From NCBI RefSeq assembly GCF_023525255.1, contig NZ_CP073355.1, forward strand, positions 1,054,001-1,118,000: 64,000 nt of DNA, in the 5' to 3' direction. This DNA comes from Thermospira aquatica (GTDB lineage Bacteria > Spirochaetota > Brevinematia > Brevinematales > Thermospiraceae). Both the position numbers and the translations under genes were made by a program. How positions within the stretch are numbered: the first letter of the stretch is position 1; every line of letters begins with the position of its first letter. Below the pieces are notes generated by a model. The model made no database searches. It was not told where the DNA came from and worked only from the letters and a program-made list of their open reading frames with translations. Shown piece after piece: positions 1 to 64,000 of the stretch.

Positions 1-1785
1 AAAAATCTTTATCTTTCGCCTATTCAAGAGAATGGTAAGGTGATAGGGTTTATTCTCCAGGATCCCCGTGACCCGGCCAACAAGATTATTCCTATTATTG
101 TCAACCTTCGTAATGCCTTATATCTGCCGGCTGTGTCTAATCCAAAACCCTTTCCAACGATGGAAAATATTCCTCCTGAGGTGCGTGCTTCGGAGTTTGT
201 GCGTGAGGTGGATATTCAGACTCTTTCGGTTACTTTTCTTCAAGAGATTAAAGATCAGCAGGATCTTATTGTTATTGTGAAGTTTCCTAACGAAACCGAT
301 ATGGTAGTGCCAGCCCAGGATTTTATATCACTTCCCAAGATTGCCTGGGAGAGGCTTGACAGAATCTTCCAAACCCAACCTAACCTTTTTGCCCTCTTTG
401 TAAACAAAATGCGCCAGCTTCATAAGGCGACGATGCCATCTATTGAAAATGTTGAACAGTTTTTTGGCTGGCTTCAAAAAGATGTAACCCTTATCCAGGC
501 ATTTTGCCATCAGTTACTCACAAGTGTGGATCCACAAAAGGAGAAACTGCTTTTCCAGATAGGGTGGATATTGCAGGCATTTACCTTTCTGGATAAGCAA
601 GCTGTACAAAAGGAAGATTACCGCAATCAGGCAATGAAAGCTATTATTCAGATCTTCGAGAGGTATGCGGTGCCCTTTTCTCATAGGCAGGTGTTGGGAT
701 TTTGGGAGAAAAGCTCGGTGCTTCGGGCTTTAAAAGAGAACGATTATCTTGATCTGGTCAAATCTTTTTTTGATGCGTATACGGTCCCTGAGAAGGAGGG
801 GTTACCTCCGGCTATTTTTGTTTTTCGTTTAAATGGTGAAGTTCGTTATATTCATCGTAATCATTTTCTGAAGATTTTTCTTGATCTTCTGGATAGTGTT
901 GCTCTCGATATCAAGCAAAACCTTGAACGTCAGGCTGAGGATAGAGCGTCGGATTTTTTACGCATGCCGTTTATGAAAACCAAGGATCTTTTTGTTATCT
1001 ATCTCCAGGAGCTGGTAGAAGAAAAAAATGACATGCTGGCAGATCTTCTTAATAATACCCCACTTCTTTTTCAGTTTCTTTACTATCATTGTCAGAAAAC
1101 TCCCGCTATTAAATCAGAGGCGTTGCGTTTCTTTGAGGACATGGATAATGTTACTTCCCCTGTACGTCGTCCGCTGGATGAGATTCTTCGGATTTCTTAC
1201 GCTGATCTGGTCAAGCTGGCAGAGACTAACCTTCCTTTCAATTTTGTGGAGTTTTTCTTAAATTTTTTGGTGAAGCCTTTTCAGTGGTTTTTTGGGCTTT
1301 TTGGCAAGAAGATGGATGAGGCGCTTACAAGGGCTCTTGCTGAGAGAAAAGAGGTTTCAGAGTGGCTTGCGGCAAGTAAGGCTAAAAAAGGGAAAAAAGA
1401 AGAAACGTATATTTCTCTCTCTGAGGTGCAGCAGGCGACCCAGAAAACAAAAGTGGATGACACCTCTTTAGAGGCGTTGATACGATCTATAACGGGTCAA
1501 GAACCTCTGGAGAAGATTTTGGAAAATCTTGGCGACAAGTGGAACAAAACCTTGAGCCCTGAAGCTAAAAAAGACAATTATGATCTTGTTCATAGTAAGG
1601 TTTTAAATCGTCTGAAGTTTCTCAAGCATATCGATGCTAGTGTGGTCCAAAATGAGGTGAATAATATTATGCATGCCGAGAAATTCGTGGAGAAGATCCA
1701 CAATAAAGATGCTTTTCGGGCGTATATTACCCTCTGGATGGCCTCTGCTGCAATGCAACTCCATCAGCAGAAACAAAAAAAGTAA
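1..1785 (+). CDS. Hypothetical protein, 5' end outside window
   Basis: The reading frame is open from base 1, so the gene starts upstream of the window. A GTG at 40 is in frame but has no ribosome site and the frame before it also reads as protein (LSPIQENGK), so it is not taken as the start. About 594 residues are visible, with no signal peptide or membrane segment in the visible part. The protein is mostly helical and charged, with a lysine-rich stretch around residue 460 (AKKGKKEE) and many leucine/phenylalanine helices. I do not recognise a family. It ends 3 bp from the stop of the convergent LamG/FN3 gene. Codon use matches the neighbouring core genes, so it looks like a resident gene. 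Confidence 0.75.
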   Translation, partial: KNLYLSPIQENGKVIGFILQDPRDPANKIIPIIVNLRNALYLPAVSNPKPFPTMENIPPEVRASEFVREVDIQTLSVTFLQEIKDQQDLIVIVKFPNETDMVVPAQDFISLPKIAWERLDRIFQTQPNLFALFVNKMRQLHKATMPSIENVEQFFGWLQKDVTLIQAFCHQLLTSVDPQKEKLLFQIGWILQAFTFLDKQAVQKEDYRNQAMKAIIQIFERYAVPFSHRQVLGFWEKSSVLRALKENDYLDLVKSFFDAYTVPEKEGLPPAIFVFRLNGEVRYIHRNHFLKIFLDLLDSVALDIKQNLERQAEDRASDFLRMPFMKTKDLFVIYLQELVEEKNDMLADLLNNTPLLFQFLYYHCQKTPAIKSEALRFFEDMDNVTSPVRRPLDEILRISYADLVKLAETNLPFNFVEFFLNFLVKPFQWFFGLFGKKMDEALTRALAERKEVSEWLAASKAKKGKKEETYISLSEVQQATQKTKVDDTSLEALIRSITGQEPLEKILENLGDKWNKTLSPEAKKDNYDLVHSKVLNRLKFLKHIDASVVQNEVNNIMHAEKFVEKIHNKDAFRAYITLWMASAAMQLHQQKQKK

Positions 1786-1788
1786 ATG

Positions 1789-3306
1789 TTATTTGACGCT
1801 GTATCGTGGTGTTTTGTGGATGTCGCTTGGTAAAAGGACAATTTCCTGTGAAAATTCGGATTTTTGTCCCCATTTGTCTACGGCTCGTACCGAAACAAAA
1901 TATGCTCTGTCGTTGGCAAGACCGGTAAGTGTGTAGGTGATGGGCTGGAGTTTTCCCTGTTGTTTGTACGGGAGAAAAATGGGCGAAGGACCAGCCTGGC
2001 TGGATATGCCATCGTATTCTTGAGAACGTTCGCCGTAATAGATCTCGTATCCTATCAAATTTTCTTCAGGGGATGGAAGCCACGATAAAGTTATCGTCCC
2101 ATCACCGGCTTCTGAGGAAAGAATAATCGGCGTAATGGGTTTTTCGTAGATGGTGTATTGTAATGAGAGGCTTGATAAAAGTGGGGTTGTTTGATTTTTT
2201 TCATAAGGGAAATACTGGATTTTGAACTGGATGTATTTTCCGACGCGCATCTCAGAAGGAAATTCGTTTGCTTTGGCAGGGAGGTATACCCAGGGAAGGG
2301 TGGTATCAGAGGGAGAAAAGGGTTGGTTGGATATACGGTAGGCTATCTTGAGAAGGAATGGTTCCTCGGGGTTTTTTGAGAGAATCTCTAGCCCTTTTAT
2401 CTCAAAAAGAAAGGGCATTTTTTGAACGGTAGTGATCATTTCTGCGGGTTTTTGGTGATAGTTTTGTATGTTGTATTCGTCTTTGTAGATGGAGAGGATA
2501 GCAAAATTATCCAGCGAGAAAAATCCACCTCTGCCTAACGTGAGAGAAGCCGGGACTTCTTCCTTTACCATGGGGATGAGAATGGGGGAACGAGGGCGAC
2601 GGTTTCGGGTTACCCAGATGATTTGCTGTTCTATTCCCTCTCGATAGGTAGCGAGTTTGCCATCCAGGATATTGAATGAAACTGCGTGATGTTCCCACTT
2701 GTTGAGCGCTATAGGGTGGTCCTCCGTGATTTCAAAGGAGTAGCTTTCATCTCCATCCCAGAAGAAATTTTCAAAGCGATAGGTGAGGCGGTTGTTTTTG
2801 ATACTGATGCTTAGTCCATAGTTGTTTTGGTCTTTTTCTTCCCCGAGATTGTTGCCCATGAATTCCGCGATGGATTGGCCTTCGTATATCTGGTAAAAAT
2901 AAGCCCAAAATTCGATGGTAAAGCTTCCTAGAATGGAGCCAGGACGCAGGATGGCAGTGCTTTTGGGAAGGAGGCGGAGACTGTGATTTTTGGTGAAGAA
3001 TTTGGCACTTTTTTTGCTGCTTTTGGTTTGAAAGGCGTTGGGGATGTAGTTTTCGTAGGTGATTTGATAGTTTTTGAGAAGGGGTTTTTCTGATTCGAAG
3101 TCCAGAAAAAGGTCCTGATTGAGATCAGAGGCGGGTTTTTCTTCCTGAAGTTTGAGGTAGAGGGCGTTTTTTTGGCTAACAATTTGAAGATTTTGGATAT
3201 GGTACCACTCCATGGTAGCGAGCGAAAAGGTCTTTTTTTCTATGGGTTCAAACGTGGTGCCCCACAGGAGCACTGGAAGAAGGAAAAATATGAGAGCATT
3301 CCTCAT
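1789..3306 (-). CDS. Secreted LamG-like and fibronectin type III protein
   Basis: A predicted exported protein of 505 residues. The start at 3306 is chosen because it follows AAGGAGG at a good distance and opens a signal peptide (MRNALIFFLLPVLLWG); a longer in-frame start at 3402 would bury that peptide. Residues about 70-240 look like a concanavalin/LamG-type beta sandwich (FTIEFWAYF, then a WEHHAVSFN strand, as in laminin-G-like folds). The C-terminal 100 residues form a fibronectin type III domain (TITLSWLPSPEENLIGYEIYYG through AYFVSVRAVDKWG). The likely role is binding carbohydrate or surface partners in the periplasm or outside the cell; no catalytic motif was seen. It is transcribed leftward and ends 3 bp from the convergent upstream gene. 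Family assignment is by pattern only. Confidence 0.8.
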   Translation of the reverse strand: MRNALIFFLLPVLLWGTTFEPIEKKTFSLATMEWYHIQNLQIVSQKNALYLKLQEEKPASDLNQDLFLDFESEKPLLKNYQITYENYIPNAFQTKSSKKSAKFFTKNHSLRLLPKSTAILRPGSILGSFTIEFWAYFYQIYEGQSIAEFMGNNLGEEKDQNNYGLSISIKNNRLTYRFENFFWDGDESYSFEITEDHPIALNKWEHHAVSFNILDGKLATYREGIEQQIIWVTRNRRPRSPILIPMVKEEVPASLTLGRGGFFSLDNFAILSIYKDEYNIQNYHQKPAEMITTVQKMPFLFEIKGLEILSKNPEEPFLLKIAYRISNQPFSPSDTTLPWVYLPAKANEFPSEMRVGKYIQFKIQYFPYEKNQTTPLLSSLSLQYTIYEKPITPIILSSEAGDGTITLSWLPSPEENLIGYEIYYGERSQEYDGISSQAGPSPIFLPYKQQGKLQPITYTLTGLANDRAYFVSVRAVDKWGQKSEFSQEIVLLPSDIHKTPRYSVK

Positions 3307-3433
3307 GAAACCCTCCTTATCTTTGATATTTTCGACAAAAAGGAGGAAATCTTGAGATGAGTGCCTCATAGGGGGGCAAGAGAACACGAGATGACATATC
3401 AAAAAATAGTATACGAGAGGGGAAAAAGCGTTA

Positions 3434-3637
3434 TCATTTTTCGGTTTTTTTGCAGGGGATTTGGGACAAAAGGTTTTGAACCCTTTGTGCCTTTTCGCTG
3501 GTTACCCTGGGTGGTACATAGCCTGAAAAGGGTAATTGCTGAAAAAGGGTAATAGCCTGTGTTTTTCTCCTGTCAATAGCAAAGAAATGAGATTCGGAAT
3601 GGGGGTTAGAGATCCAGCAGAGGGATGTTTGCGCCAT
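3434..3637 (-). CDS. Possible small protein overlapping the radical SAM gene end
   Basis: A 67-residue frame whose ATG lies inside the last 32 bases of the radical SAM gene, so translation would have to be coupled to it. No Shine-Dalgarno sequence is visible before the ATG. The predicted protein is basic and hydrophilic with an ordinary-looking composition (IDRRKTQAITLFQQLPFSGY, ending PCKKTEK), which is why it is listed at all. No family is recognised. It fills most of the 300-bp gap between the radical SAM gene and the LamG/FN3 gene. It could equally be an untranslated 3' region. Confidence 0.3.
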   Translation of the reverse strand: MAQTSLCWISNPHSESHFFAIDRRKTQAITLFQQLPFSGYVPPRVTSEKAQRVQNLLSQIPCKKTEK

Positions 3638-6107
3638 TTTGGATAAGGTGGCGAGAAACTATCGTGGGAGAAAAGCGTAACATCTCCGGTAATGGTACCC
3701 CTGTGACAGCTTCGACCACATCCTGGACACGGAGCCCCCCGTCTTCGAGAAGAAAGGTGACTCGGGTGGTTTTTTCAGATTCGAGGTGAAGGAGGTACTT
3801 TCGGATGGGCAGAGCTTTTTCCCCTGATTTGGTTTTTTTGATGACAAGGGCATCCTCAGGGATGTGCTGAAGAGAGGGATAAAGAGATGGTCCCTCAATC
3901 TGGAGGGTGCAGAGGTGGTTTTTGGCTTGTTGGCTGAGAGAAGGGGTGCCGAGGAGAAGGGTTCTGGCACCATTGATCTTCAGTCCCTCTGGTAAGACTT
4001 CGTTGAAGCGATGGATCCATTCTTCGGGGGGAAGTGTTTGCCATATGTTTACTTCGGCGAGCTCCATGAAGCTTTCGAAGCCGAGAGGGAGAGCCCAGAG
4101 AAAGGCAAACCGAAAATGAGGGTTGAATCCCTGGGTGTAGCAAACGGGGAGGTTGGCGCGGATGACAGCCCTGGAGAGGGTTTCTTCGAGGTCGGTGGGG
4201 GAGATATAGCGGGCAAGATCTTTCTTTTCAAAGGAGAATCTGAGGATAGCTTGAGGGGAGGCATCGATGGAGAGATTGGAAAGAAAATGGGGATCTATCA
4301 TGGCTTGTTTTTCTTGAGCGTTTCTTGGCCGAATAATGCGGAAATCACATACCTCACACTGGTTGCTGCACCTGTCTCGGCAGTCGTCGGAAAATATATG
4401 CTGAGAGGCTTTTTCGTTTTCTCTTTTGAGGAAGGTTTCTGAGGTTGTTTTGATGATCTGCCAGGGAAGGGGGGCATCCAGGTTTTTTGGGCGGAGATAC
4501 ATCCAGGGGTCAATGCCAAGCTCTTCAAAACAGCTTTTCCACAGCTCTATCTGGATCTGGTCGTTCCATCCGTCAAAACGGGCTCCTCGTTTCCAGGCGA
4601 GTTGGATGACCTGTCCGAGCTGCCGATCCCCCTGGGAAAAGACACCCTCGAGAAAGCTTAAGTGGGGATGGTTGTACCGGATCTGGATTTTTTTCTTGTG
4701 CCGGAAAATGTGGATGAGGTTCTGGAAATGGGAGAGGGCTTCATCCGGGTCCATTTGTCCAGCCCATTGGAAGGGGGTGTGGGGTTTGGGGATGAAGACA
4801 GCTACACTTGCTGTGATGGTGATAGAGGGAAACTTTTGGGAAAGACTCTCGAGAAGATGTTGGATGCCCAGCACTTCTTCACTTGGTGTAGTGTAGGGGA
4901 GCCCTATCATGAAATAGAGCTTGACGGATTTCCAGCCGAGTTTTTGAGCGATGGAGATGACCTCGCAGAGGTTATCGGTGGTGACGGTTTTGTTGATAGC
5001 TCGGCGTATCTCATCGGTTGCGCCTTCTACGGCAAAGGTGAGCCCGGATTTGCGTATTTCCTGAACACTTTTTGCCAGATCGATGGTAAAAGAATCCAGC
5101 CGCAGGCTTGGGAGGGAAAAAGATATCCCGTGGGGGGAAAACTGCTCATGAAGCAGGGGGAGAAGGTCAGCCAGAGCGGAGTAGTCACTAATGGATAGAC
5201 TGATAAGAGAAAATTCCCGGTAACCTGTCTCTCGGATCACTTCCCGGGAGAGCTGGAGAATGGTCGCGATGCTGCGTTCTCTCACCGGACGATAATGAAC
5301 ACCGGCCTGACAGAATCGGCATCCTCTCGTGCAACCACGAGCAACCTCTACAACAGCTCTATCTTGGATAGCCTGGCAGTTTGGGATAAGCTGTTTGGTG
5401 ACAAAAGGAATGTTCTCGAGATCGGGTTCGCGGCGAACGATGACGGGTTTTCCCTTTGGGATAACAAAACCATTCTCTTTGCTGAGTGTATAAAGGGAGG
5501 GTACGTATACCCCCGGGATATCAGCAAACATGGAGAGAATCTCTTTTCTGGAAGCATGTGGATGGTTGTGGAGCACTTCCATCATTTCTAGCAGGGCAGT
5601 CTCTCCATCGCCTACACATACGGCGTCAAGAAAATCAGCTACGGGTTCAATATTGCCTGTCACCGGTCCGCCGGCAATGATAAGGGGATGATCCTCAGTG
5701 CGTTCGGATGAGAGAAAGGGAATGCCGGCAAGATCAAGAACGGTGAGGAAGTTTGTGTAGAGAAGTTCGTACTGGAAACTGAATCCCACCACGTCAAAAT
5801 GCGCGAGGGGTGTTTTGCTTTCGAGGGAGTAGAGGGGGATGCGATGTTTTCGAAGGAGATCTTCCATGTCTAACCAGGGGGTGTAAGCTCTCTCGCAGAC
5901 GAATCGTTCATCCCTGTTGACGAGATCGTAGAGAATGCGTATCCCAAGGTTGGATATACCTATCTCGTAGATATCGGGATAAACCAGAGCGAGGGTGGTT
6001 CGACCCTTGTGGGATTTTTGGATACTGTGAACCTCTCCTCCAGTGTAGCGGGCAGGTTTCTCGACATAGGGGAGGATATGTTGTTCGATGAAACGAAAGT
6101 CTACCAT
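3606..6107 (-). CDS. Two-part radical SAM protein (TIGR03960/TIGR03936 type)
   Basis: An 833-residue protein. The N-terminal part has a B12-binding-like fold. A radical SAM core follows, with the cluster motif CTRGCRFCQAG near residue 260 (three cysteines, CxxxCxxC) and further SAM-barrel strands. A second cysteine group lies near residues 590-605 (CRDRCSNQCEVCDF). The last 220 residues match the DUF2344 type of radical-SAM-linked protein (RFSFEKKDLARYISPTDLEETLSRAVIRANLPVCYTQGFNPH). In many bacteria these two parts are adjacent genes or a fusion, often near ribosomal or RNase E/G genes; the substrate is not known to me. The start at 6107 follows AGGGAG. A TTGCAA-17-TACACT promoter lies just upstream. 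The gene is intact and marks the last resident gene before the accessory island. Confidence 0.85.
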   Translation of the reverse strand: MVDFRFIEQHILPYVEKPARYTGGEVHSIQKSHKGRTTLALVYPDIYEIGISNLGIRILYDLVNRDERFVCERAYTPWLDMEDLLRKHRIPLYSLESKTPLAHFDVVGFSFQYELLYTNFLTVLDLAGIPFLSSERTEDHPLIIAGGPVTGNIEPVADFLDAVCVGDGETALLEMMEVLHNHPHASRKEILSMFADIPGVYVPSLYTLSKENGFVIPKGKPVIVRREPDLENIPFVTKQLIPNCQAIQDRAVVEVARGCTRGCRFCQAGVHYRPVRERSIATILQLSREVIRETGYREFSLISLSISDYSALADLLPLLHEQFSPHGISFSLPSLRLDSFTIDLAKSVQEIRKSGLTFAVEGATDEIRRAINKTVTTDNLCEVISIAQKLGWKSVKLYFMIGLPYTTPSEEVLGIQHLLESLSQKFPSITITASVAVFIPKPHTPFQWAGQMDPDEALSHFQNLIHIFRHKKKIQIRYNHPHLSFLEGVFSQGDRQLGQVIQLAWKRGARFDGWNDQIQIELWKSCFEELGIDPWMYLRPKNLDAPLPWQIIKTTSETFLKRENEKASQHIFSDDCRDRCSNQCEVCDFRIIRPRNAQEKQAMIDPHFLSNLSIDASPQAILRFSFEKKDLARYISPTDLEETLSRAVIRANLPVCYTQGFNPHFRFAFLWALPLGFESFMELAEVNIWQTLPPEEWIHRFNEVLPEGLKINGARTLLLGTPSLSQQAKNHLCTLQIEGPSLYPSLQHIPEDALVIKKTKSGEKALPIRKYLLHLESEKTTRVTFLLEDGGLRVQDVVEAVTGVPLPEMLRFSPTIVSRHLIQNGANIPLLDL

Positions 6108-6133
6108 GTGGCTCCCTGGGAAAAGATAGTATT

Positions 6134-6162
6134 AGTGTACAGAGAAGTCTCAGATTTTGCAA
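6134..6162 (-). promoter_or_regulatory. Promoter of the radical SAM gene
   Basis: On the minus strand, TTGCAA (6162-6157), a 17-base spacer and TACACT (6139-6134), about 25 bases upstream of the radical SAM start codon at 6107. The mobile-element end begins only 20 bases upstream of the -35 box. Confidence 0.5.
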
Positions 6163-6179
6163 GTGTGAGGATTTTTCTC

Positions 6180-6226
6180 TCTGTCAAATAAATTAAAATG
6201 TCACCTTTTTATTGAAATAGAAATGT
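6180..6226. repeat. 47-bp direct repeat, copy 1 (ISNCY left end)
   Basis: These 47 bases are identical, in the same orientation, to 20748-20794. They hold the left terminal repeat of the ISNCY-type element (starting TGTCAAATAAATTAAAATG) plus two flanking bases. The two copies bracket the 14.5-kb CRISPR island. Confidence 0.85.
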
Positions 6227-7491
6227 CACTTTTTTATGCCGAAACTCTACGACCATAATCATCTATTTCAAAAAAGTTCAATTCGATATTTTTCTTAAAA
6301 ATATGTATACTTCCATCAAGCCAGGTTTTTAAGATAACATTGTCCCCGGGTTTTATGGCTATAGGTTGTTTCTTTTCAATCTGGTATATTCTTTTAGAAA
6401 ACTTTATTGTATAATCTCTATAGACTTTGCACTCGGCCGTATAACAAACATAGTTCCTTAAGTCCTGATCAGGCATTAATGCAATATGAAAATCTTCATC
6501 CGACAGAGGTTTTTTACTAAATTTTCGGTTATTCTTTTCCCAGTAATATTCTTTCAAAAAACGATTGGCACTGTCAATATCCTTTATGTTTTTAGTTTCA
6601 TTTCTGCTATTAACCTGTCCTGATGGATCCCATTCCATCTCTACGCGTCCTTTTGCCTGGGGACTATGGGCATATATCATTTCTATCCCCAGCCTATGGC
6701 AGACCTCTCCAAACTTTGTTAGAGGCAATTTCCTGCAAGCTGTTCTTCTATGGTCGCTTCCCGTTTCGTATAGAACAGGCTTTTATAATCACAATAGATC
6801 GAATAAGGAATACCGTATTTCATTATCCAGTCAAACAAACATTGCAGCGCTACTTGTGTCGTTTCTCCTGTGTCGAAAAGACCGTAAGATGTGCCTGTAG
6901 CATCATCCACCATATTCATCAGACAGACTTCTTTGCCTGTCCCAAACCAGTCGTGAATGCTGCCGTCCATTTGAATCATTTCTCCAAAATGCTCTTTTCT
7001 CGGCCTTCTGGTACGGTGTTTCGCAGTTTTTCTTATTTTCTTCCACAATCCTGTTTCCATCATCCATAACGAAGCGTTGATGCTCCTATTTTTATATGAT
7101 GTTCCTCATAAAGCTTTTCAGCTATAAATGTCGGCTTAAAACCTTTATAATTATTCCGTACTATCTGCATAATTTCTCTTTGATATCACTGCTAAATTCT
7201 GTGATTCCCGGTTTGCCTATTAATTTGTGATTGAGGGCTTCATCACCCTTTGATAAATATTCTTTAAAAATTCGAATAAGTTGCCTTCTGCAAATCCCCA
7301 GTATTATTGCAGCATCTTTCTGCTTGATTTTCTTGTTCTTTACCATCTCCAGTATTTTTGCCCTCTTCTGTGCTTTAAGTGTCATCGTTATCACCTCTCT
7401 CATCTGCAACCTCTCGTTTTTTTAGTTGCAGTATTTTAAAAGGTGACATTTCTATTTGCACAAAGTGTGAAATTTTAAATTGTTTTCGACA
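6182..7491 (-). mobile_element. Decayed ISNCY (IS1202-like) insertion sequence
   Basis: An element of about 1.31 kb bounded by imperfect inverted repeats of about 45 bases. The left end begins TGTCAAATAAATTAAAATG and the right end, read on the minus strand, begins TGTCGAAAACAATTTAAAAT. Both ends contain the sub-repeat AAATAGAAATGTCAC, with a second AAATGTCAC-like copy, typical of transposase-binding sites. The interior carries a broken DDE transposase on the minus strand. No target duplication is visible: the left flank is the radical SAM promoter and the right flank is the tail of an unrelated gene, so the flanks were probably joined by deletion or recombination. Boundaries are inferred from the inverted repeats. 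Confidence 0.75.
6234..7409 (-). pseudogene. ISNCY-family transposase, multiply frameshifted
   Basis: Three overlapping-frame fragments together make one integrase-type transposase. The first (7409-7161) is an N-terminal helix-turn-helix (KKIKQKDAAIILGICRRQLI). The second (ending 6719) has the first catalytic Asp in MDGSIHDWFG and the second region in YSIYCDYKS. The third (from 6728) has YAHSPQAKGRVE, whose Glu completes the DDE triad. Reading across frames recovers continuous protein near 7190-7063 (IMQIVRNNYKGFKPTFIAEK) and near 6600 (RWNGIHQDRLIAEMKLKNI). At least five small indels are therefore needed to restore it: near 7185, 7070, 6725, 6640 and 6605. It cannot make an active enzyme as read. 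Confidence 0.85.
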
Positions 7492-7849
7492 CACCAATAC
7501 CGAACTTTACATAACACAGTATGTGGTGAAAGCTGTGTATCAAATTTCTTCTAATAATGTTCAAAATATTACTAATACAAGGTTCCCATGGACAAACACA
7601 GTTGGCATAGTTTCTAAAAACACCATATTCCCAACGTCAAGGTTAATGTTTAATCCAACAAGCAAAGCGGTAACCATAAGAGATTGGAAGTACAGCCATA
7701 CAGACACAGCAAACAACAAGGTCGTCTATACCCTTGATGAAACGTCCAGTGCCTTTTTAGGGTTTGACATAAGAATTTATACCAATGCTGGAAACGAGAC
7801 GATACCTTTTAAGATCAATCTTATTTTTAACAAAGGTGGGTTTAAATAA
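7492..7849 (+). pseudogene. 3' remnant of a gene cut by the ISNCY element
   Basis: An open frame runs out of the mobile-element end and continues for about 115 residues of plausible protein to a TAA at 7849. It has many Asn/Thr and beta-strand-like segments (KAVTIRDWKYSHTDTANN, GFDIRIYTNAGNETIPFKIN), like a surface or secreted protein. No start codon with a ribosome site exists outside the IS, and the matching 5' half is not present on the other side of the element. I therefore read it as the tail of a gene whose front was lost. It converges on the downstream lipoprotein gene at a shared terminator. No family is recognised. Confidence 0.55.
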
Positions 7850-7892
7850 AGACAACGCAGTCTTACGCACCTCCTTACACATATATATATAT

Positions 7893-7930
7893 AAAAAAGG
7901 AGAGAGGGGTGTCCCCTCCCTCCTTTTTTT
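7893..7930. terminator. Bidirectional Rho-independent terminator
   Basis: A long hairpin with A-run and T-run tails: AAAAAAGGAGAGAGGGG, a TGT loop and CCCCTCCCTCCTTTTTTT. It lies between two convergent reading frames and can serve both strands. Confidence 0.8.
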
Positions 7931-7969
7931 GTGTATGTGCTTACGTGATGCTATAGCTTATAACCATTG

Positions 7970-9481
7970 TTAATTCAAGGCGTTGGTAACCCTATGGAAG
8001 TCTTCTTCAGGCACAAAGATAAAAAACGAGAAGGTGTTTCTAGCATACTCATACATAAAAACGTCTCCGGCAAAAGAATCCGGCACAGCCATCCCTAAAC
8101 CAGAAAACAGAGCTTGATTAGCGCATACATTCATAATGATGCCGCGCACATAGTCACTTGGTGCGTTGCCTATTCTTATCCACACAGGCTGAATGGTTGG
8201 CCCGTATAGGCAAGAATAAGCCATATCAAAATGTGATGTACAGTGCACTCGGAACGGGAAAGAGAAAGACGCAAGCCTTGTAGATTTAGCGCTTTCAAAG
8301 GTTTGGACGCCGAGTCTTGGCGCATTGGTGTAAAACACTATATCCCCCTGGTCACTTGTAGAGATGTGAGTTCTGGCCGTGTGATAGTATCCGTTTGATG
8401 CAAAATAAGCTACGTAGTTTGTTTCATACCATAAATCATGGTTTCGATCATAGTCCCCGCGCCAAAAAATCATATGCCCACGTGGCTCTGAATCATCGTC
8501 AAGTCGTGCATGTGCGACACCATTGGTGTTAAAGATAAAATATGTTTTGTTATTAGTTATTACAAGCTGCTGTCCACTGATAAAGTTAGAGATTTCGGCA
8601 GCCACATAAAAGTAGTAATATCCTATAGGGAAGGGTCTATTACTGGTAACATACAGATACAGTCTCATGCTCCCCAGCGTATTAGGGTCAATTGCCATTC
8701 CTTGATAATCTCGGCCTTGTGCAAATTGGACATACCTGTTTGATGTGTTCTTATAGAATTTAAAGAGCCAGGCGTACTGGATAGCCGGTACTTTTTGTCC
8801 GTTAAGCTGCCAAGCGGGTGGTGTAAGAAAGACATTAAACACACTGTCTGGGATGAACTTGTTATAACCATTGGATTCATAAGCACTAATATACCATTGA
8901 GATGGGCGGGAACCCATTTCTCCCTCTTCTGGGAACTCTCTATTTACGACATCTCTAAAGTAGAGATAGTCGGGTGGGTCAAAAAGGCCGTGCCCATTGT
9001 ATCTAATAATTCCGAGCACCAATCGCCAGGCCTTGTTTTCGCCTCTGTTACTAAAACAAAAATCAAAGATGTATTGTTGAAAGAAGTTAGTAAAATACCA
9101 TTGAAAAACGTTACTAACGTTAATGTTAGAAAAGGCGTCAGTATTTACGAGCCAGCTCGGGAGTTCGAGGTGATACAAGATAGCGCCGTAAGGAGCTGTA
9201 TTGGTTGAGGAAGCCAGCACGAAATACTCTGGTGTTGTAGCATAGGTAATTTTTTGAAGTGTATCTATTGCTTCGGGCGAATGGTCATAGACGAGATATC
9301 CGTCTGGAGGCACCCAACTAGTATTAGTATTGGTTTGAGGTGTGTCATTAGCGTTAGTGTTGGTGCTAGATGGGGGGCGAGCGGGGCCTAACACACCCCC
9401 TTCTGAATCCGGGATATTCATAGTACACCCTAAAGCCCAAAGAAGCGTCGTCGCAAACAATGGAAATATTAATCTTTTCAT
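7970..9481 (-). CDS. Lipoprotein of unknown function
   Basis: A predicted 503-residue lipoprotein. The start at 9481 follows AAGGAGG and opens a lipoprotein signal (MKRLIFPLFATTLLWALGC), with the acylated Cys at about residue 19; the frame itself extends to 9562 but that start has no support. After the lipobox comes a low-complexity Thr/Asn/Ser linker (residues 35-60, STNTNANDTPQTNTN). The rest is rich in Tyr, Phe, Trp and Asn, with no family I recognise. The high Asn/Tyr content and codon use differ from the core genes, and the gene lies alone between an IS and the CRISPR array. It is probably an acquired surface protein. It ends at a shared terminator facing a truncated gene of similar composition. 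Confidence 0.7.
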   Translation of the reverse strand: MKRLIFPLFATTLLWALGCTMNIPDSEGGVLGPARPPSSTNTNANDTPQTNTNTSWVPPDGYLVYDHSPEAIDTLQKITYATTPEYFVLASSTNTAPYGAILYHLELPSWLVNTDAFSNINVSNVFQWYFTNFFQQYIFDFCFSNRGENKAWRLVLGIIRYNGHGLFDPPDYLYFRDVVNREFPEEGEMGSRPSQWYISAYESNGYNKFIPDSVFNVFLTPPAWQLNGQKVPAIQYAWLFKFYKNTSNRYVQFAQGRDYQGMAIDPNTLGSMRLYLYVTSNRPFPIGYYYFYVAAEISNFISGQQLVITNNKTYFIFNTNGVAHARLDDDSEPRGHMIFWRGDYDRNHDLWYETNYVAYFASNGYYHTARTHISTSDQGDIVFYTNAPRLGVQTFESAKSTRLASFSFPFRVHCTSHFDMAYSCLYGPTIQPVWIRIGNAPSDYVRGIIMNVCANQALFSGLGMAVPDSFAGDVFMYEYARNTFSFFIFVPEEDFHRVTNALN

Positions 9482-9638
9482 ATTTTCCTCCTTATAATTA
9501 TAATAGGGTATAGTTAATGTGACGTCTGTATATATTATAAATTTTTCTTTTAAAAAATGCAATTTTTTTTATAAAAACAAAATTGTTAATGATCATTGAA
9601 ATGACCCCCAAATAGGGATATTAATCTCTCTCTAGGAA

Positions 9639-10556
9639 GTTTCAATCCTTGTTTTAATGGAAGTGGCATTCAAACGACAAAATCGTGTTCATCGATGAGG
9701 CCGGGATGATGTTTCAATCCTTGTTTTGGTGGATGTTAGTCTTAAACTTAATGCCGCCATGTCAAAAACCGTTTTCCCATAATGTTTCAATCCTTGTTTT
9801 GGTGGATGTTAGTCTTAAACTTAACGCAGCAGATTTACCTGTGCCAGTATCTCCTGTGTTTCAATCCTTGTTTTGGTGGATGTTAGTCTTAAACCCGCTT
9901 GTTTACCGCATAACAATTTAGAAACGAATCGAGTTTCAATCCTTGTTTTGGTGGATGTTAGTCTTAAACAAATGTGCAAAACTTTTTGTATATTCTTGTG
10001 TGGTAGTTTCAATCCTTGTTTTGGTGGATGTTAGTCTTAAACTTGCCTCTTTTTTGTGGCTTCTGCCACTTGAATTATGTTTCAATCCTTGTTTTGGTGG
10101 ATGTTAGTCTTAAACTCCTTATCCACCGCATTCACATCTACTCCATGCTTCAAGTTTCAATCCTTGTTTTGGTGGATGTTAGTCTTAAACTTCCAGGAGT
10201 GTGTTCCTAGTTTTGTTGTCCAGAAGGTTTCAATCCTTGTTTTGGTGGATGTTAGTCTTAAACTCTTGCTAGTTGCGGGTGTCGCTTCGAGAGGTTGTCA
10301 GTTTCAATCCTTGTTTTGGTGGATGTTAGTCTTAAACAGATTGTCTCGAAACTATCGGTCGGACTCGGAATAGTTTCAATCCTTGTTTTGGTGGATGTTA
10401 GTCTTAAACCTTTGGACAAGTCTGTTTCGCTTTTACTTCTGGACAAGTTTCAATCCTTGTTTTGGTGGATGTTAGTCTTAAACCAAGGTATAATCACCCA
10501 AAGTAGGGTAGGTATTGCAGTTTCAATCCTTGTTTTGGTGGATGTTAGTCTTAAAC
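9639..10556 (-). CRISPR. CRISPR array, 13 repeats and 12 spacers, type I-B
   Basis: There are thirteen 37-base repeats, starting at 9639, 9711, 9784, 9858, 9933, 10006, 10079, 10152, 10227, 10301, 10373, 10447 and 10520. Spacers are 35-38 bases and all differ. On the minus strand the repeat starts GTTTAAGACTAACATCCACC and ends GGATTGAAAC, the 3' end usual for type I-B crRNA tags. The last repeat on that strand (9639-9675) is degenerate over its GTTTAAGACTAACATCCACC part (it starts GTTTGAATGCCACTTCCATT) but keeps the GGATTGAAAC end, as expected at the leader-distal end. The other twelve are identical as far as I can see. Transcription is leftward from the AT-rich leader beside cas4. In-frame translation across the plus strand gives only repeat-derived false proteins. 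Confidence 0.98.
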
Positions 10557-10756
10557 AGCCATGAGGTTGTAAGTCTTTTATTTACAATAACATATTTATT
10601 TTATAACTGGTTTTATTTTTTTGTTTTTTATGCTGGCATTGAATGGTTTTATTCTCCTTTCTGGAATTTTTGCATTGTTTTTTTGTTGTTTAATTCTTTT
10701 GCTTTCTTTTAATTATAAAAGGGTTTTTCTTTTTTTGCAAATAAATTGGAAGATTT
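10557..10756 (-). promoter_or_regulatory. CRISPR leader
   Basis: About 200 bases of very AT-rich, T-run-rich DNA between the intact first repeat and the cas4 stop. Its position next to the non-degenerate end and its composition fit a leader that drives pre-crRNA transcription leftward and receives new spacers. I cannot pick a single promoter in it with confidence. No protein-coding frame is credible here. Confidence 0.7.
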
Positions 10757-11341
10757 TTATACACATATTTTTTGGTAGGTGCAATCAATGCATTTGTTTT
10801 GGTTTTTTTTGACAGGGGGAAAGTATTCAAATTCAATAATTTTGAGCATATTATGTATTATATGCAGGACGTGGTGGTAGTCTTCTTCAGAGAGAGAAAC
10901 TTCTACCATTTTGTTTGAGCTTCTTGTGAAAACTATGAAACCTCTTTTTATCTCTCGTTGATAGATATCCCTTACACACAGTCCATACATGGCTAATTGG
11001 GTTCGGTATGTATCGTAAAGGTACTCTTTGTATTCAGCGAATTTGTAGTCTATAATGATTGCTTGGTTGTTTTTGGTGAATAAGAGTTCATCGACGATGC
11101 CTTTGATGTGGTAGCGTGGGGAGATGAGATAGGCATTGACTATTTTTTCTTTGATGGAGAGCCTTTTTCTGAGGTAGGTTGTGTTTTCTTTTTGTTTTTT
11201 TTTATGGAGACTTCTTCCGATCAGGACTTTTTCTCGTGTTTGCTCTTGTTGGGGAATTTTGAGAACTTCCATGAAATAGGTAAACCTGGGACAGAAGAGG
11301 TATTCTATGACATCTGACGGGGTGAAGAAGATCTCTTTCAT
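10757..11341 (-). CDS. cas4: CRISPR-associated exonuclease Cas4
   Basis: A 194-residue RecB-like nuclease that trims and orients pre-spacers for Cas1-Cas2. Visible features are an early Cys (EYLFCPRF, about residue 17), the nuclease core (GIVDEL then IIDYKF, supplying Asp, Asp and Lys), a QLAMYGL helix, and a C-terminal cluster of three Cys (CIDCTYQKIC) that with the first Cys would hold a 4Fe-4S cluster. The length is normal for the family. It starts 1 bp after the cas2 stop and is the last gene of the operon, next to the leader. In many type I-B loci cas4 precedes cas1; here it follows cas2. Confidence 0.93.
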   Translation of the reverse strand: MKEIFFTPSDVIEYLFCPRFTYFMEVLKIPQQEQTREKVLIGRSLHKKKQKENTTYLRKRLSIKEKIVNAYLISPRYHIKGIVDELLFTKNNQAIIIDYKFAEYKEYLYDTYRTQLAMYGLCVRDIYQREIKRGFIVFTRSSNKMVEVSLSEEDYHHVLHIIHNMLKIIEFEYFPPVKKNQNKCIDCTYQKICV

Positions 11342-11342
11342 T

Positions 11343-11672
11343 TTATATTATCAGGGCTTTGATTTTGTCTGACACCATATCTTTGTCAAACTCTTCGCCA
11401 ATCATTCGAACGTTTTCAAAATTTTCTTGTGAGACGGGGAAAATATAGATTTTGTCAGAAAGAGCGTCTCTTTCTTCGTTTTTGAGAGCTTCTTTAATGA
11501 GACGTTCACAGAAGACAGCCATCTCGTCAATTTCGTTTTTGTTTATATTGCCTACGAATACAGATTTTTGGATCCTGTATAAGCCTATTGTTTCAAGTTT
11601 TTTTACTATTTTGTTTCGTCTTCTGTTTCCGGCTTTGGTGCTTTCGATGTCATAGACTATGTATACTATCAT
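11343..11672 (-). CDS. cas2: CRISPR-associated protein Cas2
   Basis: A 109-residue protein that pairs with Cas1 in spacer integration. It begins with the Cas2 ferredoxin-fold strand (MIVYIVYDIES) carrying the conserved Asp at residue 8, followed by a basic helix (NRRRNKIVKKLETIGLYRIQKSVF). It is slightly longer than many Cas2 proteins because of an insert around residues 65-75. It sits one base from the cas1 stop and one base before the cas4 start, consistent with a tightly coupled adaptation module cas1-cas2-cas4. Confidence 0.92.
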   Translation of the reverse strand: MIVYIVYDIESTKAGNRRRNKIVKKLETIGLYRIQKSVFVGNINKNEIDEMAVFCERLIKEALKNEERDALSDKIYIFPVSQENFENVRMIGEEFDKDMVSDKIKALII

Positions 11673-11673
11673 T

Positions 11674-12690
11674 TTATACCTCCTCTATTTCAAGTTTTTC
11701 AAATTGTTCTCTTTCGTTTTGGAGCCATTCGTTGGCGAGATGTCTCAATTCAAAAAGGGGCATATGTTTTCTTTTGATGTTTCTTCCTCGATAACGGATA
11801 GGTTCGTCTAAAAAGGCTGTGAAATGTTCGATGATGGTCTTTTTCCCATTGTCTTCAATCAACACACCATTCTGAAGTTTTTGGAAGTCTTTCTTTCCTA
11901 GTTTCCTGTTTGAAAAAAGATAGAGAGTGCTTTCTTCGGCGTAGATTCTGACCATCTCGATGGCATCAAAGACAAAGCTTTTTTTATTGTAGTTATCGAC
12001 ATGCATGATACCTATGAAAGGATCTATTCCAGCAAGTATGCAAGCTTTTTCTACGAGACTGTATAAGATACCATAATGATAGTTCAAAGCAGCGTTAAAT
12101 TCATCTTTTGCTGGATTTCGACTTCTCTCCTCGAATTGAAAGCTTTCAGGCAAAAGTTGACTTATGGTTTTGAAGTACTCTCTTCCAACTGATCCTTCAA
12201 TGCCAAGAAGAGTGTTTCGTATTTCTTCTATGGTACCGTTTACTTCGTTTAAACTGTTTTTATGTTTGATGATGGTTTCTTGGAGGTTTTGAAGAATGTT
12301 TTTGTGGTTGGGACGGGTTTTTATGAGTTTTTCTATCCATTCAAGTTGATTTTCAAATTTTTTGTTAATAAAGTATCTGGCGTATTTTGTACCAGTCTCT
12401 CCAGTACTAATTTCTAACTGCTTTTTTCTGATGAGAGTAGTGGAACCAAGTTTGCTGTGCCATACTCTACTTATAGGGTCACCAAATTTGTTGAGAAAAA
12501 CAATATCAATGTTGTTTTCATAACAGAGAGAGATGACGTCTGTTGAGATGGCGGCTCCGGAGGTTATGAAGATGCTTTCTATCTTTTTGGGGGAGAATCG
12601 CTTTTCTTCTCCTTTTTCTCCTATTTTGACAGTGATGAGACCATCTCGTACATGGAGGAAGGATCCAAAGGTAACGAGGAAGAGAAGCAT
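11674..12690 (-). CDS. cas1: CRISPR-associated integrase Cas1
   Basis: A 338-residue metal-dependent integrase for new spacers. The N-terminal beta domain (LLFLVTFGSFLHVRDG through IESIFITSGAAISTD) matches type I Cas1. The catalytic helical domain shows the conserved Glu of VGREYFKTIS, the region EFNAALNYHYGILYSLVEKA, then DPFIGIMHVDN with the catalytic His and FVFDAIEMVR, where the conserved residues fall in their usual order. Length and layout are those of an active Cas1. It follows cas3 by 28 bases with its own AAGGAGG site. Confidence 0.95.
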   Translation of the reverse strand: MLLFLVTFGSFLHVRDGLITVKIGEKGEEKRFSPKKIESIFITSGAAISTDVISLCYENNIDIVFLNKFGDPISRVWHSKLGSTTLIRKKQLEISTGETGTKYARYFINKKFENQLEWIEKLIKTRPNHKNILQNLQETIIKHKNSLNEVNGTIEEIRNTLLGIEGSVGREYFKTISQLLPESFQFEERSRNPAKDEFNAALNYHYGILYSLVEKACILAGIDPFIGIMHVDNYNKKSFVFDAIEMVRIYAEESTLYLFSNRKLGKKDFQKLQNGVLIEDNGKKTIIEHFTAFLDEPIRYRGRNIKRKHMPLFELRHLANEWLQNEREQFEKLEIEEV

Positions 12691-12718
12691 TTAAAACAAA
12701 CCTCCTTGTTAAAAACCA

Positions 12719-15055
12719 TTACAACACAACGGCTGAAGAAGTCATGCCTTCCGTAATAAAACCAGTCTCTAAATCATAAAATTCACGGAGTTTATCATTA
12801 CTTAAGTAGTAAATTCCATTAACAAGTTCTAGAGAGTTTTTTATACTTGCTGGTACACATATGACGTATTGATAAAATTGGTCTTTTATCGAGTCAAAGT
12901 GTTGTTTTTTCAAAAATCGGTTGCCTATTTCTTTTATTTTTAGAAAATCTTGCCAAACACCTTTTGCTATATCATCGAATTCTATGAAAACATCTATTTT
13001 GTTATAATCTTCTTCTATGAGCTTAAATGCAGAAATGGAGGGTACATTCTTATCCTCAGTATCATATTTAAGTTTTTCAATGGCTTCTAAAAGATTTTTT
13101 GATACATTTTGTGTTTTCTTGTTTTTGGTTTCATTGTAATAATCTTCTATCAGTTTCAAAAATTCATCTTCTTTTATTTCCTCTTTTTCTGAAAGAATTT
13201 TTTTAGTTATATCAAGCAAGACACAATCGTATATATAGGAAGCATAGGTACGATCGTTATCATCCTTTAGTTCAAAAACATAGACCACTCCTTTACTTTT
13301 AGAATTGTTATTTCTATTACATCTTCCCGCTGCCTGGTTAATAGAATCCAGTGGTGCCATATCTCTTACTACAATATCAAAATCTATGTCCACTCCTGCT
13401 TCTACGAGTTGTGTAGTGATAACAACTTGGTACATATTGGCTTTAATCTCTCGAATACGTTGCAATCTTTCTCTGGGAGTTATATGAGTAGAAAGGAAAG
13501 TATGGGATATGGATAGATTTTCGATCATCTCATAAAATCTTTTTGCCGAAGCAATAGTATTAAAAATAAATAGGTAAGATTTTCCATTATCTAATTGAAA
13601 ATAATTAAAAAGCTCTTCTAATGTTCTTGATTTATCTAAAACGGGTATTAATAAAACTCTGTTTAGACTGGAAAAATATGAATCTTTATTTACAAGGCTT
13701 GTGATTTCATTTTTTTCAAATATCAAGGGCTCTGTTGCAGTAGCAAATATGATATAGACATTTAAGCTATCAGAAAGTTTCTTCATAATAGTTTGTAGTA
13801 ATGACCAATACTTTATAGGTATAGATTGAACTTCATCGAGTATAATAATAGAGTTAGAAAGTTTATGAAATTTTCTAAGATTTTTGTTTTGATTGGAAAT
13901 CAAAGTATGAAATAGTTGCATGAAGGTTGTTACTATTATTTCAGAGTTCCATCCTTCTATAAGAATTTTTGCTTCGTCTGTCTCGAATTCGTTGTTTTCT
14001 TTTTGATAAGAAATCCCTGAGAGATGATGATGTTTTAATAAAATGTCAGAAGTAGGTTCAAGATGGTTTGATTTTATCACAGATTCAAAAACACTGAAGT
14101 TTTGCTCAATAATACTGAGAAATGGCAAGGCATAGATGATTCGAGGATGTATATTCTTTTCATTTTTCAATTTTTCTCTGAGCTTTAATGCAAAGGATAA
14201 AGAGATCAAAGTCTTTCCCAGACCAGTCGGAAGATTGAGAGAATAGATTTTTTTATCTAAAGAGATCTCCTTACTCATAACTTCTTGATAAGCTTCTTCT
14301 CTCAGTGGATTTATACTTGAAAAATCAAATTTTTTATTTTTTTTGTAATTATTTACCCAATCGGAGGTGTTGAATGTCTTTCTTTCAAAAATATCCCGAG
14401 TTTTTACTACTACTTCATTCTTGTCTGCATCAAGTAGCAAAGAATAAAGGAAATTTAAATAGAGATAATGTCTAACATCTTTATCTAGATTTCTTACTTC
14501 TTTCTTTAATTTCTTCAGTTCTTCTGGAAAGTTTTCTATCCAACCTCGAATACACTCTTTTGTGAGAAATATGGGAAGCCCTTCTTTTTTAAGTTTAGAG
14601 GCAAGTTTTTTAAACGACTTCTCATCAATACTATCAAGTTGCTGAAGGAGAAGTTTTTTCTCCTCGTCAGTAAAGAGTGAAATCTCATCTAAAACATCTA
14701 TAAGATCTCCATGGTGCCTTTTTACTGCAATATAACTAAAAAGAGGAAAAAATTTTTCAGCTCTTTTTTCTTTTACGATAAAATAAGCACAGATAGCTGA
14801 AAAAAGACTGTGGTGAGTTTCTTTTTTTTTCTTGATTTCTTCTTTTTCTTTATCATTAGCTTTTAGATAACATTGAAAATAAGATGTTGCCTTGCCTATG
14901 TCGTGAGTAAGAGCGATAATTTTTACGATGTCTCTAAGTTCTTCTTGTATCTCTGGTGGTTTTTCACAAAGGAATAACTCTGAGAACTGAGCTACACCTA
15001 TTAGATGGTCTTCAAGTAGTACGTCAGGATGAGAATAAAGATTAGAAGAACACAA
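12719..15055 (-). CDS. cas3: CRISPR-associated nuclease/helicase Cas3
   Basis: A 778-residue effector that degrades target DNA once Cascade has bound. The HD nuclease domain is N-terminal (DHLIG near residue 16 and THDIGK with His51-Asp52, then KRHHGD). The helicase half has Walker A LPTGLGKT (about residue 275), motif II DEVQ, motif III-like FATAT, GVDIDFDIVVRD and motif VI QAAGRCNRN. All key residues are present. Its start codon lies inside the last 14 bases of cas5, so it is translationally coupled. Domain order HD-then-helicase is the usual Cas3 order. Confidence 0.95.
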   Translation of the reverse strand: MCSSNLYSHPDVLLEDHLIGVAQFSELFLCEKPPEIQEELRDIVKIIALTHDIGKATSYFQCYLKANDKEKEEIKKKKETHHSLFSAICAYFIVKEKRAEKFFPLFSYIAVKRHHGDLIDVLDEISLFTDEEKKLLLQQLDSIDEKSFKKLASKLKKEGLPIFLTKECIRGWIENFPEELKKLKKEVRNLDKDVRHYLYLNFLYSLLLDADKNEVVVKTRDIFERKTFNTSDWVNNYKKNKKFDFSSINPLREEAYQEVMSKEISLDKKIYSLNLPTGLGKTLISLSFALKLREKLKNEKNIHPRIIYALPFLSIIEQNFSVFESVIKSNHLEPTSDILLKHHHLSGISYQKENNEFETDEAKILIEGWNSEIIVTTFMQLFHTLISNQNKNLRKFHKLSNSIIILDEVQSIPIKYWSLLQTIMKKLSDSLNVYIIFATATEPLIFEKNEITSLVNKDSYFSSLNRVLLIPVLDKSRTLEELFNYFQLDNGKSYLFIFNTIASAKRFYEMIENLSISHTFLSTHITPRERLQRIREIKANMYQVVITTQLVEAGVDIDFDIVVRDMAPLDSINQAAGRCNRNNNSKSKGVVYVFELKDDNDRTYASYIYDCVLLDITKKILSEKEEIKEDEFLKLIEDYYNETKNKKTQNVSKNLLEAIEKLKYDTEDKNVPSISAFKLIEEDYNKIDVFIEFDDIAKGVWQDFLKIKEIGNRFLKKQHFDSIKDQFYQYVICVPASIKNSLELVNGIYYLSNDKLREFYDLETGFITEGMTSSAVVL

Positions 15056-15770
15056 TGTTTACCCCTTGTTCCAGTTGATAATAGCTTTTTACGGTTGCTT
15101 TGAGAGTTTTTCCATCAGACTCAAAAATTACATCTTCATATTTTTCTACTATTCGTTCTTGATTCATTTTAATAGGAATTTTCTCCTTAAAATATTTCTT
15201 GTTCTGTTCGATCTCAATCTTGTCTTCAATCAATTTATCCACTGTAACAGGAGTACATAGCTCTACCGCTTTATTACTCGTTTTCTCATAAGAATCGTAA
15301 AGCCCAACATATTTAAAGTTAGCAAGAAGCTCACTCAAGCCGAGAGAGACTGTGTAAACAGATTTGTGTTCTTGGATACCTTCAGAGAGTTTATTAAAGA
15401 CCTGTTCATCCTCATGGCTTATATAAATTCTAAAACAAGGGTCTTTAAGAAATTCTGTCCTTATCTGTGTGCGAGGTGCAAGATTTTTATCACTCATGGG
15501 AAGTCTTAAATTTGTTCCCTTTGTCTCCAAGAGATTAAGCCCCATTCTTACCTTCTTTACAGGGCTGAGTATTTGCAAAGCAATTTTACATTTTTCAGTT
15601 CCAAATACTTTTAGATATTCGTTCGAGTTTTTATCTGTACCATATATAGCTCCTAAGATACCAGCAATTGTTGGTGGTGGAGGAAATGAAAAAGTAAGAG
15701 GTGATGTAGTAGTATAAAATTTACGAAAATGCCCGTAGTCTCCCCATATATCAAAGACTAAGACTTTCAT
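15042..15770 (-). CDS. cas5: Cascade subunit Cas5 (type I-B)
   Basis: A 242-residue RAMP-fold protein that caps the 5' handle of the crRNA. The first strand and its loop (MKVLVFDIWGDYGHFRKFY) and the signature SFPPPPTIAGILGAIYG are characteristic of Cas5 of the I-B/Hmari-Tneap group. The central region NLLETKGTNLRLP and the C-terminal strands fit the family. Its stop overlaps the cas3 start, and it follows cas7 by 13 bases. Confidence 0.93.
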   Translation of the reverse strand: MKVLVFDIWGDYGHFRKFYTTTSPLTFSFPPPPTIAGILGAIYGTDKNSNEYLKVFGTEKCKIALQILSPVKKVRMGLNLLETKGTNLRLPMSDKNLAPRTQIRTEFLKDPCFRIYISHEDEQVFNKLSEGIQEHKSVYTVSLGLSELLANFKYVGLYDSYEKTSNKAVELCTPVTVDKLIEDKIEIEQNKKYFKEKIPIKMNQERIVEKYEDVIFESDGKTLKATVKSYYQLEQGVNIVFF

Positions 15771-15783
15771 AGTATCCCTTCAC

Positions 15784-16698
15784 TCAAAAAGTAAGCTCTT
15801 CAATGGTAAAAGCACTTAACGCTGATTTTAAATCAACATCTGTGCCATTTGCTATAAAAGTAACCCTATCGTCAACCTTTAGCCGTATCTTTTCAATTTT
15901 GTCCTTATAGGAGTTCAGTATTTCCACAAGTTTTGTGATGTCAATTTTGACTTCTGAAATATCACGGATAGATTCAGGATTTTTGTCGGTCTTCAATGAT
16001 ATACGTTTATCTAACTCTCCTATGTAGAAATTTTCTCCCTTATAAATTACTTGCATAAGTAACCTTGGCATTTGTCCGAATTTCGAGGCCGAAGTAAGAT
16101 TCTTAGTGCCATTCCAGATACCCTCAAGCATTAAAGAAACATCTTCTTCTTTTAGTTCTATTCCTTGATTCACTGCTACCTTTTCATTAACAATGCCATA
16201 AAAAGCTATAAGAGAATACGGTAAGATATACCTTTCCATAAATGTGCCTTGCTTCCGTCCCGCTGCTGATGGCATAACTGTAGTCCCTTTTATGTAAGTA
16301 AGGTCAACTTTATGGAGTGATCTGCCGTATTTGAATTGAACTGGTCCTGTTAATGCCATTGTTTGATTCTCCACTGCTGTAGTGGCGCCGAATAATCTTA
16401 TATCAATACAATTTCTTATCACCTTTTCTGGATTACTCTCAAAATCCTTTAATCTGTCTTCTTTTGTTTTTAACATACCTTTTTCATCTCGTATCTCACG
16501 GATAAAAATATCTTTCCCTTTATACTTATGGAGATAATCTCTGATAGTCCTCTTTAACCTTACGTCTGTAACAATATTCACACCTGTTTCCTCATCAATT
16601 CTTGGTTTGTTTTCATCTACAGGATCTCCATTTGGATTAGCATCTTTCACATCATAAAGAAACAAAATCTCTGAACGGTTTTTGACCAATTCTGACAT
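15784..16698 (-). CDS. cas7: Cascade backbone Cas7 (Csh2 type)
   Basis: A 304-residue Csh2-type protein that forms the helical backbone around the crRNA spacer. The opening SEILFLYDVKDANPNGDPVDEN is the Csh2 hallmark, followed by TDVRLKRTIRDYL and the later block QTMALTGPVQFKYGRSLHKV. I place the start at 16698, where AAGGAGG precedes ATG; the frame runs to 16764 but that extension has no ribosome site and lies inside cas8b. The gene begins 4 bases after the cas8b stop. Confidence 0.95.
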   Translation of the reverse strand: MSELVKNRSEILFLYDVKDANPNGDPVDENKPRIDEETGVNIVTDVRLKRTIRDYLHKYKGKDIFIREIRDEKGMLKTKEDRLKDFESNPEKVIRNCIDIRLFGATTAVENQTMALTGPVQFKYGRSLHKVDLTYIKGTTVMPSAAGRKQGTFMERYILPYSLIAFYGIVNEKVAVNQGIELKEEDVSLMLEGIWNGTKNLTSASKFGQMPRLLMQVIYKGENFYIGELDKRISLKTDKNPESIRDISEVKIDITKLVEILNSYKDKIEKIRLKVDDRVTFIANGTDVDLKSALSAFTIEELTF

Positions 16699-16702
16699 AA
16701 CT

Positions 16703-18604
16703 TTATTCCTCCTTTTCTTTTTTTCCGTTGTTTGGATAAACAATATCAGACACATCTTCAGCAATGTTCATACCACAAGCAAAGTAAAAATTAATTTCAT
16801 CTACTGACATTTTCCAATTGTCTCCAGCTTCAAGGAGATACGTTGATGCTTCGGAGGCGATCAGTCTTTTACCCTGGTCAAAGGAATCGTATTCCTCAAG
16901 TTTATTCTGCACTTCTGGTAAAAGCGCCTTAATATCCTTTTCATCCATCCTCAAACCTTTAAGCTTTTTCATGAAGGGTCTGGCATTTCTCTCAGCCCAT
17001 TGTTTGTTGAGAAGCCATTGAGTTAATACTCCTAATAAAAAAATACCTTTTTTAGCAGGGGTTTTCAAAGATTTTCCAAAACGATTAAAAATACTGTTAA
17101 GTCTACTTTCCTCCATATTCTCTACCTCCTCGAAGGTTATTATACCAAGATTTTCAAAGAATTTTATGTTCATTAAAGCATCTTTTACTCTGAAAGTAAA
17201 ATAGCCTTCATTGATAACTTCTCTTCTAATAGTGGCCATATAAAATTTTACAAGGAGATTAAAATCAATCCTCTTTCCTTTAAAGACACTATCTATTATA
17301 TCAAGGAAATATTTGTCAAGGTCATTTTCACTCTTACCTTCACTTGATTTGGAGAAAAATGTTCGTATCGTGCCAAAAGTAAACTTTTCATCAGAATTCT
17401 TATTAAAGAGTTCATCAACTTCATTTTTGGCATCAAAAATTTTTCTTATCCTTGAGGGAAATACGTCTTCAATTAATAATAAAATCCTTTCTGCACTTTG
17501 TTCCTCTTTTAGGAAAAGAAAGTTCAAAGTAAGAACATCTTTTTTTTCTGAAAGATATTCAAGTATTTCGTTTTCATCATTCGTAATTCTCTTTTTTATT
17601 TTTTCCTCTGGACTGATGGTTTTAGGGGTTTCTGACATGATATTAAGAATCTCTTCCCAGATCTCTTTACTGCCTATGAGCAATCTCGGTATCAAATAGT
17701 AGTTTAGTCCATAGAATTTGAAGTTGAGTTTCTTCTTAAGGAATTCTTTTCCATTTTCCAGTAAAGCTCTACACTCACCACATACAGGAAAATTTTTCCA
17801 CGCAAGAGCTTCTTTGAATCCACCAGTAATAAATCCTGGTTTATCAATGGTATAGAATTTAAAGACATTTGTTTTGCCCGATACCTCCTTGTCAGATAAT
17901 CCACAAAGAGAGCATACACCTGAACCTGCTGACCTTTTTAATTTCTCTTCGGACAAATTTATAAGGCAATTTTTTAAAATATCATATTCACCAAGGTATT
18001 TTTTGTTAATCTTGAGAGAAAGGAATCTTCCTTCACCTTTTTTCTTGGGTAAATCTTTTATTTTTTTATCTAACACAGAAGTAATATCTTCTCTTCTTTG
18101 GCTGAGAATTCCAACGGCATGGTTTATTAAAGACATTTGCAGATACAGAATTAAAGACATTTGCAGATACAGAGCATAAAAGTTTTTTTGGCTGAGAATT
18201 CCAACGGCATGGTTTATTAAAGGGTCTTTTGTTTGATTGCATTGTTTTAACCAACTCTCTATTTTTTGATTGCATTGTTTTAACCAACTCTCTATTTTTT
18301 GATTGCATTGTTTTAACCAACTCTCTATTTTTTTGTAGGTTTTTTCTACCTCTGTAATGGGACAGATTGGAGCAGGTGCATTGCCTTTTGAAGCTCCTGC
18401 TTTGTATAAGTAGTAGTCTCTTTTATCTGAGTCAAAGTCTTCTATTTCTATTCCTGTATATTCTAATATTTCTATTCCTGTATATTCTAATTTGACAGTA
18501 TCAAGATTGACAAACAGGATTTTGCCTTCTATGTTTTCTTCAATGGTGTTTGCAGCCTGGGTATCTGCTACCAGTTTCCCAATATCTTTTATTGTAGAAA
18601 GCAT
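16703..18604 (-). CDS. cas8b: Cascade large subunit Cas8b (Csh1/TM1802 type) with internal duplications
   Basis: A 633-residue large subunit that recognises the PAM and positions Cas3. A four-cysteine zinc-finger-like pair (CSLCGLSDKEV near residue 232 and CGECRALLENG near 275) marks the Csh1/TM1802 group. The C-terminal half is the usual helical region. The N-terminal third is unusual. LEYTGIEI occurs twice in tandem, KIESWLKQCNQ three times, LYLQMSLI twice in tandem, and INHAVGILSQ twice flanking those copies. All DNA repeats are multiples of three in net length and keep the frame open. It starts 23 bases after cas6. Whether the protein still folds is uncertain; the frame is intact to its stop. 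Confidence 0.88.
   Translation of the reverse strand: MLSTIKDIGKLVADTQAANTIEENIEGKILFVNLDTVKLEYTGIEILEYTGIEIEDFDSDKRDYYLYKAGASKGNAPAPICPITEVEKTYKKIESWLKQCNQKIESWLKQCNQKIESWLKQCNQTKDPLINHAVGILSQKNFYALYLQMSLILYLQMSLINHAVGILSQRREDITSVLDKKIKDLPKKKGEGRFLSLKINKKYLGEYDILKNCLINLSEEKLKRSAGSGVCSLCGLSDKEVSGKTNVFKFYTIDKPGFITGGFKEALAWKNFPVCGECRALLENGKEFLKKKLNFKFYGLNYYLIPRLLIGSKEIWEEILNIMSETPKTISPEEKIKKRITNDENEILEYLSEKKDVLTLNFLFLKEEQSAERILLLIEDVFPSRIRKIFDAKNEVDELFNKNSDEKFTFGTIRTFFSKSSEGKSENDLDKYFLDIIDSVFKGKRIDFNLLVKFYMATIRREVINEGYFTFRVKDALMNIKFFENLGIITFEEVENMEESRLNSIFNRFGKSLKTPAKKGIFLLGVLTQWLLNKQWAERNARPFMKKLKGLRMDEKDIKALLPEVQNKLEEYDSFDQGKRLIASEASTYLLEAGDNWKMSVDEINFYFACGMNIAEDVSDIVYPNNGKKEKEE
18097..18331. 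repeat. Cluster of perfect tandem and nested duplications in cas8b
   Basis: A 33-base unit is repeated three times without mismatch (18233-18265, 18266-18298, 18299-18331). A 24-base unit is repeated twice with one mismatch (18127-18150, 18151-18174). A 36-base unit occurs at 18097-18132 and again at 18187-18222. The near-identity of the copies indicates recent slippage-type expansion, or an assembly error. Confidence 0.95.
18444..18491. repeat. 24-base tandem duplication in cas8b
   Basis: Two identical 24-base copies, 18444-18467 and 18468-18491, encode LEYTGIEI twice in the N-terminal region of Cas8b. They keep the reading frame. Confidence 0.95.
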
Positions 18605-18627
18605 GGATTGCTCCTCCTCGTATATCT

Positions 18628-19308
18628 TTAGCTTACAAATTTCTCATTGCTTCTTTTAGCTTCCTCTCCCATGGTATCCTTCACAATGATCCCAAATCCA
18701 ATACTCTTACGTTTTCCCGTTCCAATAAAAGAAGGTATAGTTACATTACATGTAAAGTTTCCCATGAAACCAATAATTTTTTGATTGTCTAACGTAATTT
18801 CTTTTTTGTAAAATGTTCCTTTGACTATGATTTTCTTGTTCACCCATATCCCAACACCTTTGAGATCAGAGAGGATGTTAGCTATCAAAACCTTTTGAAG
18901 ATCGAGCTCCCCTCTCCTGTAAAGTTCGTAATTCTTTTGATTAAGAGCAAGCCAGGGACTGAGAAAACAATAACTCAAGAAATCATCTACAACGTTGAAA
19001 TCGACGTCTAACATTTCGAGTTTACTTGTGACAACGGGATAAATGTTTTCTTCGATGATAAGTTCTTTGTGTTTGACAAATTCCTCTGAAATTAAGTCTG
19101 CTCCTTCACAGATACCAGTTATGGTAAATTGACCTTGAACAACCTTGTATTGGATTTTAGGATATTGATAAATGTCTTTTCCATCGTCTGTATGATTATG
19201 GAAAAGAGGATTGTTTCTGTATCTATTGGCAAAAAAACCTCTTAGTTTTTCTGCCCATCTTGGAGGAACAGCTATGGGAAGTGTGAAGGTTAATATCGCG
19301 TATTTCAT
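18628..19308 (-). CDS. cas6: crRNA-processing endoribonuclease Cas6
   Basis: A 226-residue RAMP protein that cuts pre-crRNA within the repeat. The C-terminal glycine-rich loop GTGKRKSIGFGI is the Cas6 signature. An early segment (NPLFHNHTDDGKDIYQYPKIQYKVV) carries His38 and His40, which resemble the Cas6b N-terminal pattern and include candidate catalytic histidines. It is the first gene of the cas operon, after a TTGACT/TATAAT promoter, and cas8b follows 23 bases later. The subtype call (Cas6b) is by pattern only. Confidence 0.9.
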   Translation of the reverse strand: MKYAILTFTLPIAVPPRWAEKLRGFFANRYRNNPLFHNHTDDGKDIYQYPKIQYKVVQGQFTITGICEGADLISEEFVKHKELIIEENIYPVVTSKLEMLDVDFNVVDDFLSYCFLSPWLALNQKNYELYRRGELDLQKVLIANILSDLKGVGIWVNKKIIVKGTFYKKEITLDNQKIIGFMGNFTCNVTIPSFIGTGKRKSIGFGIIVKDTMGEEAKRSNEKFVS

Positions 19309-19424
19309 AAAGCCACCCTCTTACGCTCTTTTTAAAATAAAGAAAAATTCGTATATCAAAAGCTCATACATAGGAAAAGTTTTCCCCCTTTATTTTATCT
19401 TAAAATTTTTCTATGAATGCTTTA

Positions 19425-19452
19425 ATTATAAAGATTTTTAGAAAAAAGTCAA
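19425..19452 (-). promoter_or_regulatory. Promoter of the cas operon
   Basis: On the minus strand, TTGACT (19452-19447), a 16-base spacer and TATAAT (19430-19425), about 117 bases upstream of the cas6 start. The inferred end of the IS256-type element lies only about 24 bases upstream, so the promoter appears to be native to the locus rather than supplied by the IS. Confidence 0.6.
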
Positions 19453-19475
19453 CTATTTTGAATTTTTTTCTCATT

Positions 19476-20738
19476 GTGTCAAGAAAATTGTGTCTAGTCA
19501 TAGGATAACCTCGCTGTGAATATTTTCTTTGGTGTATGAGTGTTGCTCACGATAGAGTTGAAAGTAATACTCCCAATTTTTTAACTTTCTTTTTAAGAAC
19601 TTCTCATTTTGGTATCTTAATAACAGGTAAAGATATTTCTCAACTGAAGCCTCGCTTTGACACATTTCCATTGTTTTTAATCTCCTTTTAAGTTCTTTAA
19701 AGAGTCTTTCCAGGGCATTGTTTGTATACACCATGCTTCGTATTCCTTCAGGTAATTCCATGTAAGTGAATATATTCTCTCTTATTGTCAAGAGGTTATT
19801 CATTAAGTTGGGATAGATATTTTTCCATTTTTGTGTAAATTTCATAAACAATTGTTCTGCCTCCTGTTTGTCTTTGGCATGAAATACCTCTTTTATTTCA
19901 GTGGCAATGATATTTCTGTGTTGAACTCTCACTTTAGCCAGTATGTTTCTCATGACATGGACTACACAGGGCTGATACTTTGCGTGGGGATATATCTCTG
20001 TTATGACGTTTTCATACCACTTAAGCCATCAGAGACAATAAAATGAATCTGTTTGACACCTCTTTCTCTTATATCTGTAAAATTTCCCGCCAGTTATAAG
20101 CACTTTCCATGCCTCCTGGCAGGTAGTATCCTAAAATCTCCCGTCTTCCCTCAGGTGTAATGCCTATAGCTACATATATTGATTCATTTTCTACCCTATC
20201 TCTCTTGATAGGAAACACCATAGCATCCAGAAATACCACGGCATATTCTTCCATGAGAGGGCGACTACGCCACTTCTGAATCTCTTCTATGCCTACCTGG
20301 CTTATCCTTGAGATGTTAGCATAAGAAATCTTTATTTCATAAAGCTCTTTTAAAACTTCTGCTATCTTCCTTGTTGACATTCCTGATATCAACATAGCCC
20401 TGATTAATGCATCTAAGTCTTCTGTGATACGTTTGCGATAGGGAAGAAGGGCACATTTAAATCCATTATCCCTTGTTCTTGGAACACGTATGGCTGTAAG
20501 CTCGCCAAAAGCTGTCTTTAAATCCCTTTCGTAAAAGCCATTGCCTTTTGTGGGAGGATTGTTTTCCAGGTAAATCTCTCTTTCCTCTTTTAACATACTC
20601 TCTAATACTTCCTTGACAATTGGTTTGAATAGCTCTAAAATATTCTTCGTCTCAATCATATCTGGCCTCCTGTGATAGTTTTATTTATATTATCACAGGA
20701 GGTTATCTTTTTCCTACCAGACACAATTAAGTATACAC
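19476..20738 (-). mobile_element. Decayed IS256-family insertion sequence
   Basis: An element of about 1.26 kb with imperfect inverted repeats. The left end reads GTGTCAAGAAAATTGTGTCT and the right end, on the minus strand, GTGTATACTTAATTGTGTCT, followed on both sides by a GATAACCTC block. It carries one IS256-type transposase on the minus strand, broken by two frameshifts. No clear target duplication is visible. It inserted just upstream of the cas promoter. Boundaries are inferred from the inverted repeats. Confidence 0.75.
19498..20659 (-). pseudogene. IS256-family transposase, two frameshifts
   Basis: The N-terminal fragment (20659 to about 20072) carries FYERDLKTAFGELTAIRVPRT and the first catalytic Asp in VVFLDAMVF. 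A middle piece in another frame contains the second Asp (RERGVKQIHFIVSDGLSGM). The C-terminal fragment (from 19953) contains the catalytic Glu in NNALERLFKELKRR. One missing base after NWREILQ (near 20077) and one after GLSGM (near 20020) would restore a continuous transposase of about 390 residues with a complete DDE triad. Both losses fit a missing G. Otherwise the protein is well preserved, so decay is recent. Confidence 0.85.
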
Positions 20739-20747
20739 TGCCTTTTT

Positions 20748-20794
20748 TCTGTCAAATAAATTAAAATGTCACCTTTTTATTGAAATAGAAATGT
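20748..20794. repeat. 47-bp direct repeat, copy 2 (solo ISNCY end)
   Basis: Identical to 6180-6226, in the same orientation. It is a solo terminal repeat with no transposase attached; identity stops abruptly inside the inner sub-repeat (AAATGT followed by AACCC here, by CACTT at copy 1). It lies 10 bases beyond the IS256-type element. Confidence 0.85.
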
Positions 20795-20912
20795 AACCCA
20801 TGCAATAGGGGTTGGCTCTTGATTTACCACCATTCTTTAAATATGAGCTTGTCTTAAGGGTATTTAGAGACAAACTCTTTTCTCTCCCTTTCGTCTCCAG
20901 GATCGTATAGAA

Positions 20913-21902
20913 TTAAATCACCGAACTCCATGTTTCCTGGGAATTAGAGAGAAAGAGACGATCGATAACCTTTTGATTAGAGAGAGAGTCTTCGAGAGAA
21001 AAGGGCAGATCCTTGTTTTCAATGAGTGATGTGGCAAAGGCTTCAAATTCCAGTCTATACTGATCAACAGGGGGAATTTCTAACTTTTTTTCACCCGAGG
21101 CATTCTGTACAAGAAGGGTTGCTGGCTGGTCACTCAAGGGATTAAAGGGTAAAAGAATCTCAATTTTTCCCTCTGATCCATAAATAAAAAACTTTTGTTC
21201 AGAAAAGGCTTGAGTGCTTACGGTGAAAAGACCGTGAAAATCCCCAAAATCCAGGATCGCAGAAGTAAGAACATCCGTCTTGAAACGTTCATCCTTTTTC
21301 ATGGTTGCTATCACTCTTTGAGGTTCTTTTTCGGATAGAAATCTTGCTGCGGAAATGGGATAACACCCGATGTCCCTTAAAGCCCCTCCTCCATATTCCT
21401 GTTTATTGCGGATATTGTCAGCATCATTGTTAAAATAGCCAAAAAAGCAGTGCATAGAAAGTACTTTTCCAATTTCTCCTTGCTGGATAAGTTTTTTGGT
21501 CATTATCCATTGAGGATGAAATTTATACATAAAAGCTTCCATGATTTTTGTGTTAGTCTTTTTCGCTATGGCTATGCACTCTTCTACCTCCTGAGAGGTT
21601 AACCCGAGAGGTTTTTCACAGAGAACATGCTTTCCTTTCACGGCGGCTTTTTTCACCCATTCCACATGGAGGTGATTGGGCAAGGGAATATACACGAAAT
21701 CGATGTCAGGATCCTCGAGCAGAGATTCATACGAATCATAGAGCTTTTCAATCTTGTTTTCCCGGACAAACGCCTCAGCCTTTTCTGGATTGTGGGAGGC
21801 AAGAGCCTTTATTGTGATATTTTGAGCATTCTTCAGGGCGGGAAATATTCTTTTCTGAAAATGTCTGGAAAAACCCAGAACTCCAAGATGAAGATTGTTC
21901 AT
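20913..21902 (-). CDS. Gfo/Idh/MocA-family NAD(P)-dependent oxidoreductase
   Basis: A 329-residue sugar-type dehydrogenase. The N-terminal Rossmann fold begins LGVLGFSRHFQKRI (somewhat altered from the usual GxGxxG). The family's CEKPLGL motif with the catalytic Lys lies near residue 95, FMYKFHPQ near 125 and GGGALRDIGCYPI near 170, where the Asp and Tyr of the active site would lie. The FMYKFHPQ and DIGCYPI pattern is closest to D-xylose/diol dehydrogenases. It is divergent from xylF across a 360-bp control region, which supports a pentose-related role. The substrate is inferred. The length is standard. Confidence 0.85.
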   Translation of the reverse strand: MNNLHLGVLGFSRHFQKRIFPALKNAQNITIKALASHNPEKAEAFVRENKIEKLYDSYESLLEDPDIDFVYIPLPNHLHVEWVKKAAVKGKHVLCEKPLGLTSQEVEECIAIAKKTNTKIMEAFMYKFHPQWIMTKKLIQQGEIGKVLSMHCFFGYFNNDADNIRNKQEYGGGALRDIGCYPISAARFLSEKEPQRVIATMKKDERFKTDVLTSAILDFGDFHGLFTVSTQAFSEQKFFIYGSEGKIEILLPFNPLSDQPATLLVQNASGEKKLEIPPVDQYRLEFEAFATSLIENKDLPFSLEDSLSNQKVIDRLFLSNSQETWSSVI

Positions 21903-22000
21903 ACTTACCTCCCTGAGGGTATAAAATTTACTTTTATATCATAGGGAGTCTCCTCATACAAGTCAAGGAAATTTTGTATTTTATGGCTTTTTCATCCAAA

Positions 22001-22070
22001 AGTATGAGAAAAAAAGAAGACTCATCTTTTCGTATGAGAAAATATTTTTGAAAAAATCATACTTTTTTCG
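22001..22070. promoter_or_regulatory. Candidate regulator site between oxidoreductase and xyl operon
   Basis: GTATGAGAAAA occurs at about 22002 and 22033, and its inverse TCATACTTTTTTCG at about 22058. The last two form an imperfect inverted repeat ending just upstream of the xylF -35 box. Its place in the divergent control region suggests an operator; the regulator is unknown. Confidence 0.45.
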
Positions 22071-22072
22071 TA

Positions 22073-22100
22073 TTGACTCTTTTTCCAGAGGGTGTACAAT
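22073..22100 (+). promoter_or_regulatory. Promoter of the xylFGH operon
   Basis: TTGACT (22073-22078), a 16-base spacer and TACAAT (22095-22100), about 160 bases upstream of the xylF start, leaving a long leader of A/G-rich sequence before the AAGGAGG at the gene. Confidence 0.65.
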
Positions 22101-22263
22101 ATGGGCGAAGAAACGCAAAAAAGCGTTTTATGTGAAAATCTGAGAGAAGGAGGTGAAACGGCAAAAGTAGGAAACAAAAAAAGGAAAAAATGGTTTTTGG
22201 GGTTTCCCTGAAAAAGGGGACAAGGTGTTGTAAAGTGTTTTTCCGGAAAAAAGGAGGAAAAAT

Positions 22264-23271
22264 ATGAAGAGAGTTTTTGGTTTGGTTTTGGTGCTTTCTA
22301 TGGTATTGGTAAGTTTTACGTTTGCTGCTTCCAAGGTTCGCATTGGTCTTTCATTGCCTACACAGAGAGAAGAGAGATGGGTAAGAGACAGGATCAAAAT
22401 GCGAGAAGAAGCTAAGAGATTGGGTGTGGATCTGCGTGTTCAGATCTCTGATAATGATGCTGCAAAGCAGGTGGCGCAGTGTGAGAATCTGATTGCGCAG
22501 GGCATTCAGGTTTTGATTCTTGCTCCTCATGATGCAAGCAGTGCTTCCGTTATAGTAGAAAAAGCTCATAAAGCTGGTATTCCTGTGATTTCTTATGATC
22601 GTCTTGTGTTGGATTGTGAGGTTGATGTGTATCTTTCTTTTGACAATGTGAAGGTTGGAGAGTTGCAGGGTGAGTATATTACCAGACTTGTTCCTAAGGG
22701 AAATTATGTGGTTCTGGCCGGTTCTCCTACCGATAACAATGCAAAACTCTTCCGAGAGGGTGCTATGAAGTACATTCAGCCCCTTGTGGACAAAGGACAG
22801 ATCAAGATCGTTATGGATCAGTGGGTAAAGGATTGGCAGCCTGCAGAAGCTCAGAAGCTTATGGAACAGGCTTTGACAGCTAATAAGAACAAGATTGATG
22901 CCGTACTTGCTCCAAATGATGGTACAGCTGGCGGATGTATTCAGGCTCTGGCAGCTCAGGGTTTGGCTGGAAAGGTACCTATTACGGGACAGGATGCAGA
23001 GCTTGCAGCAGCTATCCGTATTGTTGAGGGCACACAAAGCATGACAATTTTCAAGGATACTCGTCTTCTTGGTGCAAAAGCTATTGAGCTTGCTATTAAG
23101 ATGGCTAAAAAAGAAAGTATTGCTGATCAGATTAACGGTAAGGTCAACAACAACAAGATTGATGTTCCTTCAGTATTGTTAACTCCTTATGTTGTTGATA
23201 AGTCTAATATAGACAAGATGCTTATCGAGAGTGGTTATCTGAAACGAAAACAGGTTTACAAGAAAAAATAA
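22264..23271 (+). CDS. xylF: Xylose-type ABC transporter substrate-binding protein
   Basis: A 335-residue periplasmic binding protein with a signal peptide (MKRVFGLVLVLSMVLVSFTFA, cleavage after AA-S). The mature part begins KVRIGLSLPTQREERWVRDR, the opening typical of XylF, followed by ISDNDAAKQVAQCENLIAQGIQVLILAPHD and VISYDRLV with the sugar-contacting residues of the family. GSPTDNNAKLFREGAM and LAPNDGTAGGCIQAL fit the same fold. It is the first gene of the operon with strong AAGGAGG. It delivers D-xylose or a similar pentose to XylGH. Specificity is inferred from similarity. Confidence 0.92.
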   Translation: MKRVFGLVLVLSMVLVSFTFAASKVRIGLSLPTQREERWVRDRIKMREEAKRLGVDLRVQISDNDAAKQVAQCENLIAQGIQVLILAPHDASSASVIVEKAHKAGIPVISYDRLVLDCEVDVYLSFDNVKVGELQGEYITRLVPKGNYVVLAGSPTDNNAKLFREGAMKYIQPLVDKGQIKIVMDQWVKDWQPAEAQKLMEQALTANKNKIDAVLAPNDGTAGGCIQALAAQGLAGKVPITGQDAELAAAIRIVEGTQSMTIFKDTRLLGAKAIELAIKMAKKESIADQINGKVNNNKIDVPSVLLTPYVVDKSNIDKMLIESGYLKRKQVYKKK

Positions 23272-23289
23272 CCCCACGACAACCCTGAA

Positions 23290-23334
23290 GTGACCCGGGG
23301 CAGCTATCTGTCCCGGGGTTCTCGGGGTTTGTGA
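23290..23334 (+). terminator. Hairpin between xylF and xylG
   Basis: A GC-rich stem-loop (ACCCGGGGCAG, a short loop, CTGTCCCGGGGT) with no T-run after it. It probably protects the xylF end of the mRNA or partly attenuates transcription, giving more binding protein than ATPase and permease. Confidence 0.6.
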
Positions 23335-23356
23335 AGAGGGAGAAGGAGTGAAAGTT

Positions 23357-24889
23357 ATGGAATATGCATTGGAGATGCAGAATATCGTCAAGGAATTTCC
23401 AGGGGTGAGAGCGCTTGATGGTGTTACCTTTAGGGTAAAAAGAGGGGAGATTCATGCGCTGGTTGGGGAAAACGGTGCCGGGAAATCCACCCTTATGAAG
23501 GTGTTGAGCGGGGTGTATCCGTATGGTACCTATGAAGGCAAGATTTATGTAGATAGCAAAGAACAAAAATTCCATCATATTGCAGATAGTGAAAAGGCTG
23601 GAATTGCTATTATTTATCAGGAATTGACGCTTATCAAACAGATGACGATTGCGGAAAATATTTATCTGGGAAACGAAAATGTCCAGGGGGGAGTGATTAA
23701 CTGGAACGAAACCTATCGTAAGACAGAGGCGCTTCTCAAACAGGTAGGGCTTCCTCTGAGTCCTGCGACGATGGTTGGTGATCTGGGAGTTGGTTCGCAA
23801 CAGCTTGTAGAGATTGCCAAAGCACTCTCCAAGAATGCCTCTATTCTTATTCTGGATGAGCCAACAGCTGCTTTAACAGAGACAGAATCTGAAAAACTCC
23901 TCGATATTCTCCGTCAGCTTAAGGCAAAAGGGGTCACATCCATTTTTATTTCCCATCGTTTGCCAGAGGTATTAGAAATTGCTGATACCATTACCGTTCT
24001 TCGGGATGGTAAAACGATTATTACAGATGCGAAGGAAAAATTTGATGAAAACCGGCTCATCTGTCACATGGTGGGACGAGAGATTACCAATGTTTATCCA
24101 CGCGTTCCTCATAAGGCTGGAGAGGTAGTGATGGAAGTAAAGAACTGGACAGTATATGATCCCTCTAGCGATAAAAAAGTGTGTGATAATGTGAGTTTTC
24201 AGGTGCGACGTGGTGAGATCCTTGGATTGGGTGGACTTATGGGGGCAGGGAGAACCGAGCTGGTCATGAGCCTCTTTGGCGTCTGGGGAAAAGTTGTTTC
24301 GGGAGAAATTATTCTTGGTGGAGAAAAAATCACCATTCGTTCGGCGGAAGATGCCATCAAACAGGGGATCAGTTTGCTCTCGGAGGACCGAAAACGGTAT
24401 GGATTGGTATTAGGGATGGATGTTATGAGGAATATGACACTCTCCAGCCTCAAGAGTTTCTCTCGTTATGGGGTGCTCAACAAAAACGAAGAGATCAAAC
24501 AAAGCCAGCATTATGTAAGCAAACTCCGTGTGAAGACACCCAGTCTGGAACAGGAAGTGAGAAACTTAAGCGGAGGAAACCAGCAAAAGGTGATTATTGG
24601 TAAATGGCTTCTTACAAAACCCAAGGTGCTTATTCTTGATGAACCAACGAGGGGGATTGATGTGGGAGCGAAGTTTGAGATCTATAATCTCATGAATACT
24701 CTCATAGAAGAAGGTGTTTGTGTGATCATGATTAGTTCTGAACTTCCTGAGCTTCTTGGTATGAGTGATAGGATTCTGGTCATCCATGAAGGCAGAATAA
24801 CCGGAGAACTGGATGCCAAGGAGGCAACACAGGAGTCGGTGATGTATTATGCTACCGGTGGCACGGGTAATGCCCCTGTGGCGTGTTGA
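23357..24889 (+). CDS. xylG: Xylose-type ABC transporter ATPase, tandem domains
   Basis: A 510-residue ATPase with two ABC domains. Domain 1 has Walker A GENGAGKS (about residue 36), signature region VGSQQLVEIAKAL and Walker B ILILDEPTAAL. Domain 2 has a degenerate Walker A (GLMGAGRTE), signature LSGGNQQKV and Walker B VLILDEPTRGID. This is the layout of RbsA/XylG/MglA importers. I take ATG 23357 as start because AAGGAG lies eight bases before it; the GTG at 23348 is too close. It follows xylF by 85 bases and precedes xylH by 31. Confidence 0.93.
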   Translation: MEYALEMQNIVKEFPGVRALDGVTFRVKRGEIHALVGENGAGKSTLMKVLSGVYPYGTYEGKIYVDSKEQKFHHIADSEKAGIAIIYQELTLIKQMTIAENIYLGNENVQGGVINWNETYRKTEALLKQVGLPLSPATMVGDLGVGSQQLVEIAKALSKNASILILDEPTAALTETESEKLLDILRQLKAKGVTSIFISHRLPEVLEIADTITVLRDGKTIITDAKEKFDENRLICHMVGREITNVYPRVPHKAGEVVMEVKNWTVYDPSSDKKVCDNVSFQVRRGEILGLGGLMGAGRTELVMSLFGVWGKVVSGEIILGGEKITIRSAEDAIKQGISLLSEDRKRYGLVLGMDVMRNMTLSSLKSFSRYGVLNKNEEIKQSQHYVSKLRVKTPSLEQEVRNLSGGNQQKVIIGKWLLTKPKVLILDEPTRGIDVGAKFEIYNLMNTLIEEGVCVIMISSELPELLGMSDRILVIHEGRITGELDAKEATQESVMYYATGGTGNAPVAC

Positions 24890-24920
24890 TAAAAGCAGAT
24901 ATTGGAAGGAGGATACATTT

Positions 24921-26120
24921 ATGGAGAACAAATCGTTGTGGGAACTTATTGCACACTCTATTCGAAAGAATATTCGTCAGTATACTATGATCTTTGCACT
25001 TTTGGGGATATGGCTCATCTTTTCATTTTTGACAGAGTTTATTTTTCTGACTCCTCGAAACCTGTCTAATCTCTTTGTTCAAACAGCAACAACGGCTATT
25101 CTAGCCATGGGTATGGTTTTGATTATTGTGACAGGAAATATTGATCTCTCGGTTGGATCAGTGATGGGTTTTTGTGGGGCTGTTGCCGCTATTCTTATGA
25201 TTCGTCTGGAATGGGGTCCTGTTCCTACCGTACTTGTGACCCTTCTCGTTGGATTGGTTATTGGTGCCTGGCATGGTTTCTGGATTGCTTATCAGAAGGT
25301 CCCGGCCTTTATCGTGACACTTGCGAGCATGCTTGCTTTTCGTGGTGCTATTATAGGTATTACGGGAGGGCAGACGCAGGGGCTGGAGATGGCAGCAGAC
25401 GCTGTTGCAGCCGACAGTTTTAAAGCTATTGGCCAGTCTTATCTCCCCAAATTGAATGAGGCGCTCCCTTTTCATGATACGAGTTTGTACCTGATGATTG
25501 CCAGTGTGATTGTGTACTGGTTTTTTGAGATGAAGGTGCGCAGGGATCGGCAAAAATACGGATTTCATGTTCTTCCTCTCAAGTACCAGTTTTTGAAGAT
25601 GCTTCTTATGTCTGTAGTTATAGCTGCTTTCTATGGGATTATGGTGATTTATCTGGGTGTTCCCTATTCGATTATTCTTGTGATGGTGTTAGCCATTGTC
25701 CTGACTTTTGTAGCCAATAACACTGTTTTTGGAAGGCATCTCTACGCCATAGGTGGTAATGCAGAAGCCTCTCGTTTATCGGGTATCAATATTGCCCGTA
25801 ACGTGATGATTCTTTACATGCTTATGGGGCTCCTCACCGCCGTAGCGGGGATTGTGTACACGGCGCGCCTCAATGCAGCAACGACTTCCGCAGGACAAAA
25901 TGCCGAACTCGATGCGATTGCTTCAGCTGTGATTGGAGGAACCAGTCTTATGGGTGGAGAAGGAACCATTGTCGGAAGTTTGATAGGAGCTCTGGTGATG
26001 GCAAGTCTCGACAATGGGATGAGTCTTATGAACCTGGATATTACCTTCCAGTACATTGTGAAAGGGCTTATCCTTCTGCTTGCGGTGTGGGTTGATGTCA
26101 GAACGAGGAAGAAGTCATAG
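24921..26120 (+). CDS. xylH: Xylose-type ABC transporter permease
   Basis: A 399-residue inner-membrane permease with about ten or eleven hydrophobic segments. [25 protein letters not shown] and [29 protein letters not shown] are hallmarks of the ribose/xylose permease family. The unusually long loop with charged residues at 215-235 fits XylH rather than RbsC. The start at 24921 follows GGAAGGAGG; the frame extends upstream to 24849 within xylG without support. A strong terminator follows 13 bases after the stop. Confidence 0.92.
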
Positions 26121-26132
26121 TTTCCTCTGCCC

Positions 26133-26170
26133 AGGAGCATACTGTCCATGGAGCAGTATGCTCCTTTTTT
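26133..26170 (+). terminator. Terminator of the xylFGH operon
   Basis: A perfect 12-base stem (AGGAGCATACTG / CAGTATGCTCCT) with a 9-base loop, followed by a T-run. The 225 bases between it and glgC hold no gene that I can see. Confidence 0.92.
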
Positions 26171-26395
26171 GTAAGGAGTGTTATACGTTGGATACTATGA
26201 TGGAGATAAATAAACGGTGAAATATAAGGTGATGGGATTTTAAATTGAAGGATCTTCAGAAAAAGAAAAAAGGTGTGAGCGTGACCAACCTCTATAAAGC
26301 CTTTTAAGAATAAGCCGGGTGTGAGAGGCACAATCGGTGAAAAGGGTTTTTATGGGTTATGTACTCAAAAAAAAAAACAAAAAAAGGAGGGCGTT

Positions 26396-27658
26396 ATGGA
26401 AAATTTTTCTCGATCTCTTGAACAAACTATTGCCTTTATTTTAGGGGGAGGAAGGGGACAGAGGCTCTACCCTCTTACGAAATTTCGCGCGAAGCCGGCG
26501 GTCCCTTTTGCAGGCAATTATCGTCTTATTGATATTCCTGTAAGCAATTGTATTCATTCTGGGGTGCATAAGATCTACATCATGACGCAATTTCAATCAG
26601 CCTCTCTGAATCGGCATATCATGCAGACCTATAAACTTGATATCTTTCGTGAGGGTTTTGTTGATATTCTGGCCTCTGAGCTGAGTTTTAATCCCGCGGA
26701 GAGTGGGTTTTCAGAAGGCACAGCCGATGCGGTTCGTAAGGGGTTAAAGCATATTGAACATCAGGGCATGCAAAAATCTTATGTCCTCATCCTCGCTGGA
26801 GATCAACTGTATAGGATGGATTATCGAAAGATTCTCCGTCGCCATCTTGATGAAAATGCTCAAGTTACTCTTGCTGTACTTCCGATTAAAAGACAGGATG
26901 CAGAGCGTTTTGGGTTAATGCAGATCAAAGATGGGAGGGTGATAAATTTTAAAGAGAAACCAAAAGCTGAAGATATTCCCCCTGAATGGTATCGGGGTGA
27001 GCGTTTGTATGGCTCAATGGGGATCTATCTTTTTGATCTGGATTTTTTAAAGGAAGTATTGTACAATCATCCGGAGTGGCAGGATTTTGGCAAGCAGGTT
27101 TTGCCTGGTGTTATAGCAGGGGGAGGCTCTGTGGTTGCTTATGAGTTTACAGGATACTGGGAGGATATAGGAACGGTTGCCTCTTTCCACGAGGCACATC
27201 TGGGGTTGGTGAAAAAGGACCCTGTTTTTGATCTTTATCAGGCTGATTGGCCATTTTTCTTTAAGCCACGGTTTCTACCGCCAGCCCGTCTCCTTGAAGC
27301 CAGGGTTTCTGATTCGCTGGTGAGTGATGGTGTGAAGATAGAGTCTTCGGAAATCCGGAGCTCTGTTATTGGTATTCGGACACTGGTAGAGAAAGGAGCC
27401 CAGATTGAGGAGAGCGTTATTATGGGCGCGGACTATTTTGTTACGGATAGTGAGGGCGGGTCTGGATTTCAGTGTGTTATTGGAGCCGGGAGTGTGATCC
27501 AGAAAGCGATTATTGACAAAAATTGTCGTATTGGCCGTGGTGTTCGCCTAACGAATGAGCACAGAGTCCAGCATGAGGAAGGAGATTTTTATAGTATTGT
27601 TGATGGCATAATAGTGATTCCCAAAAATACGGTTGTTCCCGATGGGACAATAATATAA
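26396..27658 (+). CDS. glgC: Glucose-1-phosphate adenylyltransferase
   Basis: A 420-residue enzyme making ADP-glucose from glucose-1-phosphate and ATP, the first committed step of glycogen synthesis. The nucleotide-binding loop is FILGGGRGQRLYPLTKFRAKPAVPF. The family blocks PVSNCIHSGV, LAGDQLYRMDY, FKEKPKAE, GSMGIYLF and YWEDIGTVASFHEA are present, and the C-terminal part is a left-handed beta-helix (VIGAGSVIQKAIIDKNCRIGRG). The start at 26396 follows AAGGAGG; an in-frame ATG-less extension to 26321 is unlikely. The downstream phosphatase gene follows by 15 bases. Confidence 0.95.
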   Translation: MENFSRSLEQTIAFILGGGRGQRLYPLTKFRAKPAVPFAGNYRLIDIPVSNCIHSGVHKIYIMTQFQSASLNRHIMQTYKLDIFREGFVDILASELSFNPAESGFSEGTADAVRKGLKHIEHQGMQKSYVLILAGDQLYRMDYRKILRRHLDENAQVTLAVLPIKRQDAERFGLMQIKDGRVINFKEKPKAEDIPPEWYRGERLYGSMGIYLFDLDFLKEVLYNHPEWQDFGKQVLPGVIAGGGSVVAYEFTGYWEDIGTVASFHEAHLGLVKKDPVFDLYQADWPFFFKPRFLPPARLLEARVSDSLVSDGVKIESSEIRSSVIGIRTLVEKGAQIEESVIMGADYFVTDSEGGSGFQCVIGAGSVIQKAIIDKNCRIGRGVRLTNEHRVQHEEGDFYSIVDGIIVIPKNTVVPDGTII

Positions 27659-27673
27659 AGATAGGGGGATATA

Positions 27674-30561
<2,888 letters not shown>

Positions 30562-31524
30562 TTATTTAAGCGAGCAGAGACGAGCAAGAGCAAGGCGATT
30601 TTTTACCCCTGTTTTTTGGTAGATGTTGTAGATGTGAGTTTTGACGGTGGAGAGCGAGATGTAGAGGGTTTCGCTAATCTGGCGGGCATTCATACCTTCG
30701 AAAAGAAGCCTCATGATCTCTGTCTCACGAGGGGTAAGGTTGTATTTCTTTATCACGGAAGGTGGGATCTCCGGGTTTTCTTCTGGTTCACCGAGAAGTT
30801 TGTAGACAAGGTTTTCGGGGATGGTTTGCCGGGCATCTGATTCGTAGGCTATTTTCCCTTCTTTGAGGACCCCAACGCGATTGGCTATTGACATAGTGTT
30901 GTCTATCTTGTGGTTTAGATAGAGGATAGCAACGCCTTTTTCTTTGAGACGTTCGAGAATAGAGGCAATTTTTCTCTGGCTTTCAACATAGATATCCAGG
31001 TGAGTAAAGGCTTCGTCGATAATAAAGACTTTTGTAGGGGAGAGGAATCCCTTGGCTAATGAGACAAGGTAAAGTTTATCTTTGGGTATGTTTTTGAGAA
31101 GAATAGAAGGAGAGATGTCCCATTGAATTTCGTTAAGTATTCTGATGGTTTCTTTGAATATCCTATGCCATCGTAAGACACCAATGCTGTGTATTTCATT
31201 TCCAAGGAAGAGGTTTTCAGCTAGAGTCATACCAGGAACAAAAGCCGAATTCTGCGAAAGCACTCTTATACCAAGATCCTCTCTTTGCTTGCATGAGAGA
31301 GAAGAGATTGGGGTATTTTCTAAAAATATCTCCCCTTGATAATGGCTTCTGGGAAAGTTCCCGCGCAAAATACAGGCGAGAACACTTTTTCCACTGTTTC
31401 TGTCCCCTATAAGATAATACATTTCCCCTGATTCCAGGGATAACGAGAGATCTTCAAGCACAAGAGCATGTTCTATGGTAACGGAGAGATGTTCGATACG
31501 GAATATTTTTTTTGGTTCTGGCAT
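30562..31524 (-). CDS. Sugar-ABC-like ATPase domain fused to LuxR-type HTH
   Basis: A 320-residue fusion. Residues 1-240 are a single ABC ATPase resembling the first domain of RbsA/XylG: Walker A GDRNSGKS (about 38), Q-loop region RVLSQNSAFVPGMTLAENLFLGNE, Walker B VFIIDEAFTHLD and H-loop YLNHK. The ABC signature is degraded (KLYLVSLAKG, no LSGGQ), so it may bind ATP without transporting. Residues 255-320 are a LuxR/GerE helix-turn-helix (NLTPRETEIMRLLFEG, QISETLYISLSTVKTHIYNIYQKTG). It has no membrane or periplasmic partner gene. It is convergent with the lyxose isomerase, with no gap. Likely a nucleotide- or sugar-responsive transcription factor. Function is inferred. Confidence 0.85.
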   Translation of the reverse strand: MPEPKKIFRIEHLSVTIEHALVLEDLSLSLESGEMYYLIGDRNSGKSVLACILRGNFPRSHYQGEIFLENTPISSLSCKQREDLGIRVLSQNSAFVPGMTLAENLFLGNEIHSIGVLRWHRIFKETIRILNEIQWDISPSILLKNIPKDKLYLVSLAKGFLSPTKVFIIDEAFTHLDIYVESQRKIASILERLKEKGVAILYLNHKIDNTMSIANRVGVLKEGKIAYESDARQTIPENLVYKLLGEPEENPEIPPSVIKKYNLTPRETEIMRLLFEGMNARQISETLYISLSTVKTHIYNIYQKTGVKNRLALARLCSLK

Positions 31525-31690
31525 TTTCTCCTCTTTTCTGGCTATAATTATAAAGCTTTTTTTTCTTTCGTCAAGGGGTGTCGATCTTTCTTTTTCTTTT
31601 GCTTTTATCTGATGGTATGATTTTTTTCTATTTGCAATATTCTTCTTCCTTACTTATAATTATTTACCTTGTGATGCAAAGGAGTTTTTC

Positions 31691-34144
31691 ATGGAGAAAA
31701 AACGTTCTTTTCTTATTCTTTCTGGATGTTTCGCAGGCGTTTTACTTCTTCTTTTCTGGAAGAGTTTTCTTGGTTATCCTCTTCAGGGGATTGATGGATC
31801 TATAGGGCTTCTTAAGACAATGCAGAATTCTCTTGCTACAACGTTGGGGCAGTGGCATCATTTCTACTGGATGGGGAGTGGTGCCACAGATATGACGCCT
31901 TCTTTTTACCATCTTTTCTTGCGGATGGTACCAGCGATGTGGATGCAAAACATTTTTTATCCTGTGGTTCTTTTCTTGGCCATGGCTGGAATGTGGCTGT
32001 GGCTCCGCCGGATTGGGCGAAGTTTTTGGGGGGCGCTTTTTGGGGCTCTAAGTTACGGGCTTATGCCTCATTGGGTTTCACTGGTATTGGGTGGACATCT
32101 TTTAGTCTTTGAGGTAATGGCGTGGTTTGGATGGTTACTGTGGGCGTTAACGAACACGTTTCGAGAAAAAGGATGGCGGTGGCTTGGCTGGGCACTGTTG
32201 AGTGGATTTTTCTGGGGAGCGATGATGAATGCCGATATCCAGCGAGGATTTTACCTTTCGTTAATAGCGGCAACGATGGTGCTCGTCATATGGATTCAAG
32301 AGGATAAAAGCGAGTTTGGGAAAAAATTTCCTTTTCGGTTGGCACAATCGCTGGTTGTGGCTCTTTTGATGTTTGGTGTGATGAGTGTCACGTTGGGTGG
32401 CTGGTTGAATATCCTTGAGGGAAGAAAGGCTCTTCAAGAGGGGCAAAATGTGGGTCTTTCGGGATGGGAGTTTGCCACTCAGTTTTCTCAGGATCCAAGG
32501 GAGCTTATCGATAGTCTTGCTTTTGGCTATCATGGGAAACTTTCCGGGGATCCAGAGGCGCCCTACTGGGGGACAAAAGAATTCAATGGGAATAGTGATT
32601 CACTTGGATTTTTCCTCGTGGTGTTTGGTTTCCTTGGATTTTCGTTTCTCTTGAGAAAGGATATCAAAAGAGAGGAAAAAGTCTGGCTTGGCTTCTGGGG
32701 GGTATGGACGGTCATAGGGCTTTTGCTGTCATTTGGAAAATTCTGGCCGGGTAAGCCGTTTTACTGGCTTTTTTATAACTTGCCAATAATGTCTTCTTTT
32801 CGTGTTCCTTTGAAGTGGCTTATAGTGCCGGGCGTGGGGCTTGTTGTGATGGGCTCATATGCCTTTGATAAATTGCGATCCTGGCTTGAGGAAGAAAGAA
32901 AAGAATTCTTCCAGAAACTTTTGCAGGTGGCATTGGTACTTGTTGGTGTATCTTTTCTATGGCTTTTGTATCATGTTATAACATCAGATGGGCTTTATCA
33001 GAACCTGTATACTACCCTCAAAGCGTACGCAGGTATTGCTGTGGAAAACCGGGGATGGGCATTGGTCCGCATGACGTTTTTCTTTCTCCTTGTTGCGGGT
33101 GCGATTGGATTGGCTTTCATGAGTTTGCGAAGGGATGTTCTTTCAGAAACACAGAGGGTTCTCTCTCGACGTCTGGCTGTGAGTTTTATTTTTGGTGGCA
33201 TGTTGCTTGATCTTTTGACAATAAATTGGTTTTATTTTGACCGCGCGTATGTGAAAGAGGGACCTTCTTTCTACCGGGAGGATGAGATAATCCGCACTCT
33301 TAAGCAGGCAGGAGTGGTACGTGTTGCTCCTTCTCTTTTGGTAGAGCAGCAGGCACGGATATTTCCTATGCCGGTATGTAGTATTCGCCAGGCATATCTC
33401 ACCTATGATTTTCTCTACCATGGAATCGAGGCTTTTGATATCCCGGCGGAGTCGGCCGTAGATCAGGATCTTCAGATGTTTATGCGGGCGGGATGGTTTT
33501 CCTCTGGAGTCACACAACTTCAGACTTTCGATGATGTGCTGGCAGCTAATCTTCCTATATTTCGGGTTGCCAACGTGGGGTATCTTCTTCTTGATGCTGT
33601 GGTGACAAATACCAATTATCCTCTCGTGGGGATTCTTCGTGATAAGATGGGGCAGCCTCACGCGTTGTATAAGGTGAATGGAGCATTTCCCCGAGTGACA
33701 TGGTTTTCTCAGGCAGTAGCAGTCACCAATCGGGACGAGGCTTTTCACCTTTTCTCTCGTCCTGACTGGCCAAGAGAAAAGGTACTGGTGGTAGAGCAAG
33801 GAGAGTCTCTCGAGTTTCCGTCTTCTCATGCGAGAGTGGATCTGGTATCCTATAAACCTGTGAAACTTGTGGTGGAAGTAGAGAGTGATACACCGGGCCA
33901 TCTTCTCGTAGCCAATCGTTATCATAAACAGTGGCGGGCGAAGATTGACGGGGCGCAAGTGCCTATTTTGAAGGCTAATATTGCCCAGATGGCAGTGAAA
34001 GTACCCTCTGGAAAACACACGGTTGTGTTTTCTTATGAGGCGGTTTTTCTTTATCAGGTTTTAGGCTGGTTGGGAGTGGTAGTAGCTTTGGGTTCGGGTG
34101 TAGGGCTTGCTATTTCCTCGCGTAACAATAAAGAACAGGAGTAG
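31691..34144 (+). CDS. Polytopic membrane protein, YfhO-like
   Basis: An 817-residue inner-membrane protein with about 11-13 hydrophobic helices. It has a first-loop acidic motif (GIDGSIGLLKT), an extended soluble C-terminal domain (residues about 530-790, with beta strands such as VDLVSYKPVKLVVEVES, then NRYHKQWRAKIDGAQVPI) and a last TM helix. The HKQWRAKIDG segment and overall layout resemble YfhO-type proteins, which are thought to act with lipid-linked sugars. No catalytic residue is certain. It starts with ATG 31691 after AAGGAG. The debranching-enzyme gene begins 3 bases after its stop, so the two are coupled. A sugar-related role is inferred from that. Confidence 0.75.
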   Translation: MEKKRSFLILSGCFAGVLLLLFWKSFLGYPLQGIDGSIGLLKTMQNSLATTLGQWHHFYWMGSGATDMTPSFYHLFLRMVPAMWMQNIFYPVVLFLAMAGMWLWLRRIGRSFWGALFGALSYGLMPHWVSLVLGGHLLVFEVMAWFGWLLWALTNTFREKGWRWLGWALLSGFFWGAMMNADIQRGFYLSLIAATMVLVIWIQEDKSEFGKKFPFRLAQSLVVALLMFGVMSVTLGGWLNILEGRKALQEGQNVGLSGWEFATQFSQDPRELIDSLAFGYHGKLSGDPEAPYWGTKEFNGNSDSLGFFLVVFGFLGFSFLLRKDIKREEKVWLGFWGVWTVIGLLLSFGKFWPGKPFYWLFYNLPIMSSFRVPLKWLIVPGVGLVVMGSYAFDKLRSWLEEERKEFFQKLLQVALVLVGVSFLWLLYHVITSDGLYQNLYTTLKAYAGIAVENRGWALVRMTFFFLLVAGAIGLAFMSLRRDVLSETQRVLSRRLAVSFIFGGMLLDLLTINWFYFDRAYVKEGPSFYREDEIIRTLKQAGVVRVAPSLLVEQQARIFPMPVCSIRQAYLTYDFLYHGIEAFDIPAESAVDQDLQMFMRAGWFSSGVTQLQTFDDVLAANLPIFRVANVGYLLLDAVVTNTNYPLVGILRDKMGQPHALYKVNGAFPRVTWFSQAVAVTNRDEAFHLFSRPDWPREKVLVVEQGESLEFPSSHARVDLVSYKPVKLVVEVESDTPGHLLVANRYHKQWRAKIDGAQVPILKANIAQMAVKVPSGKHTVVFSYEAVFLYQVLGWLGVVVALGSGVGLAISSRNNKEQE

Positions 34145-34147
34145 TGT

Positions 34148-36304
34148 ATGACACTCCAGGAAAACCGGGGGGATCTCCGTATAGAAGTGGGGAGTCCTTA
34201 TCTTTTGGGGGCGACCCTGACACATGCAGGGTGTAATTTTGCCATCTTTTCACGTCATGCAACCCGTTTGTATCTTCTTCTTTTTGATGATTATCGTGAT
34301 AGAGAACCTCACTATGTCATAGAACTTCATCCAGATAAACATCGAACAGGGGATATCTGGCATGTTTTTATTCATGGTATTACCAGTGGCCAGTGCTACG
34401 GGTATGTAATAGACGGTCCTTACTGGCCCGAGAAAAAGGGGCACCGTTTTAATAGAAACAAGCTTCTCATTGATCCGTATGCAAAGGCGATAACAGGGTA
34501 CTATCAGTGGGATGATCCTGCTTCGTATGGCTATGACATTTATTCTCCCTTTGCTGATTTGTCGTTTAGTCCCATGACAAACTTTCATACGCTGGCGAAG
34601 TGTCAGGTCGTGAGTGATACCGAGTTTGACTGGGAGGGAGACAAACCCCTCCACATCCCTCTCAAGGAAACAATTATCTATGAGCTTCATGTGCGGGGGT
34701 ATACCAAACACCCTACATCTGGTGTAAAATATCCCGGCACCTATCTCGGATTGACGGAAAAGATCCCCTACCTCAAAGAGCTGGGGATCACGACAGTGGA
34801 ACTTCTGCCTGTTCATGCCTTTAATCCCTATGAGAATATCCACACCAATCCCAAAACAGGAGAAAGACTCAAAAACTTCTGGGGGTATTCGACGCTTGGT
34901 TTTCTTGCTCCCGTGAACTGGTATGCCACCGAGGAGGATGGCCTTCGTGCGGTGCGAGAATTTAAAATGATGGTGAAGGCATTTCACAAGGCAGGGATAG
35001 AGGTGATTCTCGATGTCGTGTATAACCATACCGCAGAGGGGAATGAACTAGGCCCAACGGTGAGTTTTCGAGGGATAGATAACAGTATCTACTACATGCT
35101 GGAGAATGGTCGTTACTACAAAAACTATTCCGGGTGTGGCAATACCTTAAACTGTAATCATCCCGTGGTGAAACGGATGATTCTGGATAGCTTACGCTAC
35201 TGGGTGATTGATATGCATGTGGATGGTTTTCGTTTTGATCTTGCGGCTATTCTTGGGCGGGATATGGCAGGCAACTGGATTCCCGACTATTCTATTCTGG
35301 GAGAGATCAGTCAGGATCCTATTCTCTCGAGATCAAAAATTATCGCCGAGGGTTGGGATGCGAGTGGGCTCTATGCGGTTGGGAATTTTCCTTCTGGTTG
35401 GTGTGAGTGGAATGGACGTTTTCGGGATGATGTAAGGAGTTTTGTCCGCAGTGATCCAGGCAAGGTGCCAGAGATAGCCAAACGGATATGCGGAAGCTAT
35501 GATATCTTCTTTCAGACAAATCGAAAACCCCAGCATTCGATAAATTTTATCACCTCTCATGATGGGTTTACCCTCGCTGACCTGGTAAGTTATAACGAGA
35601 AACACAATGAGGTAAATGGGGAAAATAACCAGGATGGAGATAATAACAATCTCAGCTGGAATTGTGGTATTGAGGGAGAAACCAATGACCCTCAGATTCT
35701 TCATCTCCGTCGAAAACAAATGCGCAACCTCATGACACTTCTGATGCTTTCACAGGGTACGCCGATGATTCTTGGCGGGGATGAATTTGGTTTTTCCAAA
35801 AAAGGAAACAATAATACCTACTGTCAGGACAATGAGTACAACTGGCTTGATTGGAGTCTTCTTGAGAAAAACAGGGATTTTTATAATTTTTGCCGATTTC
35901 TTATTCATTTTCGCAAGTCGTACCTTCCTTTTAAAAAAGAGCACTTCTTTGTAGCAGGGGATGAGGAAAAGGAAGGGGATATCTTCTGGCATGGGATTGA
36001 ACTCTTTGATCCAGATTGGGAGTATTTTTCCCGTAGTCTTGCTTTTCTTATCAAAGGAACTCGTTGGGATGATCCTTATACCGAAATTTCTGCACCAAAC
36101 CTCTACGTGATGCTGAATGCATACTGGGAAGGACTTAATTTTCATATTCCGGAACCTTCTGCTGCCTGTCATTGGGAGATTATGATCAATACAGATGGAG
36201 AACCGGGGTTTTTTGATCCACCGCATCGGCCCATTTTAGAGGAACCTGTTATTCATGTGCCTCCACGAAGTATTATTGTCCTCATTGAAAAGAAAATGCA
36301 TTAA
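34148..36304 (+). CDS. glgX: Glycogen debranching enzyme (GlgX-type isoamylase)
   Basis: A 718-residue GH13 enzyme that hydrolyses alpha-1,6 branches of glycogen. The N-terminal CBM48 (LLGATLTHAGCNFAIFSRHA) precedes the barrel. Catalytic blocks are EVILDVVYNHTAEG (region I), DGFRFDLAAILG (nucleophile Asp), IIAEGWDA (acid Glu) and NFITSHDGFTL (third Asp). YQDNEYNWLDW near residue 565 is the isoamylase/GlgX signature. All catalytic residues are present. The enzyme lacks a signal peptide, so it acts in the cytoplasm, matching glgC. Confidence 0.93.
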   Translation: MTLQENRGDLRIEVGSPYLLGATLTHAGCNFAIFSRHATRLYLLLFDDYRDREPHYVIELHPDKHRTGDIWHVFIHGITSGQCYGYVIDGPYWPEKKGHRFNRNKLLIDPYAKAITGYYQWDDPASYGYDIYSPFADLSFSPMTNFHTLAKCQVVSDTEFDWEGDKPLHIPLKETIIYELHVRGYTKHPTSGVKYPGTYLGLTEKIPYLKELGITTVELLPVHAFNPYENIHTNPKTGERLKNFWGYSTLGFLAPVNWYATEEDGLRAVREFKMMVKAFHKAGIEVILDVVYNHTAEGNELGPTVSFRGIDNSIYYMLENGRYYKNYSGCGNTLNCNHPVVKRMILDSLRYWVIDMHVDGFRFDLAAILGRDMAGNWIPDYSILGEISQDPILSRSKIIAEGWDASGLYAVGNFPSGWCEWNGRFRDDVRSFVRSDPGKVPEIAKRICGSYDIFFQTNRKPQHSINFITSHDGFTLADLVSYNEKHNEVNGENNQDGDNNNLSWNCGIEGETNDPQILHLRRKQMRNLMTLLMLSQGTPMILGGDEFGFSKKGNNNTYCQDNEYNWLDWSLLEKNRDFYNFCRFLIHFRKSYLPFKKEHFFVAGDEEKEGDIFWHGIELFDPDWEYFSRSLAFLIKGTRWDDPYTEISAPNLYVMLNAYWEGLNFHIPEPSAACHWEIMINTDGEPGFFDPPHRPILEEPVIHVPPRSIIVLIEKKMH

Positions 36305-36305
36305 G

Positions 36306-36356
36306 CAATATGCACAATAGTGCATATTGTATAAGTGCAAAAGTGTGCATTTTTCT
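36306..36356. promoter_or_regulatory. Two palindromic sites upstream of a sigma-54-like promoter
   Basis: A perfect inverted repeat CAATATGCAC-AATA-GTGCATATTG (36306-36329) is followed by a weaker one, TGCAAAAGTGTGCA (about 36336-36349). Both are TGCA...TGCA type and lie about 85-130 bases upstream of the sigma-54-like box. They could be activator sites; the first could also act as a terminator stem for glgX, but no T-run follows it directly. Confidence 0.5.
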
Positions 36357-36439
36357 CATTTGAAAAAAGGAGAGGGAAAAAGCAATTTTTTATTTTATTA
36401 TTTTGTAATATTTTACATTAGAATAAAGATTTTTCACTT

Positions 36440-36454
36440 TGGCACGATATTTGC
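36440..36454 (+). promoter_or_regulatory. Sigma-54-like promoter
   Basis: TGGCAC, five bases, then TTGC, an exact match to the -24/-12 consensus spacing. A transcript would start near 36466. No rpoN gene is visible in this window. Confidence 0.6.
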
Positions 36455-36465
36455 ATATATATTAT

Positions 36466-36521
36466 TGCCCCCTTAAATATATAGAGGTCCCGTCTACCCC
36501 CGGCGGGGCCTCTCTCTTTTT
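36466..36521 (+). ncRNA. Candidate short RNA between glgX and rpoZ
   Basis: The interval from the predicted sigma-54 start to a strong terminator is only about 55 bases and has no reading frame. Because rpoZ has its own downstream promoter, this looks like a separate short transcript. Alternatively it is an attenuated leader. Inference only. Confidence 0.3.
36484..36520 (+). terminator. Terminator right after the sigma-54-like promoter
   Basis: A 9-base stem GAGGTCCCG / CGGGGCCTC (one G-U pair) with an 11-base loop, followed by TCTCTTTTT. It is oriented for plus-strand transcripts. Confidence 0.8.
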
Positions 36522-36550
36522 ATACTTCGTGCGGACTCTTTTCGAGGAAT

Positions 36551-36579
36551 TTGACAAAAAAAAAGAGTTGTGTTACAAT
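36551..36579 (+). promoter_or_regulatory. Promoter of rpoZ-miaA
   Basis: TTGACA (36551-36556), 17 bases and TACAAT (36574-36579), 32 bases upstream of the rpoZ start. It lies after the terminator at 36484-36520. Confidence 0.8.
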
Positions 36580-36611
36580 AGACTCCATTATTTTGGCGCC
36601 AAGGAGGATAT

Positions 36612-36839
36612 ATGGGGATTGATATAAAGAAGTTGCTTGCTTTTGATGGCAACAAGTACGAAGCGTGTGTTGCAATTATGAAGTACGCGAGATATCTTTC
36701 TCAAAAGCACGAGAACTCTCTCGAGATACCTGTTTCCAAACATCGCAAAGAAAAGGTGACTGTTGTGGCCATTAATGATTTTTTGAATGGTGTATTCTCC
36801 TATGAGGTAGAACCTGGACCACAGAAAGATGAGAGGTAG
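36612..36839 (+). CDS. rpoZ: RNA polymerase omega subunit-like protein
   Basis: A 75-residue small protein. NKYEACVAIMKYARYLSQ followed by KVTVVAINDFLNG matches the omega fold, in which the first helix recognises the beta-prime subunit and the KxxxxAxxE region is replaced by a related VVAINDF segment. Omega assists RNA polymerase assembly. The start at 36612 follows AAGGAGG. The TAG stop is directly followed, in the same frame, by the MiaA reading frame. The assignment is by pattern and by genome position (small gene before miaA); similarity is modest. Confidence 0.7.
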   Translation: MGIDIKKLLAFDGNKYEACVAIMKYARYLSQKHENSLEIPVSKHRKEKVTVVAINDFLNGVFSYEVEPGPQKDER

Positions 36840-37787
36840 CATTCTATCGCTGGTATTATTGCTGTTGTCGGACCTACAGCTTCCGGAAAAAGTGAAATAG
36901 CAGTTCGTCTTGCCCTCACCTGTGGGGGAGAAATCGTCTCCTGCGACTCTGTGCAGATCTATCGTGGACTTGATATCGGTTCTGCAAAACCATCTCTCGC
37001 GATTCGCGAGGTTGTTCCCCATCATTGTCTTGATAGGATAGATCCCCCCGAAAGCGTGAGTGCAGGTCTTTATAAACGTATGGCCGAGGAAGCCATCTGT
37101 GATATTCTTCGTCGGGGGAAGATCCCTATTGTTGTAGGGGGAACAGGGTTATACTTCAATGCCCTCTATTATGGTCTTTTTGAAGGTCCTGTTGCTACTC
37201 CGGAGCAGCGAAAAAAGTATGCCTTCCTTTCTCTTGAAGAGCTTTTGCAAAGAGTGGCAGAAGTAGATCCAGAGTGGTTTGCTTCGAACGAAACCAAGGA
37301 TAGAAGGCGTCTGACCCGTGTTCTCGAAGTGTATGACATAGCTCGAGAGAAACTCTCCACCCTTCAGAAAAAAAATAAACGCCTTGATGTTACGTGGTAT
37401 ATTGTGGCGCCTCAGTGGCCTCGAGAGGTCTTGTACCAGAGGATTGATAGGAGAGCCATTCATATGGTGCAAGAGGGGCTTATCGAAGAGACAGAAAAAC
37501 TCTGTAAACAATGGGGAAAGGATGCTTTTGCCCTTCAGTCTCTTGGCTACAAACAGGTCTTAGAGTATCTTGAGGGTTGTTATGACAAACAAACAATGAT
37601 AGAGACAATTCAGAGGGAAACCCGCCGCTATGCGAAACGGCAACTTACCTGGTTTCGGAAGAATAAAGACATTCACTGGTTTTATCCTTCTGAAGAAGAG
37701 AAAGTTACCCACAATATTCTCTCGTGGCTTGAAACTCAGAGTTTTTCAGAAGAGGTGGGGTTTGTCGAGGGTACGCCCTGGCCTTGA
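36840..37787 (+). CDS. miaA: tRNA dimethylallyltransferase, irregular 5' end
   Basis: MiaA adds a dimethylallyl group to A37 of tRNAs reading U-starting codons. The frame directly after the rpoZ TAG reads HSIAGIIAVVGPTASGKS, the MiaA P-loop, then CDSVQIYRGLDIGSAKP, VGGTGLYFNAL, the GPVATPEQR and DRRRLTRVLEVYD blocks and ETRRYAKRQLTWFR. About 315 residues, normal length. No ATG, GTG or TTG occurs in frame before the P-loop; the first GTG (36951) would delete it. Possible explanations are an ATT start (36855/36858), stop readthrough from rpoZ, or an indel after the out-of-frame ATG at 36829. The given start is the limit of the frame, not a proven start. Confidence 0.85.
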   Translation, partial: HSIAGIIAVVGPTASGKSEIAVRLALTCGGEIVSCDSVQIYRGLDIGSAKPSLAIREVVPHHCLDRIDPPESVSAGLYKRMAEEAICDILRRGKIPIVVGGTGLYFNALYYGLFEGPVATPEQRKKYAFLSLEELLQRVAEVDPEWFASNETKDRRRLTRVLEVYDIAREKLSTLQKKNKRLDVTWYIVAPQWPREVLYQRIDRRAIHMVQEGLIEETEKLCKQWGKDAFALQSLGYKQVLEYLEGCYDKQTMIETIQRETRRYAKRQLTWFRKNKDIHWFYPSEEEKVTHNILSWLETQSFSEEVGFVEGTPWP

Positions 37788-38674
37788 ACTGCCTTGATAA
37801 GGCGGCGAATCTCTGGTTCTTCATGAGCAAAGGAAAGAAAAGCAGTTTTCTGGACAAACACCCCATGGGGAAGAAGAGTTTCTGGTTGAATATCTGATGG
37901 GAGTTTAAAACATCCTCCTCGTTGGTGAAAGAGTGGAGGAAGTTTTGGCCATTCCCAGGTGTCTCGGGCAAGAAGTATCTGAAAAGTAGCAAGCATCGCG
38001 TTGGCTACGGGAAAAGGCGGAGGTGAGACGGGAGGGAGTTTTTTTTGTGAGATAAGCATAGCCCCACCAGCCCCGTTACTTATCACACCTCCCACGAGAG
38101 CCATGTCCCATCCTTCCTTGAGGGATAAACCGTTTGAGAGACGACCAAAACACGCATTTTCTACCAGGATAGCTAGCCCGGAAGAAGGAATGGTTTCGTC
38201 TTCAAGCTGTTCGTTCAGTCGTTCAAAAAAAATCACCTCTTTTGAGGAAGATGACCCAGGGAAAGGGATGCTCCAGACTTTTGATTGAAAACTGGAAAAA
38301 CCAAGAATCTCTTGCAGATAGAGCAAAGCCTCCGCTACACTCCCAAAAAAGAGAAGAGACTTCCAGGAGATGTTTTGTTTTTCAAGCCAGAGTTTTGCCT
38401 TTTGTTCCAGGCGGTAATGGACGAGGGAAAGTGGTGACCCATAGAACATGCGGCTTAAGGAGTTTTTGAGGTTTTGAAAATTTTGTGGTTTATATCCGAG
38501 AAGAACCTCTCCATGGTTAAGGAAAAAATCAATATACTTGTAGTTATCAATATCATACAAAAAAACGCCTCGTGCCCTTCGCACGATGAAGGGTACGTGA
38601 GAAAATCCTGAGAGACGGGACATCAGACTCTCGGATTGTCTGGGATGCCATGAACCTTTCGGATAATCAGACAT
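37736..38674 (-). CDS. Glutamate-1-semialdehyde aminomutase-like protein, probably inactive
   Basis: A 312-residue protein of the class III aminotransferase fold. ARGVFLYDIDNYKYIDFFLNHGEVLLGY corresponds to the N-terminal GSA-aminomutase block, and WDMALVGGVISNGAGGAML to the region where the enzyme has the pyridoxal-phosphate lysine (GK..GGGLPVGA), but no lysine is present at that place here. It is also about 110 residues shorter than the active enzyme. It is the last gene of the murE operon, and its end overlaps miaA by 52 bases on the opposite strand. It may be a pseudoenzyme with a structural or regulatory role. Function unknown. Confidence 0.65.
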   Translation of the reverse strand: MSDYPKGSWHPRQSESLMSRLSGFSHVPFIVRRARGVFLYDIDNYKYIDFFLNHGEVLLGYKPQNFQNLKNSLSRMFYGSPLSLVHYRLEQKAKLWLEKQNISWKSLLFFGSVAEALLYLQEILGFSSFQSKVWSIPFPGSSSSKEVIFFERLNEQLEDETIPSSGLAILVENACFGRLSNGLSLKEGWDMALVGGVISNGAGGAMLISQKKLPPVSPPPFPVANAMLATFQILLARDTWEWPKLPPLFHQRGGCFKLPSDIQPETLLPHGVFVQKTAFLSFAHEEPEIRRLIKAVQGQGVPSTNPTSSEKL

Positions 38675-38681
38675 ACTCTTC

Positions 38682-39269
38682 CTACCACGAGAAACCGATG
38701 GCTATGCCAGGATTGAAATAGAAAGGGGGCAGGGAGGGATCAAATTGAGCAAAACGCACAAGAGAAATCTCTGGAAGAAAAACAACCGATCTCCAGCGTA
38801 TCCAGAGAGATGCACTCATTCTCCAGAAGGGGTACGTTGTGGAGGAAAGAAAACGCCAGCCTGTAGAAAAATACGCTCGTATGGGTCTTGCGAGGGCTAC
38901 ATCAAAACCCAAAGCCATTTCAGCGGTTTGCTCCCATTGCCTGGTAGAGACAGAATACGAAAACCCTCCGCCTCCAACTCCTGAGCAACGAAACCAGCTG
39001 TTGGGATTACCCAGGAAAACATACGACAATTCACCGAGAAGTCCGACTCTCCAGGTGCGTATTCCTATAGCCCATTGCTCGTTGATACCCCTTTTGTAGC
39101 CTATCTCGGGGATATTCCATCCCTCCAGCTGATCAAGATAGAGGAACTCATTTATTCCACCGTAGACGATATTTTCTCCCGGTGAGACGGGCATAAGCAT
39201 GGGGGCACTCATAATGCTCCAGAGAAACCCACCCACAAGAAATAAAAAAAAGCCTGCGATTCTTCTCAT
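38682..39269 (-). CDS. Predicted outer-membrane beta-barrel protein
   Basis: A 195-residue protein with a signal peptide (MRRIAGFFLFLVGGFLWSIMSA). The mature part consists of alternating short amphipathic strands rich in Trp, Tyr, Phe and Gly, ending in an aromatic residue (GIAIGFSW), as in small outer-membrane barrels. The start at 39269 is preceded by GGAG at a somewhat long spacing and sits 14 bases after the murE stop; an upstream frame extension to 39317 overlaps murE and lacks a signal. It lies between murE and the aminomutase-like gene, 7 bases apart. No family is recognised. Confidence 0.7.
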   Translation of the reverse strand: MRRIAGFFLFLVGGFLWSIMSAPMLMPVSPGENIVYGGINEFLYLDQLEGWNIPEIGYKRGINEQWAIGIRTWRVGLLGELSYVFLGNPNSWFRCSGVGGGGFSYSVSTRQWEQTAEMALGFDVALARPIRAYFSTGWRFLSSTTYPFWRMSASLWIRWRSVVFLPEISLVRFAQFDPSLPPFYFNPGIAIGFSW

Positions 39270-39283
39270 GCGTATTTTTTCTC

Positions 39284-40798
39284 CTATTTCCACGGGATAC
39301 CATGCTGGGTGAACCATTTTTCAACAATCTCCCGGTCGCTGAAGTGTCGTTTCTCTTTGCCTATGATCTGGTAGTCTTCATGCCCCTTGCCCGCGATGAG
39401 AACAATATCCCCTGGTTTTGCCATAGTCAGGGCAGCAAAGATAGCCTTTTCTCTGTCTGGTTCTATGATGTAGTTTTTGGTTATTCGTTTGATACCTTCT
39501 TCTATCTCGGCAAGAATAGCGAGGGGATCCTCTGTTCTAGGGTTATCGGAGGTGAGAACAGTATAATCAGCAAGCTTTCCAGAGATTTCTCCCATGATGG
39601 GTCTTTTTGTTCTGTCACGGTCGCCCCCTGCCCCAAAAACACTGATGAGACGCCCTCCTTCACGAAGGGTATCACGGAGAGTGAGGAGTACTTTTTCGAG
39701 GGCATCGGGTTTATGGGCGTAGTCAATTACGGCAGTAATACCATTGCCCACCACAGGTTCGACCCTGCCTTTCACGGTAATATCGCTCATCGATTGGGCA
39801 ATAGCCCGAAGATGAAGTCGCCACTGTGCCAGAATAGCAAAAGCCATGGTGAAATTGTACACATTTGTGAGGCCAATCATCCGGATAGAGAAAGGGATTC
39901 CCTTCACACGAAAGCTACTTCCCTCCGAAGAGAGAACGATATCCGTAGCACAATAATCAGCTTTTTCATCCCTGAGCGAGATACTATAGAGTTGTATATC
40001 AGGAAATGAGAGGGCGTGTTTTAATACTTCCACAGCCCGGTTCATGTCTTGATTGTAGATAAAGATACGTTTGGGTTTTCTGGATTGGTTGAGTAGGTCT
40101 ATAGCGGAGAGTTTCGTAGCAAAATATTCCTCCATTGTTTTGTGAAAATCCAGATGATCCTGAGAAAAGTTGGTGAAAGCCATAATGTCAAAGTCGATCC
40201 CCTCGAGCCGTCCAAGGGCAAGGGCATGCGAGGAAACCTCCATGATAACATACTCCACCTTCTTTTCCACCATCTGAGCAAGGAAACGCTGGAGCATAAG
40301 GGCATCCGGGGTAGTATTTGGGGCCGGAAAAGATTCATCGTTTATGCGGTACTCAATAGTACCGATAAGCCCCGCATGAAACCCCATCTTTCGAAGAGCC
40401 TGATAGGTCACAAAAGCCGTGGTGCTTTTTCCGGAGGTTCCTGTGATTCCGCAGACCACAAGCTTCATGGAAGGATGATCATAAAAATGACTGGCGATTT
40501 TTCCAAGCTGGCGCTGGATATTGGGGATGCCAATAAAAAAAGCGTCAATATATCGGTTTTGCCAGATGTCCTGCTGTGTTTCGTCAACGAGAAACATCCG
40601 GCACCCTCGCTCATACGCGTCGGTAATGTACGGGTGGGCATCATCAATATAGCCAGAAGCAGCAATAAAGAGGGTGTCAGGGGTGACACGACGGGAATCA
40701 TTTTCTATCGATGTCACTTCTTTCATCGCGATCGACCGATAGGTTGTTTCAAACGCTTCTCGTCCTAAAATATCCCTCAAAAGAAGATTCATTAACAT
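39284..40798 (-). CDS. murE: UDP-MurNAc-tripeptide synthetase MurE
   Basis: A 504-residue Mur ligase that adds the third residue of the peptidoglycan stem peptide. The ATP loop is ITGTSGKSTTA (about 118-128). MEVSSHALALGR and FTNFSQDHLDFHKTMEEY carry the conserved Ser, His and carbamylated-Lys region. The selectivity motif near residue 415 is SDNPRTEDP, the DNPR form seen in diaminopimelate-adding enzymes, though spirochaetes can use ornithine and the motif alone does not settle it. The start is at 40798 after AAGGGGC; ATG 40792 is also possible. It is the second gene of a four-gene leftward operon. Confidence 0.93.
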   Translation of the reverse strand: MLMNLLLRDILGREAFETTYRSIAMKEVTSIENDSRRVTPDTLFIAASGYIDDAHPYITDAYERGCRMFLVDETQQDIWQNRYIDAFFIGIPNIQRQLGKIASHFYDHPSMKLVVCGITGTSGKSTTAFVTYQALRKMGFHAGLIGTIEYRINDESFPAPNTTPDALMLQRFLAQMVEKKVEYVIMEVSSHALALGRLEGIDFDIMAFTNFSQDHLDFHKTMEEYFATKLSAIDLLNQSRKPKRIFIYNQDMNRAVEVLKHALSFPDIQLYSISLRDEKADYCATDIVLSSEGSSFRVKGIPFSIRMIGLTNVYNFTMAFAILAQWRLHLRAIAQSMSDITVKGRVEPVVGNGITAVIDYAHKPDALEKVLLTLRDTLREGGRLISVFGAGGDRDRTKRPIMGEISGKLADYTVLTSDNPRTEDPLAILAEIEEGIKRITKNYIIEPDREKAIFAALTMAKPGDIVLIAGKGHEDYQIIGKEKRHFSDREIVEKWFTQHGIPWK

Positions 40799-40819
40799 TG
40801 GATGCCCCTTTTTTCTTTT

Positions 40820-41230
40820 TTATCTCCCCTCAAAAAGAAGAATCGTCTTTTTGCTTGATCCTTTCATAGAAAGTTCCAGTTTCATCTCTTCGGCATTCTC
40901 AACCCAATCTGAATTAGCATTGAAGTTCAAGACACCCTTTCCTTGAGGAATGGTGATACGACGTACCATTTTTGCCTCATCATTGGCGATAACATACAGC
41001 ATAGCCACCCCTTCCTTTGGAGCATCATACTGGAGAGCATAATCATACGTTCCACCCTGCCCTACAAGGTAGAGGCCACCTACGGTTATATCACCCTGTT
41101 GGCTGAGGCGGTACGAGAGTTCCTGCCCATCGATAGAAGCAGAGAAAGAGGCTTCAGACTTTGTAGGGGCAGAAGAAAGACACCCACTGATTAATATTAC
41201 AAGAGCCAGAAAAGAGATTTTATGAGTCAT
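40820..41230 (-). CDS. Small lipoprotein
   Basis: A 136-residue lipoprotein. The signal MTHKISFLALVILISGC has the lipobox ISGC with the acylated Cys at residue 17. The mature part is short beta-rich sequence with SFSASIDGQELSYR and ends in LLFEGR. No family is recognised. It is the first gene of the operon with murE, which starts 21 bases after its stop, so it may serve an envelope role. Its promoter is at 41263-41291. Confidence 0.75.
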   Translation of the reverse strand: MTHKISFLALVILISGCLSSAPTKSEASFSASIDGQELSYRLSQQGDITVGGLYLVGQGGTYDYALQYDAPKEGVAMLYVIANDEAKMVRRITIPQGKGVLNFNANSDWVENAEEMKLELSMKGSSKKTILLFEGR

Positions 41231-41262
41231 ATCTACCTCCTTTTCCCCCTTTTTCCTCTCAT

Positions 41263-41291
41263 ATTATAGGTAATAAAGAAAAATAATGCAA
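41263..41291 (-). promoter_or_regulatory. Promoter of the lipoprotein-murE operon
   Basis: Minus strand TTGCAT (41291-41286), 17 bases and TATAAT (41268-41263), 33 bases upstream of the lipoprotein start. The rest of 41292-41526 is AT-rich with no gene I can see. Confidence 0.65.
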
Positions 41292-41583
41292 GCAATGTTT
41301 TTGGTGAAAAAAGGATTTCTCTTTTTTTCATTTTTTTTGCTAGCTAGAACAGTTCCCAAAAGTACAGTGAGAGTATCATAGGTGAAATAAAGTCACGTTA
41401 CAATTCTTACGATCGCATAAACTCCCAAATTTTTTATTTTTTTTGTTTTCGAGGTATAAAATTTTGCAGCAACTGATGTTTCCAAAAATCTCAAGCTTTT
41501 TATTCACAATAAAAATTGTTGCCCCGTTGCGTCAAATAAAAAAGTACTCGAAATTCGAATCATTGCCTCATAAAAAAAAGTAC

Positions 41584-42736
41584 TCAAAAATTCCATACAG
41601 TTTCCTCCAAATTTTTGTTTTTTACATTCTTTTTCTTTTGAAGGCTGAAAAGTTTTCTCTGGCAAGCTGTAATTTTTTGTCTTAGGTGAAACAAATCGAG
41701 AGCCTTATAAAGCCTTGTTAGGCGTTCCTTTTGTGCCTCACTTACATAAGAGCTTTCTAAAAGCCGCTGGTAGGGAGTTTTAATATCATCATGCTTCTTT
41801 TGCACCTTGCTTCCGATTCTCTTTTTCTCTGTCATTTTCATAACCGGTTGAAAAAAGTTGGCATAAAGCCTGAGATACGCATAGAGTCGGTTCAAGTAGT
41901 AGACTTCTTCCTCGGTATCGTAGCGGAAGTATCCAACATTCTGGCGGACTATGGAATAGTTTTTCTGCTCAACGTAGCAGTTATCATTGGAACGGGAGCT
42001 TCTCCCCTTGTAATTTTATCTGGTGCTTCTCACACCAATCGCGTAGAGGATGATTAATAAATTCAGCACGGTATCAGAATCAATTCCGTAACTCAAAAGG
42101 AAGTCTTCTTTGGACTTTTTCTATGGCTTCTCTTACCCATTTTGAAGCCTTGTTTTTGATTGCCACAAGTTCTGTCCAACCGCTCCAAACATCCACCATA
42201 TTTAATGTTTGAGCAAAGTCTCCCCGGCTATTTCCTCCCTCATGGGCTACCAGATCAATCTCCATGAACCCAGGGCAATTTTCATCCCACTCTGCCCACG
42301 TGCGTATAGCTATTTGTTGCTTTAATAGCGTTCCAGGCTTTGTACCTTTTCGTCCTTTTATCTCAAGCTTTTTACGCTCATGCTTCAAAAGTCGGTCAAT
42401 ACTTGAGGCACTTATATGGCGCAAGTTTTCTATAGCCTGTGGAGAACCGTGGAGATGTCCGTTTGCTAAGAGATTATCTAAAACTTCATTTAAAATTGGC
42501 TTTAAACGTTTGCCACACATGTAGTTTTCAATTTCCCAGACCTGTTTTAGCATTTTTAGTTCTTCTTCGCCGAATTTTTTCTTTCTGCCAGGTCTTTTGC
42601 CCTTTTTGGCTATATCGGCTTTAAGGTAATTTTTTTTGCCTACATATATGGTTTTTCCGTGCTGCCTCAAGAGCCTGGCGGCATAGTTTCGATTTTTTAG
42701 GCCTGTTATCCTCACAAAATAATCCAGTATCTCCAT
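41584..42736 (-). pseudogene. Integrase-type (DDE) transposase, frameshifted
   Basis: The N-terminal piece (42736-42080) includes LDYFVRITGLKNRNYAARLL (helix-turn-helix), then TKPGTLLKQQIAIRTWAEWDENCPGFMEIDLVAHEGG, where the first catalytic Asp is ID(L), and WSGWTELVAIKNKASKWV. After 42080 the second block (GIDSD) starts and the frame is lost. NDNCYVEQKNYSIVRQNVGYFRYDTEEE, with the catalytic Glu, is readable again before 41896. The C-terminal piece (to 41584) includes YANFFQPVMKM. At least three small losses between 42070 and 41970 are needed to reconnect it. Protein-like sequence also continues upstream of 42736 (RPIYRETAKQYQKASKKEK), without a start codon. Confidence 0.85.
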
Positions 42737-42821
42737 TTTTTCCTTTTTGCTGGCTTTTTGATATTGTTTTGCCGTTTCCCTGTAAATAGGTCTTTTTTCA
42801 GACCTCGTTAACCCAATTCCT

Positions 42822-42865
42822 GTTGGCGAGCCTGTCGAGCCACGGTTGGCGAGCTTGTCGAGCCA
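42822..42865. repeat. Two copies of a GC-rich 21-base repeat
   Basis: TTGGCGAGCCTGTCGAGCC and TTGGCGAGCTTGTCGAGCC, each part of a 21-base unit (42822-42842 and 42845-42865), separated by two bases and differing at one position. They sit where the transposase start codon should be. They are much richer in GC than the surroundings. Confidence 0.8.
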
Positions 42866-42959
42866 TGAACTGGATTATTTTACACAAATTTAAAGTACTT
42901 TTTTATTTTGAAGCAACGTTCCCTTTTCGAGTACTTTTATTATGAAGCAATTCGGTTGC

Positions 42960-42988
42960 TTTACATTTTTCTCTTTTGTCTGTACAAT
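42960..42988 (+). promoter_or_regulatory. Promoter of the GT4 gene
   Basis: TTTACA (42960-42965), 17 bases, TACAAT (42983-42988). The IS right end is ten bases upstream, so the upstream control region of this gene may have been displaced. Confidence 0.65.
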
Positions 42989-43053
42989 AAGACTCTCTGT
43001 TTGGAGAACATGAGGGTTTCACTCAAGAAAATATCCAGATAAGGAGAAAGACA

Positions 43054-44184
43054 TTGGCTATCAAAAAGGCATTGGTGCATGATTGGTTTTCTGTGTACGC
43101 AGGCGCTGAGAAGTGTGTCGAAAGTTTTACCAATATCTGGGATGATTTTGATGTTTATAGCCTTATTGATTTTTTAACTGAGAGGGATAGAGAAATTATC
43201 CTCAAAGGAAAACATGCAAAAACCTCTTTTATTCAAAGACTTCCTTTTGCAAAAAAGAAGTACCGGGGTTATCTTGCTTTTTTCCCTCTCGCTATAGAAC
43301 AGTTTGATCTCCGTGAGTATGACCTTATCATTTCTTCTTCTCATGCGGTGGCAAAAGGGGTGCTTACCCATGCAGATCAGTTGCATATTAGCTATATTCA
43401 TACTCCTATGCGGTATGCCTGGGATCTCTACCACCAGTATCTCCGGGAGAGTGGACTTGATCATGGGCTTAAGGGAGGACTGGCAAAGCTTATTCTTCAT
43501 TATATAAGATTGTGGGATCTCTCGACAGTGCATCGTGTGGATAGGTTCGTGGCAAATTCTCACTATATTGCAAGGCGTATCAAAAGGGTGTATGGAGTTA
43601 ACGCAGACGTTATCTATCCACCGGTTGATGTGGAGAAGTTTCTTCTAGGTGAAAAGAAGGAAGATTTTTATCTGACGGCTTCTCGGATGGTTCCTTATAA
43701 AAAGATCGATCTTATTGTTGAGACATTTTCTCATCTTGGTAAAAAGCTGGTTGTTGTAGGTACAGGACCGGATGAAAAAAAGATTAAGAGTCTGGCGGCC
43801 AAAAATGTGGAGCTTTTGGGGTATCAGAGCGATGAAGTATTAAGGGATCTTATGCAGCGAGCCAGGGCGTTTGTATTTGCTGCGGAGGAGGATTTTGGGA
43901 TTGTCCCTGTAGAAGCTCAGGCTTGTGGGACGCCGGTGATCTGTCTTGGACGCGGAGGAACCAGTGAGACAGTAATAGACGGTTTGACAGGCATACATTT
44001 TGAGAATCAGTCTGTAAATGATCTTGCCAGCGCCATTGAGCGATTTGAGCAGATGGAGGATACCTTTGATCCAACGAAAATCCGCAATCATGCTCTTCAG
44101 TTTAGCCGTCAGAGGTTTGAGGAAGAATTTAAAAAGTATGTTGATGATGCGTATCAACAATTTTGTGAACTGAGAAAAAAGTAA
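43054..44184 (+). CDS. Family 4 glycosyltransferase
   Basis: A 376-residue GT-B enzyme of the GT4 family, transferring sugar from a nucleotide donor to a surface glycan or lipid. The C-terminal donor site shows FYLTASRMVPYKKIDLIVETF, VVVGTGPDEKKIKSLA, ARAFVFAAEEDFGIVPVEAQACGTPVI (with the E-x7-E pattern) and GRGGTSETV. The acceptor half includes ISYIHTPMRYAWD. The start is TTG at 43054, supported by AAGGAG eight bases before; the codons upstream lack another start. The donor and acceptor are unknown. It stands alone, before rpsA. Confidence 0.85.
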   Translation: MAIKKALVHDWFSVYAGAEKCVESFTNIWDDFDVYSLIDFLTERDREIILKGKHAKTSFIQRLPFAKKKYRGYLAFFPLAIEQFDLREYDLIISSSHAVAKGVLTHADQLHISYIHTPMRYAWDLYHQYLRESGLDHGLKGGLAKLILHYIRLWDLSTVHRVDRFVANSHYIARRIKRVYGVNADVIYPPVDVEKFLLGEKKEDFYLTASRMVPYKKIDLIVETFSHLGKKLVVVGTGPDEKKIKSLAAKNVELLGYQSDEVLRDLMQRARAFVFAAEEDFGIVPVEAQACGTPVICLGRGGTSETVIDGLTGIHFENQSVNDLASAIERFEQMEDTFDPTKIRNHALQFSRQRFEEEFKKYVDDAYQQFCELRKK

Positions 44185-44269
44185 AGAAAGTAGATGATAA
44201 GTAAAAGACGTTTTTGTTCTCAGAAACGCTTTCACTGGTTAAAGGAGGGAACAAAACACCCTCGAAATG

Positions 44270-44297
44270 TTGACAAAAAAAAACTTTACCTTAAAAT
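44270..44297 (+). promoter_or_regulatory. Promoter of rpsA
   Basis: TTGACA (44270-44275), 16 bases, TAAAAT (44292-44297), 42 bases upstream of the rpsA start codon. Confidence 0.65.
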
Positions 44298-44339
44298 AAT
44301 AGAGGTATTTTTTGGCAATACAGAAAAGAGGTAGGTGTT

Positions 44340-46070
44340 ATGGGTATCGAATCGAAAGACGACATTTTTCTCTCTGCCATGGCTGAGGGAGAAAAACGCA
44401 AGCCATCTTTTGCTCGGGAGAAACAAAAGCTTCAAGAAGGAACGGTTGTGGCTGTGACAGCCGAAGATGTATTTCTAAGCCTGGGAGGCAAATCAGAGTG
44501 TGTTGTGCCTCGTGCAGAGTTCTCTGAGGACCCCCGGGTTGGTGATCGTATTGCTGTGGTTGTTATGGATATGAAAGATGGTGTTTTGCGCGCATCACGC
44601 AAGGAGGCAGAGAAACAGGATCTTCAGCAGAGGATTAGACGTTCTCTTCAAAGGAATGAACCTGTCTCAGGCGTGATAGAGGATGTTGTCAGAAAAGATG
44701 GACAGCCCAAGGGATTTATTGTTATGCTTGGGGGAGTAATCAAGGCTTTTCTGCCACTTTCTCATATTGATTTGCCATCAGATATAGAAGAATTGAAAGG
44801 GAAGACTTTTGATTTCTTGGTGATTGAACAGGACCGTAACCAGGTTACGGTATCTCGTCGTGAACTTCTCAAAAGAGGGCAGGCAAGAAATTTTTCTCTT
44901 TTCTTTGAAAGACACCATGTTGGCGATGTGGTCAAAGGGACAGTGGAAAAAGTTGAGCCAAGTTATCTCTTCGTTAATGTTGAAAATATTATTGCTTTTA
45001 TGCATATTTCAGACTTTTCCTGGAAGTACATTAAAGATCTCTCTCAGGTTGTGAAGGTGGGCGATACTTTTGATGTCAAGATTCTTGAGATGAATCAGGC
45101 AAAGAAATCGATAAAGGTTGGACGCAAACAACTGATGCCAGATCCCTGGGAAGGTCTTGAGAAACGATACAAGGTTGGAGATATTCTCAAGGCTACAGCG
45201 GTTTCTTACAAAGCCAATGGCGTGCTTCTTGAGGTAGAAGATGGGGTGGAGGCTTTTCTTTCTGCCGATGAGATCTCCTGGACGGAAAAGATTCGTGATC
45301 CACGCAAGGCTATTCGGCTTGGAACAACTCTGGAAGTAAAAATTGTCGATCTTGATCTCGAAAAACGGCGGATGGATGTTTCTCTCCGTGAGATTCAGAC
45401 CAACCCCTGGGATGAGGCGGAAACGAAATATCCTGTGGGACGTAAACTCGAGGGAACCGTTTCTTCTGTTGTTGATTTTGGTGTTTTTGTGCGTTTTGAT
45501 GATGGGATTGAAGGGCTTCTTCGCAAGGAGGATATCGACTGGATTGCCAATGTGGATCCCAAGACTCAGTTTAAGCGGGGGGATAAGATTACTGTGGTGG
45601 TGCTCCAGATTGACACAGAGAAACAAAAGCTTCGTCTCGGCATGAAGCAGCTTTCGGATCATCCGTATAAAACCTTCCAGATGAATTATCCCAAAGGAAG
45701 TGCAGTCAAGGCTCGAGTTACCAATATAGCTGATCAAGGCCTTGAAGTAGAGGTGGAGGGGCTTCCAGCTTTTATCCATGTATCGCAGCTTGCCAAGGAA
45801 AGAATAGAAAACATTGCTGATCATTTCAAGGTGGGTGACGAAGTTGAGGCCGCGGTTCGTGTTGTTGATCCGGTAAAAAACCGAATAGAACTCAGCATCA
45901 GAGAGTTTTTGGAACACAAGGAAAAGCAAGAAGTGAGCCATCATATGGCTGCAAGCGACGCTTCCGAGGTGCCTACCATAGGATCTTTGCTGGGCGATAA
46001 GCTCGCAGCTTTTCAAAAGAAGAACGAAAAACAACCTGCAAACAAAGTTACAAAGAAAAAACCAGAGTAA
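44340..46070 (+). CDS. rpsA: Ribosomal protein S1-like protein with six S1 domains
   Basis: A 576-residue RNA-binding protein built of about six S1 (OB-fold) domains, beginning near residues 25, 107, 192, 277, 364 and 450. The best-conserved is the fifth (GRKLEGTVSSVVDFGVFVRFDDGIEGLLRKEDI). The C-terminal 50 residues are lysine-rich and probably disordered. S1 delivers mRNA to the 30S subunit. Length and domain number match bacterial S1. The first two domains are less conserved, as usual for the ribosome-binding end. It is followed by a TPR membrane gene 9 bases downstream. Confidence 0.9.
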   Translation: MGIESKDDIFLSAMAEGEKRKPSFAREKQKLQEGTVVAVTAEDVFLSLGGKSECVVPRAEFSEDPRVGDRIAVVVMDMKDGVLRASRKEAEKQDLQQRIRRSLQRNEPVSGVIEDVVRKDGQPKGFIVMLGGVIKAFLPLSHIDLPSDIEELKGKTFDFLVIEQDRNQVTVSRRELLKRGQARNFSLFFERHHVGDVVKGTVEKVEPSYLFVNVENIIAFMHISDFSWKYIKDLSQVVKVGDTFDVKILEMNQAKKSIKVGRKQLMPDPWEGLEKRYKVGDILKATAVSYKANGVLLEVEDGVEAFLSADEISWTEKIRDPRKAIRLGTTLEVKIVDLDLEKRRMDVSLREIQTNPWDEAETKYPVGRKLEGTVSSVVDFGVFVRFDDGIEGLLRKEDIDWIANVDPKTQFKRGDKITVVVLQIDTEKQKLRLGMKQLSDHPYKTFQMNYPKGSAVKARVTNIADQGLEVEVEGLPAFIHVSQLAKERIENIADHFKVGDEVEAAVRVVDPVKNRIELSIREFLEHKEKQEVSHHMAASDASEVPTIGSLLGDKLAAFQKKNEKQPANKVTKKKPE

Positions 46071-46079
46071 GGGAAGTAT

Positions 46080-46823
46080 ATGCAGTCAAATAAAACATCT
46101 GGAATGTTGATAGAACAATTGAAACAACATTGGTTTGGTATTGCTCTTACCGTTGTTGGTGGATTGGTGGTTGTTGTAGGTCTTCTTTTTTGGCTCTCGT
46201 ATGAGAATGAAAAAGAGAGCAAAGCAGCATCGCTCTATGATGAGGCAGTACTTGTTCTTGTGTATCAGCTTCCTCAGGTAAGTACAAACGCAGCCCGTGT
46301 GAATGAGATAAGTCAGTATGTGCTGGCAAAACTTGATAGTATTCGTACACAGTATCCCCGTACTTTTTCCTCAATGCGCGCAAGACTTCTTTTGGGGCGA
46401 TTGTATGCCCAGAGTTATCTTGCACAGGGTGGGGATGAGGCGTATAATCAGGCGATTCAACTCTATGATGAAGTGGCGAGGATGGCATCTTCTCCGTTTT
46501 ACAAGGGACTTGCGCTTCTGAATAAGGCACAGCTCCTCGAGCATCATGCAGATTGGCAGAGTGCTCTTGAAACGTACCGTCTTGTAGCTAGAAAGTATAA
46601 TGAGTTCTATACACCCTATACCTGGATCAGTTTGGGGCGTGTAGGAGAAGTTATGAATGATAAGAATACTGCTATGGCTGCTTACGAGACAGTGGTAACG
46701 AAATACACGAATTCGAGCTGGTACGGTCTGGCTCTGGGCAGATTAACCATGCTTCGTCAGAGCAGTTCTTCAGCACAGCCCGTGACACCACCTATGAATG
46801 CCACCCCTGTGTTGGGACAATAG
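46080..46823 (+). CDS. Membrane-anchored TPR protein
   Basis: A 247-residue protein with one N-terminal membrane helix (residues 18-40, FGIALTVVGGLVVVVGLLFWL) and TPR-like helices outside it (ARLLLGRLYAQSYLAQGGDEAYNQAIQLYDEVARM, YKGLALLNKAQLLEHHADWQSALETYRLVA). The layout resembles YfgM-type ancillary proteins of the Sec translocon, but sequence alone does not prove this. It lies between rpsA and gatC at 9-base spacings, so it is part of a translation-related operon. Confidence 0.75.
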   Translation: MQSNKTSGMLIEQLKQHWFGIALTVVGGLVVVVGLLFWLSYENEKESKAASLYDEAVLVLVYQLPQVSTNAARVNEISQYVLAKLDSIRTQYPRTFSSMRARLLLGRLYAQSYLAQGGDEAYNQAIQLYDEVARMASSPFYKGLALLNKAQLLEHHADWQSALETYRLVARKYNEFYTPYTWISLGRVGEVMNDKNTAMAAYETVVTKYTNSSWYGLALGRLTMLRQSSSSAQPVTPPMNATPVLGQ

Positions 46824-46832
46824 GAGGAGAGA

Positions 46833-47129
46833 ATGGCTGATATTACCCTCTCTGATGTGGAAAAGGTTGCTCGATTGGCCAAGCTCTCTTTTTCTGATCA
46901 GGAGAAAGAAGTTTTCCTTCAGCAGTTTTCAAAGATTGTGCATTTTGTTGAAAAGATAGGAGAGCTTGATACCGAGCACATCCCTCCCATGACTCACGCT
47001 GTTGAAAAGTGGAATGTTGTGCGAGAGGATAAAGAGGGCTCTTCTCTTTCGAACGAAGAGATTGCCGGGATTGCTCCTCGTTTTGATGATGGTCATATCA
47101 TTGTTCCCAAAGTGAAAACTCACGAATAG
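46833..47129 (+). CDS. gatC: Asp/Glu-tRNA amidotransferase subunit C
   Basis: A 98-residue subunit that bridges GatA and GatB in converting Glu-tRNA(Gln) or Asp-tRNA(Asn) to the amidated form. LSDVEKVARLAKLSFSDQEKE and the ELDTEHIPPMTHAVEKWNVVREDK block are the family pattern. The length is normal. gatA and gatB are not in this window. The stop codon shares one base with the trmB GTG. Confidence 0.92.
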   Translation: MADITLSDVEKVARLAKLSFSDQEKEVFLQQFSKIVHFVEKIGELDTEHIPPMTHAVEKWNVVREDKEGSSLSNEEIAGIAPRFDDGHIIVPKVKTHE

Positions 47130-47764
47130 TGTTGTCTATGGAACGCAATCGCTTTCCAGATATTGAGCGAGAGTTTCAAGCCAGAGAGCCGTTATATAGT
47201 GAGTGGTTTCCCCTTCTTGAGGGAAGGCGTGTTGTTCTGGATATTGGGTGTGGGCATGGGGATTTTCTCATAGAAAAGACAGATCAGTCTCCAGAATCTT
47301 TTTTTGTTGGTATAGAAATTTCAAGAAAGCGTGTAGCCAAAACATCCCATCGACTGGCAAAAAGAAACCGGAAAAATTATGCAGTGATCCATGGAGACGG
47401 AGAATGGGCGCTCAAAGTGTTTTTTTCGACAGCCAGTGTTGATGAAATTCATATCAATTTTCCTGATCCGTGGTTACGGAAACGTCACTGGAAGAATCGA
47501 CTTCTCAGACCTTCGTTTGTTCTTCAGGTTATTCGGGTTCTCAAAAAAGGGGGTAAGATCTTTTTTGTCACGGATGTAGAGGAGTATGCCCGTTATGCGG
47601 TGGAGGTTTTTCGGCAGTTTGAGTGGCTACAAAGTGTTTATCCAACAGAAATAGTCCAGAATCTTTATGAGAGATTTCCGACTCTTTTTTATCAAAAGAT
47701 GAGTCCGCTGAGGCCTATTCAGTATGTTTGTTTTGAGAAGATAGAAAATTCTTTACTTGGTTAG
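47129..47764 (+). CDS. trmB: tRNA (guanine-N7-)-methyltransferase
   Basis: A 211-residue SAM-dependent methyltransferase making m7G46 in tRNA. LDIGCGHGDFLIEK is the SAM site, FVGIEISRKRV follows, and VDEIHINFPDPWLRKRHWKNRLL carries the catalytic-region Asp motif. The start is either GTG 47129, overlapping the gatC stop (TAGTG), or ATG 47138; neither has a strong ribosome site, so coupling to gatC is likely. The 3' end overlaps tatD on the other strand by 12 bases. Confidence 0.9.
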   Translation: MLSMERNRFPDIEREFQAREPLYSEWFPLLEGRRVVLDIGCGHGDFLIEKTDQSPESFFVGIEISRKRVAKTSHRLAKRNRKNYAVIHGDGEWALKVFFSTASVDEIHINFPDPWLRKRHWKNRLLRPSFVLQVIRVLKKGGKIFFVTDVEEYARYAVEVFRQFEWLQSVYPTEIVQNLYERFPTLFYQKMSPLRPIQYVCFEKIENSLLG

Positions 47765-48517
47765 TTTTGAGAGAAATATCCTTGAGAAATTGTTCTGAAT
47801 TTGTTGACAGAGTTCACTGAGTTCCCATGAAAGGATTTTGGAGACGTGGTCATAGGTATACCGGATATAGTCTGGTTGATTTCTTTTGCCACGCATAGGA
47901 ACAGGGGAAAGGTAGGGTGCATCAGTTTCGAGAAAAAGCCTCTCTCTGGGGACGAGATGCAAGGCATCTCGGAGAAGTTGAGCAGAAGGGTAAGTGATGT
48001 TTCCAGCAAAGGAGACATAGATGTCCGGGAGGGTGAGGAATTTTTCGAGTTCTGCTGGTCCATAACCGTAGCAATGAAGGATGACAGGGGTTCCCGGGTG
48101 AAAATTTTGGAGAATGGAAAAGGTATCATCAAAAGCATCTCGGGAATGAATAAGAACGGGCTTATGATAGAGCGAGGCAAGCTCGAGCTGGTCAATGAAA
48201 AGACGCTGCTGGAGAAAGGGTGTGCCGTAGTGATGATGATAGTCCAGTCCGATTTCTCCTATGGCGAGAGGATGAAGGGTTTTAATCCAGTGTTTGAGGT
48301 TTTGTTTTTGTTCTTCGTTCCATTGTTCGCAGAGTTCAGGGTAAAAACCAAAGGCGGATAGTATTTTTTCTGGCAGGATTTTTTGAGTAAGACTTAAGAT
48401 TTCATTGGGGGATATCGATATATCGATAAGGTAAGTGATGTCTTTTGGGATGTTTTGAAGTGCTTCCTCGAAAGAAGGAAAACAGTGAGAGAGGTGACAA
48501 TGGGTATCAATGTACAT
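47753..48517 (-). CDS. tatD: TatD-family metal-dependent DNase
   Basis: A 254-residue TIM-barrel hydrolase. DTHCHLSH (His, His), IGEIGLDYHHH (Glu), KPVLIHSRDA (His), VILHCYG (His) and LETDAPYLSP (Asp) supply the complete metal site. TatD enzymes act on DNA 3' ends; YcfH/YjjV paralogues cannot be told apart here. It is the only minus-strand gene in this stretch. Confidence 0.9.
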   Translation of the reverse strand: MYIDTHCHLSHCFPSFEEALQNIPKDITYLIDISISPNEILSLTQKILPEKILSAFGFYPELCEQWNEEQKQNLKHWIKTLHPLAIGEIGLDYHHHYGTPFLQQRLFIDQLELASLYHKPVLIHSRDAFDDTFSILQNFHPGTPVILHCYGYGPAELEKFLTLPDIYVSFAGNITYPSAQLLRDALHLVPRERLFLETDAPYLSPVPMRGKRNQPDYIRYTYDHVSKILSWELSELCQQIQNNFSRIFLSKLTK

Positions 48518-48620
48518 AAACTTGACTAATCCTTTATTTTGAGTTACAATATTATACTGTATAAATTATTTTTTTGCATTTTTTTAGTGAGAAAACTCCC
48601 ATAAGAAGAAAGGAGGATTT

Positions 48621-49664
48621 ATGGCTACCTACCGACGAAAGGATACTCGAAATATTCAGGTTATTAGAGAACGCAATACCAGTATGTACCATAAATCGGG
48701 TTGGCAAAAGTTTAAAGAAGGGTGGTATCTTTTCTGGTCTGAGGTTGGACGACAACTCAGGCTTCTCTTTACAAAAATTCATGAAAAGGGTTCTCAGCGT
48801 TTGACGATCATGGTGGTACCTCATAGTGAAAAGAAGACCATTAATATTCATATTTCGAACTATTTTTTGTTTTTTACTACAGTTTTGCTGGTTGCTATGG
48901 TTATCACCTCCATGTACACCATTTCAGAAAACGCGCAGGCAAATAAACAGGTGGTGATTCTTCGCCAACTTGACAATCATAATCGCACACAAATTTCAGA
49001 ATACAAATCCAGTATAGAGTCTCTGTCTGAGCGTTTTTATAATTTTAAGAGTGATATAGGTACCGTCATCAGTGGGGTTTCCAGTGAAAAAAATCTGCAG
49101 CAGTTGGATCCTATTGAAATTAAAGAAGAATCCAAGTCTTCGGTGGCAAAAGGGGTGAAAAATCTTGAACAGATGCAATTTGAGCTTGATGTGATACGGG
49201 AGAATGTAAAGCGGTTGGGGAAATATGTTATAGATCATAAGAGGCTTCTTCGTGAAATGCCGTCCCGTTATCCACTTCAGATGCGTGGACGTCTTACCTC
49301 GAAGTATGGGCCTCGAGTGGATCCTGTCTATAAGTGGAAAATAGAGAATCATCCGGGTATCGATTTGGCAGTGATTCCTGGTACACCGATTCTGGCGGCA
49401 GCTGATGGTACGGTGAGAATGGCTGAATATCATGGTGGGTATGGGCTTGTAGTAGAGATTCAGCATAAGTATGGTATTTCTACACGGTATGCTCATATGA
49501 TGCGCTTTGGCCCGGGTATCTACCCTGGTGCTCAGGTGAAACAGGGACAGGTGATAGGGTATGTGGGAACGACAGGGAAGTCGACAGGATACCATCTCCA
49601 CTATGAAGTGCGTATAGGGGGAGAGACAGTGAATCCACTTCCTTATGCAACGATGCTGGAATAA
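48621..49664 (+). CDS. M23-family metallopeptidase, membrane anchored
   Basis: A 347-residue protein with a positively charged N-terminus (about 75 residues), one membrane helix (about residues 78-100), a coiled-coil stalk (about 105-210) and an M23 domain (about 220-345). The zinc-site pieces are HPGIDLAV (His, Asp) and YHLHYEVR (HxH). It cuts or regulates cutting of peptidoglycan cross-bridges. The layout is that of the DipM/MepM/NlpD or SpoIIQ groups. AAGGAGG precedes the start. A bactofilin gene follows by 23 bases, a pairing common in bacteria that localise M23 enzymes with bactofilin. Confidence 0.9.
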   Translation: MATYRRKDTRNIQVIRERNTSMYHKSGWQKFKEGWYLFWSEVGRQLRLLFTKIHEKGSQRLTIMVVPHSEKKTINIHISNYFLFFTTVLLVAMVITSMYTISENAQANKQVVILRQLDNHNRTQISEYKSSIESLSERFYNFKSDIGTVISGVSSEKNLQQLDPIEIKEESKSSVAKGVKNLEQMQFELDVIRENVKRLGKYVIDHKRLLREMPSRYPLQMRGRLTSKYGPRVDPVYKWKIENHPGIDLAVIPGTPILAAADGTVRMAEYHGGYGLVVEIQHKYGISTRYAHMMRFGPGIYPGAQVKQGQVIGYVGTTGKSTGYHLHYEVRIGGETVNPLPYATMLE

Positions 49665-49687
49665 GAGTTTTTTAACGAGGAGTTCGT

Positions 49688-50116
49688 ATGGCAAATGAAG
49701 AAATAGTGCTTTCTGGAAGTGTGAATGATGAACAAAGCAATTCCGTTATAGGAAGGGATAACTGCTTTTCGGGAGAGATGCGTTCGGATGGACTTTTGCG
49801 CATAGATGGCGATTATTGTGGGGTTATTCGTGGATATGGTGTGGTAGTGGTGGGACAACACGGACGTATCAAGGGAGATATCTATGCTCGAAAGGTTCGC
49901 ATCGGAGGCAAGGTCAAGGGAACAGTGTATGCTCTGGAGCGAGTGGACATTCTCTCAACAGGGAAGCTTGTGGGAGATATGTACACGAAACGTTGTCAAC
50001 TGGAAGAGGGCATGTGCTTTACGGGGAAAGGTAATATTCTGCCAGAGCAGCAGCTCGAGGAGATCTTTACCCGGCAAGTGAAAAATACTCCAAAGATTTC
50101 AATGGATGATTTTTAA
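49688..50116 (+). CDS. Bactofilin
   Basis: A 142-residue cytoskeletal protein of the bactofilin family (DUF583). The central beta-helix shows repeated short hydrophobic turns with glycines (LLRIDGDYCGVIRGYGVVVVGQHGRIKGDIYARKVRIGGKVKGTVYALERVDILSTGKLVGDM), flanked by short disordered tails. Bactofilins polymerise without nucleotides and position cell-wall enzymes. The M23 gene is directly upstream and the STAS gene 27 bases downstream. Confidence 0.92.
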   Translation: MANEEIVLSGSVNDEQSNSVIGRDNCFSGEMRSDGLLRIDGDYCGVIRGYGVVVVGQHGRIKGDIYARKVRIGGKVKGTVYALERVDILSTGKLVGDMYTKRCQLEEGMCFTGKGNILPEQQLEEIFTRQVKNTPKISMDDF

Positions 50117-50143
50117 GTTTTGACGATAAAGGGGTAGATAGTT

Positions 50144-50650
50144 ATGGAAAGTTCTAAGGTGTATGTTGGTGTTGTAGACAGGTATGTGTATGTAGTCAAG
50201 GTGATTGGAAGGGGTACGCTTGAGTATTCGACGGAGTTGTTTGAAACCTTCTCGATGAAGCTTGATAAGAATGAACTCAAGGCTTTGTATTTTGACCTTT
50301 CTGAAGCTCAGTATCTAGACAGTTCATTTATTGGTGTTATTGTTTCCCTGCAGAAAAAAATGAAAAAAGAAAAAAGAGGTGAACTCTTTATTCTCAATCC
50401 TTCTGCAAAGGTTATAGAGATTTTTGGAACGATGGGGCTTGAGGATCTTTTGCCTATGAAGGTAGATGATCAACTTAAGAATGTGGAATATACAGAAGAG
50501 ATGGCACAGCGGCTTGAGAAAACAGAGGAGTCTATTCGTATTTTGCTCCAGTCCCATCAAGATCTGATGGAAATAAATCCTCAGAATCGTCGCCGTTTTC
50601 GTTTGGTAGAAGAGATGCTTAAGAAAGAACTTGAAAGGTTTGAAAAATGA
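50144..50650 (+). CDS. STAS-domain protein
   Basis: A 168-residue protein. Residues about 10-115 form a STAS fold (VKVIGRGTLEYSTELFETF, then ALYFDLSEAQYLDSSFIGVIVSLQKKMKKE), with Ser in the DSSF position that is phosphorylated in anti-sigma-factor antagonists. The tail (about 115-168) is helical and charged. It could be a target of a PP2C phosphatase such as that at 27674-30004. It starts 27 bases after the bactofilin and its stop overlaps the lpxA start (ATGA), so it is coupled to lipid A genes. Confidence 0.85.
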   Translation: MESSKVYVGVVDRYVYVVKVIGRGTLEYSTELFETFSMKLDKNELKALYFDLSEAQYLDSSFIGVIVSLQKKMKKEKRGELFILNPSAKVIEIFGTMGLEDLLPMKVDDQLKNVEYTEEMAQRLEKTEESIRILLQSHQDLMEINPQNRRRFRLVEEMLKKELERFEK

Positions 50651-51429
50651 GTATTCATCCTACTGCTGTTATAGGACCCGAGGTTGTTTTAGGAAAGGAT
50701 GTGATGATTCATCCTTATGCTGTTCTTGATGGAAAGATCACCGTAGGTGATGGTTGTGAGATTGGGCCTTTTGTGCATCTGACGGGTTGGGTCACGATCG
50801 GGAAAAATACAAAGATCTACGCAGGAGCTGCTATTGGCACTCCTCCCCAGGATTATTCATTTGATGGGACTCCTGGTCTTGTTGAGATTGGAGAGAATTG
50901 TGTTTTACGGGAGTATGTGACGGTTCATACCCCTGTTCGTGGCGCGGAAGGGGAAAAAACGATTGTAGGCGATAATTGTTTCTTGATGGCAAATTCTCAT
51001 GTTGCGCACAATGTAAAGCTCGGGAAGAATGTGGTGCTTGCTAATGGGTGTCTTTTGGCTGGCTACGTCGAAGTGGAGGATTTTGCTTTTCTCTCTGGAA
51101 ATTCTGCCGTGCATCAGCATTGTCGGATTGGTGCGTATGTGATGGTAGGTGGTCTTACCAAGGTTGTTCAGGATGTGCCACCATACGTGCTCTGTGATGG
51201 TTCTCCTGCGATGGCTCATGGACTCAATGTGGTGGGACTCCGTCGTCGGGGCTTTACGCAGGAGCAGCGTACGATGCTCAAGGAGCTTTACCGTATTCTC
51301 TATAGTGGGATATCGCTTCGTGAAGCCATAGCCAAGATGAAAGCAATGGAAACAGATCCGCTTGTGGCGCATTTTGTCGAGTTTGTTGAAAAGGCAGAGA
51401 AACGGGGGATTATCAGTGCCAGTGAATAG
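50647..51429 (+). CDS. lpxA: UDP-N-acetylglucosamine acyltransferase LpxA
   Basis: A 260-residue left-handed beta-helix enzyme that puts the first acyl chain on UDP-GlcNAc in lipid A synthesis. IHPTAVIGPEVVLGKDVMIHPYAVLDG begins the hexapeptide repeats, and NSHVAHNVKLG has the catalytic His. GLNVVGLRRRGFTQEQ marks the C-terminal domain of LpxA. The start overlaps the STAS stop. Confidence 0.93.
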   Translation: MSIHPTAVIGPEVVLGKDVMIHPYAVLDGKITVGDGCEIGPFVHLTGWVTIGKNTKIYAGAAIGTPPQDYSFDGTPGLVEIGENCVLREYVTVHTPVRGAEGEKTIVGDNCFLMANSHVAHNVKLGKNVVLANGCLLAGYVEVEDFAFLSGNSAVHQHCRIGAYVMVGGLTKVVQDVPPYVLCDGSPAMAHGLNVVGLRRRGFTQEQRTMLKELYRILYSGISLREAIAKMKAMETDPLVAHFVEFVEKAEKRGIISASE

Positions 51430-52564
51430 GCTTTTCTTTTCTGCGGGGGAGGTTTCGGGTGATATTCATGCCGCACGGTTGATCAAGGCTCTTAAAGAAC
51501 GTCTTCCTCAGGGGGAAGTCGTAGGGCTCGGTGGGCGGTTTATGGCCCTTGAGGGCATGGAACTTATTGATGGAGATGTTTCTCTTTTTAGTACGGTGGG
51601 GCTTACCGATTCTCTTCGTTTTTATGAGAGGAAGAAAAAATCCTACGAGAGGGCTACGGCGTATCTAAATTCGCATCCTGTTGATGGGGTGGTGCTGGTG
51701 GACAATCAGGGTTTTAATATTCCCCTGGCCAGGTTTTGTTATGAGAAGGGTATTCCCTGTGTGTACTATATGCCACCCCACGTGTCTATCTGGGGACGCT
51801 GGAATGCCCCCAAACTCATGGAGTGGTGTAAGCATCTGTTTGTGAGTTTTCCGGAAGATGCAAAGGTCTATCGCGAGTACGGAAACCACGTTGATTACTA
51901 TGGGCATCCCCTGGCAGAGGAGATCAGGCTTTTTCTTGCTCAGAGTGGTCATCCTGAACAGAAAACGGTAATGATAGGGCTTTTCCCGGGGAGCCGGTAT
52001 CAGGAGATAGAAAATCTTCTTTCTGAGATGCTTCTTGCGGTGAAGAATATGCCTCAGGAGTGGAGGGTGTGTCTTGCCCTTTCTCACCCTGACTACGAAC
52101 AAATGATACGCGAGCAGGTGGTTAATCATGGTTTGACGAAGCGAGTAGAGTTTTCCTATGATGCGAGGGCGGTTCTCTTTCAGTCGACTGTTGTGGTAGC
52201 TTCTTCTGGAACGATTACCCTCGAAGCGGCGCTCTTTCGTAAGCCAGTGATTCTAGGATACCGTATTTCCCCACTGTCGTATCTTATCGGCCATCTGTTA
52301 CTCAAGGAGAAACTCATCGGGATGCCGAATATTCTCCTTCATCAAAAACTTTTTCCTGAACTTTTGCAGAAGGACTGGAATCATCGCAATATTCTTAAGT
52401 GGATTGAGTTTTTCTTGTCTCTTTCAGACGAAGAGAAGAAACGTTATGATGAGGCTTACGATGCGTTGTGGAGGCTGCTGCTTGTAGAAGGTGGGCACGA
52501 CAAACTTGCCTCACACATCCTATCGGTTTTTGGATTATGGGACGAATCCTCGCCATCGATGTAG
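51416..52564 (+). CDS. lpxB: Lipid-A-disaccharide synthase LpxB
   Basis: A 382-residue GT19 enzyme joining lipid X and UDP-diacylglucosamine. RLFFSAGEVSGDIHAARLI is the family start. PPHVSIWGRWNAPKL and GLFPGSRYQEIENLL and VASSGTITLEAALFRKPVILGYRIS carry the donor site. I place the start at GTG 51416 (GTG 51422 also possible), with GGGGGA before it, overlapping the lpxA end; the frame runs up to 51362, but that upstream portion is lpxA sequence. lpxA-lpxB adjacency implies coupled expression. Confidence 0.92.
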   Translation: MPVNRLFFSAGEVSGDIHAARLIKALKERLPQGEVVGLGGRFMALEGMELIDGDVSLFSTVGLTDSLRFYERKKKSYERATAYLNSHPVDGVVLVDNQGFNIPLARFCYEKGIPCVYYMPPHVSIWGRWNAPKLMEWCKHLFVSFPEDAKVYREYGNHVDYYGHPLAEEIRLFLAQSGHPEQKTVMIGLFPGSRYQEIENLLSEMLLAVKNMPQEWRVCLALSHPDYEQMIREQVVNHGLTKRVEFSYDARAVLFQSTVVVASSGTITLEAALFRKPVILGYRISPLSYLIGHLLLKEKLIGMPNILLHQKLFPELLQKDWNHRNILKWIEFFLSLSDEEKKRYDEAYDALWRLLLVEGGHDKLASHILSVFGLWDESSPSM

Positions 52565-52938
52565 GAACCAAAAAGATAGGACTGGCTCTCTCTGATCCCT
52601 TGAGAATTCTTGCCTCACCGTGGGGTTCTCTCCAGCGGGATTCATTCCTCTGGGCAAAGATTGTCACTCTTTGCAAAAACGAAGGAGTGGATCTGATTGT
52701 TGTAGGTTATGTGGCATCGGATTATTACGGCACGGCTACGCGGATGGTCAATGAGTTTGTCTTAGAGCTTAAGAAGCATATTAGTCTGCCTGTTGAATTT
52801 CAGGATGAGTCTTTTTCTTCGCAGAAAGCGGAGAGTTATCTCCGTGTCAAAGGAAAAAAGAAGCGCTGTCCTCGAGAGGATCGCGATAGTCTTGCGGCAA
52901 CGCAGATTCTCTGGGAGTATCTGGATAGCCGGAGGTAA
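52537..52938 (+). CDS. ruvX: RuvX/YqgF Holliday-junction resolvase-like protein
   Basis: A 133-residue RNase-H-fold protein. MGRILAIDVGTKKIGLALSDP has the first acidic residue, IVVGYV the central strand and DESFSSQKAES plus REDRDSLAATQIL the remaining acidic and helical parts. It acts in 16S rRNA processing in some bacteria and has resolvase homology. ATG 52537 overlaps the lpxB end by 28 bases; the frame upstream to 52468 is lpxB sequence. Confidence 0.88.
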   Translation: MGRILAIDVGTKKIGLALSDPLRILASPWGSLQRDSFLWAKIVTLCKNEGVDLIVVGYVASDYYGTATRMVNEFVLELKKHISLPVEFQDESFSSQKAESYLRVKGKKKRCPREDRDSLAATQILWEYLDSRR

Positions 52939-52956
52939 AAATTTTTTCCCCACCAC

Positions 52957-52985
52957 TTGACAGGATTTTTGGCGCTCGTTATACT
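52957..52985 (+). promoter_or_regulatory. Promoter of the LacI-family regulator
   Basis: TTGACA (52957-52962), 17 bases, TATACT (52980-52985): close to the sigma-70 consensus. The operator starts two bases after the -10 box, so repressor binding would block the start site. Confidence 0.85.
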
Positions 52986-52987
52986 AT

Positions 52988-53003
52988 GGTTAAACGTTTA
53001 ACC
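52988..53003. promoter_or_regulatory. LacI-family operator 1
   Basis: Perfect 16-base palindrome GGTTAAACGTTTAACC with the central CG typical of LacI/GalR-family sites, immediately after the -10 box. Autoregulation is inferred. Confidence 0.85.
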
Positions 53004-53013
53004 AGAGGTGGTC

Positions 53014-54066
53014 ATGAAGCGGGTAACGATTAAGGATATTGCCCGGGAGGCGAAGACCTCTTATGTCACGGTTTCGCACTATCTCAATAAGCGCGACTCA
53101 AAGTTTTCTGATGATACAGCACAACGGATTGAGGCGGCGATTAAAAAGCTTGGCTATATCCCCAATCGTATGGCAAGGAAGCTTGCCAGGAAGCGTTCCT
53201 ATACGATAGGGGTGGTTCTCCCTCCCCTTCCTCCCTCTGCCTCTTCGAAAAATCTTTTGCGTGATAATCCCTTTTATACCGAGTTTCTCTCCGGAGTCTA
53301 TTCAAAAGCCTGGGAGTACGATTACGATGTTTTAACGACGGCTATGTCCGTTCCTGAGGCGGTGTTTGAATGGATTGTGGGATACCAGCTGGATGGTGTG
53401 GTACTTTTTACCTCGGGGATAGCAAGAGAGCTTGTGCAACTTGCAGAGAAACGCGAAATGAAACTGGATACCGTGCTGGTAGGACTCGATCATACTGAGG
53501 CGCCAGTTCAGGCTCGGGTGCTTATCGATGACGAAGATGGGACGAGACAGGCAGTTGCTTATCTGGTTTCCCAGGGACACAGAAGGATTGGTTTTGCCAC
53601 AGGAGAGTACACACTCTCACGTGTGAATGCGATTCGTTTGATGGGGTACCAGAAAGCGCTGGAGGCCAGTGGCATTCCGTTTGATGAGACGATGATTTTT
53701 GTCGATGAGGTTTCACTGGAAGGAGGGATGCGAATCGGTAAAAAAATAGCTACTTTTAAGCCTTCCCAGACCCCTACCGCAGTGGTGTGTGTTGCAGATA
53801 TTCTGGCTATTGGGATCATCAAGGCTTGTGTCAGAGTGGGAAGAAAGATTCCAGCAGATCTCTCCGTGGTGGGATTTGATGATCTGGTGGTTTCTTCACT
53901 GGTAGAACCTGAGTTGACGACGATTCGTCAGGATATTGTTGGTCGAGGGGAAACCTGTGTCCAGGTGATTGAGGATTTCTATCAGGGGAAATATCACCCG
54001 GAGACGGTTCTCCCTGTCGATTTGGTGATACGTCAGTCGGTGGCAAGCATATCTGGGCATCGTTAA
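53014..54066 (+). CDS. LacI-family transcriptional regulator
   Basis: A 350-residue regulator. The N-terminal helix-turn-helix MKRVTIKDIAREAKTSYVTVSHYLNKRDSKFSDDTAQRI is followed by the hinge (YIPNRMARKLARKRSYTIGVVLP), then a periplasmic-binding-protein-like sensor (DGVVLFTSG, RRIGFATGEY, VGFDDLVVSSLVEPELTTIRQD). The start at ATG 53014 is after AGAGGTG. It controls itself and the two downstream glycosidase genes through GGTTAAACGTTTAACC-type sites. The effector is probably an alpha-glucoside; this is inferred from the genes it precedes. Confidence 0.92.
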   Translation: MKRVTIKDIAREAKTSYVTVSHYLNKRDSKFSDDTAQRIEAAIKKLGYIPNRMARKLARKRSYTIGVVLPPLPPSASSKNLLRDNPFYTEFLSGVYSKAWEYDYDVLTTAMSVPEAVFEWIVGYQLDGVVLFTSGIARELVQLAEKREMKLDTVLVGLDHTEAPVQARVLIDDEDGTRQAVAYLVSQGHRRIGFATGEYTLSRVNAIRLMGYQKALEASGIPFDETMIFVDEVSLEGGMRIGKKIATFKPSQTPTAVVCVADILAIGIIKACVRVGRKIPADLSVVGFDDLVVSSLVEPELTTIRQDIVGRGETCVQVIEDFYQGKYHPETVLPVDLVIRQSVASISGHR

Positions 54067-54074
54067 ACGTTTCT
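54061..54074. promoter_or_regulatory. Weak operator copy at the regulator stop codon
   Basis: CGTTAAACGTTTCT resembles the operator (matching in the central TTAAACGTTT) and contains the TAA stop of the regulator. Confidence 0.4.
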
Positions 54075-54100
54075 AAAAAAAAAGAAGAAAGGAGAAAAAA

Positions 54101-56683
54101 ATGGAGAAAAGGCATTTGGTTAAACGTTTAACTAAATCATGGAGCATGTGGATTGGGATGAGGAAAGACTTGTTTTTGGTGTTTGGTTTTTGGGTTATGG
54201 TGTTTGGGCTTTTAGCGGGATGTGCTGAGGATATACGTTCGGAGAGGTTTGTGTCATCGAAAAGGATGATGCTTCCCGCGGAGTTCTGGGGACAGAATTT
54301 TTCTCAAACGACCGGGCGTTTTGAAAAAATGGAGAGGTATGGGGATGGATGGGAGATGAAGTTTGAACGGGTATCGCTTGTTGTTCGTGCTCTCGAGGGG
54401 ACGGGTTGGCAACTCTCATGGCTTACGTATCGGCCTATGGAGCATCGTCCCTCGTATGCTGTGGTAGGAGGGCGATTTGTTACCAATGTGATGGTAGAAG
54501 AGACGAGGGATACGGTGAGTTTTATTCGGGGAGGAGAGAGGCTTTTGGTAGCTAAGAGAGAGGCAAGGATCAGATGGACAAAGGGGACAAAGGATATTCT
54601 TGTGCAGAAAGGAGGTTTTCGCAGGCGAGGAGAAAGTTTTTGTCTTACCTTTGGACTGGATGGGCGGGCTGTTCTGGGTCTTGCGGAAAAACCGTCTTCT
54701 CTTAACCTGAGGGGGCAGTCTCTTACTTTTTATAATCGGGACACCTATAAGTATCAGCGGGGTACAGATCCTTTGTATCTGTCTGTACCTTTTGTTCTTT
54801 TGTGGGAGCCTGGTTCTACGGTGGGGGTTTTTCTTGACAATCCTGCGCAATCGTTTTGGGATCTTGGGGCGAAAGATAGCAGAATACTGGGAATGGGGGC
54901 TCTGGAAGGGGAGACTATTGTTTATCTCTGGGAAGATAGACATCCGGCAGGCGTGATTCAAGCGTATACCTCCCTTACCGGCAAGCCTGCTTTGCCTCCC
55001 CTCTGGGCATTTGGCTACCAGCAATCTCGTTTTAGTTACTTTCCTGACAGGCGGGTCATGGAGATTGCCACCAATTTTCGGGTAAAAAATTTGCCTGCGG
55101 ATGTGATATACCTTGATATAGATTTTATGGACGGGAGAAGAAGCTTTACCTATGATACCAATCGGTTTTCCGATCCGGAGAGACTTTTGCGCGATCTTCA
55201 TCAGTTGGGATTCAAAGTGGTTACTATTATCGATCCAGGTATAGCTATTCGCAAGGGGTATATGCCTTATGAAACGGGAATCAAGGCAGATGTGTTTGTC
55301 AAAAGGACAAATGGGATGTATGCCCAGGGTACTGTGTGGCCTGGAATTTGCGTGTTTCCTGATTATACGCTGCCGAGAGCACGAGAATGGTGGGGAAATC
55401 TCTATCGGGATTTTGTGAGGATGGGTTTTGACGGTTTCTGGAATGATATGAATGAACCGTCTGTTTTTAATGGCCCTGATGGGAGTCTGGAGAGAACAGC
55501 ACTCCACGATGATTTTGGAAGGATAAGCCCACATTCGAGGGTGCATAATGTATATGGGCTTACCATGGCTCAGGCAACGTACGAGGGGCTGGAGAGGCTT
55601 GTTCCCCAGAGACGGCCGTTTGTTCTCTCGAGGGCAGGCTTTGCTGGTATCCAGCGGTATGCCTTTGTCTGGACGGGAGACAACAGTGCTTCATGGGATC
55701 ACCTGAAGTTGAATCTCTCCATGGTCCTGAATCTGGGACTCAGTGGAGTTGGGTTGGCGGGGGCTGATATAGGGGGATATACGGGCACACCTTCGGAGGA
55801 GCTTTTCATCCGCTGGATGCAGATGGGCGTTTTTCTTCCTCTCGTGAGGAACCATACTGAACAGGGAACGGCGCCACAGGAGCCCTGGGCTTTTGGAGAG
55901 CGAGCAGAGGACATTGTGCGAAGGTATCTCTTTGTCCGCTACAGGATGATCCCTTTGTGGTATACACTTGCCTATCAAGCCTCTTTGACAGGACTTCCGC
56001 TGGTGCGCCCACTTTTGTGGGAGGGAGGGCCTCTCTCTGACGAGGGCTTTCTGGTCGGGAGAGACGTGGTGGTATTTCCTGTCCTGGAGAAAGGCCAAAA
56101 AGAGATTCGGCAAGAGCTCCCGGAAGGGATTTTTGTGGAATGGAGTTCTCTAAGGGCGTACCGTTCTTCGTTTACCTGGGAGGTTACACTTGAGAATATA
56201 CCGGTGCTGGTTCGTGTAGGAAGTGTGATTCCTCTTGCCAATTTACCTCAAACTGCCTTAATGGAGGGAAAACCTCTGGCAGAGGTACTCCAGACATCTG
56301 ATACAAGGATTCGTTCGACAGCAGATCTTGAGGAGCTGGCTCTCTGGGTAGTTGGTGGTGGCTCAGGGGGGGGAGAGCTTTTCTGGGATGATGGGGTTTC
56401 TCAAGCGTACCGGCAGGGACAGATGAAATATATCTTGTACCGGTGGGAAGAGACAGAAGCAGGTGCAACGCTTACGGGGAACGTATTGTCAGGTCGTGGT
56501 GGATCTTCTCTTCCCATCCGCTGGATTGTTATCCAGCCGGCTCGAGAGCCTGCTTCCGTAGAACTTGAAAACAAAAGGGTCTCGTTTGTCTTTACCAACA
56601 ATACCTTAGTTATCCCGATAGGGAAAGAGAATCTCTACCAGGACTTTGTCCTGAACATTTTTTATAAAGGAGGAAAGAGATGA
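54101..56683 (+). CDS. GH31 alpha-glucosidase, lipoprotein
   Basis: An 860-residue exo-acting alpha-glycosidase predicted at the cell surface. The start at 54101 follows AAAGGAG; a lipoprotein signal begins at residue 20 (MRKDLFLVFGFWVMVFGLLAGC), so an ATG at 54158 is an alternative start. GH31 landmarks are PPLWAFGYQQSRFSYF, IYLDIDFMDG, GFDGFWNDMNEPSVF (nucleophile Asp), WTGDNSASWDHLK (acid/base region), GVGLAGADIGGYTG and PLVRNHTEQGTAPQEPWAF. A beta-sandwich tail follows. It probably removes glucose from maltooligosaccharides or isomaltose. The next gene overlaps by four bases. An operator palindrome lies inside its first codons. Confidence 0.87.
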   Translation: MEKRHLVKRLTKSWSMWIGMRKDLFLVFGFWVMVFGLLAGCAEDIRSERFVSSKRMMLPAEFWGQNFSQTTGRFEKMERYGDGWEMKFERVSLVVRALEGTGWQLSWLTYRPMEHRPSYAVVGGRFVTNVMVEETRDTVSFIRGGERLLVAKREARIRWTKGTKDILVQKGGFRRRGESFCLTFGLDGRAVLGLAEKPSSLNLRGQSLTFYNRDTYKYQRGTDPLYLSVPFVLLWEPGSTVGVFLDNPAQSFWDLGAKDSRILGMGALEGETIVYLWEDRHPAGVIQAYTSLTGKPALPPLWAFGYQQSRFSYFPDRRVMEIATNFRVKNLPADVIYLDIDFMDGRRSFTYDTNRFSDPERLLRDLHQLGFKVVTIIDPGIAIRKGYMPYETGIKADVFVKRTNGMYAQGTVWPGICVFPDYTLPRAREWWGNLYRDFVRMGFDGFWNDMNEPSVFNGPDGSLERTALHDDFGRISPHSRVHNVYGLTMAQATYEGLERLVPQRRPFVLSRAGFAGIQRYAFVWTGDNSASWDHLKLNLSMVLNLGLSGVGLAGADIGGYTGTPSEELFIRWMQMGVFLPLVRNHTEQGTAPQEPWAFGERAEDIVRRYLFVRYRMIPLWYTLAYQASLTGLPLVRPLLWEGGPLSDEGFLVGRDVVVFPVLEKGQKEIRQELPEGIFVEWSSLRAYRSSFTWEVTLENIPVLVRVGSVIPLANLPQTALMEGKPLAEVLQTSDTRIRSTADLEELALWVVGGGSGGGELFWDDGVSQAYRQGQMKYILYRWEETEAGATLTGNVLSGRGGSSLPIRWIVIQPAREPASVELENKRVSFVFTNNTLVIPIGKENLYQDFVLNIFYKGGKR
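54118..54133. promoter_or_regulatory. LacI-family operator 2, inside the GH31 5' end
   Basis: GGTTAAACGTTTAACT, one base different from operator 1, begins 17 bases after the favoured start codon of the GH31 gene. A bound repressor would act as a roadblock, or the true GH31 start may be the later ATG 54158. Confidence 0.8.
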
Positions 56684-58743
56684 AACGTGTATGGTTGTGG
56701 TTGATGGTGGTGTTTGGGTTTGTCGGATGTTTTTCGAGGCCCACACCTCAATCTGGTATTGAGTTTGAGAGCGATCTGAAAACATCTATCGATGTCTCAA
56801 AGGTGTACTTTAACTCTCGAGAGAGTTTTTTTAAGTCTCCCTTTGGTGCGGTAGAGGAGAATACTCCTGTTCGTTTCCGTATCCAGGTGAAAAGGGGAGA
56901 TGTCCGTGAGGTACAGTTTCTCCTCTATCGTCAGGAGAAGAGTGGAACAGGTGGGAAAAAGATGATCAAATCGATCACGAATCTGCCTATGAAGCTTCTC
57001 ATGACAACAAATGGGCTGGATATCTGGGAGATTACGTACACACCGGAAAAACCTATGGTGTATGGGTATGCTTTTCGGTTGGTGAGAAATGAAAGGGATA
57101 TTCTGGTTTATGCAAACAACCGTCGGCAGGTGAATGTTTCCTACAACTCGGTACAGGGAACGGGCGGCATAGGGCGTATTCAGGGTGATCGGTATCCTCT
57201 GCCTTATACGCTCACAGTGTACGCGAAGGGGTTTACGATGCCCTCCTGGACATCAAACATGGTGATCTACTATATTTTTCCGGATCGTTTTCGTAACGGC
57301 AATCCCAAAAATGATCCTATCGTGGGAAAAAGACTCTTCTACGATCGAAAACCGATAGAGTTTCATACGAACTGGTGGGATCCCTATCCTTGGGTACCAG
57401 GACCAGCTGACAGAAACAGTGGCGACGATAATGAGTTTTGTAACGACTTTTATGGTGGAGATCTGGAGGGTATTATTGAGAAGCTGGATTATCTTGCTGA
57501 GCTTGGGGTGACGGTGATTTACATTAATCCTATTTTTGAGGCTCCATCGAACCACAAGTATGATACCGCTGATTACATGAAGATTGATCCTGCCTTTGGG
57601 GATCTGACAACATTTAGGAGACTGGTGGCTGAAGCAAAAAAACGGGGTATTCGTATTATTCTGGACACATCCCTCAACCATTGTGGATCGGATTCTGTTT
57701 ATATGGATCGCTATGGAAAATACCCCACGCTGGGGGCTTTTGAGAATGAAAAGATACAAAAGAGTTCTCCGTATTATGAGTGGTTTTCCTTCCGGCCAAA
57801 CTTCAAAAAAGCCGATGATGCTTATGATCAGTGGGCAAATCCAACCTTGGCAACCCTTCAGGAGGTGGATAGTTACAAGGAGTTTGCCTATCGCGGCACA
57901 AACTCGGTAACTCGCTACTGGCTGCGTGAGGGGGCGAGTGGCTGGCGTATGGACGTTACGCCATGGAAGTCGGATAATTTCTGGCGAGAGTGGCGTAAGG
58001 CGGTGAAAGAAACCGATCCGGAGGCTTTTACCATTGCTGAGGTGTGGTTTGATGCTTCGTTTTACTTTTTGGGCGATATGTATGATTCTACGATGAACTA
58101 TCTTTTCCGTTCGGCGATGATTGACCTCGGGAACGGATCTAATGTTATCAGTCCTCTTGAAACACTTGAGATGATGCGGGAAAATTATCCCCCTCAAGTT
58201 TTTTCTCGGCTGATGAATCTCATCTCGAGTCATGATCTTCCCCGTATGTTGTATGAGCTTGGGTACAAGCGTTATGGACAGGCAGGGTATGAAAACTTCA
58301 AGAAACGTTTTCAGATGGTGGTAGCGTTTCAATTTGCTTTTCCCGGGGCACCTACCATCTACTATGGAGATGAGATTGGGATGACGGGAGGAGGAGATCC
58401 CTTTAATCGTGGGCCTTATCCCTGGAAGGACACCGGGGCACCGTATGGTGATGAGGAGATGATAGGATTTTTCAAAAAACTTGGAAAACTTCGTCATGAG
58501 CTTCCCGTACTTTCCCAGGGGAGTCTTTCGTATGTGTATACCAACAGGCACGCCCTGGTATTTGAGAGGCGTCTTGGATCGAGTCTTTTTTACTTTGCTC
58601 TGAATAATGGAGACAACGTGCACGTTATTGCTTGTAGAGAACTTACAGGGAATTTTGAGGATCCGCTTGTTCGTACGAATCTTGTGCTTGGTGGGGAACT
58701 TTCGCTTGCTCCTGGTGAGTTTCGGTATCTGGTAAAAAAATAG
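56680..58743 (+). CDS. GH13 alpha-amylase-family lipoprotein (neopullulanase/cyclomaltodextrinase-like)
   Basis: A 687-residue lipoprotein with signal MKRVWLWLMVVFGFVGC. An N-terminal carbohydrate-binding beta domain (about 60-165) precedes the barrel. The GH13 blocks are IILDTSLNHCG (region I), GWRMDVTPW (nucleophile Asp), FTIAEVWFDAS (acid Glu) and NLISSHDLPRML (third Asp). YINPIFEAPSNHKYDTADY is typical of neopullulanase-like enzymes. All catalytic residues are present. Its ATGA overlaps the GH31 stop, so the two are co-translated. It likely cuts alpha-1,4 or alpha-1,6 glucan outside the cell. A terminator follows 4 bases after the stop. Confidence 0.9.
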   Translation: MKRVWLWLMVVFGFVGCFSRPTPQSGIEFESDLKTSIDVSKVYFNSRESFFKSPFGAVEENTPVRFRIQVKRGDVREVQFLLYRQEKSGTGGKKMIKSITNLPMKLLMTTNGLDIWEITYTPEKPMVYGYAFRLVRNERDILVYANNRRQVNVSYNSVQGTGGIGRIQGDRYPLPYTLTVYAKGFTMPSWTSNMVIYYIFPDRFRNGNPKNDPIVGKRLFYDRKPIEFHTNWWDPYPWVPGPADRNSGDDNEFCNDFYGGDLEGIIEKLDYLAELGVTVIYINPIFEAPSNHKYDTADYMKIDPAFGDLTTFRRLVAEAKKRGIRIILDTSLNHCGSDSVYMDRYGKYPTLGAFENEKIQKSSPYYEWFSFRPNFKKADDAYDQWANPTLATLQEVDSYKEFAYRGTNSVTRYWLREGASGWRMDVTPWKSDNFWREWRKAVKETDPEAFTIAEVWFDASFYFLGDMYDSTMNYLFRSAMIDLGNGSNVISPLETLEMMRENYPPQVFSRLMNLISSHDLPRMLYELGYKRYGQAGYENFKKRFQMVVAFQFAFPGAPTIYYGDEIGMTGGGDPFNRGPYPWKDTGAPYGDEEMIGFFKKLGKLRHELPVLSQGSLSYVYTNRHALVFERRLGSSLFYFALNNGDNVHVIACRELTGNFEDPLVRTNLVLGGELSLAPGEFRYLVKK

Positions 58744-58747
58744 CCAA

Positions 58748-58786
58748 CATCCCCCCTGTTTATGCAAGCATGGGGGATGATTTTTG
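58748..58786 (+). terminator. Terminator of the glycosidase operon
   Basis: Stem CATCCCCC / GGGGGATG with a loop of about 16 bases, followed by ATTTTT, immediately after the GH13 stop. The bases 58787-58936 contain no gene I can see. Confidence 0.8.
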
Positions 58787-58936
58787 GTTTGGCAGGGATG
58801 TTGGAGGTTTTTCTGATCTCAGGAGGAGAGGCTTTTAAAAAAGAGACATAAAAACTCTTTTTACAGGGAAAGCATTTTTCTGATCAGACTGAAACAGGTT
58901 TTTTCATCGGAAATCGGAAATAGGCGACATTTAAGG

Positions 58937-58969
58937 AAACTTCAGGCACCATCATGATGCCTGAAGTTT
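58937..58969. terminator. Terminator hairpin of the D-lactate dehydrogenase operon
   Basis: A perfect 12-base stem AAACTTCAGGCA / TGCCTGAAGTTT with a 9-base loop overlapping the ldhA stop. The T-run is short on both sides, so it may act with other signals; it can serve both strands. Confidence 0.65.
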
Positions 58970-60021
58970 TAAAAACACTTTCCTGTCTTTACTTTCTGGC
59001 AGGATGAGGGATCCTGTCCACAGCGATAACATATCTCGTTTGTAAGAGGTTTGTCATCGATGAAATCTTGAATGTTTTGAAGCGTTGTTCTGGCGATGTT
59101 ATCTATAGCTTCCCGGGTAAAAAATGCCTGGTGAGAGGTGACAATAACATTGTTGAATGTGAGAAGTCTTGCCAGCACATCATCATCAAGAACCTCTGTG
59201 GAATAATCTTCAAAGAAGTAATCGCCTTCCTCTTCGTATACATCAAGACCTGCATACCCCACCTTACGGCTCTTGAGTCCCTCAATGAGTGCCTTCGTAT
59301 CGATGAGCTTTCCGCGGCTGGTATTGATGATCATCACCCCATCTTTCATCTTGCTGATAGCCTCATGATTAATCATGTACTCCGTTGAAGGAAGAAGTGG
59401 ACAGTGAAGGGTGATGATGTCCGACTCACGATACAAGGTATCTAAGTCTACATAGACAAATCCAAGATTTTGAGCCATTTCAGGACGGGGAAAGGCATCA
59501 TAGGCTAATACTCGCATTCCCAATCCCTTGAGAATCTGGATCATAATTTGACCGATCTGTCCTGTCCCAATCACACCTACGGTTTTGCCATGCATATCAA
59601 AACCCATAAGCCCCTGGATGGTAAAGTTTTTGTCCAGCACACGGGTATACGCTTTGTGGATCTTTCTATTCAGTGTCATCATCAAGGCTAGAGCATGTTC
59701 GGCCACCGCGTAGGGGGAATAGGCTGGAACACGCACAACATGGATACGGCTGTAAGCCGCTTTGAGGTCGACATTGTTGTAACCGGCACAACGCATGGCG
59801 ATGATTTTGACTCCCATAGCTATAAGTTGGTCCACAACGTAGCTTGTTACCTCATCGTTAACAAACAGACAAACCGCGTCATATCCCTTTGCCATAAAGA
59901 CGGTGTCGTCAGAGAGCTTTTCCTTGAAGTAGCGAAGTTCAAAACCATACTCCTGATTAAATCGATCAAAACTCTCCATGTCGTAAGGTTTGGAGTCAAA
60001 AAACGCGATCTTAAAACCCAT
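58969..60021 (-). CDS. ldhA: D-lactate dehydrogenase with C-terminal cysteine tail
   Basis: A 350-residue NAD-dependent D-2-hydroxyacid dehydrogenase reducing pyruvate to D-lactate. The NAD site is KTVGVIGTGQIGQIMIQI, then TLHCPLLPSTEYMIN and MIINTSRGKLID (Arg), DVYEEEGDYFFED (Glu) and SHQAFFTREA (His) complete the catalytic set. The last 25 residues (ICYRCGQDPSSCQKVKTGKC) add four Cys spaced C-x2-C-x6-C-x7-C, not found in the common LdhA enzymes I know. It is the fourth gene of the leftward operon with PAS, hemerythrin and DUF1858 genes. Confidence 0.9.
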   Translation of the reverse strand: MGFKIAFFDSKPYDMESFDRFNQEYGFELRYFKEKLSDDTVFMAKGYDAVCLFVNDEVTSYVVDQLIAMGVKIIAMRCAGYNNVDLKAAYSRIHVVRVPAYSPYAVAEHALALMMTLNRKIHKAYTRVLDKNFTIQGLMGFDMHGKTVGVIGTGQIGQIMIQILKGLGMRVLAYDAFPRPEMAQNLGFVYVDLDTLYRESDIITLHCPLLPSTEYMINHEAISKMKDGVMIINTSRGKLIDTKALIEGLKSRKVGYAGLDVYEEEGDYFFEDYSTEVLDDDVLARLLTFNNVIVTSHQAFFTREAIDNIARTTLQNIQDFIDDKPLTNEICYRCGQDPSSCQKVKTGKCF

Positions 60022-60032
60022 AGGTACTCCTT

Positions 60033-60440
60033 TTATTTAAAATTCTCTTCATCGAGCAAGCGTCTTTCTCCTTCAAGCTTCTGGATGTCGGTGATATCGC
60101 GGGTTACCTCGAGCGTTCCCAGGTATGTTCCATCAGCACTTTTGACGGGAAAATACTCGATCAAAATTTTCCGTCCATGGAGATCTATCCAGAAACGAGC
60201 CTCCTTTTTGCTTCCATCACGAAAACCCTGAAGAATCTTTTCCACAAGAGGGAGACTTTTTGGGGGATGGCAATTTTGCACTTTTCGATGAAGGTCCATC
60301 TTTGTTCGGGGAAATATCCTTCCTTCCCTGGGAGTATTGAAAAACATAACCCTATCCTCGGCATCTACAAACGAGACATCAACAGGAAGCGCATCCATAA
60401 TAGCCTCTATAGTCTCAATTGGTAGTTCGTGAAGATTCAT
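60033..60440 (-). CDS. PAS-domain protein
   Basis: A 135-residue single PAS domain (VDVSFVDAEDRVMFFNTPREGRIFPRTKMDLHRKVQNCHPPKSL, then EARFWIDLHGRKILIEYFPVKSADGTYLGTLEVTRDITD), the type that forms the C-terminal part of DUF438 proteins. It carries no output domain. It lies 11 bases before ldhA and 29 bases after the hemerythrin gene, so these are split parts of an otherwise fused sensor. The conserved His-Pro segment may bind haem or another ligand; this is not proven. Confidence 0.85.
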   Translation of the reverse strand: MNLHELPIETIEAIMDALPVDVSFVDAEDRVMFFNTPREGRIFPRTKMDLHRKVQNCHPPKSLPLVEKILQGFRDGSKKEARFWIDLHGRKILIEYFPVKSADGTYLGTLEVTRDITDIQKLEGERRLLDEENFK

Positions 60441-60469
60441 ATTTTCCTCCTTTGTGTTTTATGAATAGT

Positions 60470-61258
60470 TTAAACATTTCTATCGGAAATTTCAAAAAAA
60501 CCGACTTCTTCTGTTGCCTCTTTGACATTTATCCAGTCTTGTTGTGAAAGAACCTCAAGGGCTACTTTGTAGAGAATATTTTGTTCTTTCTGGGTATGGA
60601 GGAGAAACTTTTCATAGAGGCGCATCGAAAGCTGATACATTTGATTTACCCAGAGGGCAAAATCGACCTTTTCTGCCTGTTCAAAAAGCTTGAGAAGAGC
60701 TTTCTTGTCCTGACGCATCTCGGTGTGTTCCTGCCACATGATGGCTGGAGGTTTCTCTATACCCTTTTGCTCCAATGCCGGAAAAAGGGCACTCTCCTGG
60801 CGGATATTGTGGTTTTCTGCTTCCATCAGTTTGGTGAGAAGATCTTTTACACCGGGGAGTTTGGTTTTTACTTCCTCCCAGGTGTCATAATTGGCTATCT
60901 CTTTGATAGACTCTCGAAGTTTGTCCATCCATTGGAGAATAATGCGGTGATCCTGTTGAAAACGTGCGATGGGGTGATCGTCGGGGACTTTCAAATCTGG
61001 ATTCTGTACCTTTTCACGGAAAAGTTCCAGATGAATATCACAGACCTGGAGAAATTCTTCCATACTCATTCCTTCAGAAGCGAGCTCCTGTTCGGCGAAC
61101 GCAATCACGAGAGGATCAGCCTGGTCGAGGAGAGTTTGAAATTCTCTCTTTGTTTTTGCAAGCTCCTCCTGAGATGTAGTAGCTTTGAGTCCCCGCATCA
61201 TGATTTTGATCTGTTCTTTTGTTTCCTGTTGTTTTGGCGTGAGTTCTATACCTCTCAT
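60470..61258 (-). CDS. DUF438-hemerythrin domain protein
   Basis: A 262-residue protein. Residues 10-90 match DUF438 (GIELTPKQQETKEQIKIMMRGLKA, VCDIHLELFREKVQNPDL). Residues 98-235 form a hemerythrin-like four-helix bundle with His/Glu iron ligands (DHPIARFQQDHRIILQWM, EAENHNIRQESALFPALEQKG, WQEHTEMRQDKKALL). Such proteins respond to oxygen or nitric oxide and help repair iron-sulphur centres. It starts one base after the DUF1858-DUF2249 gene. The function is inferred from the family. Confidence 0.88.
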   Translation of the reverse strand: MRGIELTPKQQETKEQIKIMMRGLKATTSQEELAKTKREFQTLLDQADPLVIAFAEQELASEGMSMEEFLQVCDIHLELFREKVQNPDLKVPDDHPIARFQQDHRIILQWMDKLRESIKEIANYDTWEEVKTKLPGVKDLLTKLMEAENHNIRQESALFPALEQKGIEKPPAIMWQEHTEMRQDKKALLKLFEQAEKVDFALWVNQMYQLSMRLYEKFLLHTQKEQNILYKVALEVLSQQDWINVKEATEEVGFFEISDRNV

Positions 61259-61259
61259 A

Positions 61260-61805
61260 TTATGCCTCCTTTTTGTAGATTCCTATGGTTACCTGAGCTT
61301 TTTCGGTTTCATAGAATATCTCAAATCCCTTTGTTTTGAGGTATTCTATCAGAGGATAGGGAACAAAGCCCTGAAATACTAACAACCCTTCTCCGGGTTG
61401 AAGCTTTTCTGCTGCCGTCGTGATCTCCTGGAACGGATGGGGTTTTTCCCGTACATCGAGCAGGGTAAATTGTTGTCTTTTTTCCCACCAGGATGGTTTT
61501 TCTTGTGGGGACTCGGGCATAGGAAATCCGAGTGAGAGTCCGGCAGTGGCCCTTTTTTCTTCTTCGAGATAGGCTTCTCCTAAGCCGATGGCGTCATTGA
61601 GTTGATAGAGCATCTCCCGGAGATATATGTTACCAACGGCAGCAGCCTTGCGCACAGTGGTGAGACGAGCAACCGTGTTGAATATTACAGGATTATTGAG
61701 GTTTTCGTACCTTGGCGAAAGCTCAAGGAGCCGTTTTTTGACCTCTGGATAGCGGCTGACAATATCAAAAATTGTATCGTCGGCGGTAATGAGTTTTTTT
61801 TCCAT
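61260..61805 (-). CDS. DUF1858-DUF2249 protein
   Basis: A 181-residue protein. The N-terminal 60 residues (LITADDTIFDIVSRYPEVKKRLLELSPRYENLNNPV...ARLTTVRKAAAVGNI) match DUF1858/ScdA-N, and the C-terminal 75 (FTLLDVREKPHPFQEITTAAEKLQPGEGLLVFQGFVPYPLIEYLKTKGFEIFYE) match DUF2249. Both occur in nitrosative-stress proteins with hemerythrin partners. The start at 61805 follows GGAGGG; the frame extends to 62015 but that part reads as intergenic sequence. It is the first gene of the operon. Confidence 0.88.
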   Translation of the reverse strand: MEKKLITADDTIFDIVSRYPEVKKRLLELSPRYENLNNPVIFNTVARLTTVRKAAAVGNIYLREMLYQLNDAIGLGEAYLEEEKRATAGLSLGFPMPESPQEKPSWWEKRQQFTLLDVREKPHPFQEITTAAEKLQPGEGLLVFQGFVPYPLIEYLKTKGFEIFYETEKAQVTIGIYKKEA

Positions 61806-61835
61806 GGATTTTCCCTCCTTTAATCCTACTATTAT

Positions 61836-61864
61836 AGTATACTTTATTGGAGTATAAAAGTCAA
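61836..61864 (-). promoter_or_regulatory. Promoter of the hemerythrin/lactate dehydrogenase operon
   Basis: Minus strand TTGACT (61864-61859), 17 bases, TATACT (61841-61836), 30 bases upstream of the first start codon. AGTATA repeats around the -10 box could hold a regulator, but no known redox-regulator site is clear. Confidence 0.75.
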
Positions 61865-62282
61865 GTATTTTGGTATGTTTTTCAAAAAAATACTTTTTTC
61901 CCATCACAAAAAATATAAAAATGTGACAGCAAAGGGGGTGTTGTTTACCTGCTTGAGTACCGTAAAGATGCTGTTTCTTTTTTGCAAAAGGGGAAAAGAA
62001 AATCCTAGAAATCAATATTCTTTTACTTCAAAAACCGGTATTTTCCTGGAGCGGATTTTCTGTGGGGAAAAGTTATACCAGCCTGGATGGCTGGTATGAT
62101 CTTTTGGTAGGAAAGTTTTCCAGAGGTTTTTTCCGGTGAACGAAGTGAAAGAATGGGTTTTTTCCTTTATCGTTGTGTACAATTGTCCTTCAAGATTTTT
62201 TGTGAGATTCTTTGAGTTGCAAAAAAAGCACTTTTGTGCCATACTATATATACTATGGAAAACAATTTGACAAGGAGCGTTC
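61865..62282. other. Intergenic region with a perfect hairpin
   Basis: About 418 bases between divergent genes. A perfect 9-base stem (ATACCAGCC at 62075-62083, loop TGGAT, GGCTGGTAT at 62089-62097) is followed by GATCTTTT, terminator-like on the plus strand. TATACT near 62251 may be the -10 box of the TPR gene. Short open frames exist on both strands but lack ribosome sites and protein-like composition. Nothing else is recognised. Confidence 0.5.
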
Positions 62283-64000
62283 ATGGAAAAAAAATGGATT
62301 CTGTTATTTTTTCTTTTTCTTCCATTTTTTGCGTTGGCTCAAACCAAAGATGTGGAACGTTTTTTTCTGTCTGGGAGGGCTGCGTACACTGATCGAGCCT
62401 ATACGATAGCTATACGGTTGTTTGATCGGGTCCTGAGTCTTGATCCTTTTGGAGAGTATGCCGATGATGCCGCTTACTATCGTGCTCTTTGTTACTATGA
62501 AGATGAGCGTTATCAGCGTGCTATTCAGCTTTTTAATCAGTTTCTAAGCTTTTATCCCTATTCTCCTTATAGGGAACATGTGGCGTATCTTATCGTGGAG
62601 GCTAACTATTCTCTTCGCAATTGGGATAAGGTGATTCAACAGGGGACTCTTTTTCTACGGAATTATCCAAAGGGTGAGTACATAGACGATGCCCACTACC
62701 TTATGGGGTCGGTGTATCTTTTACAGGGGAAGTATGGTTCTGCCATCGAGGAGTTCCGTTCTGTGATAGGGATGACCAATTCTCCTCTCAGGGAAATGGC
62801 TTTTTATCGTATTGTGCTTGCTTTGTTCTACGATGGAAACTACCGCGTGGCAAAGGAGCAGGCTCAGCGTTTTCTCGCAAGTTATCCCCGTTCTCCACTT
62901 TTCCCTCAAACGCAGATGGTTCTTGCCAAGTGTGCCTTTGCAGAAAAAAGATACCCAGAAGCGAAAAGCATTATTCTCCAGTTGCTTTCCAATGCGCCTC
63001 CAACTATTGTTGCTGAAGGTATCTACTACCGGGCAATGATAGATATCGAGATGCAAAACTATTCTATGGCAATCAACTATCTTGAAACCCTGGTGAAATA
63101 TGAACGTTTTGGTTCTACGCCGAATGACTATCGCGAGGATGGCCTCTACAAGCTGGCGCTTCTCTACAAGATGCAAAAAAGATACGATGAAGCAAAAAAA
63201 GTCCTTGAGCAACTCTTTAAGCTTACCAGAAATAAGGAAATGCAATTAAAAGCCTCTTTAGAGCTTGCTTCACTGGCTGTTCTTTTATCGGATTATGAGT
63301 ATGCAAAAAATGCGTACATCCGCCTTTCGAGTCTGGATTCAGCGTATCTTCCCCTCTCTAAACAAAAGTTGGGAGAGCTTGCTTTTCTTCTCGGGAAGTT
63401 TTCCGAAGCGGAGAGCTATTTTTCTGAAATAGTTGAAAACTATGGTGACACCCCTCAATTTCCTGATGCACTCTACTGGAGGGCTCGTTCACGTATTGAA
63501 CAGGAAAGATATGAAGAGGCGGTACGTGATCTGGACCAATTTCGCAAACTTTTCCCCACAGCCAGTCGAATAGAAGAAACAATTATGTATACGGGGAATA
63601 GCTATGCCTCTATGAAAAAATGGGACGATGCGTTATACAATTACAACTATCTGTTGCGCAACTATCCCAACAGCCGTTTTGCTGATAGTGCCTACCTTGC
63701 TATAGCATGGGTGTATCTTCAGAGGGGGCTTTTTCCCCGAGCAGAGGAAACGTATCTTCGTATGGCAAACTCCTATCCCAATAGCCCGAGAGCGGCTCTC
63801 GCGCTGTATAGTCTTGCCTCTCTGTATTATAACCAGCGGCGGTATGGAGAAGCGCTTACCAACTTTGAACAGGTATATCGCAGGTATCGTACCTCATCGT
63901 ATGCTGGAGAATCCCTCATTAAGGCGGGATGGGTTTACCTCCGGCAGGAACGTTTTAGAGATTTGATCCGATTCTATGAGGGGGCGGATACTGCTTACCT
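62283..64000 (+). CDS. Exported TPR-repeat protein, 3' end outside window
   Basis: The frame starts with ATG at 62283, after AAGGAGC, and stays open to the window edge (at least 572 residues). A signal peptide (MEKKWILLFFLFLPFFALA) is followed by many TPR units of about 34-37 residues, for example DAAYYRALCYYEDERYQRAI, then DDAHYLMGSVYLLQGKYGSA and ADSAYLAIAWVYLQRGLFPR. The pattern, with Pro-Asn-Ser at unit ends (NYPNSR, SYPNSP), resembles YbgF/BamD-like outer-membrane-associated TPR proteins. It probably forms a periplasmic scaffold. The end of the gene is not visible, so its C-terminal part is unknown. Confidence 0.88.
   Translation, partial: MEKKWILLFFLFLPFFALAQTKDVERFFLSGRAAYTDRAYTIAIRLFDRVLSLDPFGEYADDAAYYRALCYYEDERYQRAIQLFNQFLSFYPYSPYREHVAYLIVEANYSLRNWDKVIQQGTLFLRNYPKGEYIDDAHYLMGSVYLLQGKYGSAIEEFRSVIGMTNSPLREMAFYRIVLALFYDGNYRVAKEQAQRFLASYPRSPLFPQTQMVLAKCAFAEKRYPEAKSIILQLLSNAPPTIVAEGIYYRAMIDIEMQNYSMAINYLETLVKYERFGSTPNDYREDGLYKLALLYKMQKRYDEAKKVLEQLFKLTRNKEMQLKASLELASLAVLLSDYEYAKNAYIRLSSLDSAYLPLSKQKLGELAFLLGKFSEAESYFSEIVENYGDTPQFPDALYWRARSRIEQERYEEAVRDLDQFRKLFPTASRIEETIMYTGNSYASMKKWDDALYNYNYLLRNYPNSRFADSAYLAIAWVYLQRGLFPRAEETYLRMANSYPNSPRAALALYSLASLYYNQRRYGEALTNFEQVYRRYRTSSYAGESLIKAGWVYLRQERFRDLIRFYEGADTAY

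Follow-up and report, generated by a model that had tools for sequence, protein, structure and literature searches.

Gene content of the window

The window analysed here is a 64,000-nucleotide stretch of the Thermospira aquatica genome (contig NZ_CP073355.1, positions 1,054,001 to 1,118,000). On its minus strand, at 30562..31524, lies a gene whose 320 aa product combines an ABC nucleotide-binding domain (NBD, residues ~6-245), a short linker and a LuxR/GerE helix-turn-helix (HTH, residues ~258-320). This fusion gene is convergent with, and abuts, a plus-strand gene encoding a sugar isomerase of the D-lyxose/D-mannose family (30013..30561), an adjacency that is kept in two congeners. An importer operon is found on the plus strand and is composed of a first gene, the presumed target of the fusion, encoding a xylF-like sugar-binding protein (22264..23271), of a xylG-like gene for the real transporter ATPase with two complete NBDs (23348..24889) and of a xylH/gguB-like permease gene (24849..26120). 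In the window's genus, the fusion gene occurs ca. 4.4 kb from the end of this operon. The glgC gene is located at 26321-27658, so that both neighbours named in a first-pass annotation of this DNA, XylFGH and glgC, were indeed found beside the fusion.

No xylose isomerase was found in the window genome; "xyl" names are therefore used as family labels, and xylose was dropped as the settled substrate of the importer. Because of this result and because the permease at 24849-26120 scores best with GguB, possible substrates of the importer include glucose, galactose and other monosaccharides, a broad monosaccharide importer being as likely as a xylose importer. The glycogen genes glgC and glgX found nearby are compatible with a monosaccharide importer and prove nothing.

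Elsewhere in the window, a Type I-B CRISPR-Cas locus (9634-19308) comprises cas4, cas1, cas3, cas5, cas7, cas8b and cas6b, with an array at ~9634-10566 of 13 repeats spaced by 72-75 bp and with tandem repeats of 24 and 33 bp within the cas8b ORF (18126-18491). A fragment of an IS256-type transposase (20069-20659; 196 aa of ~380) adjoins this locus.

An ABC ATPase domain fused to a LuxR-type DNA-binding domain

The ORF proposed to encode the fusion was exact and both domains scored well above their Pfam cut-offs, with ABC_tran matching residues 23-173 (49.4 bits, cut-off 25) and GerE/LuxR residues 262-316 (60.9 bits, cut-off 23.5). Apart from weak HTH/sigma overlaps these were the only Pfam matches, and neither a NOD/NB-ARC module, a TPR-like sensor nor an N-terminal receiver domain of the NarL/FixJ type was detected in the window protein. 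In the AlphaFold model (mean pLDDT 86), an ABC fold and, C-terminal to it, a LuxR-like helical domain were predicted with confidence, and the best structural matches of this predicted fold in the PDB were ABC ATPases. GerE exceeded its Pfam cut-off in 7/7 fusion members scanned and, since all seven homologues carry both domains, a sequencing artefact at the junction can be dismissed.

The nearest NCBIfam models were XylG, GguA and AraG, with a match confined to their first half, which agrees with the earlier description of the N-terminal part as one ATPase domain of the RbsA/XylG type. That the protein is a known active transporter subunit is not borne out, as it has a single NBD and reaches 138.8 bits against an equivalog cut-off of 699. 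Alignment with NBD1 of the neighbouring XylG confirmed that Walker A (GDRNSGKS), Walker B (IIDEAF, with its catalytic glutamate) and an NHK H-loop are retained and that the ABC signature is gone, with NIPKDKLYL occurring at the position of DLGVGSQQL.

Distribution and genomic context of the fusion

The same domain order was searched for in 60 relatives, then in 393 genomes of the phylum and finally, by means of an HTH pattern, in 84,980 GTDB species. It occurs in eight genes of seven genomes, all of them Spirochaetota: the window genome, Brevinematales SKW221 (75% identity), Brevinematales Ch60, Brevinematales SKW211 (two genes), a MAG labelled Brachyspira murdochii, Spirochaetes GWB1_27_13 and Spirochaetes UWPOB_SPIRO2, which has the most diverged member. 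Outside this phylum, no ABC-LuxR fusion was found in the GTDB scan, which relied on a single HTH pattern that fusions with a different HTH in other phyla may escape. The partial matches listed for that scan (Paraeggerthella, Lachnospiraceae, KSB1 and others) mainly concerned the HTH end of the query, and sixteen of them, once translated, proved to be LuxR proteins of other architectures, in which the HTH is combined with membrane, sensor-like or repeat domains and not with an ABC domain. The plasmid matches listed were weak (<=30% identity), those annotated being ordinary sugar ABC ATPases. No report of this domain order was found in the literature searched (mainly open-licence papers), and the fusion is a conserved and apparently undescribed domain combination.

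The first-pass annotation had stated that no permease or binding protein partners the fusion, a view contradicted by its context, since each of the eight genes has a XylFGH-like operon linked to it. Four (both SKW211 genes, that of the B. murdochii-labelled MAG and that of GWB1_27_13) are located directly upstream of this operon on the same strand, the operon encoding a binding protein, a two-domain ATPase and a permease of the XylF/XylG/XylH kind. The other four are within ~5 kb, including that of UWPOB_SPIRO2 in which the operon lies ~4.6 kb downstream on the same strand. A two-domain XylG is already present at every fusion locus.

The orthologue of Ch60 (L022, 4057-5008) is split by a frameshift near 4540 that represents either an assembly error or a recent loss. 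Within the genus, both halves of the fusion are under purifying selection (dN of 0.22 for the NBD and of 0.06 for the HTH, with dS saturated), the HTH being the most constrained part of the gene, and the altered signature NIPKDKLYLV is identical between species. For these two reasons the fusion is not a pseudogene.

A candidate operator in the xylF promoter

Side-by-side comparison of promoters revealed a palindrome, TCAYCC-N4-GGRTGA, that is repeated upstream of xylF at seven fusion loci; the 4-base spacer fits, a version with a 5-base spacer having given scattered genomic matches. In the window, putative operator 1 (TCATCCAAAAGTATGA, 21992..22007) matches TCAYMCNNNNGKRTGA perfectly, as no other intergenic site of the 2.5 Mb genome does, and putative operator 2 (TCATCTTTTCGTATGA, 22022..22037), 30 bp from operator 1, has one mismatch. 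The promoter-proximal putative operator 3 (TCATACTTTTTTCGTA, 22057..22072, plus strand) has a good left half-site and a degenerate right half, as is the rule in the window's genus, where two good copies are found further upstream (at 21992 and 22022 in the window). It ends at the -35 hexamer of a sigma-70-like promoter (22073..22100, plus strand) made of TTGACT (22073-22078), a 16 bp spacer and TACAAT (22095-22100) and conserved in two congeners. This register is the same in all seven loci, the proximal 16-mer ending immediately 5' of TTGACA, TTGACT or TTGATT in 7/7 fusion-linked promoters.

Allowing one mismatch at most, 13 sites matching TCAYMCNNNNGKRTGA were counted in the seven promoters, and Markov resampling of each promoter gave any site in <=0.9% of resamples; the motif was derived from the very promoters in which it was counted, and the independent evidence consists of control loci and of a whole-genome scan. 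At the same stringency, 81.5 kb from 20 XylG-linked loci of relatives devoid of the fusion contained two matches, both away from the xylF promoter (~1.4 and ~1.6 kb upstream of the gene), and none was found at the xylF promoter in the 19 fusion-less loci having a xylF homologue and at least 1.5 kb of upstream sequence. Of five perfect sites in the window genome, four are inside open reading frames while the fifth is that of xylF. Because of these two comparisons, the palindrome is more than a product of pattern finding. It accompanies the fusion, including in SKW211 where two separate fusion-operon pairs exist in one genome; the eighth fusion gene, that of UWPOB_SPIRO2, had no recognisable operator. 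Taken together, these in silico data make it very probable that the fusion regulates xylFGH.

The operator might alternatively be owned by another, unlinked regulator, the fusion being an accessory transporter subunit or a decaying gene as the frameshift of the Ch60 copy could suggest. This is very unlikely given that the palindrome is found at 7 fusion loci against 0/19 control xylF promoters, that selection is strongest on the HTH and that a two-domain XylG already occurs at each locus.

If the fusion is indeed the regulator, the position of the operator next to the -35 suggests activation. LuxR-type activators usually bind upstream of the -35 to +1 region, and the sites are found upstream of this region and not across it, which makes an activator somewhat more probable than a repressor. 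A repressor relieved by transport and acting on the same xylF palindromes, which differs from our preferred explanation only in sign, is the less probable option yet a serious one: the near-consensus TTGACA/TTGACT hexamers with good -10 boxes look strong unaided, and occlusion of the polymerase by tandem sites is conceivable.

As regards autoregulation, no palindrome was found upstream of the fusion gene itself in a window-wide scan, and alignment of that region with congeners revealed that only the promoter is kept. Finally, another perfect palindrome, AAACGCAAAAAAGCGTTT, is located just downstream of the xylF -10 box (22111-22128). It is conserved in both congeners, was not seen in the distant fusion loci, has its sole perfect copy of the window genome here, and is either a leader hairpin or a second operator.

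Descent and erosion of the ATPase domain

When 7 fusion NBDs were placed in one tree together with 31 NBD1 and 31 NBD2 of XylG-like proteins, the fusion domains grouped with XylG NBD1 and not with NBD2 (SH-aLRT 100). When the fusions were constrained together, the tree was 15.5 log units above the result of the free search (AU p 0.78) and, for this reason, a single origin is compatible with this result, long branches barring a firmer claim.

The best-kept stretch of the fusion NBD occurs after the Q-loop. Five positions that are invariant in NBD1 (E103, N104, L107, G108 and E110, XylG numbering) are kept in 94% of cells, versus 46% for the other NBD1-invariant positions and 49% for ATP-site positions when compared to the NBD1 consensus, and random column sets matched this retention at a frequency of 7e-5. 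In ABC importers, as known from MalK and its relatives, this part of the helical subdomain is situated at the interface with the coupling helix of the permease. The segment could also be kept for folding. None of the seven fusions retains the E92-L93 pair that follows the Q-loop glutamine and is invariant in NBD1, which counts against docking on the permease: the interface with it, or its coupling, has changed in part.

Motifs for ATP are less uniform. Walker A is lost in two members (the second SKW211 copy and UWPOB_SPIRO2) and the H-loop histidine in two others (the B. murdochii-labelled MAG and GWB1_27_13), which is why nucleotide sensing, put forward in the first-pass annotation, does not hold as a general trait of the family. 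The ABC signature is gone or altered in most members. In the two that are devoid of Walker A, the post-Q-loop segment is no less well preserved than elsewhere in the family.

These observations bear on two explanations in which the importer plays no part in sensing. According to the first, the protein would be an ATP-gated dimeric regulator, an ATP sandwich dimer formed in the cytoplasm joining two LuxR domains and reading ATP/ADP or the energy state. The window protein and its congener have an intact Walker A, Walker B (catalytic glutamate included) and H-loop, and LuxR-type HTHs bind palindromes as dimers, the candidate operator being of this kind. The loss of Walker A or of the H-loop histidine in four members, the absence or alteration in most of the signature that completes the sandwich and the conservation of ATP-site positions, no better than that of the rest of the domain, nevertheless make it unlikely, and it leaves the constant association with a XylFGH-type importer unexplained.

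The second explanation is that of a cytoplasmic sensor of a ligand, sugar or sugar phosphate, that has lost contact with both transporter and nucleotide and still acts on xylFGH. Metabolite sensing is common among regulators of sugar operons, a lyxose/mannose isomerase adjoins the fusion in the window's genus, and the helical segment may have been kept for folding. We consider it improbable, however, as the segment is retained equally well where Walker A is missing and as, to our knowledge, no sugar pocket is known in ABC NBDs. Sensing of the state of the importer fits the fusion better than direct sensing of a sugar.

Proposed mode of action

The data support the first-pass proposal that the ATPase domain of a transporter now belongs to a transcription factor: the combination is conserved across several Spirochaetota lineages, with a conserved candidate operator before the importer operon. 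We propose that the first ATPase domain of a XylG/GguA-type importer was duplicated, that the copy was fused to a LuxR-type DNA-binding domain and that the product binds the repeated 16-bp palindromes of the xylF promoter, the nearest of which ends at the -35 hexamer, and would therefore control the operon of its parent transporter. Its ATPase-like domain, having kept the surface facing the permease, would dock on XylH/XylG in competition with the true XylG or beside it; docking or release would follow the transport state and free or dimerise the DNA-binding domain. The cell may thus monitor its sugar import by means of a decoy copy of a pump component.

Docking as the input is inferred from the retained segment and is plausible, at slightly less than an even chance. 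The reading as a whole, in which a one-component regulator controls xylFGH, docks on the importer through its pseudo-ATPase domain and would in this way unite MalK and MalT in one chain, is evenly balanced in our judgement. More tentatively, such proteins might represent a class of transcription factors that sense transport, a duplicated pseudo-ATPase docking on the parent permease and reporting transport to the operon promoter without a sugar-binding sensor.

Comparison with known systems

Few cases are known in which transcription is coupled to the activity of a transporter, one of them being that of MalK and MalT. In E. coli, MalK retains the LuxR-type activator MalT at the membrane as long as no transport takes place (PMC10427625). 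If docking holds, the fusion resembles this pair (PMC10427625) in that a LuxR-type output is governed via the ABC ATPase of the importer that it regulates. Unlike the fusion, which joins an ABC NBD to an HTH, the E. coli pair consists of two distinct polypeptides, and MalT, a STAND ATPase, has a sensor domain of its own; the fusion is not a member of the MalT family. Such coupling is difficult to take apart experimentally, since sensing and switching are done by different proteins, each with several roles. In the fusion, descent has joined a transporter subunit to a DNA-binding domain and a candidate operator is available, so that a single protein and a single promoter would suffice to test how regulation is coupled to transport.

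With the first NBD of XylG, GguA and RbsA, the fusion shares fold, descent, the post-Q-loop segment and its best NCBIfam matches. It differs from these proteins by having one NBD instead of two, a lost or altered signature, eroding ATP motifs and an added DNA-binding domain, while XylG itself is intact at the same locus. The fusion thus points to an ABC ATPase domain serving as a sensor after the loss of ATP-binding motifs in some members.

Like one-component regulators of the LuxR/GerE type, it has a C-terminal GerE HTH and palindromic candidate operators adjoining the -35; unlike those that carry an autoinducer, PAS/GAF, 7-TM, receiver or STAND module, it has an ABC NBD as its N-terminus. 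Finally, regulators composed of a membrane protein and a LuxR domain were detected at three loci of Brevinematales and other Spirochaetes MAGs (L068, L069 and L070). They display an HTH similar to that of the fusion (IYQKTGVKNRIELF) and are possible relatives of the donor of its DNA-binding half.
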